A program made the position numbers and the translations under genes. Positions 1 to 46,216 of a stretch of 46,216 nucleotides of DNA are shown piece after piece. Each line of letters opens with the position of its first letter. Position 1 is the stretch's first letter. The notes under the pieces are model-generated. The model saw only the letters and a list, made by a program, of their open reading frames with translations. It had not been told where the DNA came from and did not search any database. This DNA comes from Promethearchaeota archaeon. Its GTDB lineage: Archaea; Asgardarchaeota; Lokiarchaeia; Sigyniarchaeales; SOKP01. The stretch covers positions 1 through 46,216 of the forward strand of contig JAHLWH010000174.1 of the NCBI GenBank assembly GCA_019058015.1. Direction: 5' to 3'.

Positions 1-232
1 ATCCAGCTCCTTTAACAAAATCTTCCCACATGAATTGAAAACGTTCTTGCCCCCCCATATCCCATATGGTTATTTTTTCACCATTATTTAATTTTACTTG
101 CTCAATAGCAACTCCAATTGTTTGATCACGACGTTCCGAAATTTCCTTACATTGCATTAAAGAAAGAATAGTGGATTTGCCTACGCCACCTTTTCCTATG
201 AACACAACTTTCTGTTTGATATTACCAACCAT
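1..232 (-). CDS. Small GTPase, Arf/Rab-like, N-terminal part (runs off the window)
   Basis: This is a Ras-superfamily GTP-binding switch protein; only the first 77 residues lie in the window. The G1/P-loop GKGGVGKS spans residues 13-20, a Thr at residue 38 fits switch I (G2), and WDMGGQERF (residues 57-65) is the G3 motif with Gln62 as the expected catalytic glutamine. The double Gly in DMGGQ is Arf/Gtr-like, whereas Rab proteins usually have DTAGQ. The start is the ATG at 232, which places the P-loop at the normal distance from the N-terminus. There is no myristoylation Gly at position 2 (it is Val). Such GTPases are greatly expanded in Asgard archaea, and the target of this one cannot be told. 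It is divergently arranged with the gene at 551. Confidence 0.9.
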   Translation of the reverse strand, partial: MVGNIKQKVVFIGKGGVGKSTILSLMQCKEISERRDQTIGVAIEQVKLNNGEKITIWDMGGQERFQFMWEDFVKGAG

Positions 233-304
233 TATTACTATATTAAAATTTTTTAAAAGGATGAATATCAATTCCCATAAAAATTTCAAAAAATAAAGTA
301 TCAT

Positions 305-364
305 ACAGATGTTATTAAACCATAATTTTAAATTTGAAATTACACAAAATGGTGAAACATCTGT
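305..364. repeat. 9-bp inverted repeat, 42-bp spacer
   Basis: ACAGATGTT at 305-313 is mirrored by AACATCTGT at 356-364. It lies between divergent genes and could be an operator or chance in AT-rich DNA. The GC-containing arms make chance somewhat less likely. Confidence 0.4.
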
Positions 365-435
365 TTTAATTTAAGGATTAGTAGAAAAAATGAGGGGTCG
401 GAATTTCTAAGTATTTTTTTTGTGTAAAAAAAAAG

Positions 436-445
436 TTTATATATT
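436..445 (+). promoter_or_regulatory. TATA-like element upstream of the gene at 551
   Basis: TTTATATATT lies about 105 bases before the ATG at 551. This would give a leader of roughly 80 bases, long for an archaeal mRNA, so the assignment is tentative. Confidence 0.35.
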
Positions 446-540
446 TAACAATTTAACTTATTTTTATCCAATAAATAGTCCTAATTTCTAACTATAAATA
501 AGCATTAATAAAAAATTAAAGATTTTATCTGAAAATTTGA

Positions 541-546
541 AGGTGA
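541..546 (+). promoter_or_regulatory. Shine-Dalgarno AGGTGA for the gene at 551
   Basis: AGGTGA sits four bases before the ATG at 551 and fixes the start of this envelope protein. Confidence 0.6.
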
Positions 547-550
547 AATT

Positions 551-1150
551 ATGTCTGGAAAATCAGTTGTAGGAAGTATTATCGCTTCTGTTATAATTAT
601 GAGCGCACTCACCTATTTTGCTTTGCCCTTTCTATTTCCAGTACTTAGAGCGGAGAATCTAGCTTATCAAGAAGATTTAGTTTCTGAAGAAGGTATATTA
701 CTTCAATCTAAATATGGAGAATGGAATTCTGAAGCCGTACTCTATGATTCTAACATTTCTTCATATGAAAAGATCCCGGATACCGAATTACAAATTACCA
801 TTCAAGTAAATTCCTCACTTAATATGGTTTTTTCCGGTATGGGTTTGATATATCTTGATTCTAGTTTCAGCGGAGCAATTGCATATAAAATTGCTCTAGT
901 GGTAGAGGGAGTCGATAATCGGACTTTAATGGTTAATTACTACGATGGAAATCCAACTTCAGGGTATCATTGGTTGACATATAACTTATACATGAATTTT
1001 ATGACTAATCCTTTACCAGCAGGAACTTATAGCATCTCAATGTTCTGGACTTCTTGCCAGAATCCATCAGGTGACAATCATTTAATCTTAGCCAATTCTT
1101 ATAATAATTATACGCGAACATTATTGGTACAAGAAATAAAAACATTGTAA
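551..1150 (+). CDS. Membrane-anchored extracellular protein, unknown function
   Basis: The 199-residue protein has one N-terminal hydrophobic segment (about residues 7-30, followed by FPVLRAEN), which acts as a signal peptide or signal anchor. The remainder is a beta-rich exported domain rich in Asn, Tyr and Ser, with N-glycosylation-type sequons such as NSS and NYT. I do not recognise a family. The pattern of strands ending in an AGTYSISMFW-type motif resembles immunoglobulin-like or carbohydrate-binding beta-sandwich domains of archaeal surface proteins, but this is only an impression. The start is supported by AGGTGA four bases upstream. A 14-base T run right after the stop suggests termination there, so it is probably monocistronic. 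Confidence 0.75.
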   Translation: MSGKSVVGSIIASVIIMSALTYFALPFLFPVLRAENLAYQEDLVSEEGILLQSKYGEWNSEAVLYDSNISSYEKIPDTELQITIQVNSSLNMVFSGMGLIYLDSSFSGAIAYKIALVVEGVDNRTLMVNYYDGNPTSGYHWLTYNLYMNFMTNPLPAGTYSISMFWTSCQNPSGDNHLILANSYNNYTRTLLVQEIKTL

Positions 1151-1159
1151 AATTATTAA

Positions 1160-1173
1160 TTTTTTTTTTTTTT
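1160..1173 (+). terminator. Poly-T transcription terminator
   Basis: An uninterrupted run of 14 T residues begins 10 bases after the stop of the upstream gene. Archaeal RNA polymerase terminates at such T runs without needing a hairpin. Confidence 0.6.
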
Positions 1174-1261
1174 AATTGTAATAAATTCAGAAAAAATCAA
1201 GGAGATATAATTTAATGTTTTAATAGTATCTTTTATATCTATAATTTATAGGTCTGGAAAA

Positions 1262-2053
1262 ATGGAGAAACATAAAGAACTTTATTCAATTAATGAAATA
1301 GATGGAGTAACTTCTATCAGTAGCCCCCATAAAAAAGAATTAAAGGAAATTGGGGAGAGAAAAGCTAAAAACTTCAGAACACTCACCGAAGAACAACTTA
1401 AAAATGTGACAAAAAATATTATCGGGGGCACACTTGAAAACATAGGGTTGAATGAAGACTGGACATTAACTAAAGTTTTCTTTCCTTATGTCAAAATTCA
1501 CACAATCTATTTTTATTATGGAGATGAGTTTGGGTCAGATGAAATAGATCAATTAAAATTTCTCTTTTCAGGTGAGCGTGTAAGGTGGATTTCCGGGGAA
1601 GACCTCGCAAATTTTATAGATATTATGATGAATTACGCCGAAAGAATAATTATAAATAAAGAACCATTTAAACCCGGTAAAGAAAATCAATCTGAAATGT
1701 TAAAAAATGCCATTGAGGAAAGAAGCCCCTCGTTCTATTTTATAATTAATGAAGATATTCCAAATATCGCAGAATTTATTGGCGGGACGTTTGTTAAAAA
1801 TAAAGACTACTGGGAGTTAAATAAAGAAATCTTTCCTGAAATAACAATTAGAATAAAATATACTGAAAATCATGAATTAATGCCCCTTATTTTTGGAGAA
1901 AAATCTAATATGCTCGAAAATTACGAGAAAGATATTCTAAAAATCTTAACAATTAATCATATCTTGCGATATATCACTATAAAATATGACGAGAGAGACC
2001 TCCCCGAAATCTGTAAAAAAATGTTCGCGTCAGGTTATCTAAAAAAGAGATAA
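1262..2053 (+). CDS. Conserved-looking soluble protein with two internal repeats, unknown function
   Basis: The 263-residue protein has no signal peptide or membrane segment, so it is probably cytoplasmic. It appears to be an internal duplication: both halves contain an IGGT motif followed about 10 residues later by W-x-L-x-K-x-x-F-P (first copy IGGTLEN then WTLTKVFFP; second copy IGGTFVK then WELNKEIFP). Each half ends in a helical segment. The architecture recalls DUF3786-type ligand-sensing proteins, but I cannot confirm that family. The final 20 or so residues, containing ERDLPEICKKMF, are repeated in a decayed copy at 3652-3726, so the gene was once duplicated locally. No clear ribosome binding site precedes the ATG. 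Confidence 0.7.
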   Translation: MEKHKELYSINEIDGVTSISSPHKKELKEIGERKAKNFRTLTEEQLKNVTKNIIGGTLENIGLNEDWTLTKVFFPYVKIHTIYFYYGDEFGSDEIDQLKFLFSGERVRWISGEDLANFIDIMMNYAERIIINKEPFKPGKENQSEMLKNAIEERSPSFYFIINEDIPNIAEFIGGTFVKNKDYWELNKEIFPEITIRIKYTENHELMPLIFGEKSNMLENYEKDILKILTINHILRYITIKYDERDLPEICKKMFASGYLKKR

Positions 2054-2164
2054 CATAAAAATCTTCTTTTTATTAAGACAATAAATTAAAAGAAGATAGA
2101 AAAAAATAATATAAATGAAAATAAAAGAATAAATGGAAATCTCTTAATTAAAAGATTTGAAATA

Positions 2165-3253
2165 ATGAATAAAAAAAATTTGAAAATTTTTATTTTACTT
2201 TTTACCTCTCTTATATCTATCTTATTTCCTCCTATTCTGAGCTGCAAAAATCCTGATAACAAGAACGGAGATGTATTGAGTTGCCTAGAAATAAATAAAA
2301 TACCAAAAAAATCAGAATTTTTGAATCTTACTGGAATCACAATACTTATCGATGATGATGACCCAAATTTTAATTGGACTAAAGTAGTTGCTGAAAATAA
2401 TTGGTGTAGTGGTGCTGGTACTTGGAACAACCCCTATGTCATCGAGAATATAACAATAAATAGCGTAAATTATAGTAGCTGTATTGAGATTAGAAATTCT
2501 GATGCATATTTTATTATTAAAAATTGTGAGGTTTTCAATTCAGGATCATATACTAACATCTATGAAGCAGGGATCAAAATTAACAATACAGATAATGGAA
2601 AATTAATTAATAACAATTGTTCTTTTAATCAAAATGGGATATTTTTAGAAAAAAGCCAAAATATTACAATTTCTGGAAATTTCATAAACAACAACGATAA
2701 AGGGATTTATTTAAGATATAGTAAATACAATAATATCAGTTGCAATAATATAGTTGATAATACTGGGGGGATATGCCTTTTTTTCTACAGTGATGACAAC
2801 TCCATCTTAAAAAATTCTATAAATAATAATTATGCAGGGATCGAATTTCATTCAATTAATGATAATAACGTATCGGAAAATACCATACAAGATAATACAA
2901 ATGGTATAGTATTTATTCGAAGTAATGATAACACAATCTCAGGAAATATAATAAATAATAACCGAAAAGGAATTGAATTTTGGAGCTGCGCTCATAATAA
3001 TATATCAGGAAACACCGTAAGGTTCAATTATTATGCTGTTAATTTAATAAATTCCCATATTAATTATATAATCGGAAATATATTAACTGATAATTATTTA
3101 TTTTGTATTTGTGAAAATGATGAATGCCGGTATAATAAATTTGAAAATAATTTCTGTTTTTCTTATACATATTTAATATTAATTATAATAATTATCATGG
3201 ATGTACTTGTAATAATTTTTGTAATTTTATTTTTTAAACGACCTAAACTTTAA
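2165..3253 (+). CDS. Parallel beta-helix (NosD/PbH1-like) surface protein with C-terminal anchor
   Basis: The 362-residue protein starts with a signal peptide (residues 1-26, ending near ILSC). A motif GTWNNPYVIENITI near residue 80 is the usual lead-in to NosD-type right-handed beta-helices. Then come about eight coils of 22-24 residues with the pattern N-x-I-x-x-N-x-I/G-I, for example NISGNTV and TISGNII. A C-terminal membrane segment (about residues 333-357) ends in FKRPKL, so the helix is displayed outside the cell. Family members are carbohydrate-binding or carbohydrate-modifying, or structural; no catalytic residues can be assigned. Cys residues recur through the coils and could form disulphides or bind metal. 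Confidence 0.8.
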   Translation: MNKKNLKIFILLFTSLISILFPPILSCKNPDNKNGDVLSCLEINKIPKKSEFLNLTGITILIDDDDPNFNWTKVVAENNWCSGAGTWNNPYVIENITINSVNYSSCIEIRNSDAYFIIKNCEVFNSGSYTNIYEAGIKINNTDNGKLINNNCSFNQNGIFLEKSQNITISGNFINNNDKGIYLRYSKYNNISCNNIVDNTGGICLFFYSDDNSILKNSINNNYAGIEFHSINDNNVSENTIQDNTNGIVFIRSNDNTISGNIINNNRKGIEFWSCAHNNISGNTVRFNYYAVNLINSHINYIIGNILTDNYLFCICENDECRYNKFENNFCFSYTYLILIIIIIMDVLVIIFVILFFKRPKL

Positions 3254-3314
3254 ATAGAAAATAATTCGATAATTCCTATAAACGAATATAGTAAATTAGA
3301 GAAATTATCAAAAA

Positions 3315-3632
3315 GTGATTAGGTTTATGAGCAAATCAAAAATTGTCAGTAAAAATAACAGTAATGAAATCAGATGGTTCGGATTTAAACTAACTGACAC
3401 TCAAACGCTAATTTTTTTTACAGTTAGTCTAATAGGAGTAATTATCCTTTCATTCTTTCTGATTTTTACTGTGTTTTCAATTATTACATTTATAATGTTT
3501 CCACCTTCTTATCCTGGCCAAGAAGAAATTTACATTCAATGGTTAATATTAAACATCCCAGTTAACGGTCTCTTCATCGTTTTCTTAATTATTTGTGCCT
3601 ATACCATAAAAAAATGTAGGGAAAAAAGATAA
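3315..3632 (+). CDS. Small membrane protein with two transmembrane segments
   Basis: The roughly 100-residue protein has two predicted membrane helices (about residues 30-58 and 75-97) and a basic C-terminus (KKCREKR). The longest frame starts at GTG 3315; ATG 3327 is an equally good start and gives MSKSKIVSK. No family is recognised. It follows the beta-helix gene by about 60 bases on the same strand and may be co-transcribed with it. Confidence 0.6.
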   Translation: MIRFMSKSKIVSKNNSNEIRWFGFKLTDTQTLIFFTVSLIGVIILSFFLIFTVFSIITFIMFPPSYPGQEEIYIQWLILNIPVNGLFIVFLIICAYTIKKCREKR

Positions 3633-3651
3633 AATTGAGCCTGATATTTAA

Positions 3652-3726
3652 TTAGTAAAAAATGGTGAGAGAGACCTCTCTAAAATCTGCAAAAAGATAT
3701 TCGTACATTTTTATTTGGAAAAATAA
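3652..3726 (+). pseudogene. Decayed copy of the C-terminus of the protein at 1262-2053
   Basis: Translation gives LVKNGERDLSKICKKIF and ends at TAA 3724. It aligns without gaps to the last residues of the 263-residue protein (IKYDERDLPEICKKMF). A stop codon at 3649 closes the frame immediately upstream, so only about 24 codons remain. The stop codon lies at nearly the same distance from the shared motif in both copies. Confidence 0.6.
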
Positions 3727-3796
3727 TTCAGAAAAGAGTACATACTATTTTAAGATTATTTTATTATTTATCTCCAATTAGTTAAAATTTTAGGAT

Positions 3797-6406
3797 TTAT
3801 CTCACTTTTCTTTTGAATTGCCAATACAAAATAGTTAACACTACTAATAGAGACGATGTAATAATAATCCCTATAATTCCAGGAAGAATTACAAAAGGAT
3901 CTTCGCATCCGGGAATAACATAATCAAAATCATTCAATCGATAAGTGAAAAACTCTTTACCTCTATAACTCCAAGAAAAAACATCTAATACTCCATATGG
4001 AGTATATGTATATGACATTTCTGAAATGTTTCCCTCAATTAGATATGATATTTTGTAGCCATTATTAAGACTAGTAAAATTTATGCCGTAACTTTGTTCT
4101 GAATCAATTGCATCTTTTAATGTTAAAATATAATTAGTCCAATTAATGTTATTTCTGACAATAAAACTAAAAAAAGAGTATTGTATAATATCGGAAGTAT
4201 AATTTTCATAAATATATAATAAATTAGAGTATAGAGGCATAATATACGGTGAAAAAGAAAATGTTTCAGTCCATTCTCCATCAGTTATCATCTTATAAAT
4301 TTTTGTAAAAACAGTAACTCTTTTAAGAACCGGATCCCCTCCATCTATAAATTTTATTTCTATTTTTATTCTTTTCAAATCAAATGAATCTTCATAATAG
4401 AAATTAGAAGGTGGATCATTATTTGGGCAAAAAAAAACCCCGTATTCATAAACATCACTTACATTAATTCCCACATATGGTGGTTTTGGACCATCAAAAA
4501 AATTAACCATCTTAAAAATTGTAGCCATTTCCGAGATAGGGTCATAATAAGGATTAATATTAAATTCTATATACTTTAAAATACCTTTTGCGTTATAAGT
4601 TGCCGTACCGTATAAATACAAATTTCCAATATTTAAATTAATATCGATCATAGTAGAATTATCAAAAGGGTTGAAAAGAATATTATTATAGAAACTCGTG
4701 TTTAAATAAGCAAATCTCAAATAAAACTCAGAAGGACTTGGAACAAATAATGGAAAAATGTTTACTAAGTTATGTATATGATTATAATTAAAGGGATTTA
4801 CTCGATATAACAATGAATCTTCCCTGTTTGATGTTGAACTGAAATTATTCTCAATCCCAATCCAATCCCATATTGAATATTTTATATTCCAATACGTTGA
4901 ATTTTCAATAATAGAAGTTATTTTGATTTTTGTTTTGCTAAATTCTATAGGATCTGATGAAAATCCAAAATTTTGTTCCCATTTCGCTCCAAAAAATGTT
5001 TCCATTAAAGTGTCATTAATATCAGATAATACCCAAGAATATTCATTATTTAATTCAACTCCTAAAGTATAATCTGTTAAAAAATTTGAAGAAAATATTT
5101 CCATTTCAAAAATTATAATATTTTCAGAACTAGTGTAATTATGAATTTTAAAATGTAATTTCCTTAAAAATCCATCTAAATTATATATAGCACATCCTTG
5201 TATACCGAGTCGATCTCCAGTTATAATCTTATAATCATCATAATTTAAATGAGTGAAATTATCATCACTATCTAGATAAATCCAAGAGTAATGACTTGAA
5301 AGTCTAGCAAATTTCAAATATTTATATGTTGGAATTGGAAGAAATAATGGAAAAATATTTGGTAAATAATGATCATTTGGATACTCTCGAGGATCTAGTC
5401 GATATATAATTGAATCATTACCATTGGATATCGAACTGTGATCCTCTAAAATATGAACCCAATCCCACATAGTAAAATTAATTTCCCAATGAGTAGAGTT
5501 CTTATCTATTGAACTTATATTTATTTTAGTTTTATGATATCTCATTGGATTTGATAATAATCCATACGATTGTTCCCAATCTGTTCCAAAGATGGTTTCC
5601 ATTTTTGCATTATTTAAATTAACGATAACCCAAGAATATTCATAATTAACACTAAAATTTAATGAAAAACTTACCTCCACCATTTCATCAAACGTAAATT
5701 CAATTGTTTTTGATGAGAGTGGTAAAGGAAGGTCATAAAAATTATAATTCGTGAGGTCACCGTGGTCTAATCCAATAATATGGTACAGAAATCCCACATT
5801 ATTTACATTTTTATATTGAAATTTTATATTACCAGTCTCATAAAATATTACCTCAAAGTCACCAATAAATTCTTCGCTATAAAATTGAACCATATTATAA
5901 TATTCTATTACTAAATATCTATTAGGAGCGGTCCCAAGAAATTGGTAATATATATATCCTCGCGCACTAGGATCTAAGTCTGTACATAATAATGCAACGC
6001 AATCGTAATTTTCTAAATTAGTTTCAGGAATTTTATAAATCTTATAACTAGTATCTCCTAAATTTGTGAAACTCATCCAACCATTAGTACTAACGAATAT
6101 TTTATCATATTCCGTTCCGTAAAAAGTAAAATTCCATCCTCCAATAAAGGAAATTTCCTCATAATCATCATTTGAGTTTGAAATTTCCAAATGCATACCT
6201 GTTTTACTGATTTCTACCCAAGAATAAGGAGTATCAATATTCATGATGTACCCTCCCCCACTTTCCGTTGAAATCTCTATATCCTTAATGTTAATATTTT
6301 TTAAAAATTCAGGTGTAGATATTATTATATTGCTTGTTTTTGTTGGAATAATAACTAAGGAAATAATAAAGGAAATTAATAGTACCCAGAGTCTTATCTT
6401 TTTCAT
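3797..6406 (-). CDS. Large surface protein with nidogen-like domain and two internal repeats
   Basis: The protein is about 869 residues, exported and anchored. It begins MKKIRLWVLLISF, a typical signal peptide, from ATG 6406; a frame starting at TTG 6436 adds ten residues and is less likely. The N-terminal third has the pattern FTFYGTEYDKIFVSTNGWMS, followed by acidic ALLCTDLDP and FEVIFYETGNIKFQY. This is the signature of nidogen (NIDO)-like extracellular domains common in Asgard surface proteins. Next come two homologous units of about 185 residues, each opening with EYSWV, then METxFGxxWEQ and PLFxPxP. A third, more diverged part follows, then a membrane helix and a basic tail (WQFKRKVR). 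A role in the cell envelope or adhesion is inferred. Confidence 0.8.
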   Translation of the reverse strand: MKKIRLWVLLISFIISLVIIPTKTSNIIISTPEFLKNINIKDIEISTESGGGYIMNIDTPYSWVEISKTGMHLEISNSNDDYEEISFIGGWNFTFYGTEYDKIFVSTNGWMSFTNLGDTSYKIYKIPETNLENYDCVALLCTDLDPSARGYIYYQFLGTAPNRYLVIEYYNMVQFYSEEFIGDFEVIFYETGNIKFQYKNVNNVGFLYHIIGLDHGDLTNYNFYDLPLPLSSKTIEFTFDEMVEVSFSLNFSVNYEYSWVIVNLNNAKMETIFGTDWEQSYGLLSNPMRYHKTKINISSIDKNSTHWEINFTMWDWVHILEDHSSISNGNDSIIYRLDPREYPNDHYLPNIFPLFLPIPTYKYLKFARLSSHYSWIYLDSDDNFTHLNYDDYKIITGDRLGIQGCAIYNLDGFLRKLHFKIHNYTSSENIIIFEMEIFSSNFLTDYTLGVELNNEYSWVLSDINDTLMETFFGAKWEQNFGFSSDPIEFSKTKIKITSIIENSTYWNIKYSIWDWIGIENNFSSTSNREDSLLYRVNPFNYNHIHNLVNIFPLFVPSPSEFYLRFAYLNTSFYNNILFNPFDNSTMIDINLNIGNLYLYGTATYNAKGILKYIEFNINPYYDPISEMATIFKMVNFFDGPKPPYVGINVSDVYEYGVFFCPNNDPPSNFYYEDSFDLKRIKIEIKFIDGGDPVLKRVTVFTKIYKMITDGEWTETFSFSPYIMPLYSNLLYIYENYTSDIIQYSFFSFIVRNNINWTNYILTLKDAIDSEQSYGINFTSLNNGYKISYLIEGNISEMSYTYTPYGVLDVFSWSYRGKEFFTYRLNDFDYVIPGCEDPFVILPGIIGIIITSSLLVVLTILYWQFKRKVR

Positions 6407-6650
6407 TGATTTCAAAAATTTTATATTTATATCCAATGAAAATGTAATACGTAATTATTTAAATATTATGATAAAAAGAATATTTATTAATAAGACATAT
6501 ATGAGTAGATATGTTTGACTGTTTATATCAATTTAAGAAAACAATTATTTCATACAACTGGAAGAAAATACATAAATTGTTTTTTACCGCTCAAAGAATT
6601 TAAATTCAGTTTTTGATTAAATACTCCTTAGAAAGATTGATTCTATAGCT

Positions 6651-7235
6651 ATGAGTCCAATAAAATTTAAAATAAAATCAAAAGACCAACAAGATGCTTC
6701 ATTTAAAAAATTGTTCATAAGTATATTTTTTGTGATCGGTTACACATTTTTAAGCACGCTCTTATTTTTTTTTATATTACAAGCTGTTCTAAATACGATA
6801 ATGCCAGTAGGTATAGCTATCACGGATTCAATGGAACCTTATATCAATAAAGGTGATTTAATATTCATAAAAGGAGTGGACCCTGCTGAAATTCAATGTG
6901 GTACAATACAGGATAAAGATGGAGATGTCATAGTTTTCGATGCAAGAGGATTATGGTATGATGCTCCTAATACACCAGTCGGGCATCGAGTTGTTCAAAA
7001 ATGGTATGGGGAAAACGGTTGGAATTTTCGTACAAAAGGGGACGCAAACCCTAAAATTGACCTAAGTATTATACCAGAAGATCGAATATTTGGTGTCGTA
7101 TGCGGTACAATTCCCTTTATTGGTTGGATATTTATATATCTGACAAATCCAGGTATCTTAATTCTACTTATTATTATTGCAGCTCTTCTCATACTACATT
7201 CCAGAATAGAGATATCTAAATTAGAAATTAAATGA
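6651..7235 (+). CDS. Signal peptidase I, archaeal/ER (Sec11) type
   Basis: This membrane serine protease removes signal peptides from Sec-exported proteins at the outer face of the membrane. The order is: cytoplasmic lysine-rich N-terminus, membrane helix (about 20-46), then box B ITDSMEPYINKGD with nucleophile Ser60. VGHRVV follows with His112, which replaces the bacterial catalytic Lys as in Sec11/archaeal enzymes. TKGDANPKID carries the conserved acids Asp131 and Asp137. A second membrane helix at about 163-183 closes the protein, giving two anchors. The length of 194 residues is normal for the archaeal family. It lies among genes for exported proteins, its natural substrates. Confidence 0.93.
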   Translation: MSPIKFKIKSKDQQDASFKKLFISIFFVIGYTFLSTLLFFFILQAVLNTIMPVGIAITDSMEPYINKGDLIFIKGVDPAEIQCGTIQDKDGDVIVFDARGLWYDAPNTPVGHRVVQKWYGENGWNFRTKGDANPKIDLSIIPEDRIFGVVCGTIPFIGWIFIYLTNPGILILLIIIAALLILHSRIEISKLEIK

Positions 7236-7385
7236 TAATAATTAGTATGTATATATTAATATTATTTAAGCAGTATCATTTCACATTTTAAAATAAATAA
7301 ATATAATCATAGGAATTATAATGTTGTTAAATCCCGATTAATAAATTTTTAACAGTGTGCTATTACTAAGATTACATATATTTAA

Positions 7386-7631
7386 TTATAATTGCTTATC
7401 CTGCCTGAAAGTCTTGATTTTTTTATCAATATGTTCAAGAAAAAGACAAATTAGACCAAAAATAGTTAGAATTATTCCAGATAATGAATTACTAAAAACA
7501 AGGTTTATATCCACAGGTCTACCAAGAAGTTTTATTCCATATATTATCGAACCAACTCCTAAGATCTGCAAAAATACGCTAAAATACCTTAAGTTTTTAT
7601 AAATTTTTCGTTTATCCACCATATTTACCAT
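7386..7631 (-). CDS. Small membrane protein, two transmembrane segments
   Basis: The 81-residue protein has a short basic N-terminus (VDKRKIYKN), two hydrophobic segments (about residues 16-36 and 46-66) and a basic C-terminal tail (KKIKTFRQDK). The start is ATG 7631 or the in-frame ATG at 7622. No family is recognised. The opposite-strand frame over the same bases lacks this organised membrane topology, so the minus strand is preferred. Confidence 0.5.
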   Translation of the reverse strand: MVNMVDKRKIYKNLRYFSVFLQILGVGSIIYGIKLLGRPVDINLVFSNSLSGIILTIFGLICLFLEHIDKKIKTFRQDKQL

Positions 7632-7850
7632 TTTATATTTTCATTTTCAATTCCTATATCTTTAATCTATACTTCATGTTTTTTTTTTCTATCCATTTTT
7701 ATTTAACAATTATTTATTTTATAATTGAAAGATTACTTTAGTTGATACGTAAAAGAAGAAAAAACATACTAAAAAGAAAATAAAAAGCATTGAAAAATTA
7801 GACACAAAAAAAATATAAAGGAATAAAATAGATTTAAAAAAAATAAATTT

Positions 7851-9155
7851 TTACTCGGGTGTAATCTCCTTTATGATTCCAACCGCTACTGTTCTTCCCA
7901 TATCACGTACAGCGAATCGACCTAGTTCCGGGATCTCTGAGTATTTCTCAACACAGAGTTTCTTCAATGGTTGTAACTCAATAAATGCAACCTCGTTTCT
8001 TTTTATAAATTTTGGGTTATCCTCAATTACTGCTCCAGTTTTTTGGTCAATTTTTTTAACCAGATTAATAAACTTGCAAGCTGTTTGTGAAGTATGAGCG
8101 TGCACAACTGGCGTATAGCCTTGGGCGATGGCTGTAGGGTGCCATATAACCATTAATTGTCCCATAAATTTACCTGTTTTGTTAATAACTGTGGGCGGGT
8201 CCCTGGGATGACCTAAGACATCTCCACGATGGACATCATCCATAGTTATACCTCGAATACTGAATCCAATATTATCACCTGGTTCCGCCTTATCGTAGCC
8301 TTCATGATGCATTTCGATGCTCCGAACCTCCCCTTTGAAGCCTGTGGGCATTATAAGAATTTCTTCTCCAACCTTCATTACACCTGTCTCAACTCTGCCA
8401 ACGGGTACAACGCCTGTACCCTTTATTATATACGCATCTTGAATTGGGAGTCTCAGAGGTTTATCCAATGGCTTATCAGGGACTTTAAATGTGTCCATTG
8501 CTTCGAAAAGTGTTGGTCCATCATACCAAGGTGTTTTATCACTTTTTTCAACGACATTATCACCCATAATTCCACTAACTGGTACAAAATCAATATTTTT
8601 AATGTTAAAGCCAATTCTTTTTAAGAGATTAGAGACTCCATCTTTTACTTCATTGAACCGATCTTCGGAATAGTTAAATGATGCATCATCGGATTTATTA
8701 ACTGCAACAACCAATTGTTTTATACCTAGAGTTTGGGCTAAATATGCGTGTTCTGTAGTTTGTCCATTAGCAGCTATGCCAGTTTCGAATTCTCCTTTTT
8801 TACCGGAAACTACGAGGATTGCTGCGTCTGCTTGAGAGGCACCAGTTATCATATTTTTAACAAAATCCGCATGTCCTGGTGCATCAATTATAGTGAAGTA
8901 AAAGTTATTTGTATTGAATCTTCTGAACGCAAGATCTATTGTAAGACCACGTTCTCGTTCTTCTTTTAGTCTATCAAGTACATAAGCGAATTTCCAGGAT
9001 TCACGGTCGAGTTCTTTCGCAAGTTTTTCAAGTTCCCTTGCTTCGCGGTCTGAGATAGCTCCCGCTAGTATTAGCATGTGTCCCATCATGGTTGACTTGC
9101 CATGGTCGACATGACCGATTATGATCAAGTTTAAGTGTGGTAATTCCTTAGGCAT
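7851..9155 (-). CDS. tuf: Translation elongation factor EF-1A (aEF1A)
   Basis: This GTPase delivers aminoacyl-tRNA to the ribosomal A site. The G motifs are complete: G1 GHVDHGKST (14-22), switch I with RGLTID (69-74), G3 DAPGH (91-95), G4 NKSD (153-156) and G5 near VSG. Domains II and III follow, with IKGTGVVPVGRVETG and the tRNA-contacting C-terminal FAVRDMGRTVAVG. At 434 residues it is standard for archaea. The start ATG 9155 gives MPKELPHLNL. It is more GC-rich and uses more conserved codons than its neighbours, as expected for a highly expressed gene. It stands alone here, away from the ribosomal protein operon partners seen in many other archaea. Confidence 0.97.
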   Translation of the reverse strand: MPKELPHLNLIIIGHVDHGKSTMMGHMLILAGAISDREARELEKLAKELDRESWKFAYVLDRLKEERERGLTIDLAFRRFNTNNFYFTIIDAPGHADFVKNMITGASQADAAILVVSGKKGEFETGIAANGQTTEHAYLAQTLGIKQLVVAVNKSDDASFNYSEDRFNEVKDGVSNLLKRIGFNIKNIDFVPVSGIMGDNVVEKSDKTPWYDGPTLFEAMDTFKVPDKPLDKPLRLPIQDAYIIKGTGVVPVGRVETGVMKVGEEILIMPTGFKGEVRSIEMHHEGYDKAEPGDNIGFSIRGITMDDVHRGDVLGHPRDPPTVINKTGKFMGQLMVIWHPTAIAQGYTPVVHAHTSQTACKFINLVKKIDQKTGAVIEDNPKFIKRNEVAFIELQPLKKLCVEKYSEIPELGRFAVRDMGRTVAVGIIKEITPE

Positions 9156-9192
9156 TTATCATCACTTTTTTGTTATTTTATATAGATTTGAA

Positions 9193-9200
9193 ATTATATA
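9193..9200 (-). promoter_or_regulatory. TATA-like element upstream of EF-1A
   Basis: Read on the minus strand this is TATATAAT, about 40 bases before the EF-1A ATG. A second, similar AT stretch lies at about 9177-9184, so the exact box is uncertain. Confidence 0.4.
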
Positions 9201-9413
9201 GATTTAATTAATAAGTCTCCTTATTTTTTAAAGTTTTAAAATTTTTGGATAAATTAATATTTTTTGCTCTTTTTTAATTTGGATTTCAACAAAAAAATTA
9301 ATGTGATATGAGATAAAAAGCATTGAATTTCAATGAATTATTGGCAAAAAAAAATAGGAATGTTTTTAAATTCCAAATTCGAAAATGTAAAAAGGATGAA
9401 GGTAAATATAGAT

Positions 9414-9545
9414 TTATAGAGCAGATGGTTCTCTTAATATTGCCCAATGGCCAAGATTAATAGCCAGAATTGTGGATATTTCAAGTAATTTGAATCCAGA
9501 GTGCTCGTAAATCGGTATATTTTTTTTATTATAAATCTTTATTTT
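9414..9545 (-). pseudogene. Remnant C-terminus of a GNAT-family acetyltransferase
   Basis: On the minus strand the frame ending at TAA 9414 reads NIPIYEHSGFKLLEI and then GHWAILREPSAL. This matches the last strand-helix-strand of GNAT N-acetyltransferases, where Y-E-x-x-G-F-K precedes a W-x-M-x-R-E-P type ending. No start codon and no acetyl-CoA-binding motif A (R-x-x-G-x-G/A) lie upstream, because the frame runs into the end of the membrane protein gene at 9553. I therefore read it as the tail of a lost gene. The assignment rests on about 35 residues. Confidence 0.45.
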
Positions 9546-9552
9546 TATTCCT

Positions 9553-10011
9553 CTAATTTTTCAAATTTTTAATTAATAACACGCCCCAATATATAAAAAT
9601 GCATATGCTCATCAAAGCAAATAGAAAAATCATATCTAGACCAAAAAATACTCTTAAGATGATATAAATACCTGAGAAAAAAATCAATATTAACCCAAAT
9701 GGTATAAAAATTTTACATATAACATTTTCAAATTCAATGAGATCTTCTTGATTTTGTTTCCTTGAACCTTTTAAATAATCAACGAGCGCGATGATTATAT
9801 ACGGTATTGATAATGCAAAAATTGATATGGGTAAAACTAATATAATAAGGAAAATTAAGGCTTGAAGAAATCCAAACAATTCAACGTATATTTCTTGGAA
9901 AGTCAATGCAATAGAACTAGTTATTAAATAAAGAAGAATTATAACGAGATAACCAAGAATCAAACCTAAGACATTCCAAAATAAGATTTTTTCTAACTGT
10001 TTTATCTTCAT
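9553..10011 (-). CDS. Membrane protein with four transmembrane segments, unknown function
   Basis: The 152-residue protein has four hydrophobic helices (about 12-34, 48-78, 99-121 and 124-147). A central cytosolic loop, KGSRKQNQEDLIEFEN, separates the two helical pairs. The start MKIKQLEK is the only reasonable one. No family is recognised and no neighbour suggests a role. Confidence 0.65.
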   Translation of the reverse strand: MKIKQLEKILFWNVLGLILGYLVIILLYLITSSIALTFQEIYVELFGFLQALIFLIILVLPISIFALSIPYIIIALVDYLKGSRKQNQEDLIEFENVICKIFIPFGLILIFFSGIYIILRVFFGLDMIFLFALMSICIFIYWGVLLIKNLKN

Positions 10012-10161
10012 TTTTTCACGTATTTATCTTGTTAAAATTAAATAGCTATTCAAAATTATAAAATTTTTTATCTCTGATGATTTGAGAAATAAGATTTGAT
10101 AAATCTTTATATTTTATCCCAATCAAGAGAGAATATTGTTATAATTCTATTAGGAAAAAAC

Positions 10162-10168
10162 TTATATA
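10162..10168 (+). promoter_or_regulatory. TATA-like element upstream of the acyltransferase
   Basis: TTATATA lies 71 bases before the last base of the leader of the gene at 10239, giving a predicted leader of about 45 bases. Confidence 0.35.
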
Positions 10169-10238
10169 GATCTAAAGAATTTACAATCTAATTAATTTTG
10201 ATAAGAAATAAGTATTTTTAAAATCACGAAGAAAAAAT

Positions 10239-11387
10239 ATGAATGAAATTAATATAATAAAAAGTGAGCCAGACAATTTGGGACAGAGCAAGACTCATTA
10301 TTTTCAAGTAGATGCAATGAAAGCGATAATGATATTTTTAGTTATATTCGACCATACAATACCATGGACGATAAAAGGTGAAATGGGGGTTGCGTTTTGG
10401 GAAAGAATTTCTATTCCGGTTTTTTTGGTGATTATGGGTTTTAACATGGGGAATTCATTTAAACAGAAGGGAAATGTCCCATTGAGGGAGTTATATTCGA
10501 AGAGTTACTTTAAAAATAAAATCCTACGTTACATTGTTCCTTTTCTAATACTATATATAATATCAACCATAGTTGGCTTGGTTCTTTATAATTTCGATTA
10601 TGATGCAATGATTGAAACTCAATTATTGCCTCATTTTGGCCAAGTTAATATGATTATGGGAATTCTTCCATTTTGGGGTCCGGGCAATTCGTTTATTCCA
10701 ATAATTTTACAATCTATTTTAATCATGCCATTACTATATAAAGGTTTTTCAAGCAAACCCATTTGGAGTGTATTAACCCTAATTTCATGTTTTGTCATTG
10801 AAATTGTCGCTCAGTTGTTTATCTTTTTTTATTTTGGTACACCTCCATTTCCTTCCTGGGAAATATATTATAGCTTTCTTTTTATATTTTGTAGTGTTTT
10901 TATATATCTTTCTGCTATTGGGTTAGGTTTGTGGTTTTCTATGGGACACGGTATTACAGAGAAGAGGAATCTATTCATGTGGATCTTATTTCCACTTAGT
11001 GTCATTTATCTTGTAATATATATGTTTTTCGATTTTCGATTTGACTTTATTAGGGGAGATTATAATTTATTTGTATTTCCTTATTCAGCTTTCTTATTTC
11101 TGATTGGAATGAGATTATTACCTAAGAAATCGGAGAATAAAATCGCAAAAGCAATTGCTGTGATTGGGAAGGCGACGTATCATATCTTATTAACACAAAT
11201 CTTATATTTTGGGATTGTTGTTGCCATTTGGGGTGACCATTATTGTGCATCAATTATTGGAATCAACCCTTTTGACCTTATTGTATGTTTTACTTACTTA
11301 CCTATTAATTGGGTGATTTGTATCCCCCTTGGAGTTTTATGGTTTATTGTAGAAACTAAAATACGAAAGAGTCGATTGTATAAGTAA
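10239..11387 (+). CDS. Membrane acyltransferase (acyltransferase family 3/OafA-like)
   Basis: The 382-residue protein has about ten membrane helices. The first carries YFQVDAMKAIMIFLVIFDH (residues 21-39), the hallmark of family 3 acyltransferases in which a conserved His at the end of helix 1 is essential for acyl transfer. Related enzymes move acetyl or other acyl groups onto surface sugars or lipids. After helix 2 the basic loop KSYFKNKILRYIVPF matches the usual R-R-x-x-R-I-x-P region. Length and topology are normal. Substrate unknown; modification of an envelope glycan or lipid is the usual role. A T run at 11401 ends the unit. Confidence 0.8.
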   Translation: MNEINIIKSEPDNLGQSKTHYFQVDAMKAIMIFLVIFDHTIPWTIKGEMGVAFWERISIPVFLVIMGFNMGNSFKQKGNVPLRELYSKSYFKNKILRYIVPFLILYIISTIVGLVLYNFDYDAMIETQLLPHFGQVNMIMGILPFWGPGNSFIPIILQSILIMPLLYKGFSSKPIWSVLTLISCFVIEIVAQLFIFFYFGTPPFPSWEIYYSFLFIFCSVFIYLSAIGLGLWFSMGHGITEKRNLFMWILFPLSVIYLVIYMFFDFRFDFIRGDYNLFVFPYSAFLFLIGMRLLPKKSENKIAKAIAVIGKATYHILLTQILYFGIVVAIWGDHYCASIIGINPFDLIVCFTYLPINWVICIPLGVLWFIVETKIRKSRLYK

Positions 11388-11392
11388 ATAAA

Positions 11393-11947
11393 TTATAATC
11401 TTTTTTTTTTTATTTCAAATCTATAATTTAATACATCTAATGTTTTAGGAATTTGATTTATTCTTTTGAAGGACAGTGCTGCAATTCCTAATTTGTATCC
11501 AATTTCTGAAGGGAAAATGTATCCATTTAATTTCTTAAACATAAAAGGATATTGTTTATATAATCCTCGGATTTTTGCAATTACAGGAATATTTGAATTT
11601 GAATTAATTTCGAAACCCTTTCCTTTTTGGATATTTTTGAAAAGGTAGATAATATCACTAAGATCTTCATAATCTCTGATACTTAATGATATTTTTTTGA
11701 TGTAGTTTTCAGAATAAGTAAAATATATTGAATTATTTAGAATTTCAATATTCATCGCGTTAAGATATTTATTGCTATAATCACAGGCGTAAATAAAAAT
11801 AGTAAATAAAAAGATTAATTCATTTTTAGTAAGACCTAGTTTTTCGGATAAAGCATTAAGATTAAAAGATTTTACCTCCGTATTTGGGAGATTTTCTCGT
11901 ATAAAATCTATAAATTTATTCCAATTTTCGAAACTAAACTCTAACAT
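11393..11947 (-). CDS. Hypothetical soluble protein
   Basis: The 184-residue protein has no signal or membrane helix. The sequence is mixed alpha/beta with FNLNALSEKLGLTKNEL near residues 28-44, which could be a small helical or winged-helix-like segment. No family is recognised. Its last codons (EIKKKRL) lie under the T run that terminates the convergent acyltransferase gene, so the two genes meet tail to tail with only five bases between stops. It lies 25 bases downstream of the giant surface protein on the same strand's other side, with no evidence of functional linkage. Confidence 0.6.
   Translation of the reverse strand: MLEFSFENWNKFIDFIRENLPNTEVKSFNLNALSEKLGLTKNELIFLFTIFIYACDYSNKYLNAMNIEILNNSIYFTYSENYIKKISLSIRDYEDLSDIIYLFKNIQKGKGFEINSNSNIPVIAKIRGLYKQYPFMFKKLNGYIFPSEIGYKLGIAALSFKRINQIPKTLDVLNYRFEIKKKRL
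11401..11411 (+). terminator. Poly-T terminator for the acyltransferase
   Basis: Eleven T residues lie 13 bases after the stop of the plus-strand gene. The run overlaps the 3' end of the convergent gene. Confidence 0.5.
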
Positions 11948-11972
11948 GATGATCCAGAAAAAAAGATTAAAG

Positions 11973-14900
11973 TCAAGCTTTTAAAGCTTTATTAGCATTT
12001 GGACTCTTTTTATGTTTTTTACTTATTTTATTTTTAATGTCAGTTATTTGATTTTTCTTGTACTTTCTTCTTATTATGGTTGATGATACAGTTAAAATAA
12101 TTCCAAATCCAAAAATACCTGATATAGCAGGAATATTATAATTAGAATCATTTGGTTCTTCTGAATCATCTTCATTATCTTCATCATTGTCTGTGACCGT
12201 CGAATTATTATTATCTGAGGTATCATTATCAGGAATTTCAGGTAAAGTGCCATTTGAATAATATATATGAAATGTTAATTCCTTTTTTCCTATCTCTGGA
12301 TCAAATATATCAGGATCTAAGAACGGATGGATTATATAAAAATTAAAAATATACGAACCCGAATCTATAAAATCATATGTTATACTATAATGGTTTTTTA
12401 GCCCTATCTGTGATGATTCCAAAGAAATATTTTCGATAAAAGTATCGTTAATAATAATATTTACATACATACTTGTTCCCGACATTGGGGTATACCCCAA
12501 GGATGTATCAATAGTATAATTGAATTCTACGGTTATAGAATTTGAATTATTAGTATAGCAATGTTCTGAAATAATATCAATAGAAGTATTTATATCTACG
12601 GGGATTTCAATTATTTTTTTCACTCCTGAATATACGCATAAATTTCCATTTATTTTCGGAAGGTAGTCAGGGTTGAGGTCAAGGTAAATGTCTTTTTCAT
12701 ATAAATTCTCACCATTTTTATCTAAAATAATCGTTCCGAACTTATCGCTCTCAAATTTTACTGTTACCGTCGGTCCAAAACTGTCAAGAATTGGATTAGA
12801 AAGACTCGCTTCTAAATGGAATGAATGACCGAGGGTGGCATTATTGTCTATTTGATAGTACAATTCGTTCGAATAATATGTCTGAAGTGTCAATTCTTTC
12901 TTCCCTATCTCTGGATCAAATATATTGGGATCTAAGAACGGATGGATTATAAAAAAATCAAAAATATATGACCCTAGATCTACAAGACCATAAGTCAAAT
13001 TAAAATAATTCTTCTGTCCAATCTGAAACGATTCCAAAGAAACATTCTCTATAAAAGTGCCGTTGAGAAAAACGCTTGCATACATATCTATTTCGGACAT
13101 CGGGGTATACCCTGAGGATGCATTAACGGTATAATTAAATTCTACGGTTATAGAATTTGAATTATTAGTATAGCAAAGCTCGGAAATTATGTCAATATTG
13201 GTATTTATTTCTACGGGGTGTTCAATTATCTTCTCTGCTCCTGAATATACGCATAAATTTCCATTTATTTTCGGGAGGTAGTTAGGGTTGAGATTAAGAT
13301 AAATATCTTTTTCATATAAATTTTCACCGTTTTTATCCAAAATGATCGTTCCCAGCATATCACTCTCAAATTTCACCGTTACCGTCGGTCCAAAATTGTC
13401 AAGAATCAGATTGGAAAGACTCGCTTCTATATGGAATGAATGACCGAGGGTGGCATTATTGTCTATTTGATAGTACAATTCGTTCGAATAATATGTCTGA
13501 AGCGTTAATTCTTTTTTTCCTATATTTGGACTATATATATCGGGGTCTAAAAATGGATGAATTACGTAAAAATCAAAAATATATGACCCTAGATCTACAA
13601 GACCATAAGTCAAATTAAAATAATTTTTTTGTCCTATCTGAAACGATTCCAAAGAAACATTTTCTATAAAAACTCCGCCGAAAAAAACACTTACATACAT
13701 ATCTATTTCGGACATAGGAGAATACCCCGAAGATGTATTAACGGTATAATTGAATTCCATGGTTATAGAATTTGAATTATTAACATAACTGTATTCCGAA
13801 ATTATGTCAATATTGGTATTAATTTCTATGGGGGTTTCAATTATTTTTTCTATTCCTGAATATACGCATAAATTTCCATATATTTTCGGAAGGTAGTCAG
13901 GGTTGAGGTCAAGGTAAATATCTTTCTCATACAAATTCTCACCGTTTCTATCCAGAATAATCGTTCCTAATTTATCGCTCTCAAATCTTACCGTTATTGG
14001 TGATCCCAAACTGTCAAAAATCGGATTAGAAAGATTCGCTTCTATATGGAATGAATGTCCGAGGGTAGCATTATTGTCTACTTGATAGTGCAATTCGTTC
14101 GAATAATATATCTGAAGCGTCAATTCTTTTTTACCAATCTCAGGACTATATATATCGGGGTCTAAAAACGGATGAATTACGTAGAAATCAAAAATATATG
14201 ACCCTAGCTCTACAAGACCATAAGTCAAATTAAAATAATTCTTCTTTCCAATCTGAAACGAATTAAGTGAAATATTTTCTATAAAAGTGCCGTTGAGAAA
14301 AACGCTTGCATACATATCTATTTCGGACATCGGGGTATAACCAGAGGAAGTATTAACGGTATAATTGAATTCTACGGTTATAGAATTTGAATTATTAGTA
14401 TAGCAATGCTCGAAAATTATATCAATATTGGTATTAATCTCTACGGAGGTTTCAATTACTTTATCTATTCCCGAATACACACATATTTTACCGTCTATTT
14501 TTGGAAGATAATCGGGATTAAGGTCTATGTAAATGTCTTTTTCATATAAATTCTCACCGTTTTTATCCAAAATGATCGTTCCCAGCATATCGCTCTCAAA
14601 TTTCACCGTTACCGTCGGTCCAAAACTGTCAAGAATTAGATTACATAGACTCGCCTCAATTCTAAATGTATATCCAAGAGTGGCATTATCATCTATTTGA
14701 TAATATAATCTAATGTCATCATTTACTGCAATATCGCATATCCAAAAGACCATATCCGTGTCGATTGTTTCCGAAGTGCTTGTGGCAAAATACTCTTTCT
14801 CATCCTCAATATATAAACTATGTAGTAGAGTCCTAACTTTCACAATATCAAAGTCCATGGTAATATTCAAGACTTTTGAAATTTTGAAAACATAATAGAT

Positions 14901-17009
14901 GTCCCTAAAATTGGAATAATCCAACTGTAAAAAAATGTAATTTATTATTTTTTGGGTATCTAGATTATATCTCCCTACAGATGTTAAGACATAGACCATA
15001 TAATAAATATCTTTCAAAATATCACTGAAATCATCGGAATAATAGGAGTCATAATAAAGATATTGCGAAGATTCCATAACACCTCTGGAGATAAAGGTGC
15101 ACAGTGCGTCAATGTCTATCCCGTTATTAGTTATATCCCCGTCGTCTAAGAATGTATCGAGTATTTCTATGCATCTTATGGTAAAATAGGAGTAATGCAA
15201 ATAAATATGGTCCTCATAATTCTCAGGCGGATATAAAGTATATATATAATCCGGAATAAATCCGCCGTATCTGGTATATCCAGGTTCTAAGAATTGACAT
15301 GCTATTATATGCTCAAGTAACTCAGTCAGGTTGTTGACTGAAGAAAAATCGTCCAGTTTATATATATTGTCTAAAGCGGATAAAGCATAGAAGATATGCT
15401 CTACCGAATGAAGGAATCCTATCTCTTGGGAATAAATGTGTTTTTTTGTTCCTTTATATTCCAACGGGGCTGTTCTATAATTAACGGAAGTTAAATTTGA
15501 TGTGGCAGGTCCGTAAAAGGTACCTTCACCAAGATTACCGAAAGTATAATTTTTATGAGCCGATTCTATGAGTTCATATAACTCCTGCAGATTTAAATCG
15601 GATATTCTATAATTTAAATCGAAAGAGCTGACGGTATTCCAAACTACCTTTAGGGAAGTATAGTCTCTTGATAGAGATGAGAAACCTTCTATTTGCTGGA
15701 ATCTTAGAACAAATAAATAAATTTCCTCTTTTGTTAGTGCATCAAGATAGAAAAGTTTTTCGTTTCTCTTAAAATATCGAATAACTTCATACGTATCAAT
15801 TAATTCGTAATTCCCCAAATTTTGGGTGTTCTCCCAGCCTCCACCGTTCATTCTAAAATCTAACAAAAAATTTATTGAGAGCATATTATCATAAGTGTAT
15901 CCGACAATGTCTGCTAGTTCCATGCCTAGAGCCGTAGAAAATATATTATAAATTTTAGTTATTTTATTAAAATAATTATAATAGAAGCATCCTGAATTTG
16001 AATCGTATAAACCGCCAATATATTGTAAAAAATTTTCGATGTTTATCACGTCTAGCATTCCAAAAGAATTGAGAGTCGTAATGGCAAAAAAGGCTGAACA
16101 TAAGTTAGGATCGTACCTAAACACCGTATCCACAAGAGGTTCCAAATCATTATTAAATCCACCGTGCGTATAAGAATTATACGGACTCTGGATTTGAAGT
16201 GCATTCAGGAAAGAAATTATTTGATCTCTCTGAACAAGGTAATAATCCCAATTTATGTTAAGGGCATTCAATAATTCGACAGCAAAAAATGTATTTTCAG
16301 CTGTTGGAATATTTTGTGGGGAATTAATTGGAGAATGATAGCCAAAAAAACCCCCCGTGATTGGATCATAACAGCTCCATATATAATTCTTAATATTATC
16401 TTGGTTTAATGCACTTAGCTCATCCAATATGATCAAAGAAAAAACGGCATAACAATATGTTAGGAGGGGAGAATTTTGATAATAAGCTTCCGAGTCTACA
16501 AGATCATAAAACCTAAGTGAATAATCATCCTGAAATTCATTTTTCACGGGATCATAATGAGACATTATATATTGTAAGGCTTTTCCTTCATCGATTTGAT
16601 GTAATTTGCCGATTGCATCCAGAACATACAGAGCAAAATAAGTATCCCTGATGGATGGAGAATAATATTCTTGAAAACATCCATATTGATTATAATCAGA
16701 TATTCTGTCATCTAAAAGATCATTGATATTAGATTGGTTTAGACCTGATGCTGAGGAGTTTATACATTTCATATTTGCTTGGGAAAAATCAGTCGATACT
16801 GTTTTATTAGATGATAATATAGAAATAAATCCAGCCATCCCAAAAATGAATATTATTAGACTTCCAATCAATATTTTGTGTTTAAGTTTAGTCAATTTAA
16901 TCAAAAAAAGACTACAAATATAGATATATAAAGAAAAAATTAATATAATTTTCAAATTAGAAAGAAATTCATGAAAATTTTTATATATAAATTTAAATAA
17001 ATAAATCAT
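11973..17009 (-). CDS. Giant surface protein: alpha/alpha-toroid-like head, four tandem repeats, C-terminal anchor
   Basis: This exported protein has about 1680 residues. A hydrophobic signal segment (KILIGSLIIFIFGMAGF) is followed by some 600 residues of helical repeats. These carry motifs such as TYFALYVLDAIGKL, DPITGGFFGY and AFFAITTLNSFGML, the pattern of prenyltransferase/squalene-cyclase repeats that form an alpha/alpha toroid. Four nearly identical units of about 205 residues follow (roughly 14712 down to 12262), each with NNATLG, VKFESD, KNGENLYEKDIY and HPFLDPDI. An Asp/Asn/Glu/Ser-rich linker, a membrane helix (GIFGFGIILTVSSTII) and a basic tail end the protein. The head probably binds or processes something outside the cell; no catalytic set is visible. 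Start is uncertain: ATG 17009 is used, but TTG 16904 or 16895 gives a cleaner signal peptide, and TTG 17057 is the longest frame. Confidence 0.8.
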   Translation of the reverse strand: MIYLFKFIYKNFHEFLSNLKIILIFSLYIYICSLFLIKLTKLKHKILIGSLIIFIFGMAGFISILSSNKTVSTDFSQANMKCINSSASGLNQSNINDLLDDRISDYNQYGCFQEYYSPSIRDTYFALYVLDAIGKLHQIDEGKALQYIMSHYDPVKNEFQDDYSLRFYDLVDSEAYYQNSPLLTYCYAVFSLIILDELSALNQDNIKNYIWSCYDPITGGFFGYHSPINSPQNIPTAENTFFAVELLNALNINWDYYLVQRDQIISFLNALQIQSPYNSYTHGGFNNDLEPLVDTVFRYDPNLCSAFFAITTLNSFGMLDVINIENFLQYIGGLYDSNSGCFYYNYFNKITKIYNIFSTALGMELADIVGYTYDNMLSINFLLDFRMNGGGWENTQNLGNYELIDTYEVIRYFKRNEKLFYLDALTKEEIYLFVLRFQQIEGFSSLSRDYTSLKVVWNTVSSFDLNYRISDLNLQELYELIESAHKNYTFGNLGEGTFYGPATSNLTSVNYRTAPLEYKGTKKHIYSQEIGFLHSVEHIFYALSALDNIYKLDDFSSVNNLTELLEHIIACQFLEPGYTRYGGFIPDYIYTLYPPENYEDHIYLHYSYFTIRCIEILDTFLDDGDITNNGIDIDALCTFISRGVMESSQYLYYDSYYSDDFSDILKDIYYMVYVLTSVGRYNLDTQKIINYIFLQLDYSNFRDIYYVFKISKVLNITMDFDIVKVRTLLHSLYIEDEKEYFATSTSETIDTDMVFWICDIAVNDDIRLYYQIDDNATLGYTFRIEASLCNLILDSFGPTVTVKFESDMLGTIILDKNGENLYEKDIYIDLNPDYLPKIDGKICVYSGIDKVIETSVEINTNIDIIFEHCYTNNSNSITVEFNYTVNTSSGYTPMSEIDMYASVFLNGTFIENISLNSFQIGKKNYFNLTYGLVELGSYIFDFYVIHPFLDPDIYSPEIGKKELTLQIYYSNELHYQVDNNATLGHSFHIEANLSNPIFDSLGSPITVRFESDKLGTIILDRNGENLYEKDIYLDLNPDYLPKIYGNLCVYSGIEKIIETPIEINTNIDIISEYSYVNNSNSITMEFNYTVNTSSGYSPMSEIDMYVSVFFGGVFIENVSLESFQIGQKNYFNLTYGLVDLGSYIFDFYVIHPFLDPDIYSPNIGKKELTLQTYYSNELYYQIDNNATLGHSFHIEASLSNLILDNFGPTVTVKFESDMLGTIILDKNGENLYEKDIYLNLNPNYLPKINGNLCVYSGAEKIIEHPVEINTNIDIISELCYTNNSNSITVEFNYTVNASSGYTPMSEIDMYASVFLNGTFIENVSLESFQIGQKNYFNLTYGLVDLGSYIFDFFIIHPFLDPNIFDPEIGKKELTLQTYYSNELYYQIDNNATLGHSFHLEASLSNPILDSFGPTVTVKFESDKFGTIILDKNGENLYEKDIYLDLNPDYLPKINGNLCVYSGVKKIIEIPVDINTSIDIISEHCYTNNSNSITVEFNYTIDTSLGYTPMSGTSMYVNIIINDTFIENISLESSQIGLKNHYSITYDFIDSGSYIFNFYIIHPFLDPDIFDPEIGKKELTFHIYYSNGTLPEIPDNDTSDNNNSTVTDNDEDNEDDSEEPNDSNYNIPAISGIFGFGIILTVSSTIIRRKYKKNQITDIKNKISKKHKKSPNANKALKA
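12262..14712 (-). repeat. Four tandem near-identical units of about 610-617 bp inside the surface protein gene
   Basis: The units begin near 14712, 14097, 13485 and 12868. Long stretches are identical at the DNA level, for example around the codons for ENLYEKDIY and for the NNATLG motif. This points to recent tandem duplication or gene conversion. Each unit encodes two beta-sandwich-like halves. Confidence 0.85.
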
Positions 17010-17059
17010 ATAAAAGCAAACTTTAAAGAAATCTAAAAGAGTTGTTTTTTTTGCCAAGA

Positions 17060-17485
17060 ATGGATAAAAAAATAATAATTAAAGCGTCTGTGAATAAAGT
17101 TTATGATATTATGAAGGACTATTCAATTTTACCAAGATGGAATATTGTTATAAATGAAGCTACTGAACTTGAACCCGGTAAATATTTCTTTAAAACAAAT
17201 GTTGGAGATGTTACAAATACTGAAATAGAAAACATTCCAAATGAGAGAATGACGTCGACACAAGAGGGTAGCCCAATGACTTCAATAGGATATATTTTTA
17301 AACCTGTAGATGAAGGAACCGAAGTGACACTTTGGGCAGAATTTGAATTAGAGGATCAAAGAAGTGTTATGGAAATAGCAGGAGACTTATTTTTAAAGAG
17401 TTTGAAAGTATATGTTGATTATATTGAAGCTGGTGGAAATCCAGAAGCATATAGAAAGAAATTTTCAGCCATAAAGAAAGCATAA
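17060..17485 (+). CDS. SRPBCC/START-like ligand-binding protein
   Basis: The 141-residue protein has the SRPBCC (polyketide cyclase/dehydrase, Bet v 1-like) pattern. It opens with a strand ending IIIKASVNKVYDIMKDYSILPRWN, the usual beta1-alpha1-alpha2 with a conserved Trp. Strands with TNTEIENIPNERM and GYIFKPVDEGTEVTLWAEFEL follow, and it ends with a long C-terminal helix. These folds enclose a hydrophobic ligand; ligand unknown. The ATG at 17060 is chosen over an upstream TTG at 17042 because it puts the first strand at the N-terminus. It is divergent from the giant surface gene. Confidence 0.8.
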   Translation: MDKKIIIKASVNKVYDIMKDYSILPRWNIVINEATELEPGKYFFKTNVGDVTNTEIENIPNERMTSTQEGSPMTSIGYIFKPVDEGTEVTLWAEFELEDQRSVMEIAGDLFLKSLKVYVDYIEAGGNPEAYRKKFSAIKKA

Positions 17486-17649
17486 AACATTCAATAATAT
17501 TCCTTAAATTATTAATATTTCATGTTTCTTGGAGATATGTAGCGATATTAATTGTAATTCAATCATTTTCCTTTCTTTTTATTATTGTAAGTCTTAATAA
17601 AAGAAATATCTGGAAAAAATAATATAATTAAAAAAAAAAATAATTATTA

Positions 17650-17886
17650 TTAATCTCTGCCTGCAAAACCTCCAATAAGACCTAAAAAGCCTCCTGCAAT
17701 TAATACGTATGTCCCAATATCCACTGTGTCGAGTTCTAATATTTTAAGCGGAATTATTCCTTCTATTAATGGCTCGCTATCCCAAAATAAAAATGAATAT
17801 ACATTCAATTCCGTAGGGAAAACCCCAAAACCAAATAACAAAATATATATACCTATTAAAATTGGTAAGATTGAGCCTATAATCAC
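17650..17886 (-). CDS. Small membrane protein; probably the C-terminal half of a gene split by a nonsense codon
   Basis: The 78-residue frame (GTG 17886) has two membrane helices (about 1-22 and 58-75). It is in the same reading frame as the gene at 17926-18162, and the open frame continues back without interruption to that gene's TAA (17926-17928). The bridging codons read GIFQLAGVKSRALVIIG and run smoothly into the first helix here. This suggests that the two are halves of one roughly 171-residue, four-helix protein. If it is translated separately, the GTG start lacks a good ribosome binding site. Confidence 0.5.
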   Translation of the reverse strand: MIIGSILPILIGIYILLFGFGVFPTELNVYSFLFWDSEPLIEGIIPLKILELDTVDIGTYVLIAGGFLGLIGGFAGRD

Positions 17887-17925
17887 TAATGCGCGGCTCT
17901 TTACCCCAGCTAGTTGAAAGATGCC

Positions 17926-18162
17926 TTAAATCAAGAATAAAATCAAAACGACTGCAATTATATAAATTACCCAAGTATCTAAACCAAATATAGTTGCATA
18001 TGCATCTGGATTGGTAAACATATCTGGAAGATTTTTTATTAATCCTATACCTCCTACATATACCCTTACAAAGAAGAACATAAATGCCTCCCAAGATAAA
18101 ACATATGTTGCAACTATTGTTAAAATCCCAGCTAATACACTTAAAAATTTTCCTGCACCCAT
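17926..18162 (-). CDS. Small membrane protein; probably the N-terminal half of a gene split by a nonsense codon
   Basis: The 78-residue protein starts MGAGKFLSVLAGILTIV at ATG 18162, preceded by an AGAGGT-type ribosome binding site about ten bases upstream. It has two membrane helices (about 8-33 and 62-78). The second helix (VIYIIAVVLILFLI) is cut short by TAA, but in-frame coding potential resumes directly after the stop. A single change from TCA (Ser) would produce this TAA. Function unknown. Confidence 0.55.
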   Translation of the reverse strand: MGAGKFLSVLAGILTIVATYVLSWEAFMFFFVRVYVGGIGLIKNLPDMFTNPDAYATIFGLDTWVIYIIAVVLILFLI

Positions 18163-18297
18163 TATTTAACAAACCTCTTAAAAAAGATTTCGATTACAAT
18201 TAATTTAATCATAATTATGTATAAATTATGTTATTTCTTTTACAAAATAAAGTATAAATTTAAAGCGATTTTTAAGTGAATAAATATTTTTTTTATT

Positions 18298-19485
18298 GTG
18301 ATACCACCTTGGCTAAGCTTTCTTCTGATAATTGCATTAATTATTATTTTTTCTAAAAAAGTGTTAGGTATCGTTTTATTTATTGGGGCACTATTATTTG
18401 GATTATTAACTCAAGTAGATATACTAAACTCAATTATTACAGTTTTTATAGATCCTTCAATTATCCTATTAGCACTTTGTGTAACTCTCATTCCTATTCT
18501 CGGTGGGATAATGGAAGAATCTGGCCTAATGCTTGAATTGGTTCAAAAAATGAAAGTTTCTAAGAAAATAGCCTTAATGGTTTCCCCTGGGCTTTTTGGG
18601 CTGCTACCCGTAGCAGGAGGTGCCTTAATGTCCGCACCAATATTAGATCAAATAGATCCAAACCTTAATCCTGATCGTAAGGTTGGAATCAATGTATGGT
18701 ATCGGCATGCATTAATTTTAATATATCCTTTATCATCAACTTTACTTGTAGCTAGTGTTTTATCTGGAATCTCATTGTATATTATCATTGTAGCTATGAT
18801 TATTCCATTCATCGTTATGATAATTATTGGATATTTCACATTACTCCGGCAAGTTGAAAAAACGGAAGAAATTAATACTCGCGATCTGAAAAGAGTTTTT
18901 ATTAATCTTATCCCTATTGTGATTGCGCCAATTATTGATTTTTTTGGTAGAACATTTCTAAATCTTTCCATTCCAGAGATTTTTCTACTTATTGGATTAT
19001 GTCTGAGTATTGGGGTTGCTTTAAAATTTGCAGAAATGCCATTCTCAACTATAAAAAGTATTGCCAAAAAAATGAAAGTGTGGCGATTTCCTCTTTTAAT
19101 TCTTGCAATGTTCTTATTTTTAGAGATATTTATAAAATCAGGGGTGCCTGAAGATATAGGAGCATTAGAGCTACCGTTTGTATTATTAATTTGCATCGGA
19201 TTTTTCCTTGGATTTGCTTTAGGGCGCGTTCTATTACCAATTTCAATTTTGATTCCGATTTATTTAATCCAAAACATCTTAACAATTATGCCCCTACTTG
19301 ATTTTGTATTTCTCTATTTTGCCACATTTCTAGGCTATTTAATGACCCCGCTCCATCCATGTGTTGCATATAGCATTCAATACTTCAAAACTGACTATAA
19401 AAAATCATTCAAATATGTTGCAATTCCCTCATTTATCTGTTTTGGAATATTATTAATTACATATTTGATTTTCAGTTTATTTTAA
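18298..19485 (+). CDS. DUF401-family integral membrane permease-like protein
   Basis: The 395-residue protein has about ten membrane helices. Its diagnostic segments are IPILGGIMEESGLM, PGLFGLLPVAGGALMSAPILD (about 99-119) and, near the C-terminus, LMTPLHPCVAYSIQYFK. These match the DUF401 family, which is related to the ion-transporter/ArsB-type permeases and is widespread in archaea and thermophilic bacteria. The transported substrate is not known. The frame starts at GTG 18298 (IPPWLSFLL follows), giving the first helix its normal position. A TATA-like AT stretch lies at about 18250-18285. Confidence 0.85.
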   Translation: MIPPWLSFLLIIALIIIFSKKVLGIVLFIGALLFGLLTQVDILNSIITVFIDPSIILLALCVTLIPILGGIMEESGLMLELVQKMKVSKKIALMVSPGLFGLLPVAGGALMSAPILDQIDPNLNPDRKVGINVWYRHALILIYPLSSTLLVASVLSGISLYIIIVAMIIPFIVMIIIGYFTLLRQVEKTEEINTRDLKRVFINLIPIVIAPIIDFFGRTFLNLSIPEIFLLIGLCLSIGVALKFAEMPFSTIKSIAKKMKVWRFPLLILAMFLFLEIFIKSGVPEDIGALELPFVLLICIGFFLGFALGRVLLPISILIPIYLIQNILTIMPLLDFVFLYFATFLGYLMTPLHPCVAYSIQYFKTDYKKSFKYVAIPSFICFGILLITYLIFSLF

Positions 19486-19579
19486 ACCCTTCACACGTTT
19501 TTTCGAGCGCGGAAGAACTGATATTCTAAAATTTTAGATAATTTTAAAAAAAAAATAGAAAAAAAGAGAATCGAAATAA

Positions 19580-20857
19580 TTAAGAATTAAGAATTGGAGG
19601 ACCTTTTCCACATTTTCTTCTATAATGCTTCTTATCTAATTTTAAAATACCAAAACTACTCTTATTTACAATATTTGTATAATTTTTTAAAAAAGTAAGG
19701 TGATAACAATTTATAGTAAATTTGAGTGGTTCTGAATGCAAATTAAATGGAATTATATCTCGAAAATCTTCCAGACTTACATTAAAATGATGTTCCTTTT
19801 CATTTTTTAGGTCAATAATAACAATTTCACTTGCATCAGATTCTTCAATTTCTTTCCCAACCGAGAGATCTTGAGCAATTTCAGACTTAATTATTAGCGC
19901 ATCAAATACAACACCTTCGACTACTTCTTTTATCAAATCTGATGAATTTACTAAACTTTTGAACCCTGAAATTTTCTTTTTAACAAAAATATGATTTTTA
20001 ACCTGGTAATTAATTGTGCTCATTTTAATTCCAATCTTATCACAAATTCTCGAAATCGAAATGGAATTAATATCTTTAGCAATTAATGCTAATGTGGTCA
20101 CCACACCTGCGATCACATCATCTTTTGTATTCTTGATAAATGGCCAAAATTTTCGTAGTATAATATTTGCACTTTTTCCAAAATCATTGTTAAAATTAAA
20201 GAATTCACAAATTTCATTTATTTTTTTAAGGATCAATTGTTTTCTATCTCTCTTAGCGTAAGCTGGATAATAACGAGATGATTCCATTAAAATTTCTTTA
20301 AAATCATTTTTACTTACGTTTAAAATGTTTTTAAACTGTAGAAAATCGAAATTGATTGCTTTTACTTTTAAAACCATAAAGAGAATAACGGGGACTAACT
20401 TCTCGGCAGATCTTCCTTTAGTTCCTTTTTTTAAATTTTTCCAAACATTCTTGAAAACGAAGATACAATCAATTTTTAACGAATTAGGAAGATGAAGGGC
20501 AGTTATGATACGATTAAATTCTGAATCAGCTATTTGAAGTACTAAATTGCTATATTCATTACAAATCCTTTGCATCTTTGACATTCGCTCTAACTCACAA
20601 GAGCGTGAATTTGCTCTCCTTTCTAAATTAGTCCCTAATTTTGTAGTTTTCTTAAGTTCATTAGAATAAACTTGAATTGAATCTTGATTATATGGAGAGT
20701 TATATTGAAAGATCGGTAAATCTAATGTTAATCCACAATTTCTACAAACATAACCACCACCAGACTCTATAATCTCGTCTGATCTACAGCCGTCACAGAA
20801 AAAATCATTCGTTTTTTCTGGTAAATCAAATATTGGAAGGTTTTTATTAAACATCAT
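19580..20857 (-). CDS. Divergent transcription factor B (TFIIB/TFB)-like protein
   Basis: The 425-residue protein has a TFB-type N-terminal zinc ribbon, with Cys pairs C21-x2-C24 and C38-x2-C41, the second in VCRNCGLTLD. A B-reader/linker-like stretch contains KLGTNLERR. Two cyclin-fold-like helical repeats follow at about 80-185 and 190-290; the second includes DDVIAGVVTTLALIAKD and SRICDKIGIKMSTINYQVK. A C-terminal extension of about 120 residues with no known match ends in KCGKGPPILNS. TFB recruits RNA polymerase to TATA-bound TBP. The extension and weak conservation suggest an alternative or specialised factor rather than the main TFB. Confidence 0.75.
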   Translation of the reverse strand: MMFNKNLPIFDLPEKTNDFFCDGCRSDEIIESGGGYVCRNCGLTLDLPIFQYNSPYNQDSIQVYSNELKKTTKLGTNLERRANSRSCELERMSKMQRICNEYSNLVLQIADSEFNRIITALHLPNSLKIDCIFVFKNVWKNLKKGTKGRSAEKLVPVILFMVLKVKAINFDFLQFKNILNVSKNDFKEILMESSRYYPAYAKRDRKQLILKKINEICEFFNFNNDFGKSANIILRKFWPFIKNTKDDVIAGVVTTLALIAKDINSISISRICDKIGIKMSTINYQVKNHIFVKKKISGFKSLVNSSDLIKEVVEGVVFDALIIKSEIAQDLSVGKEIEESDASEIVIIDLKNEKEHHFNVSLEDFRDIIPFNLHSEPLKFTINCYHLTFLKNYTNIVNKSSFGILKLDKKHYRRKCGKGPPILNS

Positions 20858-20889
20858 TTTTTATAGATCCGAAATTTAATTATCACTTG

Positions 20890-20958
20890 AATATGATAGG
20901 GTAGGAGTTTTAATTTTAAAGATTACGATTACCCTCTGAAAATGGCTTCTATCATATT
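20890..20958. repeat. 10-bp perfect inverted repeat upstream of the TFB-like gene
   Basis: AATATGATAG at 20890-20899 and CTATCATATT at 20949-20958 are exact reverse complements, 49 bases apart. They lie 33 to 101 bases before the start codon of the TFB-like gene. Confidence 0.5.
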
Positions 20959-20990
20959 TTAAATGGAATAAAATTGAATTCTTAAGGAAC

Positions 20991-21029
20991 AATCTAAGAT
21001 CTAGTATTCTTCATCAAAAATCTAAGATC
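20991..21029. repeat. Two direct copies of an 11-bp word
   Basis: AATCTAAGATC occurs at 20991-21001 and 21019-21029, 28 bases apart, upstream of the TFB-like gene. The word contains the near-palindrome ATCTAAGAT. Confidence 0.45.
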
Positions 21030-21230
21030 CATTAAATTGTTTAAAAGACGTCTCTGATAAAAATATAAAAAGAAACTGCAATTATATTTAAAAATTAATA
21101 AGTTTATTATGTCAAAAGTTCTTAAATTATTAAAAAATTATTTATGTGTAAAAAACTAAAAATTAATTTTTATCTAAAAATATTAGCCTAAATCTATTAG
21201 GGTGCGTTATTTGATATGTTTTAAAAAAAT

Positions 21231-21974
21231 TTATTCTAAATTTAATAATTTATTTAATTTTGGGGTAATCTCATCAGAAAAATCATAATATTGAAGAAAA
21301 AGATCCAAAAATTCATCGTAATCATTTTCATTTAAATTAAAATTTTGAAATATCAGGTTGCGCGAAATATCAGAAAGAGGAGTATTACTCATCCAATTTA
21401 AAAACTTACTAAAAAAATCGACATCGCCAGTTAAAATGTAACCTAAATTAATCCAAACTTTATCAGGAACAAGTCCCTCATTATTAAATAATGTTTTTTC
21501 GATAATCTCTAAGCTTTCTTTATTATTTTTAATTTTCTGTAATGCTTTAAAATTAACCCCATTACTTATTTTAAAGCTTTCAATGAATAGCTTTTGTGCT
21601 TCTATTTTATTCCCTGCAATTTCTTCAGTCAATCCCAAATAATAATAATTTACATCAAAAAATTGATTGATTTTTTTAGAAGCAATGAAAAATTCTTTTG
21701 CAGTATTATATTTCTTTTGCTTAAATTTTATTTTTCCTAGAATGTATTGTGATTCAAAATCTTCAGGATCGCTCAGTATTGCTTTATTGAGAAAATCTTC
21801 ACTTTCTTCAAATTTTCTTAACTTATAGAGAACCTTTGCCATAAAACCATAAGCAGTACTGTAATCACTATCAATTTCAAATATGTTTTTCAGAAGTTTG
21901 TATGCTTCTTCGATGTTATTCTCACTATATCTGAATTCCGCTTCCAACAACATGTTTTCTAATTTAGAATTCAT
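21231..21974 (-). CDS. TPR-repeat protein
   Basis: The 247-residue cytoplasmic protein has about four tetratricopeptide repeats in residues 1-145. Typical spacing is seen in AYGFMAKVLYKLRKFEESEDFLNKAI and in the next unit with YILGKIKFKQKKYNTAKEFF. The C-terminal 100 residues are helical and less regular. TPRs form a protein-binding superhelix; the partner is unknown. It lies on the same strand just downstream of the Ski2-family helicase (142 bases) and might be transcribed with it. Confidence 0.85.
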   Translation of the reverse strand: MNSKLENMLLEAEFRYSENNIEEAYKLLKNIFEIDSDYSTAYGFMAKVLYKLRKFEESEDFLNKAILSDPEDFESQYILGKIKFKQKKYNTAKEFFIASKKINQFFDVNYYYLGLTEEIAGNKIEAQKLFIESFKISNGVNFKALQKIKNNKESLEIIEKTLFNNEGLVPDKVWINLGYILTGDVDFFSKFLNWMSNTPLSDISRNLIFQNFNLNENDYDEFLDLFLQYYDFSDEITPKLNKLLNLE

Positions 21975-22116
21975 CTAATGGAACTCAAGAATTTTTTTAT
22001 CCAATATGGTTAATTTAATTTTATTATATTCTATTAATTAATTTTTCTGTAACTCATTATTAATTCCAATTTTTTTTTATTGAATTTAAAAAATCTGATG
22101 ATTTTTTCTTTTTATA

Positions 22117-24648
22117 TCATGCTAATGCATTAAATCCCTCAAATTCTTTCAATTTACTTTTATTTTTTCTTAATTTTGTTGATTGTATTATTGATTTACA
22201 GATTGTCAAGTTTAATCCTGTTTTATGCCGCAACATATGAGGGTTTTCAGAAAGAACTTTTGATGCTATGTGATATCCAGCATTAAACAAAATCCGACCC
22301 CTGACTCTTCCTACATTCCTTAACCTTAAAACTAAATCAAATAATTCTTCACGAATTCCGTGTGTAATTCGGATTATTAATGTTTCACATAAATTTGCAG
22401 TTTTATCATCATCTAGATAGGAAGCAATTATTCCAATAAATTTGATAATTCTGATAATGTTTTCTTTAATTGAAAATAAATCCCCCGCATAAATTTTGAA
22501 TTCATCTAAAACATTTTGTAAAGGTTCTTCATCTGCCCACCAAATGAGTGGTTTCATCATTTTCATATTTCTGATTCTCGATTCTGATTTCAATACAACA
22601 AAAGAACACTTAATTAAACTTTTATAATCATTAACCTCACCGTTTTCTAGCATTTTTCTAATTTTTACACCGCTTGATGGATACAGATATAATTTTATTA
22701 TTAATTTTCCAAAATTCGAGCAAATTAATTTATTTCTTTCTTTTAATAAAAGCCCTTTCTCAATTAAATAATCTAAAATATATTCTCCCCTGACGCTCTT
22801 AGGAATAATATCATTTACATATTTAGTTATATTTATATCCGTCTGAGAAACCAAAGATAAAAAAAAACTACTTACGTGATTGCAAAAAATAAAGCTACAA
22901 GAATTTTTTCCTAGTAGATCTTCTCCAACTCTATTATTAAAATTGCAACTACAGGTAATTCCGTTATCTATATTAAATCTTATATGAAAGATTCCAAAAT
23001 CAGTTTTGACAATTCCATCTATTGAATCCTTTGAAATATTTGTAATTTTTGTTTGATAGTTGGAATTTTTGATTTTTTCTAAAATTTCTGGATTTGAATG
23101 TAATTTCAATATATTTTCTGGTGTTATTTCTTTAATTCGTAGGAATTGATCTATGGGAATTATTTTATCCTTTATGCAATTCCAGTAATATGTTTTTTCA
23201 AAAAAATTTTTTAATTCATTAAATGAAATGGATTCTTGCTCAAAAACCCTTAATAATACTTGTTCTCTTAAAGTTTCAGTAGAATTTATGGCTGATTGAA
23301 TGGGATTGAATATAGGAACCAATCGCTTCCCATCCTCTCCAATTTGAAAATAGTGATCCTCCACCCATATTTTTTCTTCAATATTTTTTACAAGTATTAT
23401 TCCGTAACCTTTAAGATCTAAACCGGGTCTGCCTGCCCTGCCGAGCATTTGAAATATCTGATTTCTTGAAAAAGGCTCAAAATAAGTAAATCCATTGCTA
23501 AAATCTTCATAAAATTTAGAAAAATCAGTAATATTATCTACACTTGTTTGATACCTTTTAAAGTCTTTAATAATTACCATTCTTGCTGGTGTGTTTATTC
23601 CTGCCGAGAGAGTTGTTGTGGAACAAATTACTTTTAAAATTCTCTTATTGAAATATTCTTCGATTATTTGTCGTTCTTTTGAAAGAAGTCCTGCATGATG
23701 GAAAGCCACACCCGCTTTTATGCAGCTCTTTAATTCAGTAATTCCTCCCTTAATATTTTCTAATTGTTGGGATAATTTTTTACAAATTGATAGTTCTTGT
23801 GGATCCAACTTTTTCTTTATAAAATTTTTCAGGTAAAGAGCAAGCTTCTGTGCTTCCTTCCTTTTATTCATGAATATTATTATTTGGCCTTTTTTCTTTA
23901 AAATTTCATTTACATAATGTTTAATGGTCGAATCTTTATTTTGAGATACTTTAATATCATATTTTAAGGGAACCGGCCTTTCATTAGAAATTATTAAGAT
24001 AAATTCTTGCCCAAGTGAAGATAGCCAGTCGCAAAAAAATTCAGGATTTGCTACTGTGGCAGATAACGCAATAATTTGAGGATTAATCAAAAATTCATTC
24101 AATCTAACAATTAATGATTCTAACCGCGGACCTCTCTCGCTCTCACCAACACAATGTATTTCATCTATAATAATTGTAGTAATTTCATTAATCCATTTTT
24201 CTTCTTTATAATTTCTTAAGATTGAATCCATCTTCTCATAGGTAGTTATAATTATATCAGCTTTTTGGAGTTCCTTATCGTCAATGACAATATCCCCGAT
24301 TGATAATTCTGTTTTTATGCCATATTTGCTGTAGTTCTTTTTAAAATATTGATATTTCTCAGAAGCTAACGCTTTAAATGGTACTAAATAAACTGCCTTT
24401 CCGTAGTTTTTGAAAATATTATTAACAATACATAATTCGCCAATCAATGTTTTTCCGCTACCAGAAGGTGCGACAACCAAAAAGGATTTATTAAAATAGA
24501 GTCCCTTAATAATTGCTTCTTTTTGTATATCTCGTAAATAATAGATGTTATTTTTTAATAAGATTCTAATTATTCTCTCATCATCTATATATTGATTAAG
24601 TTCTGAGATTATTTCCTCCGGTGATTTTTCAAAATTAGTGGTTGTCAT
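22117..24648 (-). CDS. Ski2-family (Hel308-like) DNA/RNA helicase with an apparent SWIM zinc finger
   Basis: This 843-residue superfamily 2 ATPase has Walker A APSGSGKT (60-67), motif II DEIH (162-165), SAT (motif III, ALSATVANP) and motif VI QMLGRAGRPG. The layout matches Hel308/Ski2: RecA1, RecA2, winged helix and a ratchet-like helical domain, ending with helix-hairpin-helix-like residues (RLRNVGRVRGRILFNAGY). Between RecA2 and the C-terminal domains, near residues 560-600, an insert has the pattern C-S-C ... C-N-H, a SWIM-type zinc finger, which Hel308 itself lacks. Hel308 unwinds lagging strands at stalled forks; the SWIM insert suggests an added DNA or protein contact. ATG 24648 is the start. 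Confidence 0.88.
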   Translation of the reverse strand: MTTTNFEKSPEEIISELNQYIDDERIIRILLKNNIYYLRDIQKEAIIKGLYFNKSFLVVAPSGSGKTLIGELCIVNNIFKNYGKAVYLVPFKALASEKYQYFKKNYSKYGIKTELSIGDIVIDDKELQKADIIITTYEKMDSILRNYKEEKWINEITTIIIDEIHCVGESERGPRLESLIVRLNEFLINPQIIALSATVANPEFFCDWLSSLGQEFILIISNERPVPLKYDIKVSQNKDSTIKHYVNEILKKKGQIIIFMNKRKEAQKLALYLKNFIKKKLDPQELSICKKLSQQLENIKGGITELKSCIKAGVAFHHAGLLSKERQIIEEYFNKRILKVICSTTTLSAGINTPARMVIIKDFKRYQTSVDNITDFSKFYEDFSNGFTYFEPFSRNQIFQMLGRAGRPGLDLKGYGIILVKNIEEKIWVEDHYFQIGEDGKRLVPIFNPIQSAINSTETLREQVLLRVFEQESISFNELKNFFEKTYYWNCIKDKIIPIDQFLRIKEITPENILKLHSNPEILEKIKNSNYQTKITNISKDSIDGIVKTDFGIFHIRFNIDNGITCSCNFNNRVGEDLLGKNSCSFIFCNHVSSFFLSLVSQTDINITKYVNDIIPKSVRGEYILDYLIEKGLLLKERNKLICSNFGKLIIKLYLYPSSGVKIRKMLENGEVNDYKSLIKCSFVVLKSESRIRNMKMMKPLIWWADEEPLQNVLDEFKIYAGDLFSIKENIIRIIKFIGIIASYLDDDKTANLCETLIIRITHGIREELFDLVLRLRNVGRVRGRILFNAGYHIASKVLSENPHMLRHKTGLNLTICKSIIQSTKLRKNKSKLKEFEGFNALA

Positions 24649-24802
24649 TTTTTACTTAAGAGGTTCTTTAATTAATCTGGTTTGAACCTTTTTTAAATCA
24701 GTTAATTATTACTAAAATTGCAATTTATAAAGAAAAAATCTCAAATAAACTACAAATATCTCAATTAAAACCATTTAATACTTTTTTTTCTCACTTCTTT
24801 TA

Positions 24803-24810
24803 TTTAAATA
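24803..24810 (+). promoter_or_regulatory. TATA box TTTAAATA, leaderless spacing
   Basis: The box lies 25-32 bases before the ATG at 24835. That is the distance at which archaeal transcription starts, so the mRNA of the next gene is probably leaderless. Confidence 0.65.
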
Positions 24811-24834
24811 GTTTGATTTTATACTTCTACTAAT

Positions 24835-25260
24835 ATGGAATCAGAATTATTTGATCCAGATGACATAAAAATTTCATGCTCGGGAATATGGAAAACAGAA
24901 AGGGATCATGGTATTTTATATTTTGGGATTAAATTAGAGAATAACTCAGAATTTAATATTTATAATCTCAAATTTTTCTTACACAAAATTCCCATAGATA
25001 TGAAATTAGAGCCAAAACAAATTCATAGAATCCCAAATTTGAATCCAAAAACGAATATCTCAGTTTATTTCAGATTAATTCCTGGAAGAAATTATATTTT
25101 TGATACTGTAGAAGGGTTTGTTTCATATCGTGATCTGCGAGAAAAAATACATATTAGAGATATTGAGCCTTATGAAATCGAATTTCAAAGAGATTTTTAT
25201 ACAACGAATAAAATTTTCATAAGGAATTTGAATCAAAAAGTTAAGTCTTCTTCTATTTAA
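24835..25260 (+). CDS. Beta-rich cytoplasmic protein, adaptin-ear/CARDB-like, unknown function
   Basis: The 141-residue protein lacks signal and membrane segments. It reads as a single immunoglobulin-like beta-sandwich: GILYFGIKLENNSEFNIYNL, then LEPKQIHRIPNLNPKTNISV, then NYIFDTVEGFVSYRD. This alternation of N-N-S and L-x-P-K-x motifs is typical of CARDB and adaptin-appendage type domains that bind peptides. No sequence family can be named. It has its own TATA box and precedes the four-gene membrane operon by 76 bases on the same strand. Confidence 0.6.
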   Translation: MESELFDPDDIKISCSGIWKTERDHGILYFGIKLENNSEFNIYNLKFFLHKIPIDMKLEPKQIHRIPNLNPKTNISVYFRLIPGRNYIFDTVEGFVSYRDLREKIHIRDIEPYEIEFQRDFYTTNKIFIRNLNQKVKSSSI

Positions 25261-25301
25261 GTGTTTTCACCAATATAAAAAAAATTTTAGAGTTTTTTTT
25301 A

Positions 25302-25309
25302 TTTAAATA
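25302..25309 (+). promoter_or_regulatory. TATA box TTTAAATA for the four-gene membrane operon
   Basis: It lies 28-35 bases before ATG 25337, followed by the same kind of T-rich tract seen at the neighbouring promoter. Transcription should begin within a few bases of the start codon. Confidence 0.65.
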
Positions 25310-25336
25310 TACTTATTTGAACATCTATTTGATATT

Positions 25337-27709
25337 ATGGACAATTACTTATATCAAAGTGATACGACATTAGATACTCCGGACAGAGCAGATTATAAAT
25401 ATCATTATAATGAAGCAGAGAAATTGGAGAAAGAAGGAACTCTAGAAAGTCTTGAGTCGGCTATTGTTCATATTGAGATGGCAATCAATAATTTAAACGA
25501 GAATAAAACAATACTACCAGAAAAATCATTAGATTCTGAGTTAAAAAAATTCGCTGAACATCAATTAATGATTAAAACAAATTATCATGAGAAACGGATT
25601 ATTAAATTGTTAAAAGAGGTAGAAAATGAGGAGAAGAGAAAGGATTTTAAGAAATTGGTAAATTTTTATAAGAAAATAAGAGATTCAATGATTTTTTTAT
25701 ATAAATTAGGAAATAAAGGCATAAACATTAATGAAATAAATGAAGTAAAAGAGAAAATTAGTAAATTAACTAAAAAGATATTAAATGAGAATTTATCAAT
25801 CTCTTTGAACAAAAAATCAAGTAAAACTGAGCAGAAGCCACATTCAGTTGAATTTAAAGAGATTAATGCAGAATTTGAGGAAATCAATTTTGACACAAAT
25901 GATCAAATACCGTTACAGAATCATGATACTGAAGGAGAAATAAATATACCGGTAGAGGTTGAATCCATGGTAATTGATCAAAATGAATTAGCTCAATCAG
26001 AAATGATATTATTAAAGGATAATGAAGTGGAGGAGGATAGCATAAATTCACTTGAAAAAATCAACAATAAGAATTTCTTAGATCAAATGATGGTGATTTC
26101 AGATACTCCTGAAATTGAAGAATATAGCATGGAGAGTGAAATTTTAGATAAAAAATCGGTCAAAATGTTATTAGCCCAGTTAAGAAAAACGTTAATTGCT
26201 AATAATTACCAAATTTTCCCGATTGATTTTCAAGAATTATATAATAGGATTGATTTTCTTGCTATAAAGATCTTTCATATTAATGAATTTCTAGATATAT
26301 GTCATATTCTACCTTTGAGACTCGCTAAACTATACGGTTTATTACTTGTCTCAGAAAAAAAGATCGATTATAATAGTAATAATACAAATCTATCTCAGAT
26401 TGAGCGTAAAAATCTAGTAAAGTCATTAAAAGAAGATATAAAAGATGTTGTTCAGATCTTATCAAATGATCTTGAAAATGAGGGCCCAATCGCTAAAAAT
26501 TTCATTTCTTATATTAATGATGAAATTTCCTTACAAAAAAGTAGAATATCAAGTAAAGGCTATTTTTATTGTAGAGGTCGTATGCAATACAATTTCATAA
26601 TTCAGCCAATTATTATTTCCCAAAACAAAATTGGATTTTTGGAGAGGAATATTCCATATGCATTTCAACAATCTTCTGATTTATATATTATTAATATTAA
26701 TGATTTAAATGATCTATTAGGTTACTTGGAACAGAAAAAAAGTTCAATTGAAAAAATTTGTATCAAAAAGCAGCCACTTAATTTATTTATAGATAATAAG
26801 ATAAAATTAAGTAATGCTTTAAGGTTAATAAGCATCGTATTAGGAGTATTTGGGGTTTCTTACTTACTTTCATTGTTTGTAAATGATAAAATTTTTGTCA
26901 GTGTGTTTCAAGTATTACAAATTCCATTTATAATAGGAATAATACTTCTATTAGGTTTCTTTATATACATATATAAAAAAAACCAAGACAAGATCATTCA
27001 AAAATATAATCTACCTTTCGGATTTTCCCATCCTGATTTTGATGGGCAAAATTTATCTATTGCTTTGAATCAAATTAATCCTCCAGAAAGAGAGCAATTC
27101 CTATACGAAATTTACAATAAGCGTCCAATTCCCAATGATTTATTACAAAAGATCCAAAATCCTCACACTTTTTCGGAATTTGTTGAATTATTTGAAACAA
27201 ACTTAGTAAATATCGCATTAAATAATGAGAATTTAACTAAATTAAAACAATCTTTTAAATATTTTAAACAAAAACATAGTTTCTACAAAGCATATTGTAT
27301 TCTTCGGTCAATTCTTGTGTTGAAATTACGAGATTTTATAAGACATCGCTTGAATAAATCAACCGATGATATCCATAATATCCCTTCCCTACTAGATTTA
27401 ATATGCGCTGAATGTAATATCCCATTTAACAATGAGTCTATTAAAGCGATAAAAAGAATAGAGAAAATTCGGGAACTGAAGGGACAAATAAATCAATATT
27501 TTTTTACTCAAATTGTAAATATAGTATACGATATTATCGAAATAATTCAGAACAATACCAAATTGACTGAAGATCATAAAGAATTTAATAATTTTCATGA
27601 AGAAAATGTTCAAAAATTTGAAGAGAATACTATTTTTGAAAAAAGTATTGGTTATACGGGAGGAGACCCACCAGAAAATATATTTAAAGATTTCTTAAAG
27701 GATGATTAA
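25337..27709 (+). CDS. Operon gene 1: large membrane protein with HEPN-like C-terminal module
   Basis: The 790-residue protein has no signal peptide. Residues 1-160 are helical (TPR/MIT-like, with EAEKLEKEG and IVHIEMAINNL), and 165-260 are acidic and low in complexity. Residues 265-490 are folded and of unknown type. Two membrane helices lie at about 494-516 and 523-547, both termini facing the cytosol. The C-terminal module (about 623-740) is all-helical: FYKAYCILRSILVLKLRDFI, then PSLLDLI, then IKRIEKIRELKG, resembling a HEPN fold without the R-x4-6-H nuclease motif. The next gene starts within its last codons. I infer a scaffold subunit of a membrane complex together with the ATPase at 29330. 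Confidence 0.7.
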   Translation: MDNYLYQSDTTLDTPDRADYKYHYNEAEKLEKEGTLESLESAIVHIEMAINNLNENKTILPEKSLDSELKKFAEHQLMIKTNYHEKRIIKLLKEVENEEKRKDFKKLVNFYKKIRDSMIFLYKLGNKGININEINEVKEKISKLTKKILNENLSISLNKKSSKTEQKPHSVEFKEINAEFEEINFDTNDQIPLQNHDTEGEINIPVEVESMVIDQNELAQSEMILLKDNEVEEDSINSLEKINNKNFLDQMMVISDTPEIEEYSMESEILDKKSVKMLLAQLRKTLIANNYQIFPIDFQELYNRIDFLAIKIFHINEFLDICHILPLRLAKLYGLLLVSEKKIDYNSNNTNLSQIERKNLVKSLKEDIKDVVQILSNDLENEGPIAKNFISYINDEISLQKSRISSKGYFYCRGRMQYNFIIQPIIISQNKIGFLERNIPYAFQQSSDLYIININDLNDLLGYLEQKKSSIEKICIKKQPLNLFIDNKIKLSNALRLISIVLGVFGVSYLLSLFVNDKIFVSVFQVLQIPFIIGIILLLGFFIYIYKKNQDKIIQKYNLPFGFSHPDFDGQNLSIALNQINPPEREQFLYEIYNKRPIPNDLLQKIQNPHTFSEFVELFETNLVNIALNNENLTKLKQSFKYFKQKHSFYKAYCILRSILVLKLRDFIRHRLNKSTDDIHNIPSLLDLICAECNIPFNNESIKAIKRIEKIRELKGQINQYFFTQIVNIVYDIIEIIQNNTKLTEDHKEFNNFHEENVQKFEENTIFEKSIGYTGGDPPENIFKDFLKDD

Positions 27710-28451
27710 AATGATTGAGAATAGTGAGAAGATTGTAAGATGTTTCAAAATTTTGTTTTTCATAGGGATGGGACTGGTTATTGCATCCTTTTTCTCAGAG
27801 TGGTATTATTACGCTTATATCATCAATGGAACTACAATGATTTGGGGATATAATATAATCATAGGATGGAATAGCCTTACAAATAATTCTGAAAATTATC
27901 CTGGGATAGTTGAAATTGATATGATAATCCTTTCACTATATATGTTTATTTTTATTTTAGCAGCAATATCATTTATTTATATTTCACTTGAGCGTCCGCT
28001 TTTTAGCAGAAAAGATTTTTATAATAAGGTAAAGACGTTAAATTATATTTTTCCCGTATATCTTGGATTTAATCTTATAATATTAGCATTATTTTTATTT
28101 AGTTTATTCCAGGCTAATTTCTATTTTCCATTTTTGAAGCTTTATATTGTTTCCGAAGACTCTGAGACACTTTATTGGCTTGGTCCTGGATGTATTTTAC
28201 ATATGATATCTTTTATTATTATGTTTCCATTCTCTACTGCTGTTTTACAAATCCCTCGAAAATTTAAATTAAAGGAGAATAAAATTGAAATTGATGAAAT
28301 AATTGCAATAAGTTCTAGAAAAATAGATTTTGAGAAAATTATTATGAAAGAAAGGATAAAGAAAGATACAACATTCAATCAATCTTCTAACGGTAAATTC
28401 CAAAAAGAAAAATTTAATCTGGATAATATACGCTTGGAGAGTGAATCATAA
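27702..28451 (+). CDS. Operon gene 2: four-helix membrane protein
   Basis: The 249-residue protein has membrane helices at about 14-34, 75-100, 114-137 and 163-185 and a charged cytosolic tail of about 60 residues (KFKLKENKIEIDE onward). The first extracellular loop holds a Trp/Tyr-rich stretch (SEWYYYAYIING). The start ATG 27702 overlaps the preceding gene by eight bases; the in-frame ATG at 27711, one base after that gene's stop, is an alternative. No family is recognised. Tight coupling suggests equimolar production with its neighbours. Confidence 0.7.
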   Translation: MIKMIENSEKIVRCFKILFFIGMGLVIASFFSEWYYYAYIINGTTMIWGYNIIIGWNSLTNNSENYPGIVEIDMIILSLYMFIFILAAISFIYISLERPLFSRKDFYNKVKTLNYIFPVYLGFNLIILALFLFSLFQANFYFPFLKLYIVSEDSETLYWLGPGCILHMISFIIMFPFSTAVLQIPRKFKLKENKIEIDEIIAISSRKIDFEKIIMKERIKKDTTFNQSSNGKFQKEKFNLDNIRLESES

Positions 28452-29333
28452 GTGTCAAAATTATTAGAAGCCACTAAATTGTTATTACACAATAAAAATT
28501 TCAATGAATTGTATAAAATTTATCTGGATTTGATTTATAACACGGTTATTGAAATCGGTGTAAAATTAAATATTAGAACTCCTAAATCCAATGAAAAGAT
28601 TTATGATTATATGATAATAATCGATAAGTTCCTCTTAAATAATATTAATATTGTTTTATTTGGAGAACATATTCAGAAAATAATTACTTTTTACAATTTA
28701 TATGATAAAGCTGAAAATTCTTCAGAAAATCTAATAATAGATCAGTATGATGTAAAAGAATTAGTAAAAGAATATTATGAACTTAAAGCCTTGCCCGTCC
28801 CTAATGTTTTTCAAGATATTGAGAGTTATAAGACAAGCAAATATGCCAATTTTCAAACATTAAAGGCTTGTAATTTAATTTTTGGTAAAAATATTAAAAA
28901 TTATAATAGTAGTACCAACATTGAAGATGCATTATATGAAATGATTTCCAATCGAATTCAAAATGATTCTGATAAAATCAGGAGAGATTATCAGAAGGGA
29001 AAGCTATCTTTTGATAAAAGTTTCAAAAAATTGGCAACCTTAGATTCAATAAAAAAAACAATAGAGACTTCAAAGAAAAAATCCAGCCAAATAGAGATCA
29101 GTGGAACCTTGTCTGATAATTTAGAATATAAAATCTATACATTACGGATGCCGGGATATCTCATATTATCTTTTGGAATTATTTCAGCGATATTATTGGG
29201 TTTTATATTTATGGAGATATTTTCAGTGCCAATACTGGCTATATCTTTATATCAAAGTGTGATATTTTCTGGATTAATTTGTTTTATTTGTTTTTATATC
29301 TTCATTAAATTCTTTATTAAAGAAAAAAAATGA
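28452..29333 (+). CDS. Operon gene 3: HEPN-like module plus C-terminal membrane hairpin
   Basis: The 293-residue protein starts at a GTG directly after the previous stop. The N-terminal 100 residues are helical, with FNELYKIYLDLIYNTVIEIG and IQKIITFYNLYDKAENS. They parallel the modules at the C-termini of the 790- and 1284-residue proteins of the same operon. A middle helical region (about 155-220) is rich in Lys and Ser. A two-helix membrane hairpin (about 233-286) ends in FFIKEKK, so the protein sits on the cytosolic face. Its stop overlaps the ATG of the ATPase gene by four bases. Function is not known. Confidence 0.7.
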   Translation: MSKLLEATKLLLHNKNFNELYKIYLDLIYNTVIEIGVKLNIRTPKSNEKIYDYMIIIDKFLLNNINIVLFGEHIQKIITFYNLYDKAENSSENLIIDQYDVKELVKEYYELKALPVPNVFQDIESYKTSKYANFQTLKACNLIFGKNIKNYNSSTNIEDALYEMISNRIQNDSDKIRRDYQKGKLSFDKSFKKLATLDSIKKTIETSKKKSSQIEISGTLSDNLEYKIYTLRMPGYLILSFGIISAILLGFIFMEIFSVPILAISLYQSVIFSGLICFICFYIFIKFFIKEKK

Positions 29334-32300
29334 GTAAATCACCAACAGAAATCACAACAAGTTTGAGTCCTTCAGAGAAAGAAGATTTAAATAGATTTGG
29401 AGCCGTTGCTGATATTAATATTTGGAATGAGCGTCCTGCCTTCAAAGACGTGAATAAATTTTTTATTTTTTTAAAAAGAGGTTTTATCATTGGTATATTT
29501 ATGATATTTACTTTATTATTATATTATTGTAGTGGAGCATTGGTAGTTTCATTCTTATTCCCAAGTTTGATAATTATTTCTTTTGTGTTAATATTTTTCC
29601 AAGATATTTTTTATTATTTTCCTAAATTCAGATATTCCGGAATAAAAAGAATTGAATTATTTAAGAATTGCTCATTTAGGATTAAAGATAAGAAATCTGA
29701 CACTTTATTCATTTTCAATAGAAAAGAAAATTTAGTTACTGGTATAAAGTTATTTAAAATAGACATATTACCTGAAACAATTCAAGGAAATGTTTATCGA
29801 TTTTTAAATTCTCTTGATAGAGTAGGAGTTCCTTATGTTTATCAAATAATTCAGACTTCAAATATTCAGTTAATAAAGAGAGCTTCGGACTTTTCTGATA
29901 AAGAAGAAAAATTAAGAATTCGAAATACTCTACAAAATTCTGAGGCGTCTTTTAATACTACTTTATTCTTGGCAACTTCTTATTGTAATATGAATAATAT
30001 AATTTCTGTTGCATTGGATGAAATTCAAAATTCATTAGATCATTACGGGAAAAGCATTATTTCCTCCTTTGTGGCTTTTTTTCCTCATTATCATTTAACA
30101 GAACTAAAAGGATTGGAATTAATAAATGGATTGTATACTTTATTCTTTAAGACAGAAGTTGAACCGAGAGAAGATAATAATAAATCATTTAAAAATAGAA
30201 ATTGTAGGTCTACAATAATCAGAATTGTTTATTTGTTTATTTTTATTAGTTTCGAAGCATTTTTATTACACTCGGTAGGCATTGGTGTTGATTTTAATAT
30301 ATTAATTAATTTAATTGTTTTGATTGGAATTGTATTCATCTACTGGCGAGAAGTATTTAGTTCTTTGACAGACAAATTCATCTTTAGGGATTTTTTTAGA
30401 TTACATCTTTTTAGTGATTATAAATTTTTTATGAGAGCTGGTATTCCAGATTCTGTTTTTGTTTGGAATGAAAAATTGAAATTATTAACCGGGATTAAGC
30501 TATTTACGGTTAGAGATATTATGTCGCGTGGTTATTGTAACCCCGACAAATTCATCAGAGCAATTTCGCCTTTTAAATTGTCTTATTCATATACTACAAT
30601 TCAAGCGCCTCTTTCTCAATTTGATATTGAAAAAGATTATATGAAATACTTTAGAAATAAGATTATTTACAGCATGCAAAAAAATTATAATAATGAGGAG
30701 AAACTTGTAGAATGGCTTTCTATGAGAGCTGGTATTTGGCGATTTATGTTTCTTATTTCTATAAATTCCTACAAATTTACATCCTATGTTTCAAATGAAA
30801 TTATTGATAATTTGGATATGGAATTACAGGAGAAATTTGAGACCATTCACCTTGCGTTTCAGGAAACATATAGTGATTATGTGCCATTAGTATTAAGAAA
30901 TCGAAGATTAATTTTAGGAATTAAAGTAATTCTTTTAAAAAACAAGTTTATCCGTCGTGGAGGATCAAATTTACCTTATTCTCTTATACAAGGTAAAATT
31001 TTGCAAGAAGTTAATAAAATAATGAATGAATTAAAGAAAGGAATTAAAACTCAAGTAGCTGCGGAGTTTAATTCACCCTTAAGCTTAAAAAATGAAATTT
31101 TAATTGGTAATACAATAAATACTGAATTTTTTAGGGAGGAAATACCTTTTGGTTTATTATTTAATCAGATTAATAACTTAATCATTAGTGGTGGAACTCA
31201 CAGACAAAGAGAAGATATTAGTTTGAAAATAATAATAGAATTGGTTAAAAACAAAATACCTTCAATTATATTTGATTTTAATGGAAAATATAGTAGGCTT
31301 ATTGATATTTTCTCTAAGACACAATTTTATCATGATTTCTATTATTTTAAACTAGGTCAAAGTTTTAATATCGAGTTATTGAATTCGGGAATAAAAAATG
31401 ACCCCAATAATTTAGAATATTTGGACTATATCTGTGAAGTGATCGGTTGTGTAAGAAAATTAAATGATAAAGAAATACAAACGGTTAGGGATTTGATATC
31501 AAAAGTCCCAATGGATTCTAAATCAATAACTATGGATATGGAAATGGAAGATAAGTGTAAAAAAAATAAAAATTATAATGAAAAGTATATTGCCTCAATA
31601 TTTAATGACTATACTCATCAAACTAAAAATACAATCAGTGCGATAGGTATTGTGGAGGGTAATATTAATTCAAATGATTTTCTAAAAGATGCTAAAACTG
31701 TTATTATTGATATGAGTATTTTACGCCCCCCATTTAATTTATTTGCAATGTTTGTGTTAATCTCAAGAATAATTCATTATACTCATGAGGGGGGAGATTA
31801 TATTCCTAAGTTGTTAGCAATGCCTAACGTTGAATATTTTTTCGATAAATTTTATCTTGATAAATTTGTTAAGCCTTATACAATTGATAGATTCCTTGAT
31901 CCATTGAAAGAAAAAGGATTTGGATTTATGTTCTTAGTTAATGAAGTAAATAAATTACATCCAACATCTTTTGATTATATTCAAAATTTTATGGCTCTAA
32001 AAACGGTGCAACCGGCAGACTTAATGGTTTTAAAAAACCTTCTTAACTTGCAAGAAATAGGTCAAGGATATTATACAAAATCACGAAAAAATACATATCA
32101 TATAGATTTTTTGAAACAATTAAGGGATAATAATGCTATAGTTTCAAGAGATGATATTTACCAACCCTTTCCCGTTAAAATCGATATTGATTCCCTTACG
32201 GCGATAGCCGCTCCAAAGTATTCGGAATTAAGTGAATATATGAAAAGATTTGGGTATAATTTTCAGAAGACGGAAGAACAAATTTTAAATTCGGTGAAAA

Positions 32301-33184
32301 AAACGATATTTGAAAAAGATTTCCACGAATATCTTTTTCTTTTAGATGATATTATCAATTTTCTTAGAGCCTTAAATCGAATAGACACAATTGGTAATAT
32401 TTATGAGTATAAAGTTAAAGAACAACTTTTTAAGTTTATACACAAAAAATTAGTAGCTAAAGGCTACAAGAGAAAACAAATTAGTAAAATTAGAGATAAT
32501 TTGTTTAATCTATTAATTTCCCATCAATATTTGGTTGAAAATCACCCAAGAGAAGCTGGTGGCTCTCAATCGATGAGGACATCGTATTCGGTTGGACATC
32601 AATTTGTGAAAGCATTGGATGATCATTATAAAACACAAGAATCTTTCGATCACCAGGTTGATTTACAACCTATTGAAGATGAAAAAATTGAAGTAAATAA
32701 AATTATCCCTAAAAAGGAAGAGATTTTTGAATATTTCGTTCCACCAGATAGTGAACAGAATAAGCAACAAGTGATAATAAATACTAACAAAAAGATTAGT
32801 AATTGTAAAAATATCTTGGCAAGTCTTATAGGAGCATTTTTAGTTAATGGAACTATAAGGGCTGGTAAAGAATTAAATAGAAATCATTATAAAGATACAA
32901 TTTTAAAAGTGAGAAATGTATTATCTAAATTTTTATATAAATTATATGATTTTAAATTTGATGAAAAAAGTAATGTAAAAATCCACAGTGATGTACTATT
33001 AGAAGCGGTAGATTTTATTGCTGAATCTAATATCATTCCTTTCAAAGGGCAAGAATTATATGACATTCTCAAAAAGATTAATATTATTGAAATTAAAAGT
33101 GGAGAGTTAGAAAATACTGCAAAAAATCATTATGAAATGCTTTATGATTTTACACAAAAAATTTTGATAGGGGTCTTAGATTAG
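29330..33184 (+). CDS. Operon gene 4: membrane-anchored HerA/VirB4-like ATPase with degenerate Walker A
   Basis: The 1284-residue protein has a duplicated N-terminal part. A hairpin of membrane helices (about 45-97) and a soluble domain with LVTGIKLFKIDILP are followed by a second hairpin (about 297-345) and a domain with LLTGIKLFTVRDIM. Residues about 600-960 have the HerA/VirB4/FtsK layout: a strand leading to LIISGGTHRQREDIS where Walker A should be, then SIIFDFNGKYSRL as in HerA, and TVIIDMSILRP (about 789-799) at Walker B. The invariant GK[ST] of the P-loop is missing. A winged-helix-like region and a HEPN-like C-terminal module (about 1165-1284) follow. VirB4/HerA ATPases drive secretion, conjugation or DNA translocation; here the subunit may be a non-hydrolysing structural homologue. 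Confidence 0.7.
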   Translation: MSKSPTEITTSLSPSEKEDLNRFGAVADINIWNERPAFKDVNKFFIFLKRGFIIGIFMIFTLLLYYCSGALVVSFLFPSLIIISFVLIFFQDIFYYFPKFRYSGIKRIELFKNCSFRIKDKKSDTLFIFNRKENLVTGIKLFKIDILPETIQGNVYRFLNSLDRVGVPYVYQIIQTSNIQLIKRASDFSDKEEKLRIRNTLQNSEASFNTTLFLATSYCNMNNIISVALDEIQNSLDHYGKSIISSFVAFFPHYHLTELKGLELINGLYTLFFKTEVEPREDNNKSFKNRNCRSTIIRIVYLFIFISFEAFLLHSVGIGVDFNILINLIVLIGIVFIYWREVFSSLTDKFIFRDFFRLHLFSDYKFFMRAGIPDSVFVWNEKLKLLTGIKLFTVRDIMSRGYCNPDKFIRAISPFKLSYSYTTIQAPLSQFDIEKDYMKYFRNKIIYSMQKNYNNEEKLVEWLSMRAGIWRFMFLISINSYKFTSYVSNEIIDNLDMELQEKFETIHLAFQETYSDYVPLVLRNRRLILGIKVILLKNKFIRRGGSNLPYSLIQGKILQEVNKIMNELKKGIKTQVAAEFNSPLSLKNEILIGNTINTEFFREEIPFGLLFNQINNLIISGGTHRQREDISLKIIIELVKNKIPSIIFDFNGKYSRLIDIFSKTQFYHDFYYFKLGQSFNIELLNSGIKNDPNNLEYLDYICEVIGCVRKLNDKEIQTVRDLISKVPMDSKSITMDMEMEDKCKKNKNYNEKYIASIFNDYTHQTKNTISAIGIVEGNINSNDFLKDAKTVIIDMSILRPPFNLFAMFVLISRIIHYTHEGGDYIPKLLAMPNVEYFFDKFYLDKFVKPYTIDRFLDPLKEKGFGFMFLVNEVNKLHPTSFDYIQNFMALKTVQPADLMVLKNLLNLQEIGQGYYTKSRKNTYHIDFLKQLRDNNAIVSRDDIYQPFPVKIDIDSLTAIAAPKYSELSEYMKRFGYNFQKTEEQILNSVKKTIFEKDFHEYLFLLDDIINFLRALNRIDTIGNIYEYKVKEQLFKFIHKKLVAKGYKRKQISKIRDNLFNLLISHQYLVENHPREAGGSQSMRTSYSVGHQFVKALDDHYKTQESFDHQVDLQPIEDEKIEVNKIIPKKEEIFEYFVPPDSEQNKQQVIINTNKKISNCKNILASLIGAFLVNGTIRAGKELNRNHYKDTILKVRNVLSKFLYKLYDFKFDEKSNVKIHSDVLLEAVDFIAESNIIPFKGQELYDILKKINIIEIKSGELENTAKNHYEMLYDFTQKILIGVLD

Positions 33185-33278
33185 ATGATCTATTTTTACT
33201 ACTACTCCTAAACGTCAATTACGGCTACAGAGTTTTAAAAAAAAGAGATTAATTGAATTTTTATTTTTAAGATTTTTC

Positions 33279-33593
33279 TTATTCTTTTATTTTTTTACCA
33301 AGTTTCATAATAATTGGAAGCATTTTAGTCAATTCCATAGCAGGCGTAGTTTTTATGAATTTAAAAACACCCGGTTTGGCGAGTCTCCAAACTGCTGTGC
33401 CTTGTACCATTTGTTCTTCAGTGTCCGCTTCTGTTATTGATATGCCCCAATAATCAGAGGTGCTGATATACCAAGCAATTGTCTTTGTGCCTTCAACTGG
33501 ATACAGTTTCTTGCTAATAATCATTTGCGCCATCTCCGATAATTCTGATGGATCAAAATCTGGATTTAACTCCCAATATGAAATAAATATCAT
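33279..33593 (-). CDS. DUF3303-like small protein
   Basis: The 104-residue cytoplasmic protein opens with a strand (MIFISYWELNPDF). The motif VEGTKTIAWYISTSDYWGISITEADTEEQM follows, matching the DUF3303 pattern in which a strand with G-x-x-x-x-x-W is followed by an xxEADD-type acidic turn. These are dimeric ferredoxin-like (dabb-like) small proteins of unknown role. Length is normal. It stands alone, convergent with the membrane ATPase operon. Confidence 0.65.
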   Translation of the reverse strand: MIFISYWELNPDFDPSELSEMAQMIISKKLYPVEGTKTIAWYISTSDYWGISITEADTEEQMVQGTAVWRLAKPGVFKFIKTTPAMELTKMLPIIMKLGKKIKE

Positions 33594-33874
33594 TCTTTTT
33601 TACCACCTTTTTTATTTTAATTGGATTCAATAAAGGTATAGTTTTCAAAACTATATAACATTTTTTCCTTCTATTTTTGATTATTTAATATTGCTATTAT
33701 AAATTATTAATTATTTTAGGAGGATTATCAGTTATGTGATGATCTAATTACATTTTAAAAAATTGATATAAAATTATCAAGCATATTTTTTTAAATACAA
33801 AAAGAGAGTAATAATCGTAAAGAAAATTTCATTTTAAAAATTCTAATAAAAAAAATTAATTAAAGTGAGAAGTA

Positions 33875-34309
33875 ATGAGAATTAAAAAAAATCAGATGAA
33901 TTATTATTTCTTAATTACACTTGGATTAAATCTTACTTCTATTGTGATGGGAATTCTCTATTTCGTGATTGGACCTGATTTAATATTTGGATTTTTATTT
34001 AGTATTATCTTAGTCATCTCATGGTTTCTTGACATCGGTCTAGTTTTATTAAATGATTTCAAACTCGCAAAAAACAATGCAACTGGAAAAATTCTTAATC
34101 GACTTGGTTATAGTTTTGTTATTTTCCAGATATTTGGGGCGGTTTGCATGGTGGGTGGACTCTTCTTTTTGAATGCAGATTGGACATCGCCTTTAGTTCA
34201 ATATTCATTGATATGTATTGGCTTTTTTGGCTTTTTTCTTTTTGGCAGCATCTTGGCTTACTTGAATATAAAGAAATTAGATATTCGGGAGGCATGGAAC
34301 TTTGAATAA
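33875..34309 (+). CDS. Four-helix membrane protein coupled to the esterase gene
   Basis: The 144-residue protein has membrane helices at about 10-30, 35-57, 79-100 and 108-130, and a short C-terminal tail (NIKKLDIREAWNFE). No family is recognised. Its stop codon lies inside the first codons of the downstream esterase gene, so the two are translated together. A partner or anchor role for the esterase is plausible. Confidence 0.65.
   Translation: MRIKKNQMNYYFLITLGLNLTSIVMGILYFVIGPDLIFGFLFSIILVISWFLDIGLVLLNDFKLAKNNATGKILNRLGYSFVIFQIFGAVCMVGGLFFLNADWTSPLVQYSLICIGFFGFFLFGSILAYLNIKKLDIREAWNFE
34287..34292 (+). promoter_or_regulatory. Shine-Dalgarno GGGAGG deciding the TTG start of the esterase
   Basis: GGGAGG ends nine bases before TTG 34302. 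The next in-frame ATG would remove the first membrane helix, so this site supports the TTG start and translational coupling. Confidence 0.6.
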
Positions 34310-35573
34310 ACTCAAGATCTTCAAGCTATTATTGATAATTTTTTGTATCATAATCTTAGTTTGGGGTTGCTTGTGGATATATTTATTATTTGTCGGAGGT
34401 GGGCAGTTACGGGGTGTTATGATATTACTAGAGGAATTTGTCGCGCAAAGTGCGACTTTAATGGTTGGTCTTTGCGTTTCAGCCACAATTTTATTGTTGA
34501 AACTCTTTTCTTCTAAAAGAATCCGTCATCCAAAACAATATTATACTCTCGCTATTATTGGTTTTACAATTGCTGGTTTGAATTCTATTTCCTTACTAGC
34601 CACCCCCTTCACAATATTGCATGCCAATGCTGAATTCGATGAAGTTTTTGGACCTAATTGGGAAAGTACCATCCCTGAAGATGTTAAACAACATTTCCTC
34701 CAGACACCTTATATTCTGCCTGCGCATATTCTAACAATTCCCGAAAAACCAATTCATGTAGAAAAAGATGTTCTATTTTATGAAGGTGAAAATATCACAC
34801 TGTTCTTTGATGTATATATGTCTGCTCAATCATCCTCACAATTGCCTGGTAATGGGAGTGTCATTATCAATCTACACCCAGGTGCTTGGGTTTCTGGGGG
34901 AAAAGGTACTTGGAATATGATTTCAACTAGTAAATATTTGGCAGGTCAAGGTTATGTTGTATTTGACATTGAGTACGGATTGATCGAGGGTTTCCATTAT
35001 TATGCTCAAGCTCCCGATACACCCGAGCATGTGATGGGTAATTTCACTATAGAAGATCAGATTCGACATATAGGTATCTTCACGAAGCTACTTGAGACTA
35101 ACTTTTCGATGACATATGGGGCAAATTTGGATTCCGTTTATTTTATGGGTCGATCAGCTGGAGCACATCTTGCAGGTGTAATGGGATTAGGATGTAATGA
35201 AGAATATCATAATGGTACGTTTAGTCCTAACTTGAATGTGAAGGGGATAATTCCTCTGTATTCTCCTTCAGCAGCTCCAGAAATATTCTTAAAAGAAAAT
35301 AAAACTACAAATCCCGAGATGTACGATGCTTACGACCTTACTAAGCTTGCTGACCCCCAAGACCCACCTGCACTTTTCTTTCAAGGAACAAGTGATGGTC
35401 AAGTATCGATCACAAGGGTTGAAACTTTAGTATCAGAGATGGAATTGAAAGGGGTTAAATGCTGTCTTTTAATATTCCCATTCGCAGGACATGCTAATGA
35501 TTTCGTTTTAAGTACGAACATTGGTCAAGTATGGGTTTATTACTTAGAACGTTTTCTATATTTAACACAATAA
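34302..35573 (+). CDS. Membrane-anchored alpha/beta-hydrolase (BD-FAE/HSL-like esterase)
   Basis: The 423-residue protein has about three N-terminal membrane helices (5-27, 45-67, 78-102) followed by an extracytoplasmic alpha/beta-hydrolase domain. HPGAW (192-196) stands for the HGGGW oxyanion motif, GRSAGAH holds nucleophile Ser285, FQGTSDGQV holds Asp365 and FAGHAND holds His397, so the triad is complete. Related enzymes cleave acyl or feruloyl esters, or short-chain lipids; the substrate here is unknown. The TTG start has a good ribosome binding site and overlaps the upstream membrane gene by eight bases. The sequence is less AT-rich than its neighbours, which may reflect a different history or higher expression. 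Confidence 0.85.
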   Translation: MNKLKIFKLLLIIFCIIILVWGCLWIYLLFVGGGQLRGVMILLEEFVAQSATLMVGLCVSATILLLKLFSSKRIRHPKQYYTLAIIGFTIAGLNSISLLATPFTILHANAEFDEVFGPNWESTIPEDVKQHFLQTPYILPAHILTIPEKPIHVEKDVLFYEGENITLFFDVYMSAQSSSQLPGNGSVIINLHPGAWVSGGKGTWNMISTSKYLAGQGYVVFDIEYGLIEGFHYYAQAPDTPEHVMGNFTIEDQIRHIGIFTKLLETNFSMTYGANLDSVYFMGRSAGAHLAGVMGLGCNEEYHNGTFSPNLNVKGIIPLYSPSAAPEIFLKENKTTNPEMYDAYDLTKLADPQDPPALFFQGTSDGQVSITRVETLVSEMELKGVKCCLLIFPFAGHANDFVLSTNIGQVWVYYLERFLYLTQ

Positions 35574-35647
35574 TTTACTTCGAGATATCTTATATCCACA
35601 ATGATAAAGAATATGGATTTGAATCAACATAATTTAAATACCTTCCC

Positions 35648-35655
35648 TTTTTTTT
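35648..35655 (+). terminator. Poly-T terminator after the esterase
   Basis: A run of T residues lies about 75 bases after the esterase stop and is a likely termination site for the two-gene unit. Confidence 0.4.
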
Positions 35656-35771
35656 AATTTCTATTTTTAATATAAATTCATTTTATTTTCTGGTTAATAA
35701 CCGAGTTAAAATGGAGGATCTATCAAAATATATTGTAAATAATAAATCATTAAGCCGGGAGTCTTTTTTTA

Positions 35772-35779
35772 TTTAAATA
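35772..35779 (+). promoter_or_regulatory. TATA box TTTAAATA upstream of the NrdJ fragment
   Basis: The surrounding TTATTTAAATAGTTT is almost the same as at 24801. The predicted start of transcription is about 33 bases before ATG 35837. Confidence 0.55.
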
Positions 35780-35836
35780 GTTTCTTTCTAAATTGACGAT
35801 AACTTAATCCCAAAAATACAAAATAATTTTATAAAA

Positions 35837-36229
35837 ATGGAAGCAGAATCGAGAGCAAACAGAAAATTTGGTTCCATGAACCTCTTTTTGGATGAAGATT
35901 TCATCAATACATTTAAGTGGAAGCAACCAAAATGGGATGAGTTTGAATATCAAATTTTTAAAAGGCATTATGCTCATTATATAGAAGAAGAAGAGCGCAC
36001 AGAAGAATTTTGGGAAACCTTAAAAAGAGTGATTGAAGGCTGTTTTAGTATTCAAAAGGAACATTGTATGAATTTAGGAATACCATGGGATGAACAAGAC
36101 GCTCAAAGATCAGGCCAATTAATGTTCCAAAAAATGTGGCATTTTAAATTTCTAGATCCTGGTAGATATATGCTAAAATTTTCTGAAACTCTTTTAAAAT
36201 ATTCTAACTCAGTTAAGAAATGTAGATAA
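35837..36229 (+). CDS. Truncated N-terminus of class II (B12-dependent) ribonucleotide reductase
   Basis: The 130-residue protein matches the start of monomeric adenosylcobalamin-dependent ribonucleoside-triphosphate reductase (NrdJ/RTPR). FKRHYAHYIEEEERTEEFW, then ETLKRVIEGCFSI, and FQKMWHFKFLDPGR correspond to the R-x-Y-A..., R-x-E-x-W-x-E-T-x-x-R-V-x-E-G and P-S-G-R-x-L-W positions of the Lactobacillus enzyme. A full RTPR has about 740 residues; here homology stops just after the PGR motif and an unrelated ten or so residues end the frame. The catalytic barrel, its Cys residues and the B12 site are absent, so it cannot be a reductase. It has an intact promoter and start, so expression is possible. 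Confidence 0.6.
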   Translation: MEAESRANRKFGSMNLFLDEDFINTFKWKQPKWDEFEYQIFKRHYAHYIEEEERTEEFWETLKRVIEGCFSIQKEHCMNLGIPWDEQDAQRSGQLMFQKMWHFKFLDPGRYMLKFSETLLKYSNSVKKCR

Positions 36230-36268
36230 TAACTTTAAAAAAAAGTTTATTATTTCAGCGCAATTTGT

Positions 36269-36529
36269 TCAAGTAATTCCTGCACCAAATAATTTCTGAG
36301 ATTCTAATAATTTATTTTCGTACTGTTTTGATTTAATCATAGCCCGAAACAATGAAATATCTAATTTTAATTCAAAAATTTCATGTTTACTAACAAAATC
36401 TTCCAATTTATCCAATAACCAGTTTGATTCGATTATTTGATTTTTACTAAGGTATATGTTTACAATTTCCAACAAATTTTTTATTCGTTTTATTTGACTT
36501 TTTTTGGTTTTCTTCATATCTATTCTCAA
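36269..36529 (-). CDS. Short helical hypothetical protein
   Basis: The 86-residue (or 82 from the internal ATG) Lys- and Leu-rich protein is helical throughout, with a TPR-like pair: LLEIVNIYLSKNQIIESNWLL and LFRAMIKSKQYENKL. It may be a free-standing TPR-like adaptor or a fragment. No family is recognised and the gene stands alone, convergent with the NrdJ fragment. Confidence 0.45.
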   Translation of the reverse strand: MRIDMKKTKKSQIKRIKNLLEIVNIYLSKNQIIESNWLLDKLEDFVSKHEIFELKLDISLFRAMIKSKQYENKLLESQKLFGAGIT

Positions 36530-36627
36530 AATTAAATAATTTAATTTATTTTATTATTTGCAAAATTATAGAGCGAAGCTATATAAATAAAAAGGACACG
36601 TATTAGCGTTCTTTACAAAAATTTTTT

Positions 36628-36635
36628 TTTAAATA
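36628..36635 (+). promoter_or_regulatory. TATA box TTTAAATA upstream of 36657
   Basis: It lies 22-29 bases before ATG 36657, at leaderless distance, and could drive the helicase unit that follows. Confidence 0.5.
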
Positions 36636-36656
36636 TATTTATTTTAGACAAGAAGT

Positions 36657-36881
36657 ATGGCACAAATAACTTCGATAATTTTAATAATAATTGCATCTTT
36701 GGTAATTGGATATATATTTTTCTTTATCAAAAATGTTATATCATTTTATATAAATTCAAATTACAACTCCTTGATTTTTTACAGAGAGTTTTTTTTTCTT
36801 TATATAAATCATTTTTATTTTATTTTTATAGATAAGAGATATCAAATATTGTATTATGAAAGAAACAATAAGAAATATTAA
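36657..36881 (+). CDS. Possible small membrane protein
   Basis: The 74-codon frame begins with a convincing membrane helix (residues 5-27) and its ATG sits at leaderless distance from a TATA box. However, the second half is dominated by Phe, Tyr and Ile from AT-rich codons and overlaps the next gene by 26 bases. It may be real, or only the leader of the helicase operon. Confidence 0.3.
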   Translation: MAQITSIILIIIASLVIGYIFFFIKNVISFYINSNYNSLIFYREFFFLYINHFYFIFIDKRYQILYYERNNKKY

Positions 36882-37230
36882 AAATATATCAGCATATACA
36901 GCAAACACTCAATTAAATACTTTAAATTTCATCGTAGAATCCATAAAAGATATTATTTTTGACACTCAATATTTAGCAATATTAAAAGAGACAATTTTAA
37001 AATTAATTGATGGGCAAATTGAACAAAAGGACTTAAAAAAATTGATAATTGAGCATGGAGTTAGTTCGGTGGAAGATATTAAAAAATTGATTGAATTATA
37101 TACTGAAATAGAGATTAAAAGAATTATTAAAAGGGTTGAAGCACAAAAAGATAAAATTAAAAAATATAATCAATTGCTTTCAAAAATTGCTCCTAGAGTA
37201 GAAAAAATTTATAACAAATTGAGTTTATAA
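36856..37230 (+). CDS. Helical protein directly upstream of the Hef-type helicase
   Basis: The 124-residue, all-helical, Lys/Ile-rich protein has LIIEHGVSSVEDIKKLIELY (about 66-86) and a coiled-coil-like C-terminus (IIKRVEAQKDKIKKYNQLL). No family is recognised. Its stop is seven bases before the GTG of the helicase gene, so the two form an operon and it may be a helicase partner. Confidence 0.6.
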   Translation: MKETIRNIKNISAYTANTQLNTLNFIVESIKDIIFDTQYLAILKETILKLIDGQIEQKDLKKLIIEHGVSSVEDIKKLIELYTEIEIKRIIKRVEAQKDKIKKYNQLLSKIAPRVEKIYNKLSL

Positions 37231-37237
37231 AGAGTGA

Positions 37238-39295
37238 GTGAAAATTAGCAATTCAAGGACTTTAAAAAATGAAGAGAATAATCTATTTAAATTCAATTTT
37301 CTTAAAAACGAGAAAATTGATCATAGAGAGTATCAAATAAATATTGCTAAGAAATGTTTTGGTAATAATTCCTTAGTTGTGATTCCAACTGGATTAGGGA
37401 AAACGATAATATCTATAATTGTTGCAGCTCATACTCTTGAGAATTCTCCACCACATTGTAAAGTGATAATTTTAGCACCAACACGTCCTTTGATTAACCA
37501 ACATCGTGAAAACTTCTTAAAATTCATGAATATTCCCAGTGAAAAATTCAGTATTTTAACTGGACAGATTGAACCAAATAAAAGAACATATGAATTTATG
37601 AATAATCAGGTCTTATTTTATACTCCTCAAACATTAAGGAATGACATCTTAAATAACAGATATTCTTTAATGAATGTTTGTTTAGTTATATTCGATGAGG
37701 CCCATAGAGCCCAAGGAGATTATGCTTATTGTCAAATTGCCGATGAATATATTGAGCATAATAATGATGGAATTATACTTGGTCTTACTGCCTCTCCTGG
37801 ATCAAATAAAGAAAAGATTTCTATTTTATGTAAGAATTTACACATTCCCTTAAACAACATTTATCTAAGAACACGTAAAGATAATGATGTAAAAGATTAC
37901 ATCCAGCCAATGAAAATTTGGAAAGTTGGTGTTGATATGACAGATTTAATGAGATTAGTTCATTCAGCTTTAAAAAATATGATTCAAGAAAGATTAAATT
38001 ATCTAAATTCTCTTGGATTTCTCGATTCTAATAAGGGACAATTGGAAAATATCTATAAGAAAGATTTAATAAGATTAAATAGAGAACTTTTAGAAATAAT
38101 TAATGGAGATAGAAGTAAAACAGGTGTTTATAAAGCATTATCGATTAATGCACAAATACTTAGGCTGTTTCATATGTTAAGCTTAGTTGAAAGTCAAGGA
38201 CTTGATTCATTATTATCTTATTTAAAATCTATGAAAAATCAATCTTCAAAAAAAAATGCCTCTAAAGCGTTAATTAGTTTAGCGAATGATTATGAAATCA
38301 ATAAAATCTTCAATGAACTTCAACAATATAATGAAATAGATGAACTACTATTAATCCATCCAAAATTTAATATTTGTAAACAAATAATCCTAAAGGAGCT
38401 GAAGGTAAATCCTGATACAAGAATTATAATATTTTCAAAACTAAGAGATTCAGTAGCAACTATCACTTCTAAATTAAAAAAAAATAGTTTAATAAGACCA
38501 AAAAGATTTGTGGGACAAGCAACTAAATCAAGTCAAGATAAAGGACTTTCTCAGAAAAAACAGATAGAAATTCTTAATGATTTTAAAGAAGGGAAATATA
38601 ATGTTTTAATTTCTACAAATGTCGCAGAAGAGGGGCTTGATATTGCAGAATGTGATCTTGTTATATTTTATGATGTTGTTGCTTCAGAAATTAGACTTAT
38701 ACAGCGTAAAGGGCGAACAGCTAGAATTCGTGAGGGTAAAGTAGTTATCCTTTATTGTAGAGGAACTTCAGATGAGATATATTTACATATTTCTTTAAAT
38801 AGACTTAAAAAAATGCATGAATTATTAAAAACCCCGAAAAAAATCCCTGAAATTATTAAACCAAAAAAAAAAAATGATAATTTAGATAAGTATCTTTCTC
38901 CTATTGTAAAATTAAGTAAAAATATTCCTTTATTTTTTGGAATTCGACAATTTCTGAGAAATTCCGGCATTATGTTTCAGATATCTTCCTGCCAATATCA
39001 CATTCATATTGGAAAAAAATTAGGGATTCATATTTTTCCAGCAAGAAAGATTACTAAATTGAACAGTGAAGGTCTTCTTAAAGACTGGATTCATGAATTT
39101 CAAAGCAAGTTCGATCTAGCTGTGATAATTGCAGAATTTCTTGATTTCGAATCGATGTTTGAAGAAGACCTAAATCTCGTAAGACATAAGATTTCTAGAA
39201 TTGGAGATGGTTATGAAATCCCAGTAATTTTTATCGGTAAACAAGAAGAACTTCAAAAGATTTTAAAAGGTTTTTTCGATAAGATTCTAAAATAA
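37238..39295 (+). CDS. hef: Hef/FANCM/Mph1-type superfamily 2 helicase, nuclease part degenerate
   Basis: The 685-residue protein has motif I PTGLGKT (50-56), motif Ia APTRPL, motif II DEAHRAQGDYAY (from 153), motif III LTASPG, and motif VI QRKGRTAR (489-496) near the end of the second RecA domain. A long helical insert (about 230-370) matches the thumb-like domain of Hef/FANCM. Archaeal Hef normally ends in an XPF-type nuclease with an ERK-x3-D site and a helix-hairpin-helix pair. Here the C-terminal 140 residues keep a possible nuclease-like core (FDLAVIIAEFLDF) but no ERK-x3-D and no hairpin. The enzyme likely remodels stalled forks and branched DNA without cutting. GTG 37238 is the start. 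Confidence 0.85.
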   Translation: MKISNSRTLKNEENNLFKFNFLKNEKIDHREYQINIAKKCFGNNSLVVIPTGLGKTIISIIVAAHTLENSPPHCKVIILAPTRPLINQHRENFLKFMNIPSEKFSILTGQIEPNKRTYEFMNNQVLFYTPQTLRNDILNNRYSLMNVCLVIFDEAHRAQGDYAYCQIADEYIEHNNDGIILGLTASPGSNKEKISILCKNLHIPLNNIYLRTRKDNDVKDYIQPMKIWKVGVDMTDLMRLVHSALKNMIQERLNYLNSLGFLDSNKGQLENIYKKDLIRLNRELLEIINGDRSKTGVYKALSINAQILRLFHMLSLVESQGLDSLLSYLKSMKNQSSKKNASKALISLANDYEINKIFNELQQYNEIDELLLIHPKFNICKQIILKELKVNPDTRIIIFSKLRDSVATITSKLKKNSLIRPKRFVGQATKSSQDKGLSQKKQIEILNDFKEGKYNVLISTNVAEEGLDIAECDLVIFYDVVASEIRLIQRKGRTARIREGKVVILYCRGTSDEIYLHISLNRLKKMHELLKTPKKIPEIIKPKKKNDNLDKYLSPIVKLSKNIPLFFGIRQFLRNSGIMFQISSCQYHIHIGKKLGIHIFPARKITKLNSEGLLKDWIHEFQSKFDLAVIIAEFLDFESMFEEDLNLVRHKISRIGDGYEIPVIFIGKQEELQKILKGFFDKILK

Positions 39296-39317
39296 AAATA
39301 AAAATTTGAGTCTAAAG

Positions 39318-40343
39318 ATGAAGAGACTAAATATTAATATCAATAGAATAATACAACTAAAAAAAAATGGAAAAACTAATGATGAAATTGCTCAAGAATT
39401 TAAATGCACTCTAACTTCAATTAGAAATTATCTCAAAAAATTTATGTTGGATTATAATAAATATAAATATTTCAGGAGATCTCGACAAGAGATCAATGAA
39501 ATGATAAAAATGAAAAAAAAAGGAAAATCAAACAAAGAGATTGCTCAAAAACTTGAACGTTCTATCCCAACAGTTGGGAGATATCTTCAAAAGTTTATAT
39601 CTGATTATAATAAATATACAAACAATAGAATTCTACAAAAAGAGATTACTAAAATGATTGTACTGTAAAGAGAAAGATTATCATACAAAAAAATTGGCAA
39701 AGAATTAAATTATGCTGAAAGCATGGTTGGAAAATATATTAAAAAATTCATGTCAGATTAGAAAGAGTTTCTTAATTGTAAATTTACGAAAAAAGAGATC
39801 GAAAAAATGATTGTTTTAAAACAAAAGGGAATGGCTAATTGGGAAATCGCTGAAAAAATGAAATGTGATAAGATTACAGTTGGAAGATATCTTAGTAAAT
39901 TTATGCCTGATAATAATTTTTTCCCTCATATTTTAAATGAAGAAGAATATTTACATAGAAAGAAGGTTAAAGAAAGAAAAATCAAGAAATATAAACAATC
40001 ACTAGAAAAAATTGAAAAATTGAGGGAATGTTTTAAAGATAGGGTAATTACAAGCCAAGAATTATGGATAATAAATTACCTTCTTCCAGCACAAAAAAAG
40101 CTTAAATAATTTTTAAATATTTCGGAAATTGCAGAAAATAAGGAAGAGATCCTAAAATGTTTAAAAATAATTACCCATATTTTGCTTAAAATTAACAAAA
40201 ATCGCTCATCTGATTTGATTTTGGGTAGTTCTATATATTTAAATCCATCTTTTAATTTAAAAAATGTCTTGGATCTCTTAAATATTTCAATTACTCCTAT
40301 TAATAAATTATTAAAGACAACTGGATTAAGAAAATTTCAATAG
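39318..40343 (+). pseudogene. Multi-HTH protein gene broken by three in-frame stops
   Basis: One reading frame runs from ATG 39318 to TAG 40341, interrupted by TAA 39666, TAG 39759 and TAA 40107. It encodes four helix-turn-helix repeats of about 45 residues (for example EINEMIKMKKKGKSNKEIAQ, then TVGRYLQKF, then SDYNKY). Repeat three is intact across its two stops: the first stands where repeat four has Lys (MIVLK), the second where other repeats have Tyr (DYNKY). Each is explained by a single base change. After the third stop the frame continues with a helical segment (RSSDLILGSSIYLNPSF) reminiscent of a TFB cyclin repeat. It was probably a DNA-binding protein, recently inactivated. Confidence 0.75.
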
Positions 40344-40831
40344 ATAAGAGATTTGAATAGAATTGGAATATGTTGTATTTTCATGTTCAAAAATTTAAGA
40401 AGTGTGGTTTGTTCTATCTTAATGGGAGCCAAATTTCTTCTGAATTTGTAAATTCGCATAATAAATTCAAAGAAATGGTTCTTCTTAAATGTTTTTTCTC
40501 TGCTCAACCTCTCTCCAGTGGAGATCGACCCTCATTCTGAAAGATCACTTAAAATCTTTTCTACATTAAGAAGTTAGGTTATAAATTCCGATCAATTCCA
40601 CCAGAAATCACTGGATTTCGTACCCAATCCGATTTTTTTCTTTATAAAGTTTTAATTTAAAAGTCTCTCAAAAAAAAAATTTAAAACTATGGGTTGAATA
40701 AAAAGATGAACGGAAAAAAATCAATGGATGATATAGCAATATGGAAGGTAATCGTTGATATTACTCAAATACCAGCCAAGCCACAAAAGGAAGATTCTTG
40801 GTTGTTTTAAAACCTAATTATAATTATCCTA
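40342..40831 (+). other. Decayed coding region between the HTH pseudogene and the Hef-tail fragment
   Basis: No intact gene is present. Short open stretches with protein-like composition occur in different frames, for example one reading FYLNGSQISSEFVNSHNKF (about 40415-40475), one reading GYKFRSIPPEITGFRTQSDF (about 40580-40640), and one from ATG 40706 reading MDDIAIWKVIVDITQIPAKP. The last is in frame with the Hef-tail fragment that follows, separated by a single TAA. The base composition is less AT-rich than true intergenic DNA here, so this is most likely eroding gene sequence. Confidence 0.5.
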
Positions 40832-41050
40832 TTGGATTATTGTTATATTGAAAAATTTAAGAAAAACTTTAAAATCATTGTAATTATAGCCCAATTTCTT
40901 GATTTTACCGAGATTTTTAAAAATGAGAAAAAGTATGTCAAAAGAAACTTATTAAAAATTTCTCAAAAATATGAAATTCAAATTATTCCCATTGATAATA
41001 AAGATGAATTATTTCTATTATTGAGAGGATTTTTCAAAAAAAGAATTTAG
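40832..41050 (+). pseudogene. Detached copy of the Hef C-terminus
   Basis: The 72-codon frame aligns with the last residues of the helicase at 37238. FKIIVIIAQFLDFTEIF matches FDLAVIIAEFLDFESMF, then YEIQIIPIDNKDELFLLLRGFF matches YEIPVIFIGKQEELQKILKGFF at equal spacing. No helicase motifs precede it. It is the tail of a duplicated or second Hef-like gene whose front has decayed or been replaced. The nominal start is a TTG without a ribosome binding site. Confidence 0.6.
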
Positions 41051-41052
41051 AA

Positions 41053-41598
41053 ATGATTGAAAAAAATACCCAAATAAGAAAGTATATTGTATTTCCTTGT
41101 AAGAAATGCTGTCAATATACTTACGCTAGAGTGAATCAAAAAGGAAAAAAATGCCCACGTTGTGGAAAAAATCACAAAATTTCAGAAATCTCTGGAGAAA
41201 TTGTCAATAATTTGAAAGAAGCAAATTTATTAGTAAGAAAAAAACAAGATGGATTTGCTATAAAAAATGGATTTAAAAATCTTGATTTATCATCTTTAAC
41301 ATCTGGTTTTACCATACCAGGATCTGATAAATCTACATTCAATTTCCAGCAATTCAGAAAAATGAATAAAGAAAATAATAAAAATTTATACAATAAATTT
41401 ATATTTGGGCTGAAACAATTAAAATCCAATTTTTCTACTTTTTCTACAATTCCAGAAAATATTTTTACTTTATTTTTTATAAATAATGGTTTTAAGAGTT
41501 CAGAAATAAAACAATTAATAAAATTGGCCTTAAGAGACAAAAAAATCGATCAATATTTAAAAAATAATAATGTTAAATATTACCAAATAATTGTTTAA
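41053..41598 (+). CDS. Zinc-ribbon protein (DUF1922-like N-terminus)
   Basis: In this 181-residue protein the N-terminal zinc ribbon has C16-x2-C19 and C34-x2-C37, the second in KKCPRCGK. The connecting YTYARVNQKGK resembles the DUF1922 family, in which a rubredoxin-like ribbon is followed by a helical EA...VR segment (here LKEANLLVRKKQDG). Residues 80-181 are Asn/Phe-rich with a helical C-terminus (FKSSEIKQLIKLALRDKKI) of winged-helix character. A role in DNA or RNA binding is inferred. It begins two bases after the Hef-tail fragment ends, so it was probably transcribed with the helicase. Confidence 0.65.
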   Translation: MIEKNTQIRKYIVFPCKKCCQYTYARVNQKGKKCPRCGKNHKISEISGEIVNNLKEANLLVRKKQDGFAIKNGFKNLDLSSLTSGFTIPGSDKSTFNFQQFRKMNKENNKNLYNKFIFGLKQLKSNFSTFSTIPENIFTLFFINNGFKSSEIKQLIKLALRDKKIDQYLKNNNVKYYQIIV

Positions 41599-41628
41599 AC
41601 TTTCCTTTAGAGTATATGATTTTTTTAA

Positions 41629-42162
41629 CTAAAGCAAATTTGCATTTTCCATCATTACACGAGTTAAAGCAATGAAGACCGATTCAACATTTTCGCCAGA
41701 TTTAGAAGAACATTCAGTGTATCCAATAAAATCACGAGATTTTGCCGTTTCTATTGCTTCTTCTCTATTCACAGTTCTTTTTAGAGAAAGATCTGCCTTC
41801 CCTCCGACCATTAAGATTGGAATTTTGTTATAATCTTCCTTTAAACCTTGACTTATTACTTCAAGCCATTGATTTAAATTTTTAAAACTGGAATATCTTG
41901 TTATATCATACATGAAAATGCCTCCAGAAGCCCCAATTATATAACCAGGTAAAAGAAATCTGAATCTTGACTCTCCTGCAAAATCCCAGATTTGTAAAGA
42001 GATTTTTTTCCCGCCAAGATTTATATTTTTTAAGTGAAAATCAAGACCTATTGTCATTAATGAATCACTTTTAAAAATACCAGTTACATAACGATAAGTT
42101 AATGCAGTCTTTCCTACTCCACCCTCCCCACAAATAAAAATCTTAAAAACTGCATCTCGAAT
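41629..42162 (-). CDS. Small GTPase, Rab/Ras-like, without a canonical start codon
   Basis: The open frame runs from 42180 down to the stop at 41629. It contains P-loop GEGGVGKT, G3 DFAGE, a G4-like GGKAD and G5 CSSKSG. If ATT 42162 is counted as residue 1, these fall at 12-19, 60-64, about 123-127 and about 152-157. The only ATG (42057) lies after the P-loop, and no GTG or TTG precedes it in frame. Translation must start at a rare codon such as ATT, or the gene is dead. Glu64 replaces the catalytic Gln of switch II, and Gly replaces the usual Asn of NKxD, both of which would slow GTP hydrolysis or weaken guanine binding. No lipidation Cys is present at the C-terminus. Confidence 0.7.
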   Translation of the reverse strand: MRDAVFKIFICGEGGVGKTALTYRYVTGIFKSDSLMTIGLDFHLKNINLGGKKISLQIWDFAGESRFRFLLPGYIIGASGGIFMYDITRYSSFKNLNQWLEVISQGLKEDYNKIPILMVGGKADLSLKRTVNREEAIETAKSRDFIGYTECSSKSGENVESVFIALTRVMMENANLL

Positions 42163-42429
42163 TTTGGTTACACCTTGGTTTTATCAAAAGTTTTTTTTTC
42201 CTTTAATTGAAATTAATAATTTATGTATTTAATTTTATAGATATCAAAATTATAAAGTATAGATATTGTCATTCACGATTAATAATCCAAATATTCAATT
42301 ATTTTTTAATTTTATTTTATTTTAAAGGATTAATAAACCCCATTTAAGTTACTCATTCACAATAAATTTTTTATTCAAAATGTTAATCAATTTTATCGAT
42401 ATTAGAATTACACAAATTAAATATATATA

Positions 42430-43521
42430 TTAGATAAAAGAAAATAGTTTCCTCTGCGTGAAAGTTATTAATTTCTTCTTTTTAAAATAAATAATGCTTT
42501 TTTCGTAATTATTAGTAAATTTAATTATATTATTTTTAATTCTTTTTGAATTTAATGTATGATCCTCACACAGAAATTCCATAATTTTCTCTATTTGGGG
42601 ATAATTCCAGTTAAAATTAGAATATTTGCTAATTACTTCGGGAAATAGAAATATTTTTCTAATCTCTGCGATTTTTTTTTCATTTAACCTTGAGAAATCA
42701 AATTTAGACGCGCAATTTTTGATAACTGATTCAATATGGCCAAATTTTTTAATAAACCGTAATGCTAATTTGGGACCTATTCCCATAATTCCTTTATTAT
42801 AATCTGTTCCAATAAGCATTGCGATATCGACTAATTGAAATATATCAATGCCCCATTTTTTTAAATTCTCGTTTAATTTAATGATGGATGGTTTTACTTT
42901 TGCATATTGCCAACTATTATTTATTTTCCTTACTCTCGATTTTGATAAATTTCTAACTTGTCTCAAACTTCCGAAGACTAAACAATCAAAATCCTGACTA
43001 ATTGTAAAATCTACAACTTTATCTTTGACCAAACAAGCACATTGTGACTCCGCTGATGCAGGAGATTCCACGTAAGGAATTCCCAAATATGATAACATCT
43101 TTTTTGATTCTTGAATTGTATTAATCCACAAAAATTCTTTACCAGTAGCGATTTGTTGAGCAAGTTGGTAATTATGATTTTCTATTGATTCTTTGTATTT
43201 TTGTTTAATATATTGGAAATCATGTAATTTATCTTTGGTTATCAATCGTTTATATGGATGTACACAACCATCAAAGCAAAAAATTGGGAGTATTTTTTTA
43301 AAATAATAAAAATTTATTCGATTTAACAGTCCATAAAGATGAGAAATAATCCTTCTTGTCCGATCTATCATATATTTTGAGTTGAAATAACTGGATTTTT
43401 TATAAGAATAATTTAATAAAGACATGACTACATTAGGTCCATCTACTGCAACTATACTGCCTTCCAAATCCTTTAATTCAATTTGATGAATAGTCAGAAT
43501 ATCTTTAATTTTTACTCCCAT
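42430..43521 (-). CDS. fen: Flap endonuclease FEN1 (XPG family) with one active-site change
   Basis: This 363-residue structure-specific nuclease trims 5' flaps during Okazaki-fragment processing and base-excision repair. The N-domain has VAVDGPN (Asp27) and CFDG (Asp84). The I-domain has SPASAESQC (Glu158), SQDFDCLVFG (Asp177, Asp179) and IGTDYNKGIMGIGPKLALR (Asp240 plus the helix-hairpin-helix). The acid equivalent to human Glu158 is Ser156; the other six metal ligands are present. The C-terminus TQRKLFSFI is a PCNA-binding PIP box. Start ATG 43521 gives MGVKIKD in place of the typical MGV-x-[LF]-x-x-[LI] opening. It is divergent from the Roadblock operon. Confidence 0.9.
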   Translation of the reverse strand: MGVKIKDILTIHQIELKDLEGSIVAVDGPNVVMSLLNYSYKKSSYFNSKYMIDRTRRIISHLYGLLNRINFYYFKKILPIFCFDGCVHPYKRLITKDKLHDFQYIKQKYKESIENHNYQLAQQIATGKEFLWINTIQESKKMLSYLGIPYVESPASAESQCACLVKDKVVDFTISQDFDCLVFGSLRQVRNLSKSRVRKINNSWQYAKVKPSIIKLNENLKKWGIDIFQLVDIAMLIGTDYNKGIMGIGPKLALRFIKKFGHIESVIKNCASKFDFSRLNEKKIAEIRKIFLFPEVISKYSNFNWNYPQIEKIMEFLCEDHTLNSKRIKNNIIKFTNNYEKSIIYFKKKKLITFTQRKLFSFI

Positions 43522-43612
43522 TTCGATAAAATGTTATAAAATGGGAATTTAAAAACAAAAAAACACTAGATTAGAAAAATCTTTTAATTTCTTAGCATTT
43601 TAAAAATTTTTG

Positions 43613-43620
43613 TTTAAATA
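43613..43620 (+). promoter_or_regulatory. TATA box TTTAAATA for the Roadblock-MglA operon
   Basis: Flanked by TATACTCATTTT, it resembles the boxes at 25302 and 36628. Transcription should start about 25-30 bases before ATG 43673. Confidence 0.55.
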
Positions 43621-43672
43621 TACTCATTTTATTTTTTATCTGATTAATATTAAAAAAAATTGGAGATATAAA

Positions 43673-44218
43673 ATGCAAGCAATACCGAAATTATTATATA
43701 AAAATAAAATTTCAGAAATTTTGGGTGAAATTAGATTTAATTATGGGATTTTAACGCGACACGGTTACATTTATGGTTTAATAGCAGTGGATCAAGATGC
43801 AAAAATTATTGCAGTTGATGCTAGATTTGATAAAAAATTAAATTATTGGGATCTTGCATCGATTGGTGCAGCATTATATGGAGTTGCAAAACAAGGTCAA
43901 GATTTTTTCGAGGCAGAGGAACTTGAGCGCGGTGCTTTAATTTATAAAAACATGCAGTTATTTGTTAAGTCTATCGGTAATGTCTATATTGGGGATAAGG
44001 GTAAAAGAGATATTCTTATTGTCATTTTAGCAGATAATGAAGTAAATATCGGAATTATTATCTTACAAATGAGTAAATTTGCAAATAAGATAAAAGCATT
44101 GATTGAAAAAAGCGGAAATATTAAGAACACATTGAAAATGACAGAAAGCGAACTTAGAGAACACATAAAAGAATTAAAGAAGCAAATATTTTCGGATAAA
44201 ATCGGAATTATCTCATGA
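43673..44218 (+). CDS. Roadblock/LC7 (MglB-like) protein
   Basis: The 181-residue protein has the Roadblock fold: strand GYIYGLIAVDQDAKIIAVDA, helix WDLASIGAALYGVAKQGQDFF, then strands with LERGALIYKNMQLFVKSIG and KRDILIVILADNEVNIG, and a C-terminal helical tail with a Lys-rich coiled coil. Roadblock dimers act as GTPase-activating or scaffold proteins for MglA-, Rag- and Rab-type GTPases. ATG 43673 with GGAGAT seven bases upstream is preferred over a TTG at 43610. The next gene, 18 bases downstream, encodes an MglA-like GTPase, the classical partner. Confidence 0.85.
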   Translation: MQAIPKLLYKNKISEILGEIRFNYGILTRHGYIYGLIAVDQDAKIIAVDARFDKKLNYWDLASIGAALYGVAKQGQDFFEAEELERGALIYKNMQLFVKSIGNVYIGDKGKRDILIVILADNEVNIGIIILQMSKFANKIKALIEKSGNIKNTLKMTESELREHIKELKKQIFSDKIGIIS

Positions 44219-44220
44219 TT

Positions 44221-44227
44221 AGGAGGT
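44221..44227 (+). promoter_or_regulatory. Strong Shine-Dalgarno AGGAGGT for the MglA-like GTPase
   Basis: It ends nine bases before GTG 44237 and fixes that start. Confidence 0.7.
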
Positions 44228-44236
44228 CTATAGCCT

Positions 44237-44884
44237 GTGATTATCAAATCTGACAATGATTCTAGCAAATCAGAACTTCCAGATTTTAATAAAGATGAGT
44301 ATATAATTCAATTTAAAATTGTATATTGGGGTCCAGGTGAATCAGGAAAAACAACAAATTTTCTAAGATTAAAGGAAAAATTTAGTCTTTTGAAAATTTC
44401 TAATGGATATTCTATAGATACTACTGATGGCAGAACACTCTGGCAAGATTCGATATTTTTTACATTTAATTTACGAATTAAAGGAAAAAAATATAATATT
44501 ATTACTCAAATAACCACTTGTACCGGTCAAGAGCGTTTTTTACCAACTCGAGAATATGTTATCGATGGTGCTGATGGAGTTATTTTTGTTGGAGATTCCT
44601 GTCCGGATAAAATAGAGGAAAATAAACGAAGCTATCGGGAGCTAATAAGTTTTGTCAATAAAAATAATGTGCCTATTTTTATTCAATTAAATAAGCGCGA
44701 TTTACCAGATGCAATTTCTTTAAAAAAATTTAAAAAACATATTGGTCTTCCAAATTTAGATAAAAATGAAGATGGAACACCAATTGTTTATGAAACTGTA
44801 GCTTTAAAGGGTGAAAATGTTGTAAGGATTTTTGAAGATTTGGTTATGAAAATATTCATCAATTTTTTTATAAAGAATAATTGA
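44237..44884 (+). CDS. MglA-like small GTPase
   Basis: In this 215-residue GTPase, G1 is GPGESGKT (32-39). The G3 region reads TCTGQERF (94-101), where Thr replaces the usual Asp of DxxGQ, exactly as in the MglA family (TVPGQ). G4 is NKRD in QLNKRDLP (150-157), also an MglA hallmark. MglA sets cell polarity in Myxococcus and is controlled by the Roadblock GAP MglB. A Roadblock gene lies immediately upstream here, so the pair is likely a functional switch and regulator. The C-terminus has no prenylation motif. GTG start with AGGAGGT. Confidence 0.88.
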   Translation: MIIKSDNDSSKSELPDFNKDEYIIQFKIVYWGPGESGKTTNFLRLKEKFSLLKISNGYSIDTTDGRTLWQDSIFFTFNLRIKGKKYNIITQITTCTGQERFLPTREYVIDGADGVIFVGDSCPDKIEENKRSYRELISFVNKNNVPIFIQLNKRDLPDAISLKKFKKHIGLPNLDKNEDGTPIVYETVALKGENVVRIFEDLVMKIFINFFIKNN

Positions 44885-44899
44885 AGGTATATTGTTAAT

Positions 44900-46069
44900 A
44901 TGGATACTGAATATGACATTATATCCCCTGAATTCTTTTATTTATTATTTTTTAAGCAAAAAAGTCTAATTATTTACCCATATATTGATTTAAAGCATTT
45001 AATTCCCCTTGAGTGCTTTTTAGTTAGTTATAATATTGAAAAATTAGATGGAACAGCATTATATAATTTAAGTGAGATTATTGAATATGGTTCAATTTCT
45101 ACTCATAATCATAATCCTACATTTTTTATCATCACAAATGTTAATCGAGAAGAAATTGAAAAATTAATTAAGATAAAGAATTTTCATTGTATAATTAACA
45201 CAAAAGAAGAAGTATCTGATAATCTAATTTCTAATTCCGATTTTATTGTATATAATAAAAAAACGAAAACATTTCTAAATCAAGATTTTTCTAACATTGA
45301 TCTATCATTTGAAACTGAGATAATACAAAAATCTTCTTCATTAGAATTTTTAGCTGATGAGATTCAATCTATTAAAAATCTTGGCAATAGGATATATCTG
45401 GAATTTAATAAAACCGGAAAAATTAAAGATAATATTTACTTACTGAGTGAATTTAAACCTCAATACCATAAAAAAATTTTAGAATTTGTTTCAAGTTATT
45501 ATGATATTGTTATTCCTGTTTATATTCCAAAAGAACTAAACCAACCTAATAAAAACACAGGCTCCAAAATAATTAAACAATATCAAAAAATTCAAAAGAT
45601 AAATTTAAAAATATTTTCAATTTTTAAGACCCTATTGCAAGATTACAAGAAGAATTTTGATGATAGCAATCTAACAACTAAACAATTATTTCCGAAAAAC
45701 TTTTTCGTGTATTTAAGAGAGCATCATTGGAAAAATGGCATTCCTCGAAAATTTTTAAATAATTGGCATTCTCGTCTTATTAGTCAAATGAACCCAAACG
45801 ATGAGGATCACACAGAATTCAAACAGATTTTAACCATATTAGACGTATCTGAACAAGAAATTAACTCTCTTTTTAAAAAGAACTCATCGATTAAGGACAA
45901 AACAAAACCACTGATAATAAATAACTCTAATTCCTCTATTGATTTCAACCTTAAAGATATTGATAATAAAGAGATTCCAAGTATTAATAATATAACCAAG
46001 TTTGAGAAATGGATCCTTAATAAATTAGATCAGATTGATTCAATACTAGATAAAAAACATCTTCCTTAG
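44900..46069 (+). CDS. Unknown protein in the Roadblock-MglA operon, candidate effector
   Basis: The 389-residue soluble protein starts 15 bases after the GTPase stop. Residues 1-215 are mixed alpha/beta and may form one domain. Residues 220-305 are helical with a charged motif LREHHWKNGIPRKFLNNWHSRL (about 273-294), and 300-365 look partly disordered. A C-terminal helix FEKWILNKLDQIDSILDKK could dimerise. No family is recognised. Its place as third gene of a GTPase-regulator operon suggests an effector or a second regulator. Confidence 0.6.
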   Translation: MDTEYDIISPEFFYLLFFKQKSLIIYPYIDLKHLIPLECFLVSYNIEKLDGTALYNLSEIIEYGSISTHNHNPTFFIITNVNREEIEKLIKIKNFHCIINTKEEVSDNLISNSDFIVYNKKTKTFLNQDFSNIDLSFETEIIQKSSSLEFLADEIQSIKNLGNRIYLEFNKTGKIKDNIYLLSEFKPQYHKKILEFVSSYYDIVIPVYIPKELNQPNKNTGSKIIKQYQKIQKINLKIFSIFKTLLQDYKKNFDDSNLTTKQLFPKNFFVYLREHHWKNGIPRKFLNNWHSRLISQMNPNDEDHTEFKQILTILDVSEQEINSLFKKNSSIKDKTKPLIINNSNSSIDFNLKDIDNKEIPSINNITKFEKWILNKLDQIDSILDKKHLP

Positions 46070-46216
46070 TTTTCCTTTGGGTGGTTACAAAAGATAGTGA
46101 TGACATTTAAATTTTTTCGCAATCATTTTATTTCAAATTATAGCGAGATATTGCTCCCAGAATTGAAAATAATTTTGATACCACCTATTCAGTTTAATTC
46201 TTCTATGTTTGAAATA

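Follow-up and report, generated by a model that had tools for sequence, protein, structure and literature searches.

The window, the whole analysed stretch of 46,216 nucleotides of Lokiarchaeial DNA, carries a four-gene operon (A-D) on the forward strand, with helicase genes on either side and a flap nuclease gene beyond its 3' end. The features are as follows.

22117-24648, minus strand: helicase like, but distinct from, canonical Hel308; carries a SWIM zinc motif (CSC...CNH) and is oriented divergently to the operon.
24835-25260, plus strand: 141-aa protein between the helicase and A; present only in the window's genus, membership uncertain.
25337-27709, plus strand: gene A, 790 aa; two transmembrane (TM) segments, alpha/beta domain.
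27702-28451, plus strand: gene B, 249 aa; four-TM protein, no known family.
28452-29333, plus strand: gene C, 293 aa, GTG start; no known family.
29330-33184, plus strand: gene D, 1284 aa; VirB4/HerA-type protein without P-loop.
31181-31216, plus strand: degenerate Walker A of D, IISGGTHRQRED, residues 618-629; within it SGGTHRQRED, residues 620-629.
31811-31846, plus strand: degenerate Walker B region of D, LLAMPNVEYFFD, residues 828-839.
36856-37230, plus strand: small helical protein c4; directly after D in other genera.
37238-39295, plus strand: Hef/FANCM-like helicase; PRK13766 E 2e-173, below the equivalog cut-off.
42430-43521, minus strand: divergent FEN1 paralogue; TIGR03674 280 bits against a cut-off of 352.

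As read from the sequence, A and B overlap by 8 nt, B and C abut (TAA/GTG), and C and D overlap by 4 nt (ATGA), which confirms the four-gene operon of the preliminary description. An in-frame ATG at 27711 is an alternative start of B, with which the A/B overlap disappears. Membrane segments, also claimed earlier for all four products, are found in each by hydropathy: two in A, four in B, at least one (probably two) in C and at least three (probably four) in D. dN/dS values against the G001 orthologues are 0.21 (A), 0.28 (B), 0.23 (C) and 0.175 (D). The frames are protein-coding and under purifying selection. The span first drawn around the locus, 25337-33184, does not cover the whole cluster, to which the window's helicase, Hef-like and FEN1-like genes also belong.

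Protein A consists of an N-terminal part, an alpha/beta domain and two TM helices. An N-terminal helix-hairpin-helix (HhH) DNA-binding domain is present in most A orthologues of other genera (HHH_5 matches, E 4e-12 and 6e-12) and absent in the window's genus. The AF2 model of A is of low confidence and matches nothing in the PDB. Protein C has a helical cytoplasmic part followed by a C-terminal TM hairpin. No family was assigned to A-D by Pfam and NCBIfam searches, and A, B and C are as unrecognised as first described. The four-TM protein B has no detectable similarity to known families in a comparison that covered Pfam and NCBIfam. Weak matches of A-D (DUF2207_C, Ilm1, EbsA) look like the effect of TM composition. 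What looked like a resemblance between A and D goes back to a single natural A-D fusion (L055).

Protein D is built of two tandem TM-plus-VirB4-N-like modules, a VirB4/HerA core, a winged-helix domain and a C-terminal helical domain. Its top Foldseek match is TrwK/VirB4 (E 6.5e-18, about 980 alignment columns including the VirB4 N-terminal domains), and HerA is matched at E 6e-12; the RecA-like fold sought in the 1284-residue protein is thus found, as a RecA/VirB4-type fold. The phylum-wide D profile matches HerA in the PDB (E 1.7e-8); the Loki-only profile gives no PDB match. By hhalign, D also aligns with a TM+HerA protein from an archaeon outside Asgard (99%, E 1.6e-18). By fold and homology, from profile and structure comparisons, D belongs to the VirB4/HerA superfamily. 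A 349-aa TM protein of L107, considered as a relative of D, has no detectable relation to it.

The preliminary description ascribed to D the ordered landmarks of HerA/VirB4-type ATPases; fold and spacing stand, but the catalytic landmarks, Walker A and Walker B, are missing. The Walker A consensus G-x-T-G-x-G-K-S/T is replaced, with K changed to R and S/T to E. No P-loop (GK[ST]) occurs in any of 83 distinct Asgard D-family sequences, and 75 of these have Arg at the position of the Walker A lysine. Walker B is lost in the Loki clade and partly kept (DE/DD) in distant Asgard. P-loop-intact relatives separate cleanly from the D family in the tree (UFBoot 99). With the P-loop lost from all members, D is, judged from its sequence, no working ATPase of the VirB4/HerA type.

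The order A-B-C-D is present in at least 14 Lokiarchaeial genomes and one Hodarchaeum MAG and is kept across the Lokiarchaeial family; the synteny looked for in other Asgard genomes exists. Gene B co-occurs with D (17 of 18 genomes with D, none of nine without). This supports the earlier reading of a conserved, co-translated membrane complex around a VirB4/HerA-type protein, Asgard-specific in the form found. Outside Loki, A and B occur in family f2 and A is weakly matched in f11; most of these Asgard families gave no match to A, B or C. Candidate homologues were rejected for A (a 488-aa protein of a Heimdall-type operon, L173; hhalign 0.1%) and for C (a small protein in f22, for which the comparison failed, and a C-like protein in f2, whose match is restricted to the TM hairpin). 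Copies of D are multiple, patchy and sometimes broken, and loss among near-complete Loki genomes is patchy. Closely related Loki species differ in whether they have A-D. Stand-alone copies of D adjoin an intact HerA-like ATPase, c14. This protein, with P-loop and Walker B both intact, adjoins D in five loci, only beside stand-alone copies and never in A-B-C-D loci.

Across about a dozen Asgard families the neighbours of D are a SWIM-containing Hel308 paralogue, divergent RadA, divergent FEN1, and XPD-like and Hef-like helicases. D lies within about 10 kb of SWIM-Hel308, RadA, RadB-like, FEN1, XPD or Hef genes in 12 of the 14 Asgard families outside Loki f1. In 16 genomes divergent copies sit with D, and canonical RadA and FEN1, usually also Hel308, lie elsewhere in the same genome; in 15 of the 16, one or more of the divergent copies (RadA, FEN1 or Hel308) lie no more than 25 kb from D. 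D-linked FEN1 forms one clade (UFBoot 99), as do the D-linked helicases (UFBoot 100), all with the SWIM motif, which is absent from six canonical Hel308. D-linked RadA forms one clade with one exception (UFBoot 97; tree computed after removal of a RadB-like rogue sequence). The window helicase scores 337 bits against the NF040935 cut-off of 1200, falls in the separate clade and has the SWIM motif; Asgard canonical Hel308 (600-677 bits) also fails this cut-off, therefore clade and motif carry the distinction. The window FEN1 is not canonical archaeal FEN1 and falls in a separate clade (UFBoot 99); the canonical FEN1 of the genome is on another contig (C83). In other Loki genera about 30-46 kb separate D from the FEN1 paralogue, or the two are on different contigs, and over the Loki family the paralogue and D go together as a trend only (14 of 18 with D, 4 of 9 without, p 0.10). 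The Hef/FANCM-like helicase recurs near D in family f27 as well as in other genera. Protein c4 is sometimes fused to NYN RNase or HEPN-like domains. The earlier proposal of transport or envelope remodelling was made without the main clue, the position of the locus within a cluster of recombination genes.

The best structural match of D is TrwK/VirB4 of the R388 type IV secretion system (T4SS), from which D differs in the loss of the Walker A lysine and serine and in the tandem arrangement of two TM-plus-VirB4-N modules, and its locus in the absence of relaxase, VirB8 and coupling protein. No VirB2 pilin, VirB6, VirB8, relaxase or coupling protein was found among the operon genes with Pfam and NCBIfam, in agreement with the first reading of the window. 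Small two-TM proteins near D elsewhere do not match the T4SS_pilin model significantly (E 0.17-7). The archaeal DNA import systems Ced/Ted likewise possess a membrane-anchored VirB4/HerA-type protein (CedB/TedB), chromosomally encoded, with recombination genes alongside; Ted loci carry HerA and Rad50, a precedent for VirB4-type import loci with such genes (PMC9905601). A non-Asgard TM+VirB4-N+HerA protein (L183) is among the best outside matches of D. CedB/TedB is, however, an active ATPase, whereas D is without P-loop; no homologues of VirB6/CedA and VirB2/CedA1 were recognised with Pfam and NCBIfam models, RadA/FEN1/Hel308 paralogues are not reported for Ced/Ted, and A, B and C could not be placed in any known family. 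HerA, known from HerA-NurA end resection and from SIR2-HerA and DUF4297-HerA defence, has the superfamily core in common with D; D, in contrast, is catalytically degenerate and has membrane segments, and no NurA, SIR2 or DUF4297 partner was found. The D-linked genes are homologues of Hel308, archaeal FEN1 and RadA, all of them divergent paralogues below equivalog cut-offs; the helicase differs from Hel308 in the inserted SWIM motif.

A-D are probably the membrane arm of a recombination system. That this system is a dedicated, Asgard-wide second one, with DNA handled at the membrane and import as the favoured use, is modestly favoured as a whole. Given such a membrane arm, DNA import or exchange as its use falls a little short of an even chance. 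D is probably descended from membrane-bound VirB4/HerA (CedB-like) ATPases and has since lost nucleotide binding; with this loss it would act not as a motor but as a ring, anchored in the membrane, that binds or docks DNA. The membrane assembly would be completed by B, C and A, the last with its HhH domain in most genera. The DNA work would be done by the linked enzymes: SWIM-Hel308-like helicase, RadA paralogue, FEN1 paralogue, XPD/Hef-like helicases. DNA would move inwards and incoming strands be passed to the dedicated recombinase, as a functional analogue of Ced/Ted or competence. Against this count that gene neighbourhood is not function, the restricted detection of A, B and C outside Loki, the distance of the FEN1 paralogue from D in other Loki genera, and that neither a DNA channel nor a homologue of VirB2, VirB6 or VirB8 came to light. 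To our knowledge a DNA import machine without a VirB4 motor has no precedent. An ancestral dedicated Asgard genetic-exchange system, in which an ATP-independent VirB4-derived membrane complex passes DNA to RadA', SWIM-Hel308 and FEN1', is rather unlikely. Such a set would stand apart from housekeeping repair, like DMC1, MER3/HFM1 and EXO1 of eukaryotic meiosis, a likeness in composition only; RadA' scores do not favour DMC1.

The main rival to DNA import or exchange is membrane-tethered repair, which is possible though doubtful. The complex would anchor chromosomal recombination or repair intermediates, no DNA would cross the membrane, and D would be a scaffold recruiting RadA', SWIM-helicase and FEN1'. 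Every linked enzyme is indeed an intracellular repair enzyme, D is without the motor that transport would require, and domains of the types present here, the C-terminal winged helix and HhH, are DNA binders in other families. A genome that already has canonical RadA, FEN1 and usually Hel308, however, needs a separate job for a duplicate membrane-bound set; the patchy loss in near-complete Loki genomes suits an accessory function more than core repair.

The multiple, patchy and sometimes broken copies of D, the NYN RNase and HEPN-like fusions of c4 and the intact c14 beside stand-alone D would also fit defence or conflict, with a membrane HerA-like sensor recruiting nucleases against foreign DNA, as in SIR2-HerA and DUF4297-HerA. 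This is improbable: the ATPase is active in HerA defence proteins, and an Asgard-wide tie to the same recombination genes is atypical for defence islands. Rings mixing active and inactive subunits are common in AAA-type machines, and dead D could work with an active HerA paralogue that supplies hydrolysis, for example c14 in the five loci where it adjoins D; its confinement to stand-alone D, outside A-B-C-D loci, makes a mixed ring more improbable still. Protein secretion or envelope remodelling with incidental DNA-repair neighbours draws on the TM segments of all four proteins and on the work of VirB4 in protein-secreting T4SS, and is very improbable against a linkage to the same set of recombination paralogues that recurs in many separate Asgard families.

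No published description of the D system was found in the open-access literature. DNA exchange and repair are little known in Asgard archaea, and it is in an ancestor of this kind that theories of how meiosis arose assume lateral transfer and recombination. The gene set is a new candidate for DNA handling or exchange at the membrane in these relatives of eukaryotes. It is defined and testable: a candidate membrane complex, conserved and with a VirB4 that is no ATPase, and a second, divergent set of recombinase, flap nuclease and helicase, together across the phylum. The VirB4/HerA superfamily gains a conserved P-loop-less branch, in which a motor has apparently been turned into a structural part.

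The four-gene membrane operon A–D (790, 249, 293 and 1284 aa) lies in a window that is itself one complete contig (G000:C174) of a Lokiarchaeial genome. The preliminary description had placed the four genes at 25337–33184 (+); their coordinates and junctions are confirmed. A–D are real proteins under purifying selection, and all four have TM helices by hydropathy. The surrounding features are as follows.

19580–20857, strongly diverged TFB-like protein
22117–24648, Hel308-like helicase, one flank of the operon
25337–33184 (+), operon A-B-C-D
36856–37230, c4, small gene for a helical protein
37238–39295, Hef/FANCM-like helicase, other flank of the operon
42430–43521, FEN1-like gene, beyond the Hef/FANCM-like helicase

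D is a VirB4/HerA protein without an ATP site. No family match is found in Pfam or NCBIfam. A core profile of diverse Asgard D members matches HerA structures (E 1.7e-8) and also DptH, TdpA and VirB4; HMMER pairs GSTGxGKS of these structures with GGTxxER of the D family. The AF2 model covers residues 1–1112 (mean pLDDT 76.5, core blocks about 90). Its best PDB match is TrwK/VirB4 of R388, over about 980 columns, followed by HerA. TM-scores by query are modest (0.28–0.30), which is unsurprising where several domains are modelled and their packing is uncertain (pTM 0.59). The order is TM pair, VirB4-N-like domain, TM pair, second VirB4-N-like domain, core, winged helix and helical tail. In other Asgard classes the core has a gene of its own, as does the second module.

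GK[ST] is present in none of 83 distinct Asgard D members. Arg replaces the lysine position in 75 of them, and Glu or Asp adjoins it in 53. The comparison set is 11 matched intact-P-loop proteins, from archaea outside Asgard plus a few HerA-like proteins of Asgard. In a tree, a single split (UFBoot 99) divides the intact proteins, including the HerA-like ATPase c14 and two HerA-like proteins of the genome itself, from all 28 P-loop-less ones. Loss of the P-loop is old and what replaces it is conserved, so pseudogene decay is ruled out. Judged from these replacements, D is probably unable to hydrolyse ATP.

Searches with D give hits in 29 of 58 genomes from neighbouring taxa and in 69 of 228 phylum-wide. 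At least 14 genomes of the same GTDB family keep the order A-B-C-D, with identity of A–C to the window falling to about 16–27%; the operon is usually transcribed divergently from the same helicase gene as in the window, and c4 often follows. The full set also occurs on one Hodarchaeum MAG contig (L116/L143), where transfer or misbinning may be the source. Among 27 near-complete Loki genomes, picked by completeness and by the outcome of the D search, B is present in 17/18 with D vs 0/9 without (Fisher p 2e-6), and the helicase in 15/18 vs 2/9 (p 0.004). The membrane module is thus gained and lost as one unit.

Variant loci occur. Stand-alone D copies of some Loki genomes adjoin c14, TPR or CDC48_N-domain proteins. 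At L041, L046, L049, L052 and L061, D paralogues lack A-B-C and adjoin c14 (630–690 aa, Walker A and B intact). A CDC48_N-domain protein and a TPR protein with a shared Loki N-terminal domain precede D copies at L042:6087–7754, L043 and L039. In G004 (L064, G004:C5), D of the A-B-C locus is a short remnant, A-B-C are intact and another D lies elsewhere. In G023 (L055, G023:C64), A is naturally fused in frame with the second half of D. Homologues of c4 occur as fusions with Zc3h12a-type NYN RNase domains or with a HEPN-like domain (L040:11565–12434, L053:629–1804, L058:6438–7346).

Recombination genes accompany D in other Asgard families too. Usable loci came from 14 such families, and in 12 of these the D homologue has at least one of SWIM-Hel308 (SWIM-helicase), RadA/RadB-like, FEN1, XPD or Hef within 10 kb. 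The long operon of f8 (Heimdall-type) consists of RadA', two small genes, XPD-like, two small genes, D, SWIM-helicase, RadA-like genes and FEN1'. D is adjoined by RadA' and XPD in f28 and flanked by RadA' and FEN1' in f10. In f2, D shares one 13.5 kb contig with an M50-like protein, a homologue of A (hhalign 96%), RadA', Hef, a RadB-like gene and the SWIM-helicase.

Other neighbours are as follows. An M50-like membrane protein, in some cases with HExxH, recurs near D in several Asgard families (L038, L053, L059, L065, L111, L112, L120, L179, L180). Several Loki loci, and f27, have genes near D that are similar to the TFB-like gene of the window. Two genes, for a four-TM protein and an alpha/beta-hydrolase-like membrane protein (33875–35573), separate D from c4; among the loci compared, they do so in the window's genus only. 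Small proteins near D (L056:5985–7045, L059:5806–6162, L065:4641–4898, L066:11189–11536), each with two TM segments and a short basic loop, have pilin-like topology; their Pfam match is not significant.

The D-linked recombination genes are divergent paralogues. RadA, FEN1 and Hel308 homologues were located in 16 genomes; at least one divergent copy lies within 25 kb of D in 15, a count that is not an unbiased rate, as the genomes were partly chosen after their neighbours had been seen. By chance, a given gene is expected within this distance in about 1.4% of 3.5-Mb genomes. Three divergent copies lie within 25 kb in several genomes (G133, G124, G053, G054, G051, G182). The high-scoring canonical copies of RadA and FEN1 are located away from D; in G124 only divergent copies are seen, and a clear canonical Hel308 is absent from some genomes. 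Single clades are formed by D-linked FEN1 (UFBoot 99), helicases (UFBoot 100) and RadA (UFBoot 97, G180 outside). The helicase clade takes in one G180 copy labelled canonical, yet with the SWIM motif. A CxC...CxH SWIM-like motif is present in 11/11 linked helicases vs 0/6 canonical Hel308. The P-loop is kept in every RadA' examined. A published study reports duplicated RadA in Asgard archaea, without gene neighbourhoods (PMC12722695).

By the tests made, the A–D system belongs to none of T4SS, Ced and Ted, and no published description of it was found in the open-access literature searched. On the most economical reading, A–D would act on DNA at the membrane, serving a recombination route apart from housekeeping repair; motorless D would act as a ring or scaffold, and energy would be supplied by the helicases and RadA'. 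Membrane-tethered repair is nearly as likely a role as DNA import or exchange, against which stands that a channel or pilin was not found. Import or exchange of DNA by A–D is favoured by analogy, because Ced and Ted, the known systems in which recombination genes accompany a membrane VirB4/HerA protein, import DNA (PMC9905601).

What the first reader, a model, noticed from the sequence alone, without database searches (positions are those of the whole stretch)
39318..40343. Recently broken multi-HTH gene: stops fall exactly where repeats have Lys and Tyr
Because the protein is a series of repeats, the lost residues can be read from its own sister repeats: TAA 39666 replaces Lys and TAG 39759 replaces Tyr, each one base away. 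A third stop at 40107 is followed by in-frame coding sequence to 40341. All four segments share one frame with no indels, so decay is very young, or stops are read through.
Basis: seen in the sequence. Interest (0 to 1): 0.6.

Follow-up and report, generated by a model that had tools for sequence, protein, structure and literature searches.

The report
Dead gene inside a gene-tail swap
In a Lokiarchaeon genome, a stretch of foreign DNA has landed in the end of a DNA helicase gene, replaced that end with another version, and brought along a dead DNA-binding gene; the dead gene is ordinary, but the tail swap around it is informative.

Summary
One frame, 39318-40340, carries three stops (TAA 39666, TAG 39759, TAA 40107) where shuffles of the same DNA average 31. 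It encodes four 51-codon helix-turn-helix repeats in exact 153-nt register plus a C-terminal part. A profile built without repeat 3 still finds it, with both stops inside, at E=8e-9. It is a decayed gene, not four genes and not readable recoding.

The gene lies in a ~1.9-kb foreign segment (about 38954-40846) inserted into the 3' end of an SF2 helicase gene. In 27 of 29 other genomes inspected, the helicase is followed at once by a DUF1922 gene, and none has the HTH gene there. The resident helicase tail (97% identical to the closest relative) is stranded at 40847-41047. The helicase instead ends in a divergent tail (39% identical) that keeps it open. The remainder of the insert is a transposase fragment and a copied gene start.

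Most likely: homology-anchored illegitimate integration of DNA from an unsampled relative, as in bacterial Rhs/T6SS "C-terminal displacement". The stranded tail shows no amino-acid change unique to this lineage, so the insertion is recent; the HTH gene was probably already decaying on arrival.

The parts
37238..38953 (+). SF2 helicase gene, resident part (DEAD/Helicase_C; Hef/FANCM-like is a recalled name)
   Evidence: Pfam DEAD, Helicase_C, helical bundle; 532/574 aa identical to same-genus G002; 95% nt
38912..38953 (+). last stretch identical to G002 and G004 (42 nt); presumed homologous anchor / crossover
   Evidence: Alignment breaks right after 38953
38954..39295 (+). foreign replacement tail of the helicase, in frame; gene ends at 39295
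   Evidence: 43/110 aa identical to G002 tail although N-part is 93%; outlier by 5-6 sd among 435 pairs
39318..40343 (+). decayed multi-HTH gene (four 51-codon repeats 39333-39944 plus C-terminal part); stops at 39666, 39759, 40107
39306..39668 (+). surviving 120-codon ORF with two intact HTH repeats
   Evidence: HTH_23, HTH_40
40389..40649 (-). remnant of an insertion sequence: upstream end and first codons of an IS66-like transposase gene
   Evidence: 79-81% nt to G002 copies; next to a 469-aa ORF in L072 with weak IS66 hits below cut-off
40635..40839 (+). 93% copy of the start of a gene upstream of a HerA/VirB4-like ATPase at G000:C7; cut short, one stop inside
40847..41050 (+). stranded original 3' end of the helicase gene
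   Evidence: 66/68 aa identical to G002; 194/201 nt G002, 197/201 G004
41053..41598 (+). DUF1922-like gene, ancestral neighbour of the helicase

Best explanation
The feature is a pseudogene carried in a foreign insert. A DNA fragment from an unsampled Lokiarchaeon relative paired with the resident helicase gene over a short identical stretch (about 38912-38953) and recombined there. Its other end was joined without homology inside the resident helicase tail (about 40847), with loss of roughly 130 nt. The helicase therefore stays open with the donor's tail, the resident tail is stranded downstream, and the donor's next gene (a four-repeat HTH protein, already decaying or dead), a transposase remnant and a gene fragment came along as passengers. 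Shown: the decayed HTH frame, the replaced tail, the stranded resident tail, the broken helicase-DUF1922 pair, the debris. Inferred: the one-step route (homology-facilitated illegitimate recombination), the donor, and the order of decay and insertion.
For: Helicase and DUF1922 are adjacent in 27 of 29 other genomes inspected (25 of 26 in L013-L038, plus G001 and G004); no HTH gene hit in any of the 31 loci. Homology breaks at 38953/38954 and resumes at 40847. N-part 93%, tail 39%, stranded tail 97% aa identity to G002. The three pairs of the window's helicase with its genus are the lowest residuals of 435. No direct repeat joins the two borders, as expected for a non-homologous right end. The right junction shares no repeat, and G000 holds no second copy of this helicase (its next match is a 44% paralogue), which speaks against a chimeric contig. 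The stranded tail has 3 lineage-specific changes in 201 nt, all at third codon positions. The same layout (new C-terminus, old C-terminus stranded downstream) and mechanism were proposed for Vibrio T6SS loci (PMC5361080, passages).
Against: No donor sequence was found, so the insert's integrity in the donor is unknown. The insert is a mosaic (IS end, C7-like fragment) and could have been built in several steps. The C7-like piece differs from G000:C7 at 13 of 190 aligned bases plus 2 gaps, more than the stranded tail suggests for the interval, so parts may have different ages. Total absence of amino-acid change in the stranded tail would also fit a tail still in use. No reads were available.
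Confidence: 0.72

Rival explanations
1. Remnant of an integrative element whose recombinase targets the 3' end of the helicase gene and which carried a substitute tail; most of the element, its integrase and one attachment core were later deleted.
For: The gene end is restored in frame, as many 3'-end integrators do (recalled). Passenger and mobile debris lie inside.
Against: No integrase in the insert; no direct repeat linking the borders; about 130 nt of the resident tail is missing; no relatives in phage, plasmid or viral collections.
Confidence: 0.13
2. Assembly chimera: segments of two related strains were joined, and no genome has this arrangement.
For: The insert contains a repeated IS end where assemblers can misjoin; the left break follows a 42-nt identical stretch; the stranded tail looks constrained.
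Against: The right junction has no shared repeat; the bin has no other copy of this helicase; both flanks belong to the same lineage.
Confidence: 0.08
3. The stops are read through or recoded and a full-length multi-HTH protein is made.
For: Single frame, no indels. Pyl recoding of UAG exists in one Asgard class (PMC9723677, abstract and passages).
Against: TAA twice and TAG once; these codons end other genes here; PylS over cut-off in 0 of 4 genomes; that paper confines Pyl recoding to Sifarchaeia; no conserved stop-bearing homologue found.
Confidence: 0.03
4. The pieces are genuine separate small genes; in particular the 120-codon two-HTH ORF is a working regulator.
For: Two intact HTH repeats over Pfam cut-offs; a one-repeat 57-codon ORF exists in G001.
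Against: Repeat 3 is split by stops; no orthologue of 120 or 100 codons found; the G001 ORF itself looks like a fragment.
Confidence: 0.1

Closest known systems
C-terminal displacement in Rhs, CdiA and Vibrio T6SS effector loci (PMC5361080 passages; PMC3150448 passages)
   Same: Conserved N-part, exchanged C-terminus, new downstream gene, old C-terminus stranded downstream; mobile-element debris between; homology-facilitated illegitimate recombination proposed (PMC5361080).
   Different: Here the host gene is an archaeal helicase, not a toxin; the passenger is not an immunity gene and is dead; one event, no array; no sign of selection for exchange.
Homology-facilitated illegitimate recombination in transformable bacteria (Acinetobacter, Pseudomonas stutzeri, S. 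pneumoniae; original papers not read, seen only as citations)
   Same: One homologous border, one non-homologous border, loss of resident DNA at the latter (this last point recalled).
   Different: Archaeon; inferred from a scar, not observed.
Multi-HTH proteins such as phage D5-like regulators (phrog_323) and HTH arrays attached to homing endonucleases
   Same: Tandem homeodomain-like HTH repeats; family genomes hold HTH arrays with GIY-YIG (L006) or LAGLIDADG (L008) domains.
   Different: No nuclease domain found in this frame; C-terminal part has no convincing relative.

Membership tests
Pseudogene | Reading frame of a recognisable protein interrupted by stops or frameshifts | tested here: met
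   Three stops; profile match across two of them
Pseudogene | Intact homologue elsewhere | tested here: inconclusive
   None found in 97-196 relatives, genome contigs, viral contigs, phages, plasmids; interruption judged from sister repeats instead
C-terminal displacement by homology-facilitated illegitimate recombination | Resident N-part with foreign C-terminus in frame | tested here: met
C-terminal displacement by homology-facilitated illegitimate recombination | Old C-terminus stranded downstream | tested here: met
   66/68 aa to G002
C-terminal displacement by homology-facilitated illegitimate recombination | Homology at one border, none at the other | tested here: inconclusive
   Left border follows an identical stretch; no border repeat; donor unknown
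Integrase-type insertion in a gene 3' end | Integrase gene and direct repeat of the core at both borders | tested here: not met
Recoded (Pyl) gene | PylS present and only UAG in frame | tested here: not met
   0 of 4 over cut-off; two of three stops are TAA
Homing endonuclease | Nuclease domain | tested here: not met
   No nuclease family among Pfam matches shown

The most novel reading that the evidence does not exclude
Lokiarchaea take up DNA by homology-anchored illegitimate recombination, and this can exchange the C-terminal domain of a core repair-type helicase, yielding a working chimeric enzyme with the old tail kept as a stranded spare.
Probability: 0.3. Interest if true: 0.5.

Novelty: new member of a known kind. 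Interest (0 to 1): 0.33.

Why it matters
The dead gene alone is ordinary. Its setting is a clean, recent snapshot of foreign DNA entering an Asgard archaeon through one homologous and one non-homologous border, with a resident gene's C-terminus exchanged and the old one still readable. It shows that a gene of this group can be a chimera of two lineages, which affects gene trees of Asgard repair proteins, and gives a layout that can be searched for.

Tried and rejected
Searches for an intact multi-HTH relative or donor: genome contigs, viral contigs, phages and plasmids, relatives. Weak C-terminal hits (best E=1.8e-4) mostly contain stops and were dismissed as chance. Structure of the read-through protein: mean pLDDT 48, not used; only the repeat-4 area reached 63-83, and no fold search was run on it. 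Codon-usage scoring discriminates too poorly here. The GC3 of the foreign tail printed was taken in the wrong frame; one search gives 0.25 against 0.16 for the N-part. Recurrent tail exchange was tested among 30 helicase proteins (435 pairs) and not seen outside the window. In one search four minus-strand loci gave junk short proteins and were not counted; one search repeats the comparison with both strands read. Literature searches found no report of this locus; most hits were seen as listings only.

Full report
What is there. The frame from ATG 39318 to TAG 40341 contains stops at 39666, 39759 and 40107. Its first 620 nt or so are four repeats of 51 codons, R1 39333-39485, R2 39486-39638, R3 39639-39791, R4 39792-39944, in exact 153-nt register. 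R1 and R2 pass Pfam cut-offs for several HTH families. R3 contains the first two stops. A profile from R1, R2, R4 and a fragment of G001 finds R3 at E=8.4e-9 with one TAA and one TAG inside. R3 matches its sisters at 84-92 of 153 nt; the best of 2000 shuffles reaches 70. Three stops in 341 codons compare with a shuffled mean of 31 and minimum of 17. The stretch after the third stop is open for 77 codons (0.06% of shuffles), so it too was probably coding.

Organism. The window's genome, G000, is unnamed, with 283 contigs, 94% complete and 3.4% contaminated.

The setting. In G001 and G004 (same genus) the helicase gene is followed within a few bases by the DUF1922-like gene. The pair is found in 25 of 26 further family loci (L013-L038); the exception, L031, has another, convergent gene there. 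In G002 the contig ends at the helicase. That is 27 of 29 other genomes. An HTH match at E<=1e-4 was found in none of the 31 loci searched; two of these are longer copies of two others. In the window, about 1.75 kb lies between the helicase stop and DUF1922.

Tail exchange. DNA identity to G002 and G004 is about 95% up to 38953 and breaks there. In protein, the helicase's first 574 residues match G002 at 532 of 574, the last 110 at only 43 of 110. The 68 residues encoded at 40844-41047, just before DUF1922, match G002's own tail at 66 of 68. So the resident tail has been displaced, and a homologous but divergent tail, in frame, took its place. Among 435 pairs of 30 helicases the three pairs of the window's protein with its genus are the lowest outliers (-4.9 to -5.9 sd); no other pair is below -2.2. 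The new tail is nearer to the genus (40-42%) than to other genera (24-35%, partial matches included), so the donor is probably an unsampled sister lineage (inference).

The rest of the insert. 40389-40649 resembles the upstream end and first codons of a transposase gene on the minus strand, present in several partial copies in G000 and G002; the intact 469-aa ORF in L072 has weak IS66 hits below cut-off. 40635-40839 is a 93% copy of the start of a gene that precedes a HerA/VirB4-like ATPase on another contig (the ATPase label rests on weak Pfam hits, and recall). The right border at 40840-40847 has no repeat linking it to the left border.

Timing. Helicase N-part dS between the window and G002 is 0.142. 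The stranded tail has 3 changes unique to the window lineage in 201 nt, all at third codon positions. No amino-acid change in about 161 nonsynonymous sites bounds neutral divergence since stranding at about 0.019 (95%, Poisson, my arithmetic). At 0.02 substitutions per site about 1.1 stops are expected in the HTH frame; three or more then has a chance near 0.1 (my arithmetic). So the gene was probably decaying before it arrived, though later decay is not excluded. Zero indels agrees with a short history but is weak evidence.

Mechanism. The anatomy (homologous left border inside a conserved gene, non-homologous right border, loss of about 130 nt of resident DNA) is that of homology-facilitated illegitimate recombination. 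PMC5361080 (passages read) proposes it for Vibrio T6SS loci and cites it for Rhs, with stranded 3' ends of the displaced gene. PMC3150448 (passages) describes orphan cdiA C-termini, some with IS elements. I found no paper describing this in an Asgard archaeon in searches, which are narrow.

Read-through. PMC9723677 (abstract and passages) reports Pyl recoding in Asgard archaea only in Sifarchaeia. PylS passed its cut-off in 0 of 4 genus genomes; one of 14 controls did. TAA and TAG close other genes in the window. Read-through is unlikely.

Verdict. A real pseudogene, correctly spotted, but a passenger. The more interesting feature is the exchanged helicase tail with the old one left behind.

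Noticed in passing
L041:6994-7167 (G001): A 57-codon ORF with one repeat of the same HTH family, matching R4 and a little beyond; looks like a further remnant of this gene family in the genus.
   Followed up: partly
L006:475-1743 (G045): A 422-aa protein with an N-terminal GIY-YIG nuclease domain followed by several HTH repeats, probably a homing-type endonuclease.
   Followed up: partly
L008:589-2649 (G065): A 686-aa protein with HTH repeats and a LAGLIDADG-like domain.
   Followed up: partly
L069:3309-5381 (G000:C7): Most relatives encode one open frame of about 670-1030 aa where G000 has a 112-aa and a 542-aa ORF, so this ATPase-like gene may be split too.
   Followed up: no
window:40341-40390: The HTH frame stays open beyond its final TAG up to the transposase remnant, so the true end of the gene may have been cut off.
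   Followed up: no
window:38860-38880: The linker before the helicase tail is about 24 nt shorter than in G002 and G004 and runs through a poly-A stretch.
   Followed up: no
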